42,427 nucleotides of DNA, taken from positions 1 through 42,427 of the forward strand of contig JAHFGX010000009.1 of assembly GCA_023247215.1 (NCBI GenBank), in the 5' to 3' direction. Positions 1 to 42,427 of the stretch are shown here, piece by piece. The position numbers and the translations under genes are program-made. This DNA is from Candidatus Omnitrophota bacterium (GTDB lineage Bacteria; Omnitrophota; Gorgyraeia; Aquiviventales; Aquiviventaceae). Below the pieces are notes generated by a model. The model saw nothing but the letters and a program-made list of their open reading frames with translations. It was not told where the DNA came from and made no database searches. Positions within the stretch are counted from its first letter, which is position 1. The number at the start of each line of letters is the position of its first letter.

Positions 1-1
1 G

Positions 2-406
2 GCGTTCGTCGCCAAAGCGGCTCGCCGCTGCCCGTCCGCAGGCCTGCACGTGGTGCGGTTTGAGTCCGTGCAGCTTCCCATCGGCTCGTACAACGGCATC
101 TGGTGCCGCGCGGCGCTGCTCCACGTGCCGCCGGAAGAGCTGGGGCGGCACCTGTGGATGTTCCGATCCGCCCTGCTGCCGGGCGGGGTCCTGGGGCTGA
201 CGCTGGCGTGGGGGCACGGCGCCTCGTTCACCGACGAGTCGGATTGGATCCCGGACCGCTACGTCGTGGCCTATCAGAAATCGCAGGTGCTCGCCTGGTT
301 CAGCCGGGGCGGGTGGGATCTCCACGAAGTCGCGGTGGCCTCCCATGAGGGCCGGCAAGGCCGCTGGGTGCAAGTGCTGGCGTCCCCGGCCTCGTCCGTG
401 GTATAA
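2..406 (+). CDS. Class I SAM-dependent methyltransferase, C-terminal part
   Basis: The frame is open at the window edge, so the gene starts upstream and only its last 134 residues are visible. The stretch NGIWCRAALLHVPPEEL followed by LLPGGVLGLTLAWG is the motif IV to post-motif region of class I S-adenosylmethionine-dependent methyltransferases: the strand with the substrate-side acidic or polar residue, then the 'leader' strand. The SAM-binding glycine loop must lie upstream and is not seen. The end of the protein has no further recognisable domain. The substrate cannot be told from this fragment. The next gene follows after a 57-nt gap that holds a TATAAT box, so it probably has its own promoter. 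Confidence 0.75.
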   Translation, partial: AFVAKAARRCPSAGLHVVRFESVQLPIGSYNGIWCRAALLHVPPEELGRHLWMFRSALLPGGVLGLTLAWGHGASFTDESDWIPDRYVVAYQKSQVLAWFSRGGWDLHEVAVASHEGRQGRWVQVLASPASSVV

Positions 407-407
407 T
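402..407 (+). promoter_or_regulatory. Possible -10 box of the helicase gene
   Basis: A perfect TATAAT lies over the stop codon of the methyltransferase, about 57 nt before the helicase start. No convincing -35 hexamer is present 16-18 nt upstream, so the assignment rests on the -10 match and position only. Confidence 0.4.
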
Positions 408-463
408 GCTGGTCTTCATAGACGCGCCCCTCCAACCGAATTGAAAGGAACCACAACGCACTC

Positions 464-1894
464 ATGACCACGCCTCTTCAACGACACGCCTCCACCCCTC
501 CCACGCCTCCGCCCGTCGGCGGCGCGACCCTGGATACGACCTTTGAGTCGTTGGGGCTGCTGCCGGCCATCATGAACGGGATCCGGGCGCTGGGGTTCGA
601 GCGCGCCACGCCGATCCAAGCCAAGACCATCCCGCTGATCCTGCAGGGGCGCGACGTGATCGGCTGCGCCCAAACCGGCACCGGCAAGACCGCCGCCTTC
701 GTGCTGCCGATCCTCCACCGCCTGATGACACACGGAAAAAGCCGCGGCCACGTGCGCACCTTGATCATCGCGCCGACCCGCGAGTTGGCCCTCCAGTCCA
801 TGACCCACATCCGGGCGCTCTCCAAGGAGGTGCCGCTGACGGGCGCGGCCATCTTCGGCGGCGTGCCGATGGACCCGCAGATCAAGGCGCTCCAGCGCGG
901 GGTGGACATCATTTCCGCCACGCCGGGCCGCTTGCTGGACCACCTCTACTCCGGCCGCATTGACTTCGTGGATTTGCAAATCGTCGTCCTGGATGAGGCG
1001 GACCGCATGCTCGACATGGGGTTCATGCCCGATATCCAAAAGATCATGAAGCTGCTGCCGTCCGGCCGCCAAAGCCTGATGTTTTCCGCGACGATGCCGC
1101 CGGAAATCGCCGCGCTTGCCCATCGGTTTCTCCGCGACCCGGTGACGGTGCAGATCGGCCTGAGCACGGCCCCGGCGGACGGCGTGCGCCAGGCGGTCTA
1201 TCCGGTGCCGCGCCACCAAAAACCGCAGTTGTTGCTGGCCCTACTGAAGCAGGAGCAGATGGACTCGGTGCTCGTCTTTACGCGCACCAAACGGGCTGCG
1301 GATCGCCTCTTCCAGACGTTGTCCCACGAAGGCATTCAGGCCTCGGTGATGCACGGCGATCGCAGCCAGGACCAGCGCCTGCGGGCGTTGGACCGGTTCC
1401 GCACCGGCCGTAGCCGGGTCATGGTGGCCACTGACGTGGCGGCCCGGGGCATCCACATTGACGACATCAGCCACGTGGTGAATTTTGACGTGCCCGGCAC
1501 GGCGGAGGACTACGTCCACCGCTGCGGCCGCACCGCGCGGGCGCAGGCCACCGGCGATGCGTTCACGCTCGTGGATGAATCTGAGGAGCCGGTGTGGGCC
1601 GAGATCGAGCGGGCCCTCAAGCGCACCGTGCCGCGCCTGACCATCGACGGGTTCAACTATGCCGCGCCTCGGCCGGCAAGCCAGGGGTATGGCGGGGGAG
1701 ACCACCGCTCCCGCGGAGGATTCCGCCGGCCCGGCTTAAGCCACGGCGGCGGACACGGGCCGCAGTACGGCGGCCGGTCGGAGCATCGAGGCGGCCGCCC
1801 GGACCATCGCGCGCGTCGGAACGGCCCCGGGCACGGCCCGGCGAAACCGGCCGATCGCGCCCATCACCGGCACGGCCACAAACCGGCCGCGTAA
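464..1894 (+). CDS. DEAD-box ATP-dependent RNA helicase, RhlE-like
   Basis: A 476-residue superfamily 2 helicase that unwinds RNA duplexes with ATP. The motifs appear in order: Q motif (FERATPIQ), Walker A (AQTGTGKT), PTRELA, GG, TPGR, DEAD (VVLDEADRMLDMGF), SAT (MFSATMP), ARGIH and the arginine-finger motif HRCGRTAR. The third position of that last motif is Cys, where most relatives have Ile or Val. The C-terminal ~90 residues are low-complexity, rich in Gly, His, Arg and Pro, as in RhlE and CsdA tails that bind RNA non-specifically. The start at ATG 464 is preceded by AAAGGA at the right distance. It is probably a cytoplasmic protein of ribosome assembly or RNA turnover. The downstream genes are unrelated housekeeping genes. 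Confidence 0.93.
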   Translation: MTTPLQRHASTPPTPPPVGGATLDTTFESLGLLPAIMNGIRALGFERATPIQAKTIPLILQGRDVIGCAQTGTGKTAAFVLPILHRLMTHGKSRGHVRTLIIAPTRELALQSMTHIRALSKEVPLTGAAIFGGVPMDPQIKALQRGVDIISATPGRLLDHLYSGRIDFVDLQIVVLDEADRMLDMGFMPDIQKIMKLLPSGRQSLMFSATMPPEIAALAHRFLRDPVTVQIGLSTAPADGVRQAVYPVPRHQKPQLLLALLKQEQMDSVLVFTRTKRAADRLFQTLSHEGIQASVMHGDRSQDQRLRALDRFRTGRSRVMVATDVAARGIHIDDISHVVNFDVPGTAEDYVHRCGRTARAQATGDAFTLVDESEEPVWAEIERALKRTVPRLTIDGFNYAAPRPASQGYGGGDHRSRGGFRRPGLSHGGGHGPQYGGRSEHRGGRPDHRARRNGPGHGPAKPADRAHHRHGHKPAA

Positions 1895-1915
1895 CGCCAC
1901 CGCAACGACCCAGTC

Positions 1916-2986
1916 ATGCAAGTCGGATTGATCGGGTTGCCCCAGGCCGGCAAGCGCACCATCCTTCGCCTGTTGACCGGTGTGGACGCGGCAGCCGCCG
2001 CTCCCGGCCCGGGCGGCACCATCCCCGGCATCTGCCCGGTGCGCGACCCAAGGTTTGACAAACTGGTCGCCATGTACCGGCCCAAGAAATCCGTCCCGGC
2101 GACCATCCAGTACGTCCTGCTCCCGGACCTCACCAAAGACGCGGCCGGCAATCGCGATTTGCTGAAAGCGGTGGGAGTGGTGGACGTGCTCGCCCACGTG
2201 GCGCGCGCGTTTCCCGACGACACGGTGTTTCACGTCGACGGCACGGTGGACCCGCTCCGCGACGTCGACACGGTCCAAGCGGAGCTCCTCCTGCACGACT
2301 TGCTCTTCGTGGAGACGCGGCTGGAGCGGCTCGCCAAGGATCGCGCCAAGCGGGGGGCGGCGGACCAGTCGTCCGAACCGCTATTGAAGCGGATGCAGGA
2401 ACACCTCAATGCCAATCGCCCGCTCCGCACCTTCCCATTAGAGCCGAAGGAGCAAACCATGCTCAGCGGGGCGACGCTGCTGACCCGCAAGCCGATGCTG
2501 ATCGTGCTGAATATGGGGGAAGCGGACGCGCGGGACCGTCGGCTGGCCGAGGAGATCGCCACGCGGTATCCCGATGCGGCCCTCCATGCGGTATCCGTCT
2601 CCGCCAAAATCGAAGAAGAGCTCAGCCAGTTGGACGACCCGGCGGAGCGGGCGGCCTTTTTGCAGGACTTGGGGATCGAAGAATCCGCCATTGACCGGTT
2701 CACCCGCGTGAGCTATGAGGCGCTGGGGTATCTCTCCTATTTCACGGTCGGGGAGGACGAAGTGCGCGCGTGGACGGTGCGGCGCGGGGCGTTGGCGCCG
2801 GAGGCGGGCGGGGCGATCCACTCGGACATCGAGCGCGGGTTCATCCGCGCCGAGCTGATCGCCTACGCGGACCTGATGGCCTACGGCAGCGAGCAGGCGG
2901 TGGCCCAAGCCGGCAAGGGCCAGCTCAAGGGGAAAGATTACGTGGTGCAGGACGGCGACATCCTGAACTTCCGGTTCAGCGTCTAG
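1916..2986 (+). CDS. YchF/DUF933-type GTPase-like protein with altered P-loop
   Basis: A 356-residue relative of the Obg-family ATPase/GTPase YchF. The N-terminus MQVGLIGLPQAGKRTIL is the G1 loop. The residue after the invariant lysine is Arg, where the family has Ser or Thr that co-ordinates magnesium. LIVLNMGE corresponds to the NxxE motif that gives YchF its base selectivity. A central helical segment (LERLAKDRAKRG and following) matches the coiled-coil insert of YchF. The last ~85 residues (SYEALGYLSYFTVGEDEVRAW to DGDILNFRFSV) are the TGS-like DUF933 domain with its conserved end. In YchF, the whole binds ribosomes and nucleotides. Here the altered P-loop raises doubt about normal hydrolysis. 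It starts 21 nt after the helicase stop. Confidence 0.85.
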   Translation: MQVGLIGLPQAGKRTILRLLTGVDAAAAAPGPGGTIPGICPVRDPRFDKLVAMYRPKKSVPATIQYVLLPDLTKDAAGNRDLLKAVGVVDVLAHVARAFPDDTVFHVDGTVDPLRDVDTVQAELLLHDLLFVETRLERLAKDRAKRGAADQSSEPLLKRMQEHLNANRPLRTFPLEPKEQTMLSGATLLTRKPMLIVLNMGEADARDRRLAEEIATRYPDAALHAVSVSAKIEEELSQLDDPAERAAFLQDLGIEESAIDRFTRVSYEALGYLSYFTVGEDEVRAWTVRRGALAPEAGGAIHSDIERGFIRAELIAYADLMAYGSEQAVAQAGKGQLKGKDYVVQDGDILNFRFSV

Positions 2987-2993
2987 ACGCGGC

Positions 2994-3491
2994 ATGGCGG
3001 CGGATCACAGCTTCGACATCGTCTCCAAAATCAACCTGCAGGAATTGCGCAACGCCATCCAGCAGGCGCAGAAAGAGCTGGTCAACCGCTTTGACTTCAA
3101 AGGCTCCAGCGCCGGCGTGACGCTGGAGGAGGAGCCGTTGGGCCTGCGCCTGACCGCCGACCACGACGTCCAATTGGGCAGCGTCGTGGACGTGGTGAAG
3201 GGCAAGCTGGCCAAGCGCGGGGTGTCGTTGCAATCCTTCACGTGGGCCGCGATGGAGGCGATCCCCAGCGGGGCTGTCAAGCAGCATGCCGAGGGCTGCC
3301 AGGGCCTCTCCTCGGACACGGCCCGCGAGGTGGTGAAAGCGATCAAAGGGCTGGGGCTAAAGGTGCAGCCGCGCATCGAAGGCGAGACCGTGCGGGTGTC
3401 CGGCAAGCAGATTGACGAGCTCCAAGCGGTGGTCCAGATGCTCAACGCGCGGGACTTCGGGGTGCCGATTCAAGTGGAGAATTACCGCTGA
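2994..3491 (+). CDS. yajQ: YajQ family nucleotide-binding protein
   Basis: A 165-residue protein matching YajQ along its whole usual length (~160 residues). Diagnostic stretches are SFDIVSKINLQELRNAIQQA at the N-terminus, NRFDFKGSSAGV, and the C-terminal VRVSGKQIDELQAVVQML with ARDFGVPIQVENYR. The family forms two ferredoxin-like domains. Some members bind cyclic di-GMP and act with a LysR-type regulator, while others bind tRNA or nucleotides, so the ligand here is uncertain. A cyclic-di-GMP-type riboswitch lies 6.5 kb downstream, so a second nucleotide-binding gene in the region is notable but may be chance. It starts 7 nt after the preceding stop. Confidence 0.92.
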   Translation: MAADHSFDIVSKINLQELRNAIQQAQKELVNRFDFKGSSAGVTLEEEPLGLRLTADHDVQLGSVVDVVKGKLAKRGVSLQSFTWAAMEAIPSGAVKQHAEGCQGLSSDTAREVVKAIKGLGLKVQPRIEGETVRVSGKQIDELQAVVQMLNARDFGVPIQVENYR

Positions 3492-3573
3492 GTGTGCCAT
3501 CATAGAAGGGTTCGGACGGCCGGGGAAGTCGGCAGGCCCGGCCGGAGGGAAAGCGCTCCACAAGGAGGTGGGC

Positions 3574-3813
3574 ATGACGGGCGGAAAGTATTGCGCGATC
3601 TGCAAGATCGTGGGCCTCTTGGTCGGCCTGGGCGCGCTCAACTGGGGGGCAGTCGGCCTGTTTCAGGTGGACGTGGTTGAGCGGTTCCTCGGCAGCATGA
3701 CCACCGGCGCGCGAGTCGTCTACACGCTCATCGGCGTGGCAGGGCTGCTCAAGCTCATCTCCTGTGTGAAGTGCTGTCCTTGCCAAAAGGGCGGTTGCGA
3801 GACGAAGAAGTAA
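3574..3813 (+). CDS. DUF378 family small membrane protein
   Basis: A 79-residue protein. The start at ATG 3574 is fixed by AAGGAGG six bases upstream; an open frame runs further up but has no ribosome site. The family signature is the run LGALNWGAVGLF followed by a second hydrophobic helix (VVYTLIGVAGLLKLIS), giving two membrane segments. Cysteines cluster at both ends: CAIC near the N-terminus and CVKCCPCQKGGC at the C-terminus. The C-terminal cluster is richer than in the usual short member and could bind metal, though that is inference. The function of the family is unknown. Confidence 0.85.
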   Translation: MTGGKYCAICKIVGLLVGLGALNWGAVGLFQVDVVERFLGSMTTGARVVYTLIGVAGLLKLISCVKCCPCQKGGCETKK

Positions 3814-3833
3814 GCCGCACAGGATTGAGTTCG

Positions 3834-3873
3834 CAACGGCGCTCGGGGACGTCCCGGGCGCCGTTGTGCTTTT
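3834..3873 (+). terminator. Rho-independent terminator after the DUF378 gene
   Basis: CAACGGCGC at 3834-3842 pairs with GCGCCGTTG at 3858-3866. The stem continues through a T-G wobble into CGGG/CCCG around a 5-nt loop and is followed by TGCTTTTC. It ends just before the ribosome site of the next gene. Confidence 0.75.
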
Positions 3874-3886
3874 CGGAGGGAAGATA

Positions 3887-4222
3887 ATGGCGGTCTTGGC
3901 ATACGTCGAGGATCTGTTCTTTCGGAGCAAGCTGGAAACCGCCGCGCGCGTGCTGCACGTGTCATTCCAAGTGGTCGCGGGTTCGCCTCCGGCGGACGGC
4001 CCCTGGGACACCGTGCTGGTGGATTTGGCGCTCAACCGGACCGACCCGATGGCCTTGGCGGGCGAGCTTCGCCGCGCCTGCCCGCAGGCGCGGCTGATCG
4101 CGTACGGCGCCCACGTGGACCGGGCGCGCTTGGAGCGCGCCCGCGCCGCCGGGTACGACCGCGTCCTCTCCCACGCGGAGCTGGTCGCGCGGCTTCCCGA
4201 GCTTCTGCAGGGGCAGGGCTGA
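3887..4222 (+). CDS. Receiver-like domain protein, degenerate
   Basis: A 111-residue protein starting at ATG 3887 behind GGAGGG at 3875-3880. An in-frame upstream start at 3866 lies inside the terminator and is less likely. The pattern of alternating strands and helices (WDTVLVDLAL, RLIAYGAHVDRARLERARAAGYDRVLSHAELVARLPELL) resembles a CheY-type receiver fold. The aspartate of VLVDLAL is in the position of the phosphoacceptor strand, and the end strand 'AAGYDRVL' recalls AGADDYL. The conserved late lysine and the N-terminal acidic pair are not clear. It may be a non-phosphorylated pseudo-receiver. No partner kinase is nearby. Confidence 0.6.
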   Translation: MAVLAYVEDLFFRSKLETAARVLHVSFQVVAGSPPADGPWDTVLVDLALNRTDPMALAGELRRACPQARLIAYGAHVDRARLERARAAGYDRVLSHAELVARLPELLQGQG

Positions 4223-4264
4223 CCTGCAGGCCGGCGCCTGTTGTGCTAAAATACGGGCACGGCC

Positions 4265-4417
4265 ATGGATGAAGTCACCGGAATTCTGATTGCCGTCGGG
4301 GCGATGATCGCCGGCCTGTTGTTGTTGGGGTGGGCCTTTGGAGATTTCAACAAGCCCAAAGGCTCCTCCGACTCAGGCCCGGCCTCCCCGGCAGGTTCTC
4401 CCCCGCATGCCGGGTGA
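4265..4417 (+). CDS. 50-residue single-pass membrane peptide overlapping tatC
   Basis: A short frame starting ATG 4265 and ending in TGA at 4415-4417. It encodes an acidic N-terminus (MDEVTG), one hydrophobic helix (ILIAVGAMIAGLLLLGW), then AFGDFNKPKG and a Ser/Pro/Gly tail. It overlaps the start of tatC by 11 nt, which suggests translational coupling. A TAAAAT box with TG extension lies at 4247-4252. A short membrane helix followed by a Phe-Gly hinge, placed directly before tatC, recalls TatA. The amphipathic helix that TatA needs is missing, so a genuine TatA role is unproven. It could simply be a leader peptide for tatC. Confidence 0.55.
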   Translation: MDEVTGILIAVGAMIAGLLLLGWAFGDFNKPKGSSDSGPASPAGSPPHAG

Positions 4418-5174
4418 AGAACCGCAACCTCCTCGCCTCACCTTCCTTGAACACCTGGATGAGCTGCGCACGCGGCTCTTCCTGTGCCTGATCGCCCTCG
4501 CCGGCACCACGGGTGCCAGCCTGATGGCGGCGGATCGCCTGATCGGGTGGCTGAAGCAGCCGGCAGGGGATCGGTTGGGGGCGCTGGCGTTTTTCGCTCC
4601 GACCGAAGCGTTGACCGCCCACCTGAAAGTCGCCATGATCAGCGGCCTGGTCTGCGCCCTGCCGATCCTGTTGTATGAGCTGTGGGCGTTTATCCGGCCG
4701 GCGCTTCGCCGGCGCGAGCGCGCCTATGCGTTGGCGGTGGTGTGGTGGGGCAGCGCGCTCTTCGGCGTCGGCGTCTGGGCCGCCCACGACCTGGTCTTAC
4801 CGCTGTTCCTCAAGGTGTTGTTGAGCGTGGGCGAGCCGTACTTGCAGCCGGTGATCTCAGTGGGGCGCTACGTGTCGTTCACGCTGGGGGTGATGCTGGC
4901 GTGCGGGGCGCTGTGCGAGCTGCCGCTCGTGCTGGTCGTGCTGGCGCGCTTGGGCGTGTTGACACCGCAGGGGCTGCGGCGTCACCGCCCGGTCGCACTG
5001 CTCGGTTTGTTGGTTCTGGCCGCCGTGGCCACGCCCACGACCGACGCCTTCACCATGCTCATCGCGGTCGTGCCGCTGGTCATCCTCTATGAAGCCGCGA
5101 TCGTGATCGCGTCCTGGTCCGGCTCCCGGCGCGCCGCAGCCGCCGATTGCGACCGCACGCTCCGCCACACGTAA
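4407..5174 (+). CDS. tatC: Sec-independent protein translocase TatC
   Basis: A 255-residue integral membrane protein, the receptor for twin-arginine signal peptides in the Tat export system. The start at ATG 4407 gives the usual short N-terminus before the signature FLEHLDELRTRL. The second hallmark, FFAPTEALTAHLKVAMISGL followed by ALPILLYELWAFIRPAL and an ERAY motif, is intact. Six hydrophobic segments can be followed to the end. Its 5' end overlaps a small membrane peptide gene. Its last 88 bases lie under the 3' end of the converging symporter gene. No complete tatA or tatB is in the window, so other components must be elsewhere. Confidence 0.92.
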   Translation: MPGEEPQPPRLTFLEHLDELRTRLFLCLIALAGTTGASLMAADRLIGWLKQPAGDRLGALAFFAPTEALTAHLKVAMISGLVCALPILLYELWAFIRPALRRRERAYALAVVWWGSALFGVGVWAAHDLVLPLFLKVLLSVGEPYLQPVISVGRYVSFTLGVMLACGALCELPLVLVVLARLGVLTPQGLRRHRPVALLGLLVLAAVATPTTDAFTMLIAVVPLVILYEAAIVIASWSGSRRAAAADCDRTLRHT

Positions 5175-6871
5175 CTCCATCCGGCCAGGGCCACCGCGCA
5201 CCATCCCAACCCCAGCTTCCATCGTCCCAGCATCAGCGCCAGCGGCCCGAACGTGGTCGCGAGGAGTGCCGCGGTGCCGACGAGCCATTGACGGAGGCTC
5301 GGCCCCCATGACGGGACGACCGTCCGCCGGTCCGCCACCGGCGCCCACCACCCAGGAGGCTGCACCGCCGCGTGGAATTTCCTGAGCTGCTCGCGCTCAA
5401 CCGGCTTGGTGAGCAGGGTGACGGGCACCCACACGCAGGCGGTGGCGAGGATCATGAACGCCAGCTCCACCGGCGCCGCCGAGGGAAGGCCCAGCCACTG
5501 CAGCGCGTGCTGGCGCAAGAGCAATGCCGGCACGCTGACCGCCATCGCGGCGATTTCGCTCCAGGGATTGATCCGCCACCACCACCAGCGCAGCAGCAGC
5601 ACGGGGCCGATGCCGGCGGTGAGGTGTAAAACCAGGGTGAAGGCTTCGCCGACGCTGCGGACCGACCAGGCCACCAGGATGGCGCCTGCGGCCAACACCC
5701 AGGAGGCGAGGCGGGCCACCCACAGGTAATGGGCGTCGCTGGCGTCGCGCCGGATGAAGCGGCGGTAGCCGTCGTTCACCAGGTAGGAGGCGCCCCAATT
5801 CAGGTGCGTGCTCAACGTGGACAGAAACGCGGCCAAAAATGCGGCCAGCATCACCCCGCGCAGGCCCGTCGGCAGCAGGGCGACGATCAGCTTCGGGTAG
5901 GCGAGCTCATGGTCCACGAACGCCGCGCCGCCCGCCGTCTGCAATTGCGCGGCGGGAAGCAGGATCAGGGACGCCAGCGCGGTGATGATCCACGGCCACA
6001 TCCGCAGGCAATAGTGCGCGATGTTGAACCACAGCACCGAGGCCATCGCCTGGCGCTCATCGCGGCAGGCGATGAGCCGCTGCACGATGATGCCGCCGCC
6101 GTCGGAGTTTTTCCAGGCCCACCACTGCAGGCACACCAGCCCCAGGAACCAGCCAAACGGCGAGGAGAGCCAGGACCCATCCGCAGGCATCGGCGGAAGC
6201 ATGTTGAGCGCGCCGGTGCCGGAGAGCGCCTGGGTGATCTCCGCCATGCCGCCGGCCGCCCGCACCGCCACGACGGCCAGGATCACCGCCCCGGCCATCG
6301 CCCAGGCGAATTGAAACAGGTCCGTCACCACCACCCCCCATAGCCCGGAGCAGGAGGTGTAGAGCGCGCCGAGCGCGACGCAGCCGATGATGGCCTGCTC
6401 TTTGCTCACCCCGGTCATCTCCTGTAGCACTTTTCTCAGCCCGGTGACCGGCCAGGCGCCGATGACGAAACAGTTGTAGAACAATCCCCAGTAGACCGCC
6501 TTGAACCCGCGCAGGAGCGCGGCGGCGCGCCCGCTGTAGCGCCGCTCGACGAATTCCACTTCCGTCAGCACGCCGGCGCGCTTCCAGAGCTTGGCGAACA
6601 CGAACACGGCCAGCATCGTGCTGATCGCCAAGGCCAGCACTTCCCACACACCCCAGATGCCGCGCCGCCGCACCATACCGGTGACCAGCAGCGGCGTGTC
6701 GGAGGAAAACGCTGTGGCCGCGATGGAGGTGCCGGCCAGCCACCACGGGAGTTGGTGATTGGAGGCGAAGTACGATTCGATCCCCCGGCTGGCCCGGCGC
6801 GTCATCCACGTGCCCAGCGCGACGCTGGCCAGGCAGAAGCCGGCCACCACCGCCCAATCCACCCACGTCAT
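5087..6871 (-). CDS. Sodium:solute symporter (SSS family), cell-wall recycling cluster
   Basis: A 594-residue transporter with 13 or more hydrophobic segments. The start at 6871 is set by GGAGGAATTCG just before ATG and by a 4-nt ATGA overlap with anmK. Family marks are IESYFASNHQLPWWLAG near the N-terminus, GVLTEVEFVERRYSG, and VVVTDLFQFAW, where the family carries a Thr-Asp-Phe-Gln helix. The C-terminal LLTKPVEREQLRKFHAAVQPP is typical of sugar-type members. Gene order and tight coupling with murQ and anmK suggest that it imports an N-acetylmuramic acid-type sugar or muropeptide-derived amino sugar. That substrate is inference only. The last 88 bases overlap the end of tatC on the opposite strand. 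Confidence 0.88.
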   Translation of the reverse strand: MTWVDWAVVAGFCLASVALGTWMTRRASRGIESYFASNHQLPWWLAGTSIAATAFSSDTPLLVTGMVRRRGIWGVWEVLALAISTMLAVFVFAKLWKRAGVLTEVEFVERRYSGRAAALLRGFKAVYWGLFYNCFVIGAWPVTGLRKVLQEMTGVSKEQAIIGCVALGALYTSCSGLWGVVVTDLFQFAWAMAGAVILAVVAVRAAGGMAEITQALSGTGALNMLPPMPADGSWLSSPFGWFLGLVCLQWWAWKNSDGGGIIVQRLIACRDERQAMASVLWFNIAHYCLRMWPWIITALASLILLPAAQLQTAGGAAFVDHELAYPKLIVALLPTGLRGVMLAAFLAAFLSTLSTHLNWGASYLVNDGYRRFIRRDASDAHYLWVARLASWVLAAGAILVAWSVRSVGEAFTLVLHLTAGIGPVLLLRWWWWRINPWSEIAAMAVSVPALLLRQHALQWLGLPSAAPVELAFMILATACVWVPVTLLTKPVEREQLRKFHAAVQPPGWWAPVADRRTVVPSWGPSLRQWLVGTAALLATTFGPLALMLGRWKLGLGWCAVALAGWSYVWRSVRSQSAAAARREPDQDAITIAAS

Positions 6872-7971
6872 CGAATTCCTCCGGGGGTGATGGCGCCGAG
6901 GATACACGCCTCGCGCGCGCCCGTCGTGGCCGGCAGATGGTTGACGCGCCGCCGGATGGCCCGCAGCGCAAGCCACGCGAACGCGACCGGTTCTTTAGCC
7001 TGCGGCGGCCAGCCGTACCGGCGAATGGAGACGACCGGCGTCGGGCGCAGCAGCGCGCGGAGGTGACCCATCAGCGTGCGGTTGAGCGCGCCGCCGCCGC
7101 TGACGATCACCTCGCGGGGCTGGACCGGCAGGAACCGCCGGTAGCTATCGGCGATGGTCCACGCGGTCAAATAGGTCAGGGTCGCCAACGTGTCCGGCAG
7201 CCGCCGTCGCCAGACGCGGCCGGCCCGCTCGTCGAGCCAGCGCTCCTGGAACAGCTCCGGCCCGGTGGATTTCGGCGGCGGCGTCCGGAAGTAGGGGTGC
7301 GAGCGCAGCGCGCGGAGCAGCGCCTGGTCCACGCGCCCCCCGGCGGCCAGACGCCCCTGCGGATCATAAGCGTGTCGCCCATGCGTGAGCCGACGGGCCA
7401 AGGCATCCAGCAGGCAGTTGCCCGGGCCGGTGTCGAAGGCGACCGGCGCGATGCCGCGCCCGACGAGGGTGACGTTGGCGATGCCGCCGATGTTGTGCAG
7501 CGCCCGGGGCGGGCCGTCGCCGAAGACCGCCTGATCGAACGCGGGAATGAGCGGCGCGCCTTCGCCGCCGGCGGCCATGTCGCGCATGCGGAAATCCGCG
7601 ACGACCGGCAGGCCGGTGCGTTGGGCGATGACCGCCGGCTCGCCAAGCTGCAGCGTCGTCGGGATCGGGTCCGCCGGGCCGTGGTAGACCGTATGGCCGT
7701 GCGAGCCGATGACGGTAATACGATGGACGGCGGCGCGCCGGCGCAGCACGCGCAGGGCGGACGCGGCGAACCGCTCCCCCAGCGCCATATTCAATCGGGC
7801 CAGCTCCGGCGTCTTCAGCTCCGTCGCGGCGCGCAAGCGGTCGCGCAGGGACGACGGATACGGGTCGGTCCGGTAGGCCAGGAGCCGGACGCGCCGTCCC
7901 TGGAAGTCCGCCAGCGCCGCCGACACGCCGTCGCAGGAAGTGCCGGACATCAGACCCACAGCCAGCGTCAT
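6868..7971 (-). CDS. anmK: Anhydro-N-acetylmuramic acid kinase
   Basis: A 367-residue enzyme, the usual length. It phosphorylates and opens 1,6-anhydro-MurNAc with ATP to give MurNAc-6-phosphate in peptidoglycan recycling. The N-terminal phosphate loop GLMSGTSCDG (residues 6-15) is diagnostic. GSHGHTVYHGP, LHNIGGIANVT, FDTGPGNCLLD (with the likely catalytic Asp) and the adenosine-site SGGGALNRTLM follow in family order. Its start overlaps the stop of murQ by ATGA (7968-7971) and its stop overlaps the symporter start in the same way. The three genes are therefore almost certainly one translationally coupled transcript. Its product is the substrate of MurQ. Confidence 0.96.
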   Translation of the reverse strand: MTLAVGLMSGTSCDGVSAALADFQGRRVRLLAYRTDPYPSSLRDRLRAATELKTPELARLNMALGERFAASALRVLRRRAAVHRITVIGSHGHTVYHGPADPIPTTLQLGEPAVIAQRTGLPVVADFRMRDMAAGGEGAPLIPAFDQAVFGDGPPRALHNIGGIANVTLVGRGIAPVAFDTGPGNCLLDALARRLTHGRHAYDPQGRLAAGGRVDQALLRALRSHPYFRTPPPKSTGPELFQERWLDERAGRVWRRRLPDTLATLTYLTAWTIADSYRRFLPVQPREVIVSGGGALNRTLMGHLRALLRPTPVVSIRRYGWPPQAKEPVAFAWLALRAIRRRVNHLPATTGAREACILGAITPGGIR

Positions 7972-8870
7972 GCCTCAAGAATCATGCGCAGGCGGCCGCG
8001 AGCACGGCTCAACAATGCGCGAGCGTGCGCGGTCGTGGGCCCGCGCGCCGCCAGGACGATGGCCAATTTGACATCGTCGTCGGCGGCTCTCAGCGCGGTC
8101 CGGGCGCGGGCCGGCGTGACGCGCGCGACCGTTTGGATGATGCGCAGCGCCCGGTGCCGCAGCTTGGCCGACGTGGGCCGGACGTCCACCATCCACGGCC
8201 CGTAGACCTTGCCAAGCTGGACCATGGTGCCGACGGTCAGCATATTGAGGACCAGCTTCGTGGCGGTGCCGGCTTTGAGGCGGGTGGAGCCGGCGATGAG
8301 CTCCGGGCCGACGCGGGGCGCGATGACCACGTCGGCCATCCGCCGCGCGGCCATGGCCGGATTGCAGGTCACCAAGATGGTCGCGGCACCTTGGGTGCGC
8401 GCCGCCCGAAGCGCTGAGGCCACGAACGGCGTGACGCCGCTGGCGGCGATGCCGACAACCGCATCAGCGGCGCGCACCCGGCGCCTGACGACGCGAGCCG
8501 CGGCCGGGCCGTCGTCTTCCGCGCCTTCGCGGGAGCGGAAGACCGCGGCGCGCCCTCCGGCCATGACAGTCTGCACCAGTCCCGTCGGGGTGTTGAACGT
8601 TGGGGGACATTCCGCCGCTTCGATGACGCCGAGCCGCCCGCTGGTGCCCGCGCCGATGAACATAATCCGCCCGCCGCGCTGCACGGTGCGGATCAACTGC
8701 TGCACGGCGCGGCTGATCTGCGGCAGGACGCGGCCGACCGCCCGCGGGACGAGGGCATCCTCCCGGTTCATCGCGCGGAGCAGCTGGCGCGGGGTGAGGC
8801 GATCCAGCATGCGGCTGCGAGGATTGGATTGTTCCGTGGGGAGAGCGGCATAGACGGAGGCGCGGGCCAT
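7968..8870 (-). CDS. murQ: N-acetylmuramic acid 6-phosphate etherase
   Basis: A 300-residue SIS-domain lyase that removes the D-lactyl ether from MurNAc-6-phosphate, giving GlcNAc-6-phosphate. The key motif GAGTSGRLGVIEAAECPPTF carries the phosphosugar-binding Ser/Thr loop and the catalytic glutamate. IAASGVTPFV and the helix LKAGTATKLVLNMLT are the other conserved parts. The start MARASVYAALPTEQSNPRS at 8870 matches the family N-terminus 'TExxNPxS'; an upstream in-frame Met at 8891 is less likely. It is the first gene of the minus-strand operon murQ-anmK-symporter and is divergent from nagZ, 57 nt away. Confidence 0.96.
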   Translation of the reverse strand: MARASVYAALPTEQSNPRSRMLDRLTPRQLLRAMNREDALVPRAVGRVLPQISRAVQQLIRTVQRGGRIMFIGAGTSGRLGVIEAAECPPTFNTPTGLVQTVMAGGRAAVFRSREGAEDDGPAAARVVRRRVRAADAVVGIAASGVTPFVASALRAARTQGAATILVTCNPAMAARRMADVVIAPRVGPELIAGSTRLKAGTATKLVLNMLTVGTMVQLGKVYGPWMVDVRPTSAKLRHRALRIIQTVARVTPARARTALRAADDDVKLAIVLAARGPTTAHARALLSRARGRLRMILEA

Positions 8871-8881
8871 CGCAACACCGC

Positions 8882-8911
8882 AGCATAGCATGGTCGGCGA
8901 CCGCGTCGCAA
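8882..8911 (-). promoter_or_regulatory. Probable promoter of the murQ operon
   Basis: On the minus strand, TTGCGA (8911-8906) and TATGCT (8887-8882) are separated by 18 nt, 11 nt ahead of the murQ start. The match to sigma-70 is moderate, and the site lies in the 57-nt divergent gap with nagZ. Confidence 0.45.
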
Positions 8912-8913
8912 CA

Positions 8914-8922
8914 TGCTACAAT
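8914..8922 (+). promoter_or_regulatory. Extended -10 promoter of nagZ
   Basis: TGCTACAAT is an extended -10 element. The predicted start of transcription, 6-7 nt later, falls on the ATG at 8928. The nagZ mRNA would then have no leader, and no ribosome site is visible. Confidence 0.5.
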
Positions 8923-8927
8923 CAGTC

Positions 8928-9932
8928 ATGCGTCTTGAAGAAGCGGTCGGCCAACAGCTCCTGATCGGCATTCCCGGCCGGCATCTGACCGAGGACGTGC
9001 GCGCGCATCTGCGGACGATCCGCGCCGGCGGGTGGATCCCCTTCGCCAGGAACTTCGACAATCGAGAACAATTCCTCCGGCTCGTCGGTGAGATGTCGAC
9101 GGCGCTCGGCCCATCGTCGCTGGCGATGGTCGACCATGAAGGCGGCCGGGTTGTGCGGTTTTCCGACGGTGTGACGCGGTTTCCGGATGCGCTCACCGTG
9201 GGAACCCAGGGCCGGCCGGCGGACGCGTATCAGCAGGGCCGGACCGAGGCGGAGGAGCTGGCGGCGCTGGGCCTGCAGGTGAACCTGGCACCGTGCCTCG
9301 ACGTGCTCATGCCCGGCGCGGACCCGGTGATCGGCACGCGCGCCTATGGCGCCGATCCGCACCGCGTGGCGGAGTTCGGGGTGGAGCGGATCCGCGGATT
9401 GCAGGAGCGCGGGGTGGCGGCGTGCGCGAAACATTTTCCCGGGATCGGCGCGGTGGAGAAAGACCCCCACGCCCAATTGCCGACGGTGGACGTGGACTGG
9501 GCGGCCCTGCGCGCGACGCACCTCCTGCCGTTTCAGGCGGCGATCCGCGCCGGCGTGCGGTCCATCATGTCCTCCCATGTGTGTTATCCAGCCCTCGAAG
9601 GACGCCCGCTGGTGCCCGCCACATTTTCTCCGCGGCTGATCCGAACGCTGCTGCGGGAGGAGCTGGGCTACGCGGGCGCGGTCCTGACGGACGACCTGGA
9701 GATGGGGGCCCTCCGCGGTTTGTGCTCCATCGGCGAAGCCGCCGTCCGCGCCATTGAAGCCGGCCACGACGGCCTGCTGGTCTGCTCCGACCCGGGGCTG
9801 CAGCGCGAAGTGTATGCGGCGGTGCTGGCCGCGTACCGGCAGGGGCGATTGCGGGACGATCAGCTCGCGCAGAGTTGCGAACGGCTGCGCGGACTGCGGC
9901 CATCCTTGAAGCCTGCCGCCGGCGTATGGTAG
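8928..9932 (+). CDS. nagZ: Beta-N-acetylhexosaminidase NagZ (GH3)
   Basis: A 334-residue glycoside hydrolase family 3 enzyme that cuts GlcNAc from GlcNAc-anhydroMurNAc or from muropeptides. It supplies the sugar used by AnmK and MurQ encoded next door. DHEGGRVVRF binds substrate. KHFPGIGAVEKDPH is the NagZ loop carrying the Asp/His general acid-base pair, though the family consensus is KHFPGHG and D-S-H, so two positions differ. LTDDLEMGAL holds the catalytic nucleophile Asp. The start at 8928 (MRLEEAVGQQLLIG) is chosen over the ATG at 8913 because the latter lies upstream of the -10 box. No signal peptide is seen, so it acts in the cytoplasm. Confidence 0.93.
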   Translation: MRLEEAVGQQLLIGIPGRHLTEDVRAHLRTIRAGGWIPFARNFDNREQFLRLVGEMSTALGPSSLAMVDHEGGRVVRFSDGVTRFPDALTVGTQGRPADAYQQGRTEAEELAALGLQVNLAPCLDVLMPGADPVIGTRAYGADPHRVAEFGVERIRGLQERGVAACAKHFPGIGAVEKDPHAQLPTVDVDWAALRATHLLPFQAAIRAGVRSIMSSHVCYPALEGRPLVPATFSPRLIRTLLREELGYAGAVLTDDLEMGALRGLCSIGEAAVRAIEAGHDGLLVCSDPGLQREVYAAVLAAYRQGRLRDDQLAQSCERLRGLRPSLKPAAGVW

Positions 9933-9935
9933 ACT
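9906..9935 (+). promoter_or_regulatory. Promoter of the riboswitch-controlled transcript
   Basis: TTGAAG (9906-9911), an 18-nt spacer and TAGACT (9930-9935) lie over the end of nagZ. The predicted RNA start near 9942 coincides with the beginning of the riboswitch fold. Confidence 0.5.
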
Positions 9936-9941
9936 TCCCGT

Positions 9942-10040
9942 TGGAAGTCGATAAAGGCACACCCGTCGTAAGACGGGGCCGCAAAGCTGAAGGCCCGACG
10001 CGCACAAGGCCGCACCCAGGCGAGCGTTGGAGAAGCGCAT
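9942..10040 (+). ncRNA. GEMM-I (cyclic di-GMP-I type) riboswitch
   Basis: The conserved GEMM core is present. GATAAAGGCACACC is followed by a P2 stem of CCCGTC (9962-9967) and GACGGG (9972-9977), closed by a GTAA tetraloop of the GNRA class. Then comes GGCCGCAAAGC with the invariant CGCAAAGC (9980-9987). This reproduces the order A-rich strand, P2 with GNRA loop, CGCAAAGC, P3 of the family. P3 begins with AGGCC, but its 3' boundary is uncertain. A terminator lies 170 nt downstream, just before a transporter gene, so control by transcription termination is likely. The ligand could be cyclic di-GMP or cyclic AMP-GMP; the sequence read by eye does not decide. Confidence 0.75.
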
Positions 10041-10172
10041 GGGGGGGTGGCCCCACAGAGGCGCCTGAGATCAGCGGGGCGTGCGACAGGGCGGCTTTAG
10101 CTGCCGAAGCTTCTGAGGGCGCTTTGGCGCGCCTTATCGGCTTCCATGCGATCATCACACGTCCTCGATGCG

Positions 10173-10210
10173 ACGGCACGGTTCCTGCGGACCGTGCCGT
10201 GTTGTTTTCT
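10173..10210 (+). terminator. Terminator of the riboswitch expression platform
   Basis: A perfect 10-bp stem, ACGGCACGGT (10173-10182) with ACCGTGCCGT (10191-10200), has an 8-nt loop and is followed by GTTGTTTTCT. It ends 2 nt before the TSUP start codon at 10213, so transcripts must pass it to express the transporter. Confidence 0.85.
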
Positions 10211-10212
10211 CA

Positions 10213-10956
10213 ATGCCCCCTGAATCCCTCCTGATCTTTCTGTGCTTCGCGTTCGGGGCGGAGGTGGTCGGCACGATCGCGGGGTTTGGCGCGGCGACGA
10301 TCCTTACGCCCATCGCCAGCACCTTCTTCGACATCAAAACCGCCGTCGCGCTGGTCGCCTGTTTTCATCTCTTCGGGAACGCCTGGCGTGCCTGGTGGTT
10401 CCGCGGCCATCAGGACTGGCGGCTGATCGCGTGCTTCGGGATCGCCGGGATCGCAACCTCCTTCGCCGGCGCATCCGTCGCTGCGCGGCTGTCCCCGGCC
10501 TACCTTCGGCTGCTCCTGGGACTGTTCCTCCTGGTCTACGCGGGGACGGAGCTGGCGCAGGCCGCGCGCCTGAAGCTGCAGCCGACGTCCACCACGCTGA
10601 TCGTCGGCGGGGCGCTCTCCGGCGTGGTGGCCGGGGCCATTGGCACCGGGGGAGCCATCCGCTCCGCCTGTCTCGTGGTCTTCGGGCTGCCGAAAGAACG
10701 CTACCTGGGCACCTCGGCGCTGATCGCGCTGCTGATGGATGCGACTCGCGTCCCGGTCTATCTCAGCCAGGGGTGGCTGCCGGGCCGAATGGCTGGGGCG
10801 CTGGCCGCGTTGAGCGTCGTGGCCTTTGCCGGGTCCTGGCTGGGACAGCGGCTGGTGAAGCGGATCGCGCCGGCGCGCTTCACGCAGATGGTGCTCGTCC
10901 TCTTGCTGTTGCTGGGGATCAAGTTGTTGTGGGACGGCTGGCGGGGCGTCGCGTAA
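10213..10956 (+). CDS. TauE/SafE-type (TSUP) membrane transporter
   Basis: A 247-residue membrane protein with about eight hydrophobic segments. The start at ATG 10213 (MPPESLLIFLCFAFGAE) is the first after the terminator; the longer frame from 10168 would read through the terminator stem and is rejected. The family mark GTIAGFGAATILTPI and its internal repeat GVVAGAIGTGGAIRSACLVV are both present. TSUP proteins move sulfite, sulfoacetate, taurine-derived or other organic anions. No sulfur gene is nearby to choose a substrate. Expression is likely gated by the upstream GEMM riboswitch. Its stop overlaps the next gene's start (TAATG). Confidence 0.87.
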   Translation: MPPESLLIFLCFAFGAEVVGTIAGFGAATILTPIASTFFDIKTAVALVACFHLFGNAWRAWWFRGHQDWRLIACFGIAGIATSFAGASVAARLSPAYLRLLLGLFLLVYAGTELAQAARLKLQPTSTTLIVGGALSGVVAGAIGTGGAIRSACLVVFGLPKERYLGTSALIALLMDATRVPVYLSQGWLPGRMAGALAALSVVAFAGSWLGQRLVKRIAPARFTQMVLVLLLLLGIKLLWDGWRGVA

Positions 10957-11909
10957 TGAAGATCATCGTGGCAGGCGGGACCGGGTTCATCGGCCGCCCG
11001 CTGTGCGAAGCCCTCGCCGGCGCCGGGCATGACCTGGTCGTGCTGAGCCGGTCGCCCCGCTCCTCCGCGTCAGTTCGAATCCGGTACGCGCCCTGGCAGC
11101 CTCCGGCCGCCGGCGAATGGGCGCTGGAGGTCCGGGACGCCGATGCCATCATCAATCTGGCCGGGGAGCCGCTGGTCGCCAGGCGGTGGACGCCGACGCA
11201 GAAAGCGCGCATCATCTCCAGCCGGCTGGAGGCCACGCGAGCCCTCGTGGAAGCCGTCCGCTCCTCCCCATCCCGCCGGCCCCGCGTCCTGCTCAACGCG
11301 TCGGCGGTCGGCTACTACGGGCCGCAGGAGGACGAGCGCGCCCTGGATGAAACGACGCCCAATGGGCAGGACTTTCTCGCGCAGACCTGCCGCCAATGGG
11401 AGCAGGCCGCCGGCGCCGCCGAATCGCTTGGAGTGCGGGTCGTGCGGATCCGCATCGGATTGGTGCTCGCCAAGGACGGCGGCGCGCTGAAGATCATGCT
11501 TCCGCCGTTCCGCATGGGCCTGGGTGGTCCGCTGGGGAGCGGACGGCAATGGCTCTCGTGGATCCATCGCCGTGATCTGATCCGGCTGATCGGTTGGGCG
11601 CTTGAGGAGGAACGCTGCGCCGGTGCGGTCAACGGCACGGCGCCCAATCCGGTGTCCATGAGCGAATTCGCCCGCACCCTAGGGCAGACGGTCAAGCGCC
11701 CGGCAGTGATGCCGGTTCCCGGCTGGGTGTTGCGCGCGGTCTTGGGAGAGATGTCGCAGGTGCTGCTGACCGGGCAGCGCGTCATCCCGAAGGCGGCGCT
11801 GACCTTCGGGTTCCAATTTGACTACCCGCTCTTGCCGGACGCATTCGCCGACTGCGTGAAGAAGTGTCAGACACTTTTTGCGCGGGGAAAAGTGTCTGAC
11901 ACCTTTTAA
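10956..11909 (+). CDS. TIGR01777/YfcH family NAD(P)-binding epimerase-like protein
   Basis: A 317-residue extended short-chain dehydrogenase of the YfcH group. GGTGFIGRPLCEAL at the N-terminus is the nucleotide-binding loop. INLAGEPLVARRWTPTQK, SAVGYYGPQ (with the catalytic-region Tyr), IRIGLVLAKDGGALKIMLPPF and WLSWIHRRDLI are diagnostic for the family. The reaction of the family is not firmly known. The last 16 residues (KCQTLFARGKVSDTF and one before) are encoded by the palindromic repeat at 11862-11909, which also supplies the stop codon. The natural C-terminus has therefore been replaced or extended. The start ATG shares a base with the TSUP stop. Confidence 0.9.
   Translation: MKIIVAGGTGFIGRPLCEALAGAGHDLVVLSRSPRSSASVRIRYAPWQPPAAGEWALEVRDADAIINLAGEPLVARRWTPTQKARIISSRLEATRALVEAVRSSPSRRPRVLLNASAVGYYGPQEDERALDETTPNGQDFLAQTCRQWEQAAGAAESLGVRVVRIRIGLVLAKDGGALKIMLPPFRMGLGGPLGSGRQWLSWIHRRDLIRLIGWALEEERCAGAVNGTAPNPVSMSEFARTLGQTVKRPAVMPVPGWVLRAVLGEMSQVLLTGQRVIPKAALTFGFQFDYPLLPDAFADCVKKCQTLFARGKVSDTF
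11862..11909. repeat. Palindromic repeat, copy 1 (inside the epimerase 3' end)
   Basis: Two arms, AAGTGTCAGACACTTTTT and AAAAGTGTCTGACACCTTTT, are separated by GCGCGGGG. Each arm is itself palindromic around GTGTC/GACAC, and the arms also pair with each other. A nearly identical copy sits at 38408-38452. The long hairpin with a T run could act as a terminator. Confidence 0.85.
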
Positions 11910-12557
11910 ATGCGCGCGCTCGTACCGTGGCTCATCGTGGCGGCGATCTGGATCAGCGCCGGGGGCGTGGTCGCCGGATTCCTGATGCCGTGGGTTACCC
12001 TCAAGACCAACCGCGAGGTGGTCGGCGCCGTCGACAGCGTGATGGAGGCGACCCCCTTCGCCGGGCTGGTGAAGGATGCCAGCAAACGGGTTGGGCACGT
12101 CGTCATCCACGTCAAGCGCGGGACGGACACGATCACCGCCGAGCTGCCGGACCTGTCGACGCTGCCCTCCACCATCCGCGGAGCGGATATCCCGGTACTG
12201 GCCAACCGAGATGATGTGAAGGGGGCTGCGGCGCTGGCGGAGCTGCTGACCGGGCAGCGCACGTGGGGACGGGTGGGGGTGAACAGCTACGCGATCTACT
12301 TGGTGCCGGGGCTCGCCCTCGTGTTCGCCCTGACCGTGACATTCGTCCACCGGCCGTGGGTGGGCGGGCTCATCGGCGCGACGTGTGTGGCGATTGCGGG
12401 GATCTGGTGGTGGAAGCTGGCCACCGTGAAGCTCGAGACGGCGATGGTGGCGGTGCTGCTGGAGCCGGGGCTGTGGCTCTCCTGCGGGTCTTACGCGGGG
12501 CTGGGAGCCGCCTCGCTGGCCCGCGCCCTCACGCTGCGCGCTCCTCCTCGCGATTGA
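11910..12557 (+). CDS. Hypothetical membrane protein, about four TM segments
   Basis: A 215-residue protein of unrecognised family, starting at the base after the previous stop (TAA then ATG). One hydrophobic helix at residues ~5-30 (LIVAAIWISAGGVVAGFLM) is followed by a polar region of ~95 residues. That region contains a beta-like run (GHVVIHVKRGTDTITAELPDLSTLP) and probably faces the periplasm. Three more hydrophobic segments follow (YLVPGLALVFALTVTF, VGGLIGATCVAIAGIWWW, and a last one near CGSYAGLGAASLA). The layout suggests a single extracytoplasmic domain held by a membrane bundle. No function can be assigned. It is probably co-transcribed with the TSUP and epimerase genes, unless the repeat hairpin between them stops transcription. 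Confidence 0.8.
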   Translation: MRALVPWLIVAAIWISAGGVVAGFLMPWVTLKTNREVVGAVDSVMEATPFAGLVKDASKRVGHVVIHVKRGTDTITAELPDLSTLPSTIRGADIPVLANRDDVKGAAALAELLTGQRTWGRVGVNSYAIYLVPGLALVFALTVTFVHRPWVGGLIGATCVAIAGIWWWKLATVKLETAMVAVLLEPGLWLSCGSYAGLGAASLARALTLRAPPRD

Positions 12558-12586
12558 TTGACGCAGGCCGGCGCGGCACCTATAAT
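12558..12586 (+). promoter_or_regulatory. Promoter of tRNA-Phe
   Basis: TTGACG (12558-12563), a 17-nt spacer and a perfect TATAAT (12581-12586) lie 17 nt before the mature tRNA end. This is one of the best sigma-70 matches in the window. Confidence 0.8.
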
Positions 12587-12603
12587 GAGTTCCCCTTTCT
12601 GAC

Positions 12604-12676
12604 GCCGGGATAGCTCAGGTAGTAGAGCGGAGGTCTGAAAAGCCTCGCGTCCCCAGTGCAAGTCTGGGTCCCGGCG
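12604..12676 (+). tRNA. tRNA-Phe (GAA), atypical elbow
   Basis: A full cloverleaf. Acceptor GCCGGGA pairs with TCCCGGC, D stem GCTC with GAGC, anticodon stem GAGGT with GCCTC, and T stem CCCAG with CTGGG. The 7-nt loop CTGAAAA gives anticodon GAA. CCA is not encoded. Oddities: position 18 is A instead of G, position 55 is G instead of T (T-loop TGCAAGT), and the discriminator is G, where Phe tRNAs normally have A. The G19-C56 contact and T8-A14 are kept. Confidence 0.85.
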
Positions 12677-12807
12677 CCTTCTTTTGAATCATTCTGGTTT
12701 ACTTTAATTAAAATTATGAAATATTTTTTCTTGACACGTTGTGGCGCTTTTTGAAATAATCCACAGCCTTGTTTTCTTTTTCACCTCGTATGGGTTATGG
12801 GAGGTCC
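12677..12807 (+). promoter_or_regulatory. AT-rich promoter region of the giant-protein operon
   Basis: This stretch is much richer in A and T than its surroundings. It holds TTGACA (12731-12736), an 18-nt spacer and AATAAT (12755-12760), a good sigma-70 promoter with an A/T tract (TTTAATTAAAATTATGAAAT) just upstream that resembles an UP element. The likely ribosome site of the next gene is GGGAGG at 12799-12804. Confidence 0.7.
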
Positions 12808-14391
12808 ATGGACTCGCTGAGGCATCCGGTGGCTGGGTGGGCCGAGGTGGCGGGGGTTAGTGCGATCGTGCTTGTGGGGCTGGCTGCGCCAGCCGCACGC
12901 GCTGAAGTCTCCTCGCCGCACTCAGCTAGTTCGGTTCAGGAACAGACGCCAAACATCCTGGACCTGGCCATCCCCTCCAGCCTCGGCTACATCGTTGAAA
13001 CCTTTCCACCCGCTTCTCGCCAGCCTCAACCGCCCGTCCTGATCCACATCCAAGAAGCCCATACGGACTACGACGCCCAACAGCACCTCGCCGGCATCCT
13101 CCAACAGCTCGCGGAACGCTACGGCGTGAAGCTCGTGCTGGTGGAAGGCGGCGAGGGGGATGTTGGCTTGGCGTACCTGCGCCGCTACGGCCCTCCGGAG
13201 AATCGCAAGGTGGTCGCCGAGAAGTACCTGAAGGCCGGCCTGATCAGCGGGGAAGAATACCTGGACATCGTCTCCGATCGGCCGCTGGTGCTCTGGGGGG
13301 TGGAGCAGAAGGACCTCTACCAGAAGCACGTGCAGGCCTTCCTGGACGTCGAGCCGGTCCAGGCCTCCCTCAAACCGGTGCTGGCCGCCGTGCGCGCATC
13401 GCTGGAGTTGTTGAAGCCTCACCTGGCCGATCCCGCCCTCATGGAGTTGGAGACTGGCATCACGGCGTTTGAACAGGGCCAGTTGCGTTTGTCCGGCTAT
13501 GTGGACGCCCTCACCAAGCTGGCAGCCCGCCAAGGCATCCGGATCACGGACAGCACCTACCCTCACCTGGCTCAGTTCCTCGCGTTGCGGCAGCTTGAGG
13601 CGGACACGCGTCTTGAGGCAGTCCAGCAGGAGCAGCAAGCGCTGCTGAGCGAGTTACGCCTCCGCGTGTCAGCCGAGGAGATCGCCCGGCTCCTCGCCGC
13701 GGCTCAGCGGATGAAGACCGACCGCGCCGCGGTCGGAGAATTTTACGGAGGCCTCCAGCGCGCGGCGGGGACTGCCGGGGTGCAGTTGGAGCCGTATCCG
13801 AACCTGTCCCGTTACCTGCGCTATCTCGCGGAGAAAACCCGGTTTCGCCCCTCGGCGCTGGCCGGCGAGTTGGAGCAGCTGGCCGGCCTCCTTCGCAAGA
13901 GCCTGGCCGCCAGCTCCCGAAGCCAGCAGCTCTACGCCATGGCCGATCAACTGATGCTGATGGAACGGTTGCAGGAGCTGCGGCTCTCGCCTACCGAGTA
14001 TCAACGGCTTCAGGCCATGCCCCTGGACGGGATGTGCGCCGCGTGGGTCGGCTTCTTCAGCGAGCACTTGCCGGCCCAGGGCCTGCCTTCGCTGGACCTC
14101 GGGCTGGATCGCTGCGCGCCGGTTGAAGCCCAATGGCGCGGGCTCCTTCGCTTCTACGAAGCGGCGCAGGCGCGCGATGAGGCGCTGGTCACCAACGCCA
14201 TCGCCAAGCTGCACGAAAGCGGGGAGCGCGTGGCCGTCTTGATCACGGGCGGCTTCCATTCCCCGGCGATCGCGAAGCGGCTGAAAGAACAGGGGATGGG
14301 CTTGGTGGTCGTGGCGACCAAGGTCGGGCACGACGCCGATCCCCAACATTATCATGACATCCTGAAGTTGAAAAACGGTCATGGGAATTAA
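12808..14391 (+). CDS. Exported TraB/EreA/ChaN-like protein, partner of the giant protein
   Basis: A 527-residue protein starting at ATG 12808 behind GGGAGG; spacing is short, and ATG 12790 is an alternative. A signal peptide with hydrophobic core VSAIVLVGLAAPAA ends at ARA|EV near residue 32. A strand, VLIHIQEAHTDYDAQ, carries His80, Glu83 and His85. LVLVEGGEGDV follows, then LVLWGVEQKDLY, and near the end a strand VLITGGFHSP with His484. This order of a HxxE/H loop, a Glu loop and a late Gly-Gly-x-His resembles the EreA/ChaN/TraB hydrolase superfamily, but the match is remote and made by eye. The middle is mostly helical. Its stop is 13 nt before the giant gene, which it surely accompanies in one operon. 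Confidence 0.75.
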   Translation: MDSLRHPVAGWAEVAGVSAIVLVGLAAPAARAEVSSPHSASSVQEQTPNILDLAIPSSLGYIVETFPPASRQPQPPVLIHIQEAHTDYDAQQHLAGILQQLAERYGVKLVLVEGGEGDVGLAYLRRYGPPENRKVVAEKYLKAGLISGEEYLDIVSDRPLVLWGVEQKDLYQKHVQAFLDVEPVQASLKPVLAAVRASLELLKPHLADPALMELETGITAFEQGQLRLSGYVDALTKLAARQGIRITDSTYPHLAQFLALRQLEADTRLEAVQQEQQALLSELRLRVSAEEIARLLAAAQRMKTDRAAVGEFYGGLQRAAGTAGVQLEPYPNLSRYLRYLAEKTRFRPSALAGELEQLAGLLRKSLAASSRSQQLYAMADQLMLMERLQELRLSPTEYQRLQAMPLDGMCAAWVGFFSEHLPAQGLPSLDLGLDRCAPVEAQWRGLLRFYEAAQARDEALVTNAIAKLHESGERVAVLITGGFHSPAIAKRLKEQGMGLVVVATKVGHDADPQHYHDILKLKNGHGN

Positions 14392-14404
14392 GAAGGAACA
14401 CGTC

Positions 14405-17400
14405 ATGACACGGTGGACCAAACCCGTTGCCGTTGTGCTCGCCTGGACGATGGGGTTCGGCCCCGCGACCCCGGCCGTCTTTGCGTACCAGACGACCCTG
14501 CGCCCGGCCGCCACCGATGGCAGTGGGGTCGAACGGGAGCTCCGTGGGGACCGTGGCTGGGCCGTCGGAGCCGGCGTCCCCAGCCAACCCGTCACCCCAG
14601 TTCCACCGGACGAGCTGGAACGGCGCAAGGCCGACGCGCGCCAGCAGGCCGAGGCGCTGCCCAACACGGTGCAGCAGGCCGCCTACACCCTGCCGCCGGG
14701 GCGCGTGCCGCAGTCGGCGATCCCGCTCCTTGAGCAAGCACTCTCCCAGGCGGTAACCGAGGGACGCCTGCGGCAATTTCAGGTGACCCCGGCTGCCGAC
14801 GGCTCCGTTCAGGTCGAGGTGAGCTATGTCGCGCCGGAACCCAGCGCCGAGGTGGCTCGGCTGGTCGTCGAGGCGGTCGCGCAGGCGCTGTCGGCGGACC
14901 GCGGAGACGCTGAGGCGATCAGCAAGGGCACGGCGGGCATCACCGAGCTCAGCGCGCAAGCAGCCATTAATCGGCAACGCCGGCCCCTGTCCGAGCGGCC
15001 GGATATCGCGCCGTTCATTGAAGAAGCGCGGCAGTTCTGGCGGGAACGCGCAGGCGACCTCGCCGGCCTGACGCTGCCGGCGCCGGCCACGGCCGACGAC
15101 CTGATCGAACGTCTCAGCCACGTCGAGCTGGTCAGAAGCGATCCGCAGTACGGGCCGGCGATCTTCAGCAGCCTCGCCGATTCGCGGGGCCTGCCCCGGT
15201 TAGGCTACCAGGCCGGGACGATTGATCGAGTGCGCCGGACCGTCCTGGTCTCCGAAGATTTCGCCGATTTCCTGCTCCCGCTCATTCAGGCTGACGATTC
15301 CCTCCAGCATTCCTCCCTGCAGTCGCTCGCCGCGTATGTCGGCGAAGAGGCGTTCTCCACGTTTGTGGAGGGATTGCTGCGAAGCGTCGTTGGGGATCGG
15401 GCGTCCACCCCGCGCGAGCGGACCCAGTTCCTCAAGTTGGGCCTCACGCGGCTCCTCATTGCCGCGGCCAGCCATGACGCGTACGAGGCCCACGCCTACC
15501 CGTTCTCCATCGAACGCGCTCATCAGGGCGCCCAACGGATTGAGCAGGTGGTCGTCGGGCCAAGCGCCTTCACCCCGTCCCATCAATCCGACAGCCTGCT
15601 CGACGACCTGTTGAAGTTCATCTTTCTCCAGCACGCAGGCTTGGTGCCGGATATCCACGCGGCGAATCTCCTCATTGACTGGAGGCCCACGGAAGCCATC
15701 AGCCAGCAGCAGGACGGACGCCGGTTCGTCAGCTATCAGATCCGGCACGACTCCGTGGCGCCGGAGGATCTGCGCGCCCTCATCGGCCAGGACGTGGGTG
15801 CGGCCGACCGCCTCACGCTGGTCGCGGTGGACGGCACGCCCCTGGCGGTGCTCTACGAGCCGGGAGCGCCCGGCAGCGCGGCTCGCCCAATCCCGCTGCT
15901 CAATGATGCGCGAGCCTTCGAAGAGGCCTGGAGCGAATACCTGCGGGTCAGCGTCCCTGTGTCCGAGCGGCGCATCGTGGAGTTCCACGACGTCGGCCGG
16001 GGCGATGTCCACATCGCGGGAGGCAAAGGCGCCAATCTGGGCGAGATGATCCGGCGGGGAGAGCCCGTGCCGCCCGGCTCCATCGTCACGGCCTTCGCCT
16101 ACCGGCAGTTTCTCACGACCAACCCCCAGCTCAAAACCGCGATCCTGGAGCTCATGAAAGACTTAGATGCGACGGACTCGGCCCAGACCGAACACGCCTC
16201 CCGCAAGATCGAAGAGCTGATCCTCCAAACCCCGATCTCCCCGGAGCTCGACCGCGAGCTGCGCGCGGCCTACCGGAGTTTGAGCGAGCGCCTGGGGCAT
16301 CCCAATCACGACCTCAAGGTGGCCATGCGCAGCTCCTCGACGAAGGAAGACCTGGCCACGGCCGCCTACGCCGGGCAGTTGGAAACCTACCTGAACATCC
16401 AGGGGCAAGACGCCGTCGTGGAGACGCTGCCGCGGGACTGGGCGAGCCTCTATACGAAGCGCGTCATCGAGTTCCGCGACGTCCAGATTCTGGCGCAGTT
16501 TGCGCAAGAGGCGGATCAGGCCGCGCTCGCCGAGATGAGCGCGGCCTTGCACCAGGAGCCGGGGTTTGTCCAGCTCGCGAAGTTCCTGGGGGATGTGCGC
16601 GAGGACCCGAAGACCAAAACCTCCCCGCAGTCCAGCTACGCGAGGCTGCGCAACTGGCTTCGCCAGCACCCGGATCGCTACCCCGGGGCCCTGGAGACAC
16701 TCGAGGCGATTGCCGCGGAGTTTATTGACCCGGAGCATGTGGAAATCGCCGTGGTCATGCAGGAACAGATCGAGAGCCAGCGCTCCTTCGTCCTGTTCGG
16801 CGTGGATCCGGCGACGGGGTGGACCGGGCGCCACTTCGGCGGCAACGCCCGGATCTTGAGCATCGCGGTCAACTACGGGATCGGCGAATCCATCGTGCAG
16901 GGGCTGGTGACGCCCGACCTCTTCACGGTCCTGGCCTCTACGGACGACGCCGGCAGCCGGCGCTACCGCATCCTCCGGCGGACCCTCGGGCCCAAGACGA
17001 TCCAGACCCGGTACCTCGAACGGCTGTTTGCCGACGTCCCAACTTTCAGCGAGAACGACCTGCGCATCGTGGCGGACGCCGTCAAAGCCCTGGCTCCGCT
17101 CGTTGAGGAGGCCCGCCACCGGGATGCCGAGGCGCGCAGGGCGGGCGGCGAAGGCCTGAACCTCTTCGAAGAGGTGCGGGCGGCGGCGGAGGAGGCGCAC
17201 ACGCTCTCCGGGTTGGACGCGGCCTACCGGGCGCGGATCTCCGAATCCACCAGCGTTCAAGACCGGCTCGCGGATCCGGCGACGGACCTGGTGCGCGTGG
17301 CGTATGAACTGTTCCGAGTGGCGGAGATCAAAGAACTGGAAGAGCTTCCCACGGAGTCCGAGCTGCGCGAGCAGGGCATCCGCGTGGGCCTGAAGGAGTT

Positions 17401-20400
17401 CGCCACGCTGGCCCGCATCGCCAGGGCGCTCAACGAACGTCGCCGGACCGCCGAAACCCTGATCTTTGACGCCGACCTGCGCGACCAATTCGCCGCCACC
17501 GAGCAGGAAATCCTGGAGTTGGCCCGGATCGCCGATGGCAGCATCGAGGCCTACGGGGACGTGCGGGACATGGAAGGGGCGATGGACCGGCCGGTCGGGG
17601 ACCCGGATAATCGCAGCTTCATCGTCCAATCACGGCCCTGGGCGTCGGCGACGGATCAGGATAACCCCGCGCTCTACCGCGACGAACTGACCCGGATTGC
17701 CGTGGAACAGCTCGTCATCGAGGGCCGCGCCACCCGCCCGCGCTCCGATACCGAGCCGCTTCAAGGCCCAGGCATCACGCTGCTGCTCAAAGGCATCCCC
17801 ACCGGGATGGCGTTTTCCGGCCGGCTCGTCGTCTTGGATGAGACCTCCGGGGTGCCCTACGAAGACCAGATCGAGCCGGGCGACATCATCTTTGCGGAGG
17901 AAACCACCCCCCAGCATTTCCGCGCCATGCAGAAGTCCAATGGGGTGATCACCCTGCGAGGAAGCAACCTGTCCCATGCCGCCATCGAGTCGCGCGGGCT
18001 GGGGATCTCCACCGTCGTGGGCGTGGAGACCTATCTGCGGGAGCTTCGGGAAACGGATCCGGCCCATTACGACGCCGTGATGGCGGCGCTTCGGACCGGC
18101 ACCACGGTCACCGTGGACGGCAACAACGGATTCGTCTACCTGGACGAGCTGCCCACCGCGCGCGAGCGGATCGAGGTGGACATCTCGCGGGCGAACAAGA
18201 ACACGCTGCGACGGAAAGTCGGATTCATCCTCGCCAACGCGCTGACGGCGGCCCGCGCGACCAAGCTGGCCCAGATCAACTGGCTTTACGCCATCAGCCT
18301 GCTCCGCGCCGAGTTCAGCTTCGGCTACATCGGCATCCACCCGCGCGCGATCATCGCGTACGACATGATGCGCCTGCTCGACGCGGAGCGCGACGGCACG
18401 ATCACGGACGCCGAGCGCGGCGCCCTGGCCCACTACCGCGAGGCGGAATCCTGGGCGTCCCTCGAGGGGGACATCACCGTGTTGCAGGCCCATCCGAACG
18501 TGGTCCGTCAGATCCAGACCCGCATCAAGGGCTTCACGCCGGCAGGCTGGACGCGGCCCTCCGCCATCCGCTACTTCCGCGAGATGCACTATGCGACGAT
18601 CGGCCAGATCGCGGCGTCGTTCGGAAAGGATCAGGTCAAGGTCTACCGGTTCCTCGACTTCAAGCTGCGGGAGCTCAAGAACCTGATCGGCGGCGACCTG
18701 TTCTTTGAAACCGCCGAGCGCTCCTCCATGATCGGCTATCGCGGGCAGACCTACCTGAACGCCCCGGAGAACCTGGCCGGCTTCGAGCTGGAGGTCGAGG
18801 TGCTGGCCGACCTGATCGAGGACGGCGTGCAGATTGATCCCATGCTGGCGTTCGTGCGCAACCCGGCCGAGCTGCAGCAGAGCCTGGAGTTCGTGCTGGC
18901 GATCTTCCGGCGCCGAGGAATCATGCCGCGGAACCTCGGCATGATGTCGGAGATCCCGGCCAACGCCTCGCAGGTCCAGGAGTTTGCGCAGCTCCTCTCG
19001 ACGGCGGCGCAGCAGTACGGGTTCCAGTGGTATTTCTCGTTCGGCACCAACGACCTCACGCAGGGGATCCTCCACGCCGGACGGGACGAGCCCGCTCTCC
19101 ACAGCTTGAACCTGGGCAAGACGGTGTCGGCCTACACCGCGGCCAGCCGCTTTGTCACCAAAGATGCAGACGGGAATTACATCCTCCGGGTCTACGATGA
19201 ATCCCGTCCCGGCGTGATTCGCGCCATCAGCACCGTGTCCAACGCCAGCCGGCAGTACCACGGCAAGACCGGGCTCTGCGGCGAGGCGCTCAACCGCTTG
19301 GCGCTCTCGAACCCGGAGGGGGCGGCGCAGATCGCCGCGCTGCTGGATTCCGGCGGCACCGGGGTGCGCGAGTTCCTTAATTCGGCGAAGGTGTTCTACG
19401 ATGCGGAGCTTCGGCTGGGCATGGTGCCGTCGGCCGTCGCCAGCCGCGCCACCATCCTGGCCGAAGGCACGTCAACCGCCAGCCAAGGGGCGGCGGCGCG
19501 CACACTCGTCCTGATCAATACGCTCGAGGACCTGAAGATCAAGCGCGTCTATCCGGGCGACATCGTGGTGTTCCGGGGCAGCGTCAGCGGCGTTGACCTC
19601 GGCGATCCGGAGATCCGGCGGGCCATGAGGGCGGCCAGCGGCGTCGTGACGGAGCTGGACTCCCCTGAGTCGGAGCATGCCCAGCTCGCCGCGGCGCTCA
19701 AGATCCCAGCCTTGCTGGGCGTCCAGCGGCTCTTTAGCCAGGTGGCCGATCTGGAAACGGCCACGGTGGATTTCCAGCGGGGCAAGGTCTATCGGGGCAC
19801 GCTCAGTCTGGATGAAACGGATCCGACGCAAGAAGGCCTGTTGCGCGTTCCCGAGTGGACCCCGGATCACGAGCTGTCGCGGCTCGAGGTGCGCCGGACT
19901 AGCGCCGGGCCGGTGTACCAGGCGCTCGGCATCCATCCGTTAGTGTTCTTCGACGCAGATGACGGGACGCTGGCCGACGCCGAGCTGGCGGGGCGGATCG
20001 CCGCGCTGCGGGGCGGCCAGCCCGGCGCGGAGGCGGCGCTGGAGCGGCGGCTGTATGACGCCTACCGGTCCTATGCGCAGCGCAACGGGCAGGTGACGAC
20101 CGTCATCGAGAATGACAGCCTCACCTCGGACGACTACCGCGCGTTGGCCGGCGGCGCGCGCTACGAGGACGAGGAGATCAATCCGCCGCTGGGGCTGACC
20201 CAGTTCTTGCGGGTCCTGCGGAGCCGCCCGGACGGCCGGGGATTTGAGGACCTGCTGCGCCTGCAGTTGCGCGTGGTCAACCGGCTCCATCGCGAAGGCC
20301 ACCGCGTGGCGTTTGCGATCAACGGCTTGCGCGTCGAGGAAGAAATGGCGGAGGCGGCCCGCATCATCCAGAGCGAAGTGCCTGACCGCGGCTTCCCTGT

Positions 20401-23400
20401 CGGCTGGAAGATCACCACGGCCCCCAACAACTACCTGGTGATTGACGAGCTCATCCGCATCGCCGAGGCGGGGCTGGGCCGGCCGCTCGACTTCATCTTC
20501 GTGGACCAACAGGAGTTGGCCTTCGCCGAGCAGTTGGCCGACGCCGACAACCCCTTGGTCCGGGCGGCCATCAGCGAGGTCCAGCTTCAAGAAGCGATCT
20601 ACGCGCCGCTGCGAGTCATCCGCGATGCCGCGAAGCGCCACCAGATCGCGTTTGCAGTGGATGAGCATCCCCTGCTTTTGGATCGCCCCTTGCCCGCCGC
20701 TCCGGCGCCGGTGCCCGGGAGCGAGACCATTCCTGACGAGGCTGTGCGGGCGTGGGCGCAGAATCAGGCCGAGTTCTTGGGAGCCTCCAGCATCGAGGTG
20801 GTGGATGGTTCCGACTGGGGGCATCTCATCCGGGAAGCGGTCCAGGCAAGCCAGGAGCGACACGACGGCAAGTTCATTGATCTGGGCAATGGCACCTACC
20901 TGGCCCGGTCGCATCCCCTGGATACGGCGCGGACCGAATCGCGCACGTACGTGGCGACCGATGATGAAGCGGATAAAGGGTTCATCGGCCAAGCGGGGCT
21001 GAACAACTGGCGTCGGGCCAGCGGGCCGGACGGGTTGGAGCAGAAGATGAACTCGCTGCAACACGGCGCCGCCGCAGGGCAGAAGCTGTACGTCATCCCG
21101 TACTTGATGGGGCCGGCTCGCTCCCCATTGGAGCAGTGGCTGGGCGGGGCGTACGTCACGCCGAGCCGCTATGTCGCCTTGCAGAATATCATCATGTCGC
21201 GCCTCGGCCAGCCGGCATGGGAGGCCATCGAACGGTCCGGAACGTTTGTCCAGGGCCGCCACACCACTGGAAACCTCGAGACGCTCAACCGCGGCGAGAC
21301 CGGCCCGGAGGATGACGAGCGGCATTTCGTCACCTTTGCCAGGGAACGCACGATCGAGCACCACGGATCCGAATACGGCGGCAACGCGCTCTTCGGCAAG
21401 ATCCCCCATGGGCTGCGCCTGGCCTCGTTCGACGCCCACCAGAACGGGTGGCTCGTCGGGCAGGGAGGGTTGTTCGGTTTCAGGGACACGCAGACCGGCG
21501 AGGTCAAATACTTCGCCGTGTTCCTGCCGAGCGGCTCAGGCAAGACGAACCTGGTCATGACGCAGTCCTCGCCCGATGACCGCTACCAGATCGAGACCTT
21601 GGGCGATGACATCGTCTATTTCCGTCGAGAGGGTGACCAGGTCTTCGCGATGAACCCGGAAAACGGCATCTTCGGCATCGCGCCGGGGACCAACGTCAAG
21701 ACCAACCCAAGCGCCATGGCGGCCATCGGCCCGGGCAGCGATACCATCTTCACCAACGTCGCCCTCAACACGCAGACGAACGAGGTGTGGTGGGAGGACA
21801 AGACCGATGAGTACCCGGCCGATCTGGACCACTGGGAGGATTGGCGGGGCATCCCGATTCTGGATTCCCGACGCGTCGAGCTGGCGGTCCGGGCGATGTC
21901 TCAGCGGGCCCCAGCCGTGCAGGAGATCCTCCGAACGTTTGCCACCGAGCTCGTGAACACGCCCCAGAGGGCGGCGAGCGACAACACGTCCCAGAAGCCG
22001 ATGAGCGACCGACTCAGGCAGCGGGCGGTGGAGCAGCTCTCCGTGCTGCCGGACGTCACGCGGGCGCAGGCGGCCGCCTGGGTGGATGCGGTGCGCACGC
22101 AGCTCCTCTGGGCGCAGCCGAACAGCCGGTTCACGACGCGCCTGACGAACCTCCCCACCGTGTCTCCGGAGTGGGACAACCCCCAGGGCGTGCCGATCAG
22201 CGGGATCATCTTCGGCGGGCGGGTCAGCTCGCCTCGCGAACCGCTCCTCCGGGAGCTCCGTTCGGTGTATGAAGGGATCTACGACGGCGCCGTGATGGGG
22301 GTGGAGACGACCGCCGCCATTGAAGGGGGCACGCAGTTCCGCTCCGACCCGATGGCCATGATGGGATTCTTCGGTCCTCGGGAGGATCAGTATTTGGAAG
22401 ACTGGCAGCAGATGTTCACGGGAACCGATGTGAGGTTCTTCCATGTCAACTGGTTCGGCAGGGGTCCGGACGGCCAGTTTCTCTGGCCCGGCTACGGCGA
22501 GAACAAGCGTCCCCTCCAGCTGATGGTTGATCGGATGGAAGGTCGAGGGGACGTCGTCGAGACGCCCGTCGGCAATTATCCCACGCCGGCGTCGCTGCAC
22601 TTGGAAGGGCTGAACATCCCGCCAGCGAACGTCGCCCGCTTGACGACCTACGACCCGGCGGAATGGACGGCCGAGATGGTCCGGCGCACCGACTTTTTTG
22701 CGCAGTTCGGAGACCACCTGCCGGACTGGATGTGGCGGCAGCATGAGCGCGCGGTGGCGGGGGTCATGGCGCCGCAAATCTTTCCTCTTCTGATGGCATC
22801 TCCCGAGGGCCGTCGCGTCGAGACCGCGGACGAGATCGCGCCTCTCCTTCAGGAGCTGTTCCGCGCAGACCGGCGGCTGCTGACCGCCGAAGCGCCGGTG
22901 ATCGCGCAGCAGTTGTCCGAGCGCTGGGACGAGCTTCGGGCCGCGGCCGCTCAACGCCAGGCCGCTGATGTCGGGCTCCTGGCGTATCCCCGATTGGGTC
23001 AAACGGATCGCGCGCTCATTAACAGGATCACCGACCGGCCGGAAGCGCGGGAGATCTTGGCGCAGGTCTATCTCGGATTGCGCGAGCGATCCGAAGCGGT
23101 GGAAGCGCTCGCAGCCCTGGGAATTGATCCCGCGCTGGCTGAGGCCTGGGTCGTACAGATTTCACAAGCGACGGCGATGGTCGGCTCTGCCCGCGGGCCA
23201 GCCGGCCCAGGCGCTGTGGCGGAGGTTCGGCCGGAGCTGCGCGCCGTCGCCCCGGAGCTCTTCGGCGACCACACGGTCAACGGGCACCCCCTCAACACCG
23301 AGGCGGTCATCGCGCTGCTGGCTGAGGACCCGGCCATCGGCCAGGCGATCCCCAAGGTCCTGACCGCCCGCCGGGAGCTGCTGGAATCACCGGCCCCGGT

Positions 23401-26400
23401 CAGAGAGAAGCACGGCTGGGTGCCGTGGGGCCAGCAATTCACGGACGCCGATGGGACCACCCGAACGTTCCGCGACATCGTCCTTGGGCAGATCCAGAAT
23501 TTCCTCGGCATCGAGAGCGAGCTGGCCTGGCGGCTCAACGACGACGTGCCCGTGCCGGATGATGCCAATCCGCTCAAGAATCCAGGACTGGAGCTGACCG
23601 GCCCGTGGAATCCGCTGGACATGGCCATGAACCAGTTGAACGCCGGCGTGCCCTCGATCATGCCGGATGAAGAAGACGCTTCGCCGCCTTGGTTCCGGCC
23701 CTCCGGCGTGCCCGCGGACCAGCCCATCGGCGTCATGCTGGGGCGGCGCAACATGCGGCAGATTCTGGCTGGCGAGTGGGGGGACGGCACGGCGCCACGG
23801 CGCTACGAGGTGGTCAAGCGAGGCCGGGATCGGGTCTACACGATTGGCAAAGCGCGCCGTGACTGGCCGACGATGTTTCCCCGCCTGCCCGGCATCCACC
23901 TGCGCGATCCCTACGTCACGGTCCACGGCAAACCGGCCCCCGCCATCACCATCTCCGCCGCCATCCACCTGCTCAACAACTACGGCTCCCTGGTGCGGGA
24001 AGAGTCCGGCGTCTACCAGTACATCCCCAAGACGCAAACCCCCCAGGAAGCGCTCATCGTGGAGCATCTGCTTCGCAAGCTGGAAGACCTGGCAGGCCTC
24101 CCGCACGGCAGCATCAAGGTCGCCATGCTGTATGAAGAAGGCGTCCAGGGGCGCTACCTGCCGGCGATCGCCTGGGTGTTGCGGAATCGGCTCGTGAAGT
24201 GGAGCGACGGCCGCTGGGACTACCTGGGCAGCCTCTTGGAGATGTGGAAGGACGAAGCGGTCTTTCCGGATCCTCAAACGATCGGCATGGCCTCTCCCAG
24301 CATGATGGCCTATCAGCGCTACAGCGCGCTGATGATGCTGATGATGGGCATGAAGCACGGCGAACTGACCAACGGCGGCAAGGTCGGCGGCATGGCGGCC
24401 GTGATGATCTACCAGCCGGATGACCCCTACGGCCGCTCGCGCTACAACCCGATCGCCCTTCGCGCGATGACCATTGATAAGCGGCGGGAACGAGCCACGC
24501 ACCTCATCTTCGTTCCAGAGGAACCGTGGGAAGAGGGTCGGACTGTCACGCTGGAGGAGATCCTCTCCGGAGCGGTCACGGGGCGGCTGTACGACGGCTT
24601 GCGGCAAAGCTGGGTGGCCAGCCCTGATCCGGCCTACGTCGCCGCCGGCAACGCCGAATTGGTGGCCGAGCTTACCGAGTTACAGGCCAGGTTCTCCGCT
24701 CCCGAGGAGACGGTCGAGGTGAACGGCCGACGCATCCCAACGGTGAACAGCGGGCTGACCACCGCGGAGCGCGAGCTGTTCCAGCGGCGCGGCCTGATCA
24801 ACCAGGAGGGCAAGATTACGCCCTGGGTGGTCACGCGGGAGATGGTGGACGCGCCGGAAAAAATCTTCACCCAGGAGCGGTGGGAGGCGATCTACGGCGT
24901 TCCGCAAGGCGACATCACCATCGAACGCATCCAGAACGCCTTCTTCCAGGGGGCCCAATACGGCTTCCAGATCCTCAACGGCAATTACGCCGCGGCCGTT
25001 GACGACTACGAAGCCATTCCTGGGGATTCCGCCACCGGCTTCCGGCGGTTCATGAACGACCTGGCGACCTACCGGATTTACGTCAACCAGCTCTGGGTGC
25101 TCTTCCATCACGGCGCCGCCATCACGCAAGACGGTTGGCTCAAAGCCCCGAAACTCACCGAGGACGGGGTAATCCCCGGCGAGAACGCCGTCTTCCTGAG
25201 AGCCGGCACCACCATGACGCCGGAGGTCTTCCAACAGCTCTGGGACCTGCACAACCAGTGGACGGAGGCGTTCTTCAAGGAGCAGGACCGGCTGGCCGAG
25301 CAGGACCCCACCCGCGCGCCGCGCTTTGATCGGTCCAAAGCGCCCATCATCATGGACATTTTGAAGCGGCAGATTCTAGCGCCCCGCTTCATCCAGCACA
25401 GCGCCCGCGTCCTGTTCTCGGTCGCTGAAGCCGATGACGCCACGCGCGAGCAGTACTTGCGGGCGATCTTCGCGCCCACGCGCGAGGCGGTGGTGGCCGA
25501 GGTGGCCGCCGGCACGCTGCCCGCCGAGGCCCTTGAGGTGCACGACCACGTCTACGACATCTTCCCGCCGCAAGAGCGCGCGACGGTCCAGGACGGTGGC
25601 GCCACAGGCAGTACGGCGTATGGGCGCTTGGGCGCGACCGACCGGCGATTGATTAACGGAATTGTCGAGTCACCCCAGGCGAGGGAGATCCTGGCTGGAT
25701 TCTACCTTGGGCTGCACGCGCACGAGGAGGCGGTGGAGGGGCTGGTCGCGCTGGGGATTGACGCTGACTCGGCGGAGGCCTACGTGACCCAGGTCGCTCG
25801 CCCGACGGCGGTGCTCGATTCCGCTCGCGGCAGGTCGCCAGGCGACAAAAGCCCCGTGACGCGTGAGGAAGTAAACGGCGTCATTCAGTCGAACATCCTT
25901 AGTCTGGCGGACCTGCCGTATCGCGAGCAGGTGAAAGCGCTGGGCATTACCGCCGCGGCTGAGGAGGATGCGTTGGCACTTCAGCGCGGCGTGCTGGTGC
26001 CGCAGTTCAGCCATGCCCTGAACCATGTAGTGAGCCCGGCGATGGCGGAGCACGCAGTGGACGTGTCCGATCCCACGTGGATCGTCGTGCACTCCTCGGT
26101 GTTCAGCCAGGCGCCGGATGCGCCGATCCTGTATCAGCGCCTGCGCGAGGAGGTGGAGCGGGTGCGTGGAACGAGTGAGCGCGCCATCCGATTCGCCTTG
26201 GCCGTGGAAGGGACGGAGAGCCTGGCGGATGCCGAGCAGCGCGCCGCAGTCCTGTTTCCAGCCGTTCCCGGAACGGCGAGTGACCTTGCCGCGCTCTCGA
26301 AAGACAGTTTTGATCTGATCGTGCCGTCGGTGGGCGATGCGGACGCCCTCTTGGGGATGCTGGAAGCCTCCATGCCGGAGAGTCGTGTCGGCAGCGTGAT

Positions 26401-26716
26401 CGGGCCGGCCGCGTGGGCGAGGGAGCTGAAGAAACAGGCTGGTGACGACGAGCGGATCGCCGTCGTCGCCTTCGAGCCGGCACCGGACGCCACCACGGTC
26501 GCCGCCGGGTCCACTGCGCTTATCGCCGGGGTGGAAGCCGCCGTGTCCGGCGGGCAGCTCGATCCCGCCGTCGCGGCCAAGCTCACGGACCTGCAGCAGG
26601 ACGGCGGCGTGTTGGCCGCCATGCCATTGGGCTTCGTGGACGAAGAGGCGGAGGCGGTCGTGCGCGAGTACCGAACCCGCCAGGCCACCCTGCGGGCGAC
26701 GTCCGCCAGCCAGTAG
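14405..26716 (+). CDS. 4103-residue exported multidomain protein: PEP synthase / PEPCK / malate synthase
   Basis: The start at ATG 14405 lies 7 nt after AAGGA; an ATG at 14381 is less likely. A signal peptide ends at VFA|YQ (residue 27). A ~500-residue unassigned region follows. Then comes a complete PEP synthase: GGKGANLG at 539, Arg642 in MRSSSTKEDL, Arg1077 in IVQSRP, phosphohistidine His1191 in LSHAAI, and a barrel with LLRAEF, EIPANA, FGTNDLTQ and Cys1625. A second swivel (His1758) and barrel lack the cysteine. From ~2110 to ~2780 is GTP-type PEP carboxykinase with P-loop SGSGKTN (2376-2382). Residues 2861-2931 are a repeat. About 3000 to 3730 is malate synthase (Glu3244, Asp3272, Asp3552). 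A second repeat fills 3739-3809. A ~294-residue C-terminal domain is unrecognised. How cofactors could reach an exported enzyme is unexplained. Confidence 0.95.
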   Translation: MTRWTKPVAVVLAWTMGFGPATPAVFAYQTTLRPAATDGSGVERELRGDRGWAVGAGVPSQPVTPVPPDELERRKADARQQAEALPNTVQQAAYTLPPGRVPQSAIPLLEQALSQAVTEGRLRQFQVTPAADGSVQVEVSYVAPEPSAEVARLVVEAVAQALSADRGDAEAISKGTAGITELSAQAAINRQRRPLSERPDIAPFIEEARQFWRERAGDLAGLTLPAPATADDLIERLSHVELVRSDPQYGPAIFSSLADSRGLPRLGYQAGTIDRVRRTVLVSEDFADFLLPLIQADDSLQHSSLQSLAAYVGEEAFSTFVEGLLRSVVGDRASTPRERTQFLKLGLTRLLIAAASHDAYEAHAYPFSIERAHQGAQRIEQVVVGPSAFTPSHQSDSLLDDLLKFIFLQHAGLVPDIHAANLLIDWRPTEAISQQQDGRRFVSYQIRHDSVAPEDLRALIGQDVGAADRLTLVAVDGTPLAVLYEPGAPGSAARPIPLLNDARAFEEAWSEYLRVSVPVSERRIVEFHDVGRGDVHIAGGKGANLGEMIRRGEPVPPGSIVTAFAYRQFLTTNPQLKTAILELMKDLDATDSAQTEHASRKIEELILQTPISPELDRELRAAYRSLSERLGHPNHDLKVAMRSSSTKEDLATAAYAGQLETYLNIQGQDAVVETLPRDWASLYTKRVIEFRDVQILAQFAQEADQAALAEMSAALHQEPGFVQLAKFLGDVREDPKTKTSPQSSYARLRNWLRQHPDRYPGALETLEAIAAEFIDPEHVEIAVVMQEQIESQRSFVLFGVDPATGWTGRHFGGNARILSIAVNYGIGESIVQGLVTPDLFTVLASTDDAGSRRYRILRRTLGPKTIQTRYLERLFADVPTFSENDLRIVADAVKALAPLVEEARHRDAEARRAGGEGLNLFEEVRAAAEEAHTLSGLDAAYRARISESTSVQDRLADPATDLVRVAYELFRVAEIKELEELPTESELREQGIRVGLKEFATLARIARALNERRRTAETLIFDADLRDQFAATEQEILELARIADGSIEAYGDVRDMEGAMDRPVGDPDNRSFIVQSRPWASATDQDNPALYRDELTRIAVEQLVIEGRATRPRSDTEPLQGPGITLLLKGIPTGMAFSGRLVVLDETSGVPYEDQIEPGDIIFAEETTPQHFRAMQKSNGVITLRGSNLSHAAIESRGLGISTVVGVETYLRELRETDPAHYDAVMAALRTGTTVTVDGNNGFVYLDELPTARERIEVDISRANKNTLRRKVGFILANALTAARATKLAQINWLYAISLLRAEFSFGYIGIHPRAIIAYDMMRLLDAERDGTITDAERGALAHYREAESWASLEGDITVLQAHPNVVRQIQTRIKGFTPAGWTRPSAIRYFREMHYATIGQIAASFGKDQVKVYRFLDFKLRELKNLIGGDLFFETAERSSMIGYRGQTYLNAPENLAGFELEVEVLADLIEDGVQIDPMLAFVRNPAELQQSLEFVLAIFRRRGIMPRNLGMMSEIPANASQVQEFAQLLSTAAQQYGFQWYFSFGTNDLTQGILHAGRDEPALHSLNLGKTVSAYTAASRFVTKDADGNYILRVYDESRPGVIRAISTVSNASRQYHGKTGLCGEALNRLALSNPEGAAQIAALLDSGGTGVREFLNSAKVFYDAELRLGMVPSAVASRATILAEGTSTASQGAAARTLVLINTLEDLKIKRVYPGDIVVFRGSVSGVDLGDPEIRRAMRAASGVVTELDSPESEHAQLAAALKIPALLGVQRLFSQVADLETATVDFQRGKVYRGTLSLDETDPTQEGLLRVPEWTPDHELSRLEVRRTSAGPVYQALGIHPLVFFDADDGTLADAELAGRIAALRGGQPGAEAALERRLYDAYRSYAQRNGQVTTVIENDSLTSDDYRALAGGARYEDEEINPPLGLTQFLRVLRSRPDGRGFEDLLRLQLRVVNRLHREGHRVAFAINGLRVEEEMAEAARIIQSEVPDRGFPVGWKITTAPNNYLVIDELIRIAEAGLGRPLDFIFVDQQELAFAEQLADADNPLVRAAISEVQLQEAIYAPLRVIRDAAKRHQIAFAVDEHPLLLDRPLPAAPAPVPGSETIPDEAVRAWAQNQAEFLGASSIEVVDGSDWGHLIREAVQASQERHDGKFIDLGNGTYLARSHPLDTARTESRTYVATDDEADKGFIGQAGLNNWRRASGPDGLEQKMNSLQHGAAAGQKLYVIPYLMGPARSPLEQWLGGAYVTPSRYVALQNIIMSRLGQPAWEAIERSGTFVQGRHTTGNLETLNRGETGPEDDERHFVTFARERTIEHHGSEYGGNALFGKIPHGLRLASFDAHQNGWLVGQGGLFGFRDTQTGEVKYFAVFLPSGSGKTNLVMTQSSPDDRYQIETLGDDIVYFRREGDQVFAMNPENGIFGIAPGTNVKTNPSAMAAIGPGSDTIFTNVALNTQTNEVWWEDKTDEYPADLDHWEDWRGIPILDSRRVELAVRAMSQRAPAVQEILRTFATELVNTPQRAASDNTSQKPMSDRLRQRAVEQLSVLPDVTRAQAAAWVDAVRTQLLWAQPNSRFTTRLTNLPTVSPEWDNPQGVPISGIIFGGRVSSPREPLLRELRSVYEGIYDGAVMGVETTAAIEGGTQFRSDPMAMMGFFGPREDQYLEDWQQMFTGTDVRFFHVNWFGRGPDGQFLWPGYGENKRPLQLMVDRMEGRGDVVETPVGNYPTPASLHLEGLNIPPANVARLTTYDPAEWTAEMVRRTDFFAQFGDHLPDWMWRQHERAVAGVMAPQIFPLLMASPEGRRVETADEIAPLLQELFRADRRLLTAEAPVIAQQLSERWDELRAAAAQRQAADVGLLAYPRLGQTDRALINRITDRPEAREILAQVYLGLRERSEAVEALAALGIDPALAEAWVVQISQATAMVGSARGPAGPGAVAEVRPELRAVAPELFGDHTVNGHPLNTEAVIALLAEDPAIGQAIPKVLTARRELLESPAPVREKHGWVPWGQQFTDADGTTRTFRDIVLGQIQNFLGIESELAWRLNDDVPVPDDANPLKNPGLELTGPWNPLDMAMNQLNAGVPSIMPDEEDASPPWFRPSGVPADQPIGVMLGRRNMRQILAGEWGDGTAPRRYEVVKRGRDRVYTIGKARRDWPTMFPRLPGIHLRDPYVTVHGKPAPAITISAAIHLLNNYGSLVREESGVYQYIPKTQTPQEALIVEHLLRKLEDLAGLPHGSIKVAMLYEEGVQGRYLPAIAWVLRNRLVKWSDGRWDYLGSLLEMWKDEAVFPDPQTIGMASPSMMAYQRYSALMMLMMGMKHGELTNGGKVGGMAAVMIYQPDDPYGRSRYNPIALRAMTIDKRRERATHLIFVPEEPWEEGRTVTLEEILSGAVTGRLYDGLRQSWVASPDPAYVAAGNAELVAELTELQARFSAPEETVEVNGRRIPTVNSGLTTAERELFQRRGLINQEGKITPWVVTREMVDAPEKIFTQERWEAIYGVPQGDITIERIQNAFFQGAQYGFQILNGNYAAAVDDYEAIPGDSATGFRRFMNDLATYRIYVNQLWVLFHHGAAITQDGWLKAPKLTEDGVIPGENAVFLRAGTTMTPEVFQQLWDLHNQWTEAFFKEQDRLAEQDPTRAPRFDRSKAPIIMDILKRQILAPRFIQHSARVLFSVAEADDATREQYLRAIFAPTREAVVAEVAAGTLPAEALEVHDHVYDIFPPQERATVQDGGATGSTAYGRLGATDRRLINGIVESPQAREILAGFYLGLHAHEEAVEGLVALGIDADSAEAYVTQVARPTAVLDSARGRSPGDKSPVTREEVNGVIQSNILSLADLPYREQVKALGITAAAEEDALALQRGVLVPQFSHALNHVVSPAMAEHAVDVSDPTWIVVHSSVFSQAPDAPILYQRLREEVERVRGTSERAIRFALAVEGTESLADAEQRAAVLFPAVPGTASDLAALSKDSFDLIVPSVGDADALLGMLEASMPESRVGSVIGPAAWARELKKQAGDDERIAVVAFEPAPDATTVAAGSTALIAGVEAAVSGGQLDPAVAAKLTDLQQDGGVLAAMPLGFVDEEAEAVVREYRTRQATLRATSASQ
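22985..23197 (+). repeat. 71-residue protein repeat, copy 1 (after the PEPCK module)
   Basis: Encodes residues 2861-2931 of the giant protein, from YPRLGQTDRALIN to VGSARG. It aligns without gaps to the copy at 25619-25831, with about 43 of 71 residues identical. Predicted to be helical, with the core AREILAxxYLGL and ALGID. Confidence 0.85.
25619..25831 (+). repeat. 71-residue protein repeat, copy 2 (after the malate synthase module)
   Basis: Encodes residues 3739-3809, from YGRLGATDRRLIN to LDSARG. It is the same length as copy 1 and shares its helical core and its SARG end. It separates the malate synthase module from the C-terminal domain. Confidence 0.85.
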
Positions 26717-26748
26717 CAGAAGCTCGTCACCGCGTCTCGCGTCGGACG

Positions 26749-26800
26749 TGAAACGCCTGCGTCGCCCCGATGCCGGGGGTGGGCAGGCGTTTCATCTTTC
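26749..26800 (+). terminator. Terminator of the giant-protein operon
   Basis: A perfect 12-bp stem, TGAAACGCCTGC (26749-26760) with GCAGGCGTTTCA (26783-26794). The loop contains a second hairpin, CCCCG/CGGGG. It is followed by TCTTTC and lies 32 nt after the stop codon. Confidence 0.8.
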
Positions 26801-26820
26801 CGTGGGGCCGCCTCCTGTAG

Positions 26821-26826
26821 TACAAT
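26821..26826 (+). promoter_or_regulatory. Probable -10 box of tRNA-Thr
   Basis: TACAAT lies 25 nt before the tRNA. The best -35 candidate is weak (TTTCCG), inside the tail of the preceding terminator. Confidence 0.4.
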
Positions 26827-26851
26827 TGGCCTCCGACGTTTCAACAGGTTC

Positions 26852-26923
26852 GCCGGCGTAGCTCAGAGGCAGAGCAGCTGTTTCGTAAACAGCGGGTCGG
26901 AGGTTCGATTCCTCTCGCCGGCT
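26852..26923 (+). tRNA. tRNA-Thr (CGT)
   Basis: A full cloverleaf of 72 nt. Acceptor GCCGGCG pairs with CGCCGGC, anticodon stem GCTGT with ACAGC, and the loop TTCGTAA gives anticodon CGT, which reads ACG. The T-loop is the normal TTCGATT. CCA is not encoded. The last 18-19 bases recur downstream (see the repeat entry). Confidence 0.95.
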
Positions 26924-27182
26924 TGTTTCTCTCACTGCGAGAGGAATCGAAGGGAGCCGCGACTCAAGGTCACGTCGGCGCGACCTCATGGGAGCGCCGA
27001 CCTTCCTTGGGAGCGGCGGGTGGCCGACTCGAAGCGAGCGATAGCGAGCGGAGAGCGCCGATTCCTCTCGCCGGCTTTCATTTGCTCAAACTGTGATTCC
27101 GAAGCGCCGACCATCAGGGTCGGCGCGGAGTGCCGGAACCGGCGGGGTTCCGGCCTCTCGCCGGCTTTCGTTTTACCCGACA
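26904..27182. repeat. Cluster of tRNA-Thr 3'-end copies and hairpins
   Basis: The tRNA end CGATTCCTCTCGCCGGCTT (26906-26924) recurs exactly at 27059-27077, and its last 14 bases recur at 27154-27167. The T-arm TTCGATTCCTCTCGC (26904-26918) is also repeated inverted at 26937-26951, which could fold with it. Two more hairpins follow: GCGCCGACC (27104-27112) with GGTCGGCGC (27118-27126), and CCGGAACC (27133-27140) with GGTTCCGG (27146-27153). No coding sequence is supported in this gap. Confidence 0.8.
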
Positions 27183-29210
27183 ATGCGAAACCGCTGGTCA
27201 TCACGCGCTGTAAGCATGCTGCCTCCGCGCGAGGCGCTGGTCTATCGTTCCCGGCTGATTGGGGACGAGGAGACGCTGGGTCTTTTCGGCGGAGGCAACA
27301 CCTCCACCAAGTGCCGGCTCCCGGACATGCTTGGGCCGCCGCAACCGGCGCTCTGGGTGAAGGGCAGCGGCTCCGACCTGAAAGGGTGCGAGCCCCGCCA
27401 CTTTTCGCCGTTGCGCCTCGACCCGCTGCAGCGGCTCTTCGAGCGCGGGCAGATGAGCGACGAGGAGATGGTCGCCTGCCTGGAGCGCTGCCTCGTGGAC
27501 CCCAAAGCCCCGCGTCCCTCAGTGGAAACGCTGCTGCACGCCTTCATTCCGCAGCCGGACATTGACCACACCCATGCCGACGCCATCCTGGCCTTGGCCA
27601 ATACCCGGCACGGCCAGACGCTCATCCGGCGCGTGCTGGGGAACCGCCTGCTGTGGATCCCGTACATTCAGCCGGGGTTTGCGTTGTCCAAGCGCGTGGC
27701 GGACGCCTACCGCCGCGCCCCGGATGCGCACGGCGCCGTCCTGGAACAGCACGGGTTGATCACCTGGGGGCCGGACGGCCGCACCAGCTACGCCCGCACC
27801 GTCGCATACGTCTCCACGGCGGAGCGCTACTTCGCACAGCAGCGCCGGCGCCGCGTCTGGTCGGCGGCAGGCCGCGCCGCGCTCCCGGCGGCGCGGCGCG
27901 AGGCGTGGCTGGAAGCGTGGCTGCCGGTGATCCGCCGCGGCGTCAGCCGACAGCGCAAGATGCATCTGGCCTATTGGGATGATCCGGAGGTCCTGGAGTT
28001 CGTCAACGCCCGCCGCCTGCCCGCGGTGGCGCGCATCGGTCCGGCCACCCCGGATCATATGCTGCGCACCAAACGGCTGCCGCTCCTCCTGCGGCCGGAC
28101 GCCGCCCTGCTTCGGCAATTGGAGCGCTACGCCGCCGAGCACCGTCGCTATTTTGAACGCTACCATCAGCCCGGCCAAGCGTTGCAGGATCCCTCCCCCC
28201 GCGTCATCCTGATGCCCGGGGTTGGCATGCTGACGACGGGGAAGGATGCCACCGACGCCGGCATGGTCGCCACCCTCTATCGCCATGCGATGCGGATCAT
28301 GCGCGATGCCACGCTGGCCGGCGGCTATACTGCCGTCTCCGCCCGCGAGGCCTTCGGGGTGGAGTACTGGCCGCTGGAGCTCTACAAGCTCTCGCTCGCC
28401 CCGCCGGAAGCGGAGCTCTCGCGGGAGATTGTCTTGATCACCGGGGCCACTGGCGGGATCGGCCGCGCGATCGCGCACCTGCTCGTGGACCGCGGGGCCT
28501 CCGTCGTGGTCACGGACCTGAAGCCCTCCGCCGTCCAGGAGCTGGCGGCGGAGTTAAACCGGCAGGCCGGCCGGCGGCGCGCCCTCGGCGTGGCGCTGGA
28601 TGTCACCCGGGAGGCCAGCATTGCGCAGGCGTTCGCGCAGGTGCGCCGGGCGTTCGGCGGGCTGGATGCGGTGGTGTCGAACGCCGGCGTGGCCGCCGTC
28701 GCCTCGATTGACCGTCTCTCCTTGCAGGAGTGGGAGCGCAGCCTGGCGGTCAACGCCACCGGCCATTTTCTGGTGGCGCGGGCGGCCGTCCGCTGGCTGC
28801 GCGCGCAAGGGCTGGGCGGGTCGCTGGTCTTCATCTCCTCGAAAAACGTCCCCGCGCCCGGCAAAGAGTTCGGGGCCTACAGCGCGGCCAAGGCGGCCGA
28901 AACGCAGTTGGCTCGCGTGCTGGCGATTGAGAACGGCGAGCACAACATCCGCGTGAACCTGGTGAACCCCGACGGGGTGTTTGAAGGGTCAGGGTTGTGG
29001 CAGACGATCGCGCCGGACCGGGCCCGCAGCTACGGCTTGGCGCCCGCCGCGCTGGAAGCGTTTTATCAGCAGCGCAACCTCTTGCGCGCCAAAGTGCTGC
29101 CACGCGATGTCGCCGAAGCCGTCGCCTTCCTGATCTCCGCGCGGTCCGCCAAGACGACCGGCTGTTTCCTTCCGGTGGATGGGGGCCTGCGAGAAGCCTT
29201 CCCACGCTGA
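27183..29210 (+). CDS. Fused class II aldolase / short-chain dehydrogenase (rhamnulose-1-phosphate aldolase/lactaldehyde dehydrogenase type)
   Basis: A 675-residue bifunctional enzyme. The start at ATG 27183 (MRNRWSS) fits the family N-terminus better than ATG 27216; no clear ribosome site precedes it. The N-terminal half has LVYRSRLIGDEETLGLFGGGNTSTK, and the zinc histidines in DIDHTHADAIL and LEQHGLITWG, as in class II aldolases. The C-terminal half is a short-chain dehydrogenase with ITGATGGIGRAIA, SNAGVAAVASID, a serine in FISSKN and the YSAAK catalytic pair. Related fusions split rhamnulose-1-phosphate and oxidise the resulting L-lactaldehyde. No rhamnose kinase, isomerase or transporter is nearby, so the substrate here is not certain. 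It directly follows the tRNA-derived repeat cluster. Confidence 0.88.
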   Translation: MRNRWSSRAVSMLPPREALVYRSRLIGDEETLGLFGGGNTSTKCRLPDMLGPPQPALWVKGSGSDLKGCEPRHFSPLRLDPLQRLFERGQMSDEEMVACLERCLVDPKAPRPSVETLLHAFIPQPDIDHTHADAILALANTRHGQTLIRRVLGNRLLWIPYIQPGFALSKRVADAYRRAPDAHGAVLEQHGLITWGPDGRTSYARTVAYVSTAERYFAQQRRRRVWSAAGRAALPAARREAWLEAWLPVIRRGVSRQRKMHLAYWDDPEVLEFVNARRLPAVARIGPATPDHMLRTKRLPLLLRPDAALLRQLERYAAEHRRYFERYHQPGQALQDPSPRVILMPGVGMLTTGKDATDAGMVATLYRHAMRIMRDATLAGGYTAVSAREAFGVEYWPLELYKLSLAPPEAELSREIVLITGATGGIGRAIAHLLVDRGASVVVTDLKPSAVQELAAELNRQAGRRRALGVALDVTREASIAQAFAQVRRAFGGLDAVVSNAGVAAVASIDRLSLQEWERSLAVNATGHFLVARAAVRWLRAQGLGGSLVFISSKNVPAPGKEFGAYSAAKAAETQLARVLAIENGEHNIRVNLVNPDGVFEGSGLWQTIAPDRARSYGLAPAALEAFYQQRNLLRAKVLPRDVAEAVAFLISARSAKTTGCFLPVDGGLREAFPR

Positions 29211-29218
29211 TTGTGCGC

Positions 29219-29224
29219 TATAAT
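29219..29224 (+). promoter_or_regulatory. -10 box of trxA
   Basis: A perfect TATAAT, 71 nt before the thioredoxin start and just after the aldolase/dehydrogenase stop. The -35 region is poor. Confidence 0.5.
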
Positions 29225-29295
29225 AGGATGTCAACGGGTGCGGCCGGACGGAGTGCCCGCACTGAAGAAGCCGAATACGCGAGGAGGGACGTCTG

Positions 29296-29625
29296 ATGGC
29301 AGGCGCCGCTGTGGAGTTCACGGCCGGAAACTTCGGCCAGCTGGTCTTGAAATCGTCCGCCCCGGCGTTGGTGGATCTCTGGGCCGCCTGGTGCGGGCCG
29401 TGCCGGATGGTCGCGCCGCTGGTGGAGGAGCTGGCCGGAACCTACCAGGGCCGCGTGGTGATCGGGAAGCTGAATGTGGATGAGCACCCGCAGATCGCCG
29501 CCGAATACCGCGTCATGAACATTCCCACCCTGCTGCTGTTCAAGAACGGGCAAGAGGTGGACCGGATCGTCGGCGTCCAGCCCAAGCAAGAGTTGGTCCG
29601 TCGCATTGAAAAGCTCCTCGCCTAA
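29296..29625 (+). CDS. trxA: Thioredoxin
   Basis: A 109-residue protein of standard thioredoxin length, reducing protein disulfides in the cytoplasm with electrons from thioredoxin reductase. The active site WAAWCGPCRMVAP, the buried proline loop NIPTLLLF, the KLNVDEHPQIAAEY strand and the C-terminal helix are all intact. The ATG at 29296 is preceded by GGAGGGA. No signal peptide is present. Its 3' end overlaps the probable start of purN by 20 nt. Confidence 0.97.
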   Translation: MAGAAVEFTAGNFGQLVLKSSAPALVDLWAAWCGPCRMVAPLVEELAGTYQGRVVIGKLNVDEHPQIAAEYRVMNIPTLLLFKNGQEVDRIVGVQPKQELVRRIEKLLA

Positions 29626-30244
29626 GACCACGCCGCTCCCGGCCCTGGCGGTGTTCTGCTCGGGCCGCGGCAGCAATTTGCAGGCCCTCATCAACGCGAC
29701 ACGGCGCGGCCGCCTCCGGGCGCGCATCGTCGTCGTGGTCTCGGATCAACCGAAGGCGTTCGCGCTGGTGCGCGCCGCCCGCGCGGGCATTCCAACCGTG
29801 GTGATCCAGCGCGCCGGTGTTCCCTCTCGAAACGTATTTGACCGCCGCCTGATCGCCGCCCTCGCGCCGCACCGCGTCCGCCTGATCTGCCTGGCCGGGT
29901 TTATGCGCGTGCTGTCGCCGGCGTTCGTACGGCAGTTCCCTCGGCGCATTCTCAACATCCATCCGGCGCTCTTGCCGGCGTTTCCCGGCGCGCACGCGGT
30001 TCGCGATGCGCTGGCCTGGGGCGCGAAAGTCACCGGCGTGACCGTGCATCTGGTGGATGAGGAAGTGGACCATGGGCCGATCGTGCTGCAGGAAGCCGTA
30101 GCCATCCGACCGGGCGAGACGGAATCGTCGCTGCTCGCGCGGGTGCACCGCGTCGAGCATCGCCTCTATCCCCTCGCGGTCCAGTCGCTGCTCGCCGGCC
30201 GCCTGCGCCTGCGCGGCCGCAGCGCGACCGTCCGCGCTACCTGA
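29606..30244 (+). CDS. purN: Phosphoribosylglycinamide formyltransferase (GART)
   Basis: A 212-residue enzyme of purine synthesis that transfers a formyl group from 10-formyl-THF to GAR. FCSGRGSNLQALI is the phosphate-binding N-terminus, ILNIHPALLPAFPG holds the catalytic Asn and His, and VTGVTVHLVDEEVDHGPIV has the catalytic Asp. The start is uncertain. TTG 29606, inside trxA, gives a normal N-terminus; GTG 29651 would leave only one residue before the first conserved strand. No ATG is available. The 3' end overlaps the converging lipoprotein gene by 8 nt. Confidence 0.93.
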   Translation: MKSSSPKTTPLPALAVFCSGRGSNLQALINATRRGRLRARIVVVVSDQPKAFALVRAARAGIPTVVIQRAGVPSRNVFDRRLIAALAPHRVRLICLAGFMRVLSPAFVRQFPRRILNIHPALLPAFPGAHAVRDALAWGAKVTGVTVHLVDEEVDHGPIVLQEAVAIRPGETESSLLARVHRVEHRLYPLAVQSLLAGRLRLRGRSATVRAT

Positions 30245-31067
30245 AGAGATCGAGGCTGGAGCGGGGCAGCAGCAGGCTGCGCCCGGTGGAGGGGTGGAGG
30301 AGCCGGATGGCGTTGAACGCGTCGAACCGGTAGCCCGCCAGCACCTTCGAGATCACGCCGGTCGCCTCTTGGAAGATCCGCTGCGTCACGTCCGGTTGCT
30401 TGGCCGAATCGGCCGGCACGTTGACGTTCAACGTGAACACAAACTCCCCATTGCGGAAATCCCCCTGGCACGGGCCCACATCCGCCACCGATAAGCCCTG
30501 CTGCTGCAACGCGGTGGTCAGGTGGCCCTGGATGCGCTTGGCCAGCTGCCAGCTCAAGAATTGCTGCAGTTGAATGTCGTTCAGCACGACCTGGTCGAAG
30601 TTGATGATGGGCATGTTGGCGTCATACTTCAAATCCAGGATGGTCCGGGCGAACAGCTCCGTGGGGGGAATCATATTGGCGTTGGCCCGCCGCACGTCCT
30701 CCACGTACCGTACGATCGTCAGATACGCGCCGGGCACCTTCGGGTCGGACACCAGCAGCAGGTAGAAGCGCATCATCGGCTGGGAGCTCAAGAGGACCCG
30801 ATGCAGCACCTCCAGCACGTTGCCCAGCACTTCATTGGCGTTGGAGGCCAGGCCGATCTGGTTGCCCTGCCGCTCCAAAATGCCCTCGTAGCGCAAGTGC
30901 ACGGCCACGGTGTCCCCGACTTGCCGGGCGGAGACGTCCAGGTGGTGCTCGATCTGGCAGAGCTCTTGCACGGAACGGGCCACGTCCTCCCGACGGTACG
31001 ACGGGGCGCATCCGGAGATGAGGAGCAGGCTCAGAACTGCTGCCAGCAGGCGCGTTGAGGAGCCCAT
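30237..31067 (-). CDS. Hypothetical lipoprotein, partner of the FtsH-like protease
   Basis: A 276-residue protein starting at 31067 (MGSSTRLLAAVLS). The signal peptide ends in the lipobox LISGC, so Cys20 would be lipidated. The mature part has mixed alpha/beta character with HHLDVSARQVGDTVAVHLRYEG, a helix SNANEVLGNVLEVLHRVLLS, and RFYLLLVSDPKVPGAYLTIVRYVEDVRRANANMIPP, divided here by position rather than by known domain. The family is not recognised. It begins 13 nt after the FtsH-like gene and is surely in the same operon, which suggests a shared envelope function. It could assist or be watched by the protease. Confidence 0.85.
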   Translation of the reverse strand: MGSSTRLLAAVLSLLLISGCAPSYRREDVARSVQELCQIEHHLDVSARQVGDTVAVHLRYEGILERQGNQIGLASNANEVLGNVLEVLHRVLLSSQPMMRFYLLLVSDPKVPGAYLTIVRYVEDVRRANANMIPPTELFARTILDLKYDANMPIINFDQVVLNDIQLQQFLSWQLAKRIQGHLTTALQQQGLSVADVGPCQGDFRNGEFVFTLNVNVPADSAKQPDVTQRIFQEATGVISKVLAGYRFDAFNAIRLLHPSTGRSLLLPRSSLDLFR

Positions 31068-31080
31068 GGGAAGGCGCCGG

Positions 31081-32763
31081 TTAGGCGGGAGAGGAAGCCG
31101 GCGGAAAGATCCGCTGCTTGCCGTATTCGACGAAAATCGCTTCGATCTCATCGTAGTCGAGCTCTTCTTTCTTCAGCAGCTCTTGGGCAAAGCGCTCCAA
31201 CAGGCGGTCCTCGCTTCGCAGCAGCCCCTCGACGTCTTTGAGGCACTGCAGGAGGATCGCGTGCGTCTCCTCGTTGAGGCGCTCTTTGGTGCGATCCGAG
31301 AGCCGCTCGCCTTGGCTGGCGCCGCGGAACATGGAGGAGCCGAGCAGGATTTCATAGTCGCCGATAAACCCGTTGTTCCCCATGCCCAGCCGCCAGACCA
31401 TCTGGTGCGCCTGCAGCATGGCGTTCTGGAAATCCGCCGCCACGCCGTCGGAGGTGGAGTCGAACTTGAGCTTCTCCGCCATGTAGCCGCCGAGCGCCGC
31501 CTTGATGTTGGCGAGGATGCGGTCGCGGCTGGAGGTGAACAGCTCTTCGCGCGGCTGGTGGTACACGACCCCCAGCGCGTCCCGCCGGGAGATGATGGAG
31601 GCCTTGAAGACGTCGTCGGTCGGATGGAGCAGGTAGGTCACGACGATGTGCCCCGACTCGTGGTAGGCGATGCGCCGCCGCTCCTCCTCGTTCATCTTGC
31701 GCCGCCGCTTGAAGCCCAGCTCGATGCGTTCCAGCGCGTCGGAGATGTCTTTCGAGGTGACCACATCGCGCTTGTTCCGCGTGGCGATCAGCGCGGCTTC
31801 CTTGACGACGTTCTCGATGTCCGCCGGCGACTTCCAGACCGAGCGGCGCGCCAGCCGCGCGGTGTCCACGGCCGGGTCCGTCTTCACCTGCTTCAGGTAG
31901 AACTGGTAGAGCTTGTCGCGGTCCTCCAATCCCGGCCGGTCCACGTAAATCTTGCGGTCCAACCGGCCGGGCCGAAGCAGGGCCTGGTCCAGCACGCTCT
32001 CGTTGGCGTTGGTGGCGCCGATCACGACGATGTTGCACCGACCGCTTTCCAAGCCGTCCATCTGGACCAGCAGCTCGTTGACGGTGTTGTTGCGCTCGGT
32101 CTGCGCGCCGAAGCCCAGGTCCGCGCCGCGCGAGGTGCCGACCGCGTCGAGTTCGTCAATGAAGATGATGCAGCCGCCCTCGATGCGGGCCATCTGCTGC
32201 GCTTTCTTGAAAATCTTGCGGACCCGCGCGGGGCCCGTCCCGACGAAGATCTCAATGAACTCCGACCCGGAGACGGACAGGAACGGCAATCCGGACTCCG
32301 TCGCGATGGCTTTGGCCAAATACGTTTTTCCGCAGCCCGGCGGGCCCGACAGGAGGACGCCGCGCAGCACCTTGCCGCCGATCTGCTGCACCCGGACGTG
32401 GTCCTTCAGCAGCTCGACGACTTCTCCGGCTTCCTGCTTGGCTTCTTCCATGCCGATCACTTGGTCCCAGTGGACGTTCACCTGGTCGCCCCGGACCATC
32501 GCCTTGTTCATCTTCGAGAAGCTGCCGCCGCCATAGTGGAGCCAGTAGAGGAACACCACGAAAAAGGCGGCGCTCAGGATCGCCTCAATGGGGAAGATGG
32601 AGAGCAGGGCCATGATGTAGAGCCGCTGGTACGAATCGATCTTGCTCAAGACAAACACCGGCAGCAACAGGGACACCAGCATCACCACGAGGCAGGCGAG
32701 CTTGACCCAATGGAGTTCCCAGAGGAGCCGGAGTTTTCTGAGGAACGGAATGCGTTTCTTCAT
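31081..32763 (-). CDS. FtsH-like membrane AAA+ metalloprotease without periplasmic domain
   Basis: A 560-residue protein. Two hydrophobic segments near the N-terminus (LACLVVMLVSLLLPVFVLS and ALLSIFPIEAILSAAFFVVF) are joined by about a dozen polar residues, so the ~70-residue periplasmic domain of classical FtsH is absent. The AAA module has GPPGCGKT, the FVGTGPARVR pore region, CIIFIDELDAVG and arginine fingers in LLRPGRLDRKI. The protease has HESGH (His368, His372). A probable third zinc ligand is the Asp in SDGVAADFQN, at the place of the FtsH aspartate. It should extract and degrade membrane or cytoplasmic proteins with ATP. A lipoprotein gene follows. Standard ftsH is expected elsewhere in the genome. 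Confidence 0.88.
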   Translation of the reverse strand: MKKRIPFLRKLRLLWELHWVKLACLVVMLVSLLLPVFVLSKIDSYQRLYIMALLSIFPIEAILSAAFFVVFLYWLHYGGGSFSKMNKAMVRGDQVNVHWDQVIGMEEAKQEAGEVVELLKDHVRVQQIGGKVLRGVLLSGPPGCGKTYLAKAIATESGLPFLSVSGSEFIEIFVGTGPARVRKIFKKAQQMARIEGGCIIFIDELDAVGTSRGADLGFGAQTERNNTVNELLVQMDGLESGRCNIVVIGATNANESVLDQALLRPGRLDRKIYVDRPGLEDRDKLYQFYLKQVKTDPAVDTARLARRSVWKSPADIENVVKEAALIATRNKRDVVTSKDISDALERIELGFKRRRKMNEEERRRIAYHESGHIVVTYLLHPTDDVFKASIISRRDALGVVYHQPREELFTSSRDRILANIKAALGGYMAEKLKFDSTSDGVAADFQNAMLQAHQMVWRLGMGNNGFIGDYEILLGSSMFRGASQGERLSDRTKERLNEETHAILLQCLKDVEGLLRSEDRLLERFAQELLKKEELDYDEIEAIFVEYGKQRIFPPASSPA

Positions 32764-32773
32764 GTCACTGATG

Positions 32774-32803
32774 ACTATAGCACACGGGCGCAGAACCTGT
32801 CAA
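32774..32803 (-). promoter_or_regulatory. Promoter of the FtsH-like gene
   Basis: On the minus strand, a perfect TTGACA (32803-32798), an 18-nt spacer and TATAGT (32779-32774). Ten bases separate the -10 box from the ATG, which leaves almost no leader. Confidence 0.75.
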
Positions 32804-32851
32804 CGAAGTGGGGAATTCGTGTACAGATGCTTATTTGTTGATAGTAAATAA

Positions 32852-34502
<1,651 letters not shown>

Positions 34503-34506
<4 letters not shown>

Positions 34507-34532
34507 CCCGCATCCTCGCGACACGTTATAAT
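34503..34532 (+). promoter_or_regulatory. Promoter of the split initiator tRNA
   Basis: TTGACC (34503-34508), an 18-nt spacer and a perfect TATAAT (34527-34532), ending 16 nt before the tRNA. The -35 box overlaps the stop codon of the FtsB-like gene. Confidence 0.75.
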
Positions 34533-34548
34533 CAGGTTTCGTCTTCGC

Positions 34549-34842
34549 TGCGGGGTGGAGCAGTCAGGTAGCTCGTCGGGCTCAACAGGGCCGCTCAGCC
34601 GGTAACGACTGAGGCAATCCCCGTCAAAGTCGGTGAAGCCTTCGCTGGTAATACCGAGCCAATCCCCACGACGAATTGCGTGGGGCAGGTGTAGAGACTA
34701 GACGGCGGGCACCCTATGTTCCAGTCGGAACAGGGTGAAGGTATAGTCCAGACCACAAATCCGTCTGTTGGACGGAGCAGCGAAAGCTGTAGTGGCACGC
34801 ATAACCCGAAGGTCCCAGGTTCAAATCCTGGCCCCGCTACCA
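34549..34842 (+). tRNA. Initiator tRNA-fMet (CAT), interrupted by a group I intron
   Basis: The exons are 34549-34582 and 34800-34842. Joined, they give anticodon loop CTCATAA on the stem TCGGG/CCCGA, whose three G-C pairs mark an initiator. The acceptor TGCGGGG faces CCCCGCT, so positions 1 and 72 (T and T) do not pair, another initiator feature. D arm GAGC/GCTC and T arm CCAGG/CCTGG with TTCAAAT are normal. CCA is encoded (34840-34842), unlike in the two other tRNA genes in the window. The intron sits between T33 and the anticodon. Confidence 0.93.
34583..34799 (+). ncRNA. Group I self-splicing intron, 217 nt, no endonuclease
   Basis: The exon end GGCT pairs with GGCC at 34590-34593 to form P1, with the required U-G pair at the 5' splice site, and the intron ends in G (34799). 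The R element GTAGAGACTAGACGG (34691-34705) and S element AAGGTATAGTCC (34738-34749) are clear. P7 forms from GACTA (34696-34700) and TAGTC (34744-34748). P8 is ACCCT-A-TGTTCC against GGAACA-GGGT, and P9 is CCGTC/GACGG (34761-34775). A P/Q-like stretch, ACCGAGCCAATCCC, lies upstream. No reading frame for a homing endonuclease fits. Confidence 0.9.
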
Positions 34843-34854
34843 ATTCACCGTGCC

Positions 34855-34889
34855 ACGGGGTTACGGCGTCTGCCGTAACCCCGTTTTTT
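34855..34889 (+). terminator. Terminator of the initiator tRNA transcript
   Basis: A perfect 13-bp stem, ACGGGGTTACGGC (34855-34867) with GCCGTAACCCCGT (34872-34884), a GTCT loop and a run of six T. Confidence 0.95.
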
Positions 34890-34971
34890 GTCGGGAAGCC
34901 GCCCTGGTCGTCGAGCGGCGACGCGAAAAATCGGTGGTCAATCAGCCGGGGGATATGTTAGGCTAATCCAC

Positions 34972-36042
34972 ATGTCGCATCCCTTGCGAGTGATTGCGGA
35001 GCGCCTTGGGGCCGAGCTGCTCGGCAACCCGGAGGAGCCGATCTCCGGCGTGAACGCGCTGGAGTTGGCCCGGCCCGGAGAGCTGACCTTCGCCGAGGGC
35101 CGGTATGCCAAAGGCATCGAGCGCACGCGGGCGGCGGCGATCATTGTGTCCTTGACGGTCGGCCCGGTGGCCGGCAAGAACCTGCTGCGAGTGGCGCAGC
35201 CGCGGGAGGCGTTCGTCAAGGCGATGGGGATCTTCTACCAGCCGCCCCGCCCGACGGGCGGCGTGCACCCGTCGGCCGTGGTCGCGCCGTCGGCGGCCGT
35301 GGCGCCGAACGCGGCGGTCAAGGAATGCGCCGTCATCCGGGAGCGGGCCAAAATCGGCGGCGGCACGATCATTGAGTCTGGGGTCCATGTGGGCGCGGGC
35401 GTGACGGTCGGCGAGCAGTGCTGGATCGGGCCCAACGTCGTGCTGATGGAGGGCGTGACGATCGGCCACCGCGTCATCATCCACGGCGGGTCGGTCGTGG
35501 GCGGCGACGGGTTCGGCTACGTCTGGATGGGCGATCACCACCAAAAGATCCCGCAACTCGGCACGGTGGTGATCGAAGACGACGTGGAGCTGGGCTGCAA
35601 CGTGTGCGTGGACCGCGCCACCTTCGGCACGACCATCGTGCGGCGGGGCGCGAAGGTGGACAACCTGGTCCAAATCGCCCACAACAACGCCATCGGGGAG
35701 CATGTGATTTTGTGCGGCCAGGTGGGGTTGGCCGGCAGCGTCACGGTGGGCAAGGGGTCCGTGCTCGGCGGCCAGGTGGGCGTGGTGGATCACGTACGGA
35801 TCGGGGACGGGGTCAAGGCCGGCGGCGGAACCATCATCATCAGGGACGTCCAATCCGGCGAGACGATCTGGGGCTACCCCCACCGCCCGATCAAGCAAAC
35901 CATCGAAGAGGGCGTCTATCTGAGCCGGCTGCCGAAGCTCGTGGCGCAACTGAAACGCCTCTCCGAGCAAGTCGAAGCGATGGAAGCCCGCCTGCCATTG
36001 CGGGAAGGGCCGCCCTCCGAAGCGCGCGCGCCGGGTGTTTGA
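34972..36042 (+). CDS. lpxD: UDP-3-O-acylglucosamine N-acyltransferase LpxD
   Basis: A 356-residue enzyme that adds the N-linked hydroxyacyl chain in lipid A synthesis, showing that the organism has a lipopolysaccharide outer membrane. The N-terminal uridine-binding domain (VNALELARPGELTFAEGRY) leads into hexapeptide repeats (many 'V/I-G-x-G-x' units, about residues 95-300) that form the left-handed beta helix. GGDGFGYVW and NVCVDRATFGTT are conserved, and the catalytic His is expected in AHNNAIGEH. The final helix LSRLPKLVAQLKRLSEQVEAMEARL is the coiled C-terminal extension. The start at ATG 34972 fits the family. The usual neighbours lpxA and fabZ are absent. Confidence 0.96.
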   Translation: MSHPLRVIAERLGAELLGNPEEPISGVNALELARPGELTFAEGRYAKGIERTRAAAIIVSLTVGPVAGKNLLRVAQPREAFVKAMGIFYQPPRPTGGVHPSAVVAPSAAVAPNAAVKECAVIRERAKIGGGTIIESGVHVGAGVTVGEQCWIGPNVVLMEGVTIGHRVIIHGGSVVGGDGFGYVWMGDHHQKIPQLGTVVIEDDVELGCNVCVDRATFGTTIVRRGAKVDNLVQIAHNNAIGEHVILCGQVGLAGSVTVGKGSVLGGQVGVVDHVRIGDGVKAGGGTIIIRDVQSGETIWGYPHRPIKQTIEEGVYLSRLPKLVAQLKRLSEQVEAMEARLPLREGPPSEARAPGV

Positions 36043-36067
36043 CGCCACTTCCTCCGTTCGATAGAAT
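36039..36067 (+). promoter_or_regulatory. Promoter of the respiratory operon
   Basis: TTGACG (36039-36044), a 17-nt spacer and TAGAAT (36062-36067). The -35 box overlaps the lpxD stop codon, and about 60 nt of leader precede the cytochrome gene. Confidence 0.7.
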
Positions 36068-36127
36068 AACCTGACTGAATCATAGATCCGCCACGCAATC
36101 GTCGGGTTACCAACAAGGCCATTCCTC

Positions 36128-37531
36128 GTGGGACACCGTAGACAACCGAGCGCGGCGCTTGCCCTTCTCCTGGGCGTGGCAAGCGTCAGCGGGTGGGCGC
36201 TGAGCCCCCAAGCCGAAGCTGCGAAGCCTGAGCCGGATCTTGCGGCCGGCCGGGCCGCGTACGGGCAGTATTGCGCCCGCTGCCACGGGCCGCAGGCCGC
36301 CGGCGATGGGTACGATGCGAAGCGGTTGTACCCGCGCCCCCGCAATTTGACCGAAGGCGTGTTCAAATTCCGCTCCACCGCCACCGGCACCGCGCCCACC
36401 GACGAGGACCTCTTCCGCACGCTGACCAACGGTCTCCCGGGCAGCGGCATGCCGGACTGGCGCCACCTGGATGAAGCCGTGCGCTGGCAGCTCGTCTACT
36501 ACGTCAAATCCCTCTCCTCCGTTGAGCAAGATGCTCCGGCGCAGCCGGTGGACTTGGGGCGCGATCCCGGCCCGCGCCACGCGGATTTGGCGGCCGGCAA
36601 GCGCGCGTATGAGAAGATGGGCTGCGCCGCCTGCCACGGCGCGCAAGGACGGGGGAATGGCACCTCGGCTCCGTCGCTGACGGATACCTGGGGCCGCGCG
36701 ACTCGTCCCGCCGACCTGACGCAGGGATGGAACTACCGCGGCGGCAGCGACACGAAAGCGATTGTCACGCGGGTGCTCGCCGGCATTGACGGCACCCCGA
36801 TGCCCTCCTATGCCGAAGCCGCCTCGCCGAACGACGCCTGGCAACTGGCCTATTACGTCCGGTCGCTGCAGCAGGACCCGAACTGGAGCATGATCGCGCA
36901 CGCCCCGCTGGCGCGCGAAGGGCTGCCCGCGTCCCTGGACGACCCGCGCTGGCAGCGCGTCCCGCGGGTGGACGTCCGGCTGCGCAACGCCATGAACGAG
37001 CAGGGCGAATGGGCCCTCCCGCAAACGGTCAGCGCCGTCTCCTTCCGCGTCGTCCATGACGGTGCGGCCGCTCGATTTCTGATCAGCTGGCAGGATCCAA
37101 GCGACGACCGAGGCGACTCGCCGGACGGGCTGGCCCTCGCCCTGCCGTCCGCCAAGGTGGTGGGCGACAGCGTGACGCTGCAGCTCTGGCCGATGCGCTT
37201 CTCGCCGCCGCTGGACCTGTGCGTCTGGTCGGCGAAGTCCTTGAAGACGAACGAAGGCGTGGTCCGGCGGTACGACACCTTGCTGCAAGGCGCGTCCCAA
37301 GCCGTGCCGCTGGACACCCAAGCGGCCTATGAGGATGGCCAGTGGCGGGTGATGATGACGCGGCCGCTGGCACCGGCCAATCTGCCGAACGCGGCGCAGA
37401 TCACCCCCGGACGCTTCACGCCCCTCGCCTTTGCGGTCTGGGACGGCGGCAACGCCGGCCAGCGGGCGACCTCAAGCTGGGTGGATGTGGTGATGGATGC
37501 CGAGCCGGCCAAGGCTCACGCCTCGCAGTAA
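36128..37531 (+). CDS. Dihaem cytochrome c with ethylbenzene dehydrogenase-like haem b domain
   Basis: A 467-residue exported protein starting at GTG 36128, with a signal peptide (ALALLLGVASVSGWALS). Two haem c sites are CARCH (49-53) and CAACH (166-170). Each has a later distal methionine candidate, in PGSGMPDW and GTPMPSY. From about residue 270, the segment SFRVVHDGAAARFLISWQDPSDD through FAVWDGGNAGQRATSSWVDVV resembles the haem b-binding gamma subunit domain of ethylbenzene dehydrogenase and DMSO-reductase-type enzymes. It is the first gene of the oxidase operon and so is likely a periplasmic electron carrier or entry point for the oxidase. The electron source is unknown. Confidence 0.88.
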   Translation: MGHRRQPSAALALLLGVASVSGWALSPQAEAAKPEPDLAAGRAAYGQYCARCHGPQAAGDGYDAKRLYPRPRNLTEGVFKFRSTATGTAPTDEDLFRTLTNGLPGSGMPDWRHLDEAVRWQLVYYVKSLSSVEQDAPAQPVDLGRDPGPRHADLAAGKRAYEKMGCAACHGAQGRGNGTSAPSLTDTWGRATRPADLTQGWNYRGGSDTKAIVTRVLAGIDGTPMPSYAEAASPNDAWQLAYYVRSLQQDPNWSMIAHAPLAREGLPASLDDPRWQRVPRVDVRLRNAMNEQGEWALPQTVSAVSFRVVHDGAAARFLISWQDPSDDRGDSPDGLALALPSAKVVGDSVTLQLWPMRFSPPLDLCVWSAKSLKTNEGVVRRYDTLLQGASQAVPLDTQAAYEDGQWRVMMTRPLAPANLPNAAQITPGRFTPLAFAVWDGGNAGQRATSSWVDVVMDAEPAKAHASQ

Positions 37532-37590
37532 GGATGCCAAGGCCAGCACGAAGTAGCAGTCGTAACCGATTCTCAACGGAGGACAGCACA

Positions 37591-38400
37591 ATGCGACGCG
37601 AACCTCAGTACACATGGATGTTCCTGGCCGGCGTGCTGGTGGCCATCGGCTGCGGCAGCCGCCCTCAGGATGCGGCCGCCACGAGCCAAGAGCAGGGCGG
37701 CGCGAAGCCAGTGCGGTTGGCGCAGGCCACTGAGGGCAGCGGGGTGGCGCCGGCCCCCGCCGGGTCCGGCACTATCCGCGGCACGGTGAAATTTTCCGGC
37801 GCGCAGCCGGCCGCGACGCACATCAAGATGGATGCCGACCCGCAATGCCAACTGCAGCACAAGGAGCCGGTGTCCAAGCAGGACGTGGTCGTCAATCCGA
37901 ACGGGACGCTGCAACATGTGTTCGTCTATGTCAAGTCGGGGTTGGAGGGCCAGACCTTCGCGCCCCCGGCGGACGCGGTGGTGCTGAATCAGCACGGCTG
38001 CATGTACCAGCCGCACGTCATGGGGATTCAAGTTGGCCAGCCCCTCGAGATCGTGAACGGCGACGCCACCCTGCACAACGTCAACTGCAAGCCCGCGAAC
38101 AGCAAGCCGTTCAACATCGCCCAGCCCGTGCAGGGGATGAAGAGCAAAAAACAGTTCACCGCGCAGGAGATCATGGTGAAGTGCGCGTGCAACGTCCATC
38201 CCTGGATGGCGGCGTACGTGGGGGTCCTGCCGCATCCCTACTTCAGCGTGAGCGGCGAGGACGGCGGATTTTCGCTGAACAGGCTGCCGGCGGGAGACTA
38301 TACCGTGGAAGCGTGGCATGAGAGGTTCGGCACGCAGACGAAAACGGCGCATGTGGGCGACGGCGAGACGGCGTCTGTGGATTTTGACTTCTCCGGATGA
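37591..38400 (+). CDS. Cupredoxin-like lipoprotein with carboxypeptidase-regulatory-like domain
   Basis: A 269-residue protein with ATG 37591 behind GGAGGA. The signal peptide ends in the lipobox VAIGC, so Cys21 is lipidated. The central domain (GTIRGTVKFSGAQPAATHIKMD, then LEIVNGDATLHNVNC, then KCACNVHPWMAAYVGVL) is a plastocyanin-like fold. Its candidate copper ligands are His in TLHNVNC and Cys-His-Met in CNVHPWM. The last ~50 residues (YFSVSGEDGGFSLNRLPAGDYTVEAWHE) form a carboxypeptidase-regulatory-like sandwich. It is probably a copper protein in the periplasm that passes electrons or copper to the oxidase encoded next. Its stop overlaps the coxB start by ATGA. Confidence 0.88.
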   Translation: MRREPQYTWMFLAGVLVAIGCGSRPQDAAATSQEQGGAKPVRLAQATEGSGVAPAPAGSGTIRGTVKFSGAQPAATHIKMDADPQCQLQHKEPVSKQDVVVNPNGTLQHVFVYVKSGLEGQTFAPPADAVVLNQHGCMYQPHVMGIQVGQPLEIVNGDATLHNVNCKPANSKPFNIAQPVQGMKSKKQFTAQEIMVKCACNVHPWMAAYVGVLPHPYFSVSGEDGGFSLNRLPAGDYTVEAWHERFGTQTKTAHVGDGETASVDFDFSG

Positions 38401-39167
38401 CGCGAATAAGTGTCAGACACTTTTTCCCGCACAAAAAGTGTCTGACACTTTTACTGTTGCTGCTGGCGGCCGAGCCGGCCTGGGCCTTCGGCTCCGGCGG
38501 GGCAAGGTTCTGGTTTCCGGAGGCGGTGTCCAGCTACGGCGCCCAGGTGGACCGGTTGTTTGTCATCGTGCTGGCCGTCACGGGGGCGATCTTCTTCCTC
38601 GTGGAAGGGGCCCTGCTGTGGTTCTTAATCCGGTATCGCCGACGGGACGGTGTTGCGGCGGCGTATGTCCACGGCAACGTGCGGGCCGAGATCATCTGGA
38701 CCGTCATTCCCGCGGCGATCGTCCTCTACCTGGCGTTGGCCAGCCAGCGCGTGTGGGCCTATATCCAAGGCCCTCCTCCACCGCATCAGTTGGAGCTGGA
38801 GATCAAGGCGGAGCAGTTCGCCTGGAACATCCGCTACCCGGGCCCGGACGGCCGGCTCCATACCACCGACGACGTGGAAACGATCAACCAGCTTCATCTG
38901 CCGGTCGGGCAGGTGGTGCTCATCAATCTCAGCTCGAAGGACGTCATCCACAGCCTCTTCCTCCCGCAGTTCCGGTTGAAGCGCGACGCGGTGCCGGGCA
39001 TGACCGGCCGCATGTGGGTGCAGGCGACGAACACCGGCAACTTTGAGATCGTCTGCGCGGAGCTGTGCGGGTTGGGCCATTACCGGATGCGCGGGTTCGT
39101 GGTCATCGAGACCCCCGACGCCTTCCAGGCGTGGTTGAAGCAGGTGCAACAGGAGCAGAGCGCATGA
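38397..39167 (+). CDS. coxB: Cytochrome c oxidase subunit II
   Basis: A 256-residue subunit that accepts electrons from cytochrome c through the CuA centre. After a signal sequence come two membrane helices (LFVIVLAVTGAIFFLVEGALLWFLI and IIWTVIPAAIVLYLALA) and the periplasmic cupredoxin domain. CuA ligands are Cys220, Cys224, His228 and Met231 in CAELCGLGHYRM, with a further His in VIHSLFLP. The first 20 or so residues (SVRHFFPHKKCLTLL) are encoded by the palindromic repeat at 38408-38452, so the repeat writes part of the signal peptide. It overlaps neighbours on both sides by ATGA. Confidence 0.96.
   Translation: MTRISVRHFFPHKKCLTLLLLLLAAEPAWAFGSGGARFWFPEAVSSYGAQVDRLFVIVLAVTGAIFFLVEGALLWFLIRYRRRDGVAAAYVHGNVRAEIIWTVIPAAIVLYLALASQRVWAYIQGPPPPHQLELEIKAEQFAWNIRYPGPDGRLHTTDDVETINQLHLPVGQVVLINLSSKDVIHSLFLPQFRLKRDAVPGMTGRMWVQATNTGNFEIVCAELCGLGHYRMRGFVVIETPDAFQAWLKQVQQEQSA
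38408..38452. repeat. Palindromic repeat, copy 2 (inside the coxB signal sequence)
   Basis: Arms AAGTGTCAGACACTTTTT and AAAAAGTGTCTGACACTTTT flank CCCGCAC. The first arm is identical to that of the copy at 11862-11909, while the spacer differs. It is read in a different frame from copy 1 and leaves the coxB frame open. Confidence 0.85.
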
Positions 39168-40888
39168 GCCCGGCCCAGCATTCCGCCCCCTCCCGCGCCG
39201 GATTTTGGCGCACCTACGTGTTCTCCACCGACCATAAGGTCATCGGCATCCAGTTCCTCATCACGAGCCTGGTGATGCTGCTCTTCGGCGGGTTGCTGGC
39301 GGCGCTGATGCGCTGGCAGTTGGGCTGGCCGGGCCACCCGTTGCCGTTCATGGAACAGATCGCCCCGAATGGCATGCCGGGCGGCGTGATGGTGCCGGAG
39401 TATTACAACATGCTCTTTACCATGCACGGCAGCATCATGATCTTTTTCGGGATCATCCCGATCCTCGTCGGGGCGTTCGGCAATTACCTCATCCCGCTCA
39501 AGATCGGGGCGCCCGACATGGCCTTCCCGCGGCTGAACATGGCCTCCTACTGGCTGATGCCTCCGGCGATCGTGATCATGCTGGCCGGGTTCTTCGTCGA
39601 AGGCGGCGCGGCGTCGGCCGGATGGACGTCCTACACCCCCTTGAGCGCGACCTTGGGGGCGGGGCAGACCTGCTGGATCGTCAGCGTGATTTTCGTGGGC
39701 ACCTCCTCGATCATAGGCGCGATCAACTACATCGCCACCATCATCAACCTGCGCGCGAAGGGCCTGACCTTCTTCCGGCTGCCGATGTCCATCTGGGCGC
39801 TCTTCATCACGGCCATCATGTCGCTGTTGGCGACCCCGGTGCTGGCCTCCGCCGTCATCATGCTGCTGCTGGACCGCGGCCTGGGCACGAGCTTCTTCCT
39901 GCCGGCCGGCATGGTGGTGGACGGGGTGCCCTGGACGGGCCACAGCGGCGGCCAGGTGCTGTTGTGGCAGCACCTGTTCTGGTTCTATTCGCACCCCGCC
40001 GTCTACATCATGATCCTGCCGGCGATGGGATTCGTGTCGGACATCCTGGCGAATTTCTCCCGCAAGCCGCTCTTCGGCTATCATTCGATGGTCTACGCGA
40101 TTTCCGGAATTGCGGTGCTGGGATTTTTGGTGTGGGCGCACCATATGTTCGTCAGCGGCATGAACCCGGCGCTGGGCACGAGCTTCATGGCCGCGACCAT
40201 GGTGATTGCCGTGCCCACCGGCGTCAAAATGTTCAACTGGCTTGCGACCCTCTGGCGCGGCTCGATCCGCCTGACGACGCCCATGTTCCATGCGTGCGCG
40301 TTCCTGTCGCTCTTTTTGGTGGGCGGCCTGACGGGCATCTTCGCGGCCTCGATGCCGGTAGACATCTATCTGCATGACACCTACTTCATCGTCGCCCACC
40401 TGCACTACGTGCTGCTCGGCGGCAGCCTGTTCGGCGCCTTCGCCGGCATCACCTACTGGTTTCCGAAGATGTTCGGCCGCATGATGAACGAGCGGCTGGG
40501 GCTCGCGCACGGGGCGCTATCCTTCCTCTTCTTCAACGCGGTGATGTTCCCGATGTTCATCCTGGGGATCGGGGGGATGCCGCGGCGGATCTACGACTGG
40601 TCGCAGTACGCCCACCTGGCGCACTTCGGGCCGCTGAACCGGATGATGAGCGTCAGCGCCTTCTGTTTGGTGGTGACGCAGTTCATCTTCATGGTGAATT
40701 TCTTCTGGAGCCTGTTCAAGGGCAAGCGCGCCCCCGAGAATCCCTGGGAGGCGACGACGCTGGAATGGGCCACGAGCTCCCCCCCTCCGCACGGCAACTT
40801 TGCCACGCCTCCGACGGTCTTTCACGGGCCTTATGAGTACAGCGTGCCCGGGCGCGCGACCGATTGGGTGGCGCAGAACGCCGCCTGA
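39164..40888 (+). CDS. coxA: Cytochrome c oxidase subunit I, A2 type
   Basis: A 574-residue, 12-helix catalytic subunit that reduces oxygen at the haem a3-CuB centre and pumps protons. The start at 39164 overlaps coxB by ATGA; an open frame upstream has no start signal. Haem a ligand is His in TMHGSIMIFFG. The CuB His and cross-linked Tyr are in YSHPAVY (275-281). Haem ligands near the end are in HDTYFIVAHLHYVL. The YSHPxVY motif replaces the glutamate of GHPEVY found in A1 enzymes, so this is an A2-type oxidase. Genes for haem synthesis follow. No subunit III is visible before the window ends. Confidence 0.97.
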   Translation: MSPAQHSAPSRAGFWRTYVFSTDHKVIGIQFLITSLVMLLFGGLLAALMRWQLGWPGHPLPFMEQIAPNGMPGGVMVPEYYNMLFTMHGSIMIFFGIIPILVGAFGNYLIPLKIGAPDMAFPRLNMASYWLMPPAIVIMLAGFFVEGGAASAGWTSYTPLSATLGAGQTCWIVSVIFVGTSSIIGAINYIATIINLRAKGLTFFRLPMSIWALFITAIMSLLATPVLASAVIMLLLDRGLGTSFFLPAGMVVDGVPWTGHSGGQVLLWQHLFWFYSHPAVYIMILPAMGFVSDILANFSRKPLFGYHSMVYAISGIAVLGFLVWAHHMFVSGMNPALGTSFMAATMVIAVPTGVKMFNWLATLWRGSIRLTTPMFHACAFLSLFLVGGLTGIFAASMPVDIYLHDTYFIVAHLHYVLLGGSLFGAFAGITYWFPKMFGRMMNERLGLAHGALSFLFFNAVMFPMFILGIGGMPRRIYDWSQYAHLAHFGPLNRMMSVSAFCLVVTQFIFMVNFFWSLFKGKRAPENPWEATTLEWATSSPPPHGNFATPPTVFHGPYEYSVPGRATDWVAQNAA

Positions 40889-40892
40889 GGTC

Positions 40893-41032
40893 GGCGTGGA
40901 GAGCGCTTCGCGGCATCGCTGGCTCGCCCCAGCGTGGCTCGCTGCGCTCCACAGAAATTCTCGCTCGCCTCACTGCGTTCGGCACCATGCCCGCTCGAAT
41001 TTCTGAGGCGCCGCTCCAGCGCTCTCCACGCC
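40893..41032. repeat. 140-nt inverted repeat element between coxA and ctaA
   Basis: The ends are a perfect 15-bp inverted repeat, GGCGTGGAGAGCGCT (40893-40907) and AGCGCTCTCCACGCC (41018-41032). An inner pair, CAGAAATTC (40952-40960) with GAATTTCTG (40997-41005), is also inverted. It fills almost the whole gap. It may be a small non-autonomous mobile element or a structured mRNA spacer. Confidence 0.75.
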
Positions 41033-41049
41033 TGAACGAGATACATACC

Positions 41050-41877
41050 ATGACGCGACATCAATTTGCGAAACTCACCGTCGCGATGACGCTGATCCTG
41101 CTGGCGGCGGGGGGGCTCGTGACCTCGACCGACTCCGGGCTGTCCGTGCCGGATTGGCCGCTCTCCTACGGGACGATGTTTCCTCCGATGGTGGGCGGCA
41201 TCCGCTACGAGCATACGCACCGGCTGATCGCGGCACTCGTGGGCCTGATGGTGGGGACGCTGGCCGTGTGGACGTGGCGGGCGGATGCTCGACGATGGGT
41301 GCGGTGGCTGGCCGGCGGGGCCTTCGCCGCCGTCCTCACGCAGGCCGTGCTCGGTGGCCTGACGGTGCTGTGGGTGCTGCCGGCCCCGATCTCCATTGCC
41401 CACGCGTGCCTGGGGCAGCTCATCTTGTCCGGGTTGGCGTGCGTGGCGCTCGTGACCTCGCCGGCCTGGGCGCGGGTTGGGGGATGGGGAGCCGGCGCGC
41501 CGCTCATCCGCCGGCGGGGGCTGCAGGCGATGGCCGCGCTCTTCATCCAATTGGTGTTGGGGGCGGTGATCCGCCACACCGGCCGGTTCGTGTGGGCTCA
41601 CGCGGCCTGGGCGGTGGTGGCGATCGTCTCCTTGCTGCGGTTGGCCGCGAGCCTGCGGCACGCGCCGGAGTTGCCGGCCCGCTGGCGCATTCGCGCATCG
41701 TTTCTGGCGTGGCTCGTCGTGGCGCAGGGCGCCATCGGTGTGGTGGTGTGGCGCACCGGCGCGCAGTGGGCCTGGTTGAGCGCGGGCCACGTCCTCATCG
41801 GCGCTGTGCTGTTGGCCGCCGTCTGCGTGACGGCGGTCGCGGCGCACCACGCCACCCATCAGGCGCAAATCTCATGA
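41050..41877 (+). CDS. ctaA: Haem A synthase (CtaA/COX15)
   Basis: A 275-residue, eight-helix membrane enzyme that oxidises the C8 methyl of haem O to give haem A for the oxidase. LLAAGGLVTSTDSGLSVPDWPLSYG is the family N-terminus, here divided by its first and second helices. EHTHRLIAALVG carries a haem-ligand His pair, and IAHACLGQL, IRHTGRFVWAHAAWA and SAGHVLIGAVL carry the others. The start at ATG 41050 follows the inverted repeat element and lacks a strong ribosome site. It overlaps ctaB by ATGA. Confidence 0.94.
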   Translation: MTRHQFAKLTVAMTLILLAAGGLVTSTDSGLSVPDWPLSYGTMFPPMVGGIRYEHTHRLIAALVGLMVGTLAVWTWRADARRWVRWLAGGAFAAVLTQAVLGGLTVLWVLPAPISIAHACLGQLILSGLACVALVTSPAWARVGGWGAGAPLIRRRGLQAMAALFIQLVLGAVIRHTGRFVWAHAAWAVVAIVSLLRLAASLRHAPELPARWRIRASFLAWLVVAQGAIGVVVWRTGAQWAWLSAGHVLIGAVLLAAVCVTAVAAHHATHQAQIS

Positions 41878-42427
41878 GCTTCCCGATGAAATGGCGCGAC
41901 TACCTGGAGCTGACGAAGCCGCGGTTGACGGCGCTGGCGCTGGTGACGGCCGCCGTGGGCTACACGCTTGGCGCGCGCCACTCGATGGATTGGGGGCGCT
42001 TGGGGGCGATGCTGCTCGGCGCCGCGCTCGCCGGCGGGGGAGCGAATGCGTTGAATCAGTGGTGGGAGCGGGACGCGGATGCGCTGATGCATCGCACCAA
42101 ATCCCGCCCGTTGCCCGCCGGCAGGATGGCCCCGTCCTCGGCCTTGGCCTTCGGCCTTGCGGCGGCCGCGCTCGGCTGCGGCTGGCTGGCGCTCACCGTC
42201 AACGCGCTGACCGCCTGGCTGGCGGCGCTGACGGTGATCAGCTACGTGCTGGTCTACACGCCGCTGAAACGGCGCACCTCGCTGTGCACGCTCGCCGGGG
42301 CGGTCCCCGGCGCGCTGCCGCCGCTCATCGGATGGGCCGCGGCGCGCGGCGCGCTGCCGTTGGCCGCGTGGCTCGTCGGGGCGATTGTCTTCCTCTGGCA
42401 ACTGCCGCACTTCCTTGCGATCGCGTG
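41874..42427 (+). CDS. ctaB: Protohaem IX farnesyltransferase (haem O synthase), 3' end cut by window
   Basis: The first 184 residues of the UbiA-family prenyltransferase that joins farnesyl to haem B, the step before CtaA. DYLELTKPRLTALALVTAA is the family start. The metal-diphosphate motif NALNQWWERDADALMHRTKSRPLP has the conserved Asn, two Asp and Arg, and LVYTPLKRRTSLCTLAGAVPGALPPLIGW follows in family order. The ATG at 41874 overlaps the ctaA stop. The gene continues past the window end. Confidence 0.96.
   Translation, partial: MSFPMKWRDYLELTKPRLTALALVTAAVGYTLGARHSMDWGRLGAMLLGAALAGGGANALNQWWERDADALMHRTKSRPLPAGRMAPSSALAFGLAAAALGCGWLALTVNALTAWLAALTVISYVLVYTPLKRRTSLCTLAGAVPGALPPLIGWAAARGALPLAAWLVGAIVFLWQLPHFLAIA

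Follow-up and report, generated by a model that had tools for sequence, protein, structure and literature searches.

On the forward strand of the window (the whole 42,427-nucleotide stretch of Omnitrophota DNA analysed here), a pair of genes flanked by tRNA-Phe and tRNA-Thr encodes a putative, exported-looking hydrolase of TIKI/ChaN/Ere type (12790..14391, +) and, starting 13 bases 3' of its stop, an apparently exported multi-enzyme protein of 4103 residues (14405..26716, +; frame, Pfam, NCBIfam and coding signal). Upstream of the pair lies a sigma-70-like candidate promoter, TTGACA-18-AATAAT (12731..12760, +), with 11 of 12 consensus matches and an AT-rich stretch 5' of it; by consensus match only, the region 12400-14600 holds two promoter-like sites against a shuffle mean of 0.2. 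The long frame ends with a stop at 26716 and can be read from ATG 14381 (4111 residues) or from ATG 14405 (4103 residues), the latter being preferred because AAGAAGGAAC (14390-14399) stands 5' of it and because the stop of the upstream gene is at 14391. Given the single-base composition of the window, 4111 codons should contain ~95 stops, the probability of none being ~3e-42, and GC3 stays between 0.81 and 0.92 across all eleven 1200-base blocks of the frame (the last one partial). Could separate genes nevertheless have been joined into one frame during assembly, as the original prediction had cautioned? The source is a metagenome bin of 57 contigs (92% complete). The uniform coding signal, the linker repeats between the modules and the homologous chains in other genomes nevertheless make an assembly artefact unlikely, indeed exceedingly so.

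Residue numbers below follow the 4111-residue numbering from ATG 14381, in which the likely start is residue 9, and the module borders are our own placement. The signal peptide (9-35) is followed by a stretch containing the pair LR, an N-terminal region reaching ~530, PEP synthase up to ~2110, GTP-PEPCK (2115-2790), a linker repeat, malate synthase (~2950-3740), another linker repeat and a C-terminal domain. Pfam placed PPDK_N at 545-908, PEP-utilizers at 1164-1250 and in a second stretch, PEP-utilizers_C at 1403-1636, PEPCK_N at 2125-2352, PEPCK_GTP in two stretches extending to 2790 (E 2.6e-93) and MS_TIM-barrel at 3165-3370 (E 5.5e-22), and the NCBIfam result agrees. The proposal that a single frame unites PEP synthase, PEPCK and malate synthase thus finds support in both collections, including matches to the latter two enzymes at ~2110-3730, where their absence had been named as the outcome that would speak against it. 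The module order had also been put forward as undescribed, and none of the other chains scanned with Pfam shares it exactly. The N-terminal region (14486..15970, +) is without a Pfam match and gave no BLAST match to the 10 other sequences compared. Linker repeat A (~70 residues; 22982..23200, +), of which a second copy, A', was found by BLAST (25616..25864, +), has BLAST matches in the chains of genomes G020, G027 and G006. The C-terminal alpha/beta domain (25859..26713, +; alignment A2; AF2 pLDDT 69.5), common to exported chains, had no PDB match at E <= 0.001.

The chain opens with what reads as a Sec-type signal peptide, MTRWTKPVAVVLAWTMGFGPATPAVFA (14405..14485, +), its n-, h- and c-regions being recognised by a hydropathy rule applied with a control and its cleavage site being our own reading; the signal segment lies under the TM-type cutoff, and no TM-type hydropathy segment was found in the chain. 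The LR that follows it (in YQTTLRPAAT; 14498..14503, +) recurs in related exported chains, occurring after the signal segment in 23 of 36, as compared with 6.1 expected from random internal windows. These 36 chains, which were chosen for an available N-terminus and are not a random sample, all pass the hydropathy rule, versus 12 of 77 stand-alone control enzymes (TIM 10/17, PGK 1/17, malate synthase 1/26, PEPCK 0/17); a stricter version of the rule is passed by 36/36 and 7/77, respectively, all seven controls being TIM.

Export is further suggested by the content of cysteine. The chain has one Cys in 4111 residues, whereas ~42 would be expected from 13 neighbouring ORFs of the window (10.1 Cys per 1000; Poisson P 3e-17), and this single residue is the active-site Cys of PEP synthase in its GLCGE motif. 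Composition alone is not favoured as the cause, because the neighbouring ORFs and the cytoplasmic PPDK of the same genome (18 Cys in 949 residues) are Cys-rich. The selected, non-random set of 36 chains contains 134 Cys in 84,972 residues, i.e. 1.58 per 1000. Stand-alone relatives of PEPCK have 8-15 Cys each (median 16.9 per 1000; 17 of 20 loci tried) and the exported PEPCK modules 0, 1 and 0, the P-loop Cys being changed to Ser in all three; malate synthase is uninformative in this respect, since its stand-alone copies contain 0-6 Cys. Many of the Cys remaining in the chains of relatives fall in GAPDH SCTTN, isocitrate lyase KVCGH, PEP synthase GLCGQ or PPDK GxCGE motifs; the single Cys of the G016 chain and that of the G021 chain lie in no motif known to us, and the frames of G447 (9.5 per 1000) and G243 (6.2 per 1000; 6666 residues read) are Cys-rich exceptions. 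Loss of Cys together with retention of the catalytic one fits a chain that enters an oxidising space and needs to work there, and for this reason favours an extracytoplasmic set of enzymes. It is conceivable that the protein is instead a metabolic fusion residing in the cytoplasm, where substrates and nucleotides are, and that its N-terminus only resembles a signal peptide; the PEPCK and malate synthase of this genome were, after all, found in the 4103-residue chain only. The presence of signal-like N-termini in all 36 selected chains versus 12 of 77 controls, the Cys depletion and the Cys-rich separate PPDK speak against a cytoplasmic fusion, which we consider very unlikely. In keeping with the exported look that the original prediction had ascribed to the fusion, its N-terminus and composition indicate that the chain is very probably exported.

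What could the modules do once outside? The PEP synthase module comprises an ATP-grasp domain (15971..17710, +; PPDK_N 545-908 and a second stretch near 1024-1094; GGKGANLGEM, MRSSS, IVQSRP), a first phosphohistidine swivel domain (LSHAAI; 17870..18130, +; PF00391 1164-1250) and a first PEP-binding barrel with the sole Cys of the chain (18587..19288, +; PF02896 1403-1636; Cys codon 19277-19279, GLCGEA). These are followed by a second swivel-like domain (SEHAQL; 19451..19804, +; PRK06354 C-terminal part 1691-1808) and by a region common to other exported PEP synthases (19868..20680, +; alignment A3), here called barrel-2, which we infer to be a repeat of the PEP-binding barrel. All tested motifs are kept (ATP-grasp, swivel His, barrel Cys, ND motif), and domain order and motifs are as in the PEP synthases of PDB 9dae and 2ols, from which the window chain differs by its added swivel, barrel-like region and export signal, and by its loss of Cys.

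The GTP-PEPCK module (20723..22750, +; Pfam and NCBIfam, with ~80 residues between two matched stretches) likewise has the domain order and motifs of its counterparts (PDB 5i67, 4rcg): both domains are present, and the P-loop GKT, the Asp pair, the Arg and NWF are kept. Unlike them, it sits in an exported chain, has fewer Cys and is without two of the three Mn ligands (K244I, H264Q; D311 kept; rat PEPCK numbering). Lys, His and Asp are all retained in the modules of G027 and G049 and in 17/17 stand-alone PEPCKs aligned. The window module is probably weak or dead. The malate synthase module (23231..25600, +; Pfam MS barrel) shares 56-60% identity with 26 stand-alone malate synthases, with tblastn matches over ~730 residues, and the six catalytic or neighbouring positions tested in it are kept, being identical in 26/26 stand-alone and 2/2 exported copies. 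The stand-alone enzymes, of 747-947 residues, come from MAGs of Acidobacteria, Methylomirabilota, Rokuibacteriota and Deltaproteobacteria/Desulfobacterota, and their frames leave no room for the other modules of the window chain. They represent 26 of 30 loci from a scan of genome contigs, three (L080, L082, L085) having been dropped as incomplete and one (L081, JACQRC010000101.1, ‘Candidatus Omnitrophota bacterium’) as the reverse complement of contig C84 of G027, a genome of the same order. The catalytic roles of the residues checked here and below (including malate synthase Arg, Glu, Asp and Asp, but not the TIKI set) are the usual assignments for these enzymes. Taken at face value, these motifs make it likely that the PEP synthase or the malate synthase module is active. 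Of the two readings in the original prediction, the metabolic one is favoured for the PEP synthase and malate synthase modules, where the active-site motifs are kept and the sole Cys of the chain is catalytic, and not for the PEPCK module with its two lost Mn ligands; the structural or surface role offered as its alternative may apply to some modules.

The first gene of the pair, classified from Pfam, AF2, Foldseek and a motif, is open from TTG 12769, with ATG 12790 or 12808 as likely starts, and its product has a hydrophobic N-terminal segment. Pfam gives Cofac_haem_bdg at E 6.5e-4, under the curated cutoff, and the sequence had no PDB match at E <= 1. A Foldseek search with its AF2 model (pLDDT 92.1) ranked Bcr135 and EreC at the top and HopBA1 and ChaN lower, the best E being 0.06 and none <= 0.001. 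Invariant in 29/29 sequences are an (E/D)xH motif, a Glu at H+28 and, late in the sequence, a His; one report gives the same spacing of (E/D)xH and Glu for Bcr135 and a Vibrio Ras/Rap1 endopeptidase, and counts proteases within the TIKI superfamily (PMC6254334). The window hydrolase shares the residues of the TIKI/erythromycin esterase/ChaN superfamily (PMC6254334) and finds its best Foldseek matches among its members; it departs from it in the ~300 residues, mainly helical, that separate its early core strands from the late ones. The hydrolase gene lies directly 5' of an exported chain in the window genome (G000) and in G154, G297, G344, G010, G009, G021 (whose chain has no Pfam match) and G020, is fused to the chain in G027 and is near it on the same strand in G005, G337 and G309. 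The domain occurs in at least 156 of 384 sampled genomes of the class, often within frames of thousands of residues, and contig C11 of the window genome carries it in a second exported-looking frame of at least 1683 residues. That the hydrolase would cut the chain is guesswork based on this linkage and on its superfamily, and on balance doubtful.

The window chain belongs to a wider set. Several families of Omnitrophota have chains with signal peptides, about 890-15,078 residues long, in which PGK, GAPDH, TIM, FBA, FBPase, enolase, GPI, PGM, isocitrate lyase and PEP synthase are found. The longest, that of G020 (15,078 residues), contains PGK, GPI, TIM, GlpX, GAPDH and PGM; the chain of G016 has TIM, enolase, iPGM, TIM, inositol-phosphatase and PGK, and that of G009 FBA, isocitrate lyase and GAPDH. 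In G049, 6090 residues combine PEP synthase, PALP, AMP-binding, aromatic amino acid lyase, hydroxyacid dehydrogenase, DUF4147/MOFRL (glycerate kinase type) and PEPCK, along with a weak cysteine-dioxygenase match. G027 has, besides a separate PEPCK chain, a hydrolase domain with malate synthase, isocitrate lyase and a class I aldolase (FBA), spread over two contigs that share nine residues at their ends and whose frames we infer to be one protein. Gene rows were found, in the order given, in G154 (hydrolase, FBA/GlpX, PEP synthase and a chain with PGK and GAPDH, the last being our reading of SCTSN) and G344 (PEP synthase, GPI+TIM+PGK and enolase), and further enzyme-bearing frames by Pfam in G006, G010, G005, G337, G451, G297, G309, G272, G453, G220 and G023; in G016, G006, G220 and G453 the frame starts off the contig, so export is unseen there. 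Family f4 has the enzymes as separate exported proteins, encoded in same-strand rows, and a pathway role is more readily recognised there than in the giants. Some giants carry non-metabolic domains (DnaJ, CsrA, HTH, HEAT). Prevalence, here as for the hydrolase, was counted in samples that include incomplete genomes: 14 of 384 sampled genomes of the class gave a match for the C-terminal domain and 27 of 384 of the phylum one for the barrel-2 region. The latter count is a maximum for exported PEP synthases, since in G201, G212 and G223 the match falls within a frame of 805-898 residues, the size of an ordinary PEP synthase (two of these frames, when read, had 6 and 15 Cys).

Ordinary copies accompany the chains in some genomes. 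The window genome has PGK, TIM and PPDK as separate genes, G016, G010 and G006 have an ordinary PGK or TIM, and G005 and G023 an ordinary PPDK; in G020, PGK and TIM were found in the giant only and, judging by the bin, one cannot speak of a second set in that genome. The PEPCK of the same-genus genome G001 (78% complete) is of the ordinary type; this genome gave no match for malate synthase, the C-terminal domain or the hydrolase, and synteny with the window consisted of nothing beyond matches of ~28-44 bases. Repeats in the window DNA, among the 20 of 43 families listed, are all short and at most 86% alike.

Most, not all, of the active sites checked in the relatives are kept, at 29-60% identity. 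In exported PGK, the Lys, the Asp and the Arg of AHR are present in 6/6 aligned copies (6 of 10), the SHxGRP Arg in 4/5 and the D.RI Arg in 3/5; in exported TIM, His and Glu are present in 5/5 aligned copies and Asn/Lys in 3/5, the TIM of G020 being possibly misaligned. This check omitted the PGKs and TIMs of G344, G297, G451 and G447. Read by eye, the PGKs of G344, G297 and G451 miss several canonical motifs, and the TIM body of G344 is without GHSE, on which reading of G344 the TIM of genus g94 is incomplete. Several domains are circularly permuted. In the G309 PGK the C-terminal part (model 303-413) comes before the N-terminal one (26-298), the TIMs of G010 and G220 have model part 67-265 or 71-262 ahead of 9-65 or 17-71, in G337 Enolase_C precedes Enolase_N, and in G344 NWK is located after the TIM body; the second TIM stretch of G220 is weak alone (i-E 1.1), yet carries GNWKTYP. 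In a small tree, the permuted TIMs of G010 and G220 group together, which suggests shared ancestry, and in PGK and TIM trees the cytoplasmic copies, all from family f1, are united in a single clade (support 0.83 and 0.61) that excludes the exported ones. The exported chains of G344, G297 and G451 (genus g94) have dN/dS of 0.12-0.21 over two chains in three genomes; as these are chains with altered PGK/TIM, and not the window chain, the values speak for constraint, not for catalysis. Given these values, and given that the sites of PEP synthase and malate synthase are intact, a decaying pseudogene is not favoured; single modules may be decaying.

Bacterial central carbon metabolism is treated as cytoplasmic. 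Our main reading is that a family of Sec-exported multi-enzyme chains equips Omnitrophota with gluconeogenic and glyoxylate-shunt enzymes outside the cytoplasm, an extracytoplasmic set of which some modules are degenerate; we put its probability at roughly 0.48. After export, the modules would act in the periplasm or in a prey- or host-facing space, where PEP synthase might convert pyruvate to PEP and malate synthase glyoxylate and acetyl-CoA to malate, with metabolites and nucleotides drawn from another cell and the chain perhaps trimmed by the upstream hydrolase. That these enzymes form a coherent extracytoplasmic pathway is not quite an even bet. More tentative is the fullest version, in which gluconeogenesis and the glyoxylate shunt would run in dedicated form outside the cytoplasm, on exported polyproteins of up to 15,078 residues purged of Cys except, in the main, at active sites, permuted in some domains and matured by a co-encoded TIKI-like hydrolase; metabolites of a partner or prey cell would then be converted ahead of their uptake or without it. 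The weak points of the extracytoplasmic set are where its ATP, GTP, CoA and NAD would come from, the non-metabolic domains in some giants, the window PEPCK and the altered modules of g94. We know of no periplasm that holds ATP, GTP or acetyl-CoA.

Perhaps the answer to the cofactor problem lies in delivery: the chains might be cargo secreted into a host or prey cell, which has ATP, GTP, CoA and NAD and whose metabolism the enzymes and regulators would change. Such delivery would solve the problem. CsrA in G016, HTH domains in G006 and DnaJ in G020 would suit it, as would an upstream gene with the catalytic-residue spacing of a superfamily that includes proteases, and Omnitrophota are proposed to be host-dependent or predatory (PMC10066038). 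However, a Pfam scan of the window chain gives no domain for translocation, pore formation or autoprocessing, a structural search with the C-terminal domain found no match, and the chains of f4 are separate operon genes; all told, delivered cargo is unlikely. MARTX-type multi-effector polyproteins possess autoprocessing and translocation domains, neither of which Pfam detects here.

Or are the enzyme folds building material for a surface or coat protein, binding or building with no metabolic role? Giant Omnitrophota ORFs are discussed as adhesins or coat (PMC10066038), circular permutation is tolerated, some giants carry non-enzymatic domains, and the PEPCK of the window and the PGK/TIM of g94 have altered sites even though the g94 chains are constrained. 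The changes in g94 PGK/TIM lowered our confidence in the extracytoplasmic set and in its fullest version a little and raised it in this structural explanation, which we still hold to be rather improbable: the one Cys of the window chain is catalytic, malate synthase and most checked PGK/TIM sites are kept at 29-60% identity, and the operons are pathway-coherent. Against catalysis in all modules speak the ligand loss of the window PEPCK and the PGK/TIM changes of g94.

How new would the extracytoplasmic enzyme set be? Enzymes outside the cytosol are familiar from surface moonlighting glycolytic enzymes and glycosomes, and several pathway enzymes per chain from AROM-type proteins; compared with these, the Omnitrophota chains are dedicated, signal-peptide-bearing, Cys-poor and bacterial, with some domains circularly permuted. 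No account of exported central-metabolism chains was found in the open-licence PMC literature, which takes in neither preprints nor most subscription journals. If the main reading is true, these bacteria have a metabolic compartment outside the cytoplasm, or act metabolically on another cell. The chains would also put concrete content into some of the giant Omnitrophota ORFs that lack an explanation, and they supply naturally permuted TIM, PGK and enolase for direct assay. Seymour et al. (2023) describe the giant ORFs as poorly conserved and adhesive or predation-related (PMC10066038). The published giants share with our chains the phylum, great length, a partly extracellular look and small genomes; they exceed 20 kb, many have transmembrane helices or adhesion domains, and few domains are annotated (PMC10066038). 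The window chain differs in its length of 12.3 kb, in the absence of a TM-type hydropathy segment and in consisting largely of central-carbon enzymes; it lies under the 20-kb threshold for giant ORFs, which the frames of G016 and G020 exceed.

Among the 36 exported chains, i.e. signal-peptide-bearing multi-enzyme proteins, that were selected for an available N-terminus, the motif LR follows the signal in 23 and the motif LPxPG in five; both of these post-signal motifs may be sorting signals. The active-site motifs of exported PGK and TIM are altered in three relatives (G344, L162; G297, L151; G451, L163), the chains being nonetheless under purifying selection. Domains of PGK, TIM and enolase are circularly permuted within exported or giant frames of G309 (L161), G010 (L124), G220 (L148) and G337 (L160). 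Other giant frames hold CsrA, HTH and DnaJ domains (G016, L086; G006, L093; G020, L090), and a domain resembling barrel-2, the region of the window chain (19868-20680) common to other exported PEP synthases, lies within an open reading frame that spans 70,450 aa (G243:C2, L166).

In the window, the pair formed by the putative exported hydrolase gene (12790-14391, forward strand) and the chain directly downstream (14405-26716, forward strand) is flanked by tRNA-Phe (12604-12678) and tRNA-Thr (26852-26923), borders that might liken it to an inserted island. The hydrolase domain recurs in the same genome in a second exported-looking frame (G000:C11:2-5050, L224), which is at least 1683 aa long and continues past the contig end.
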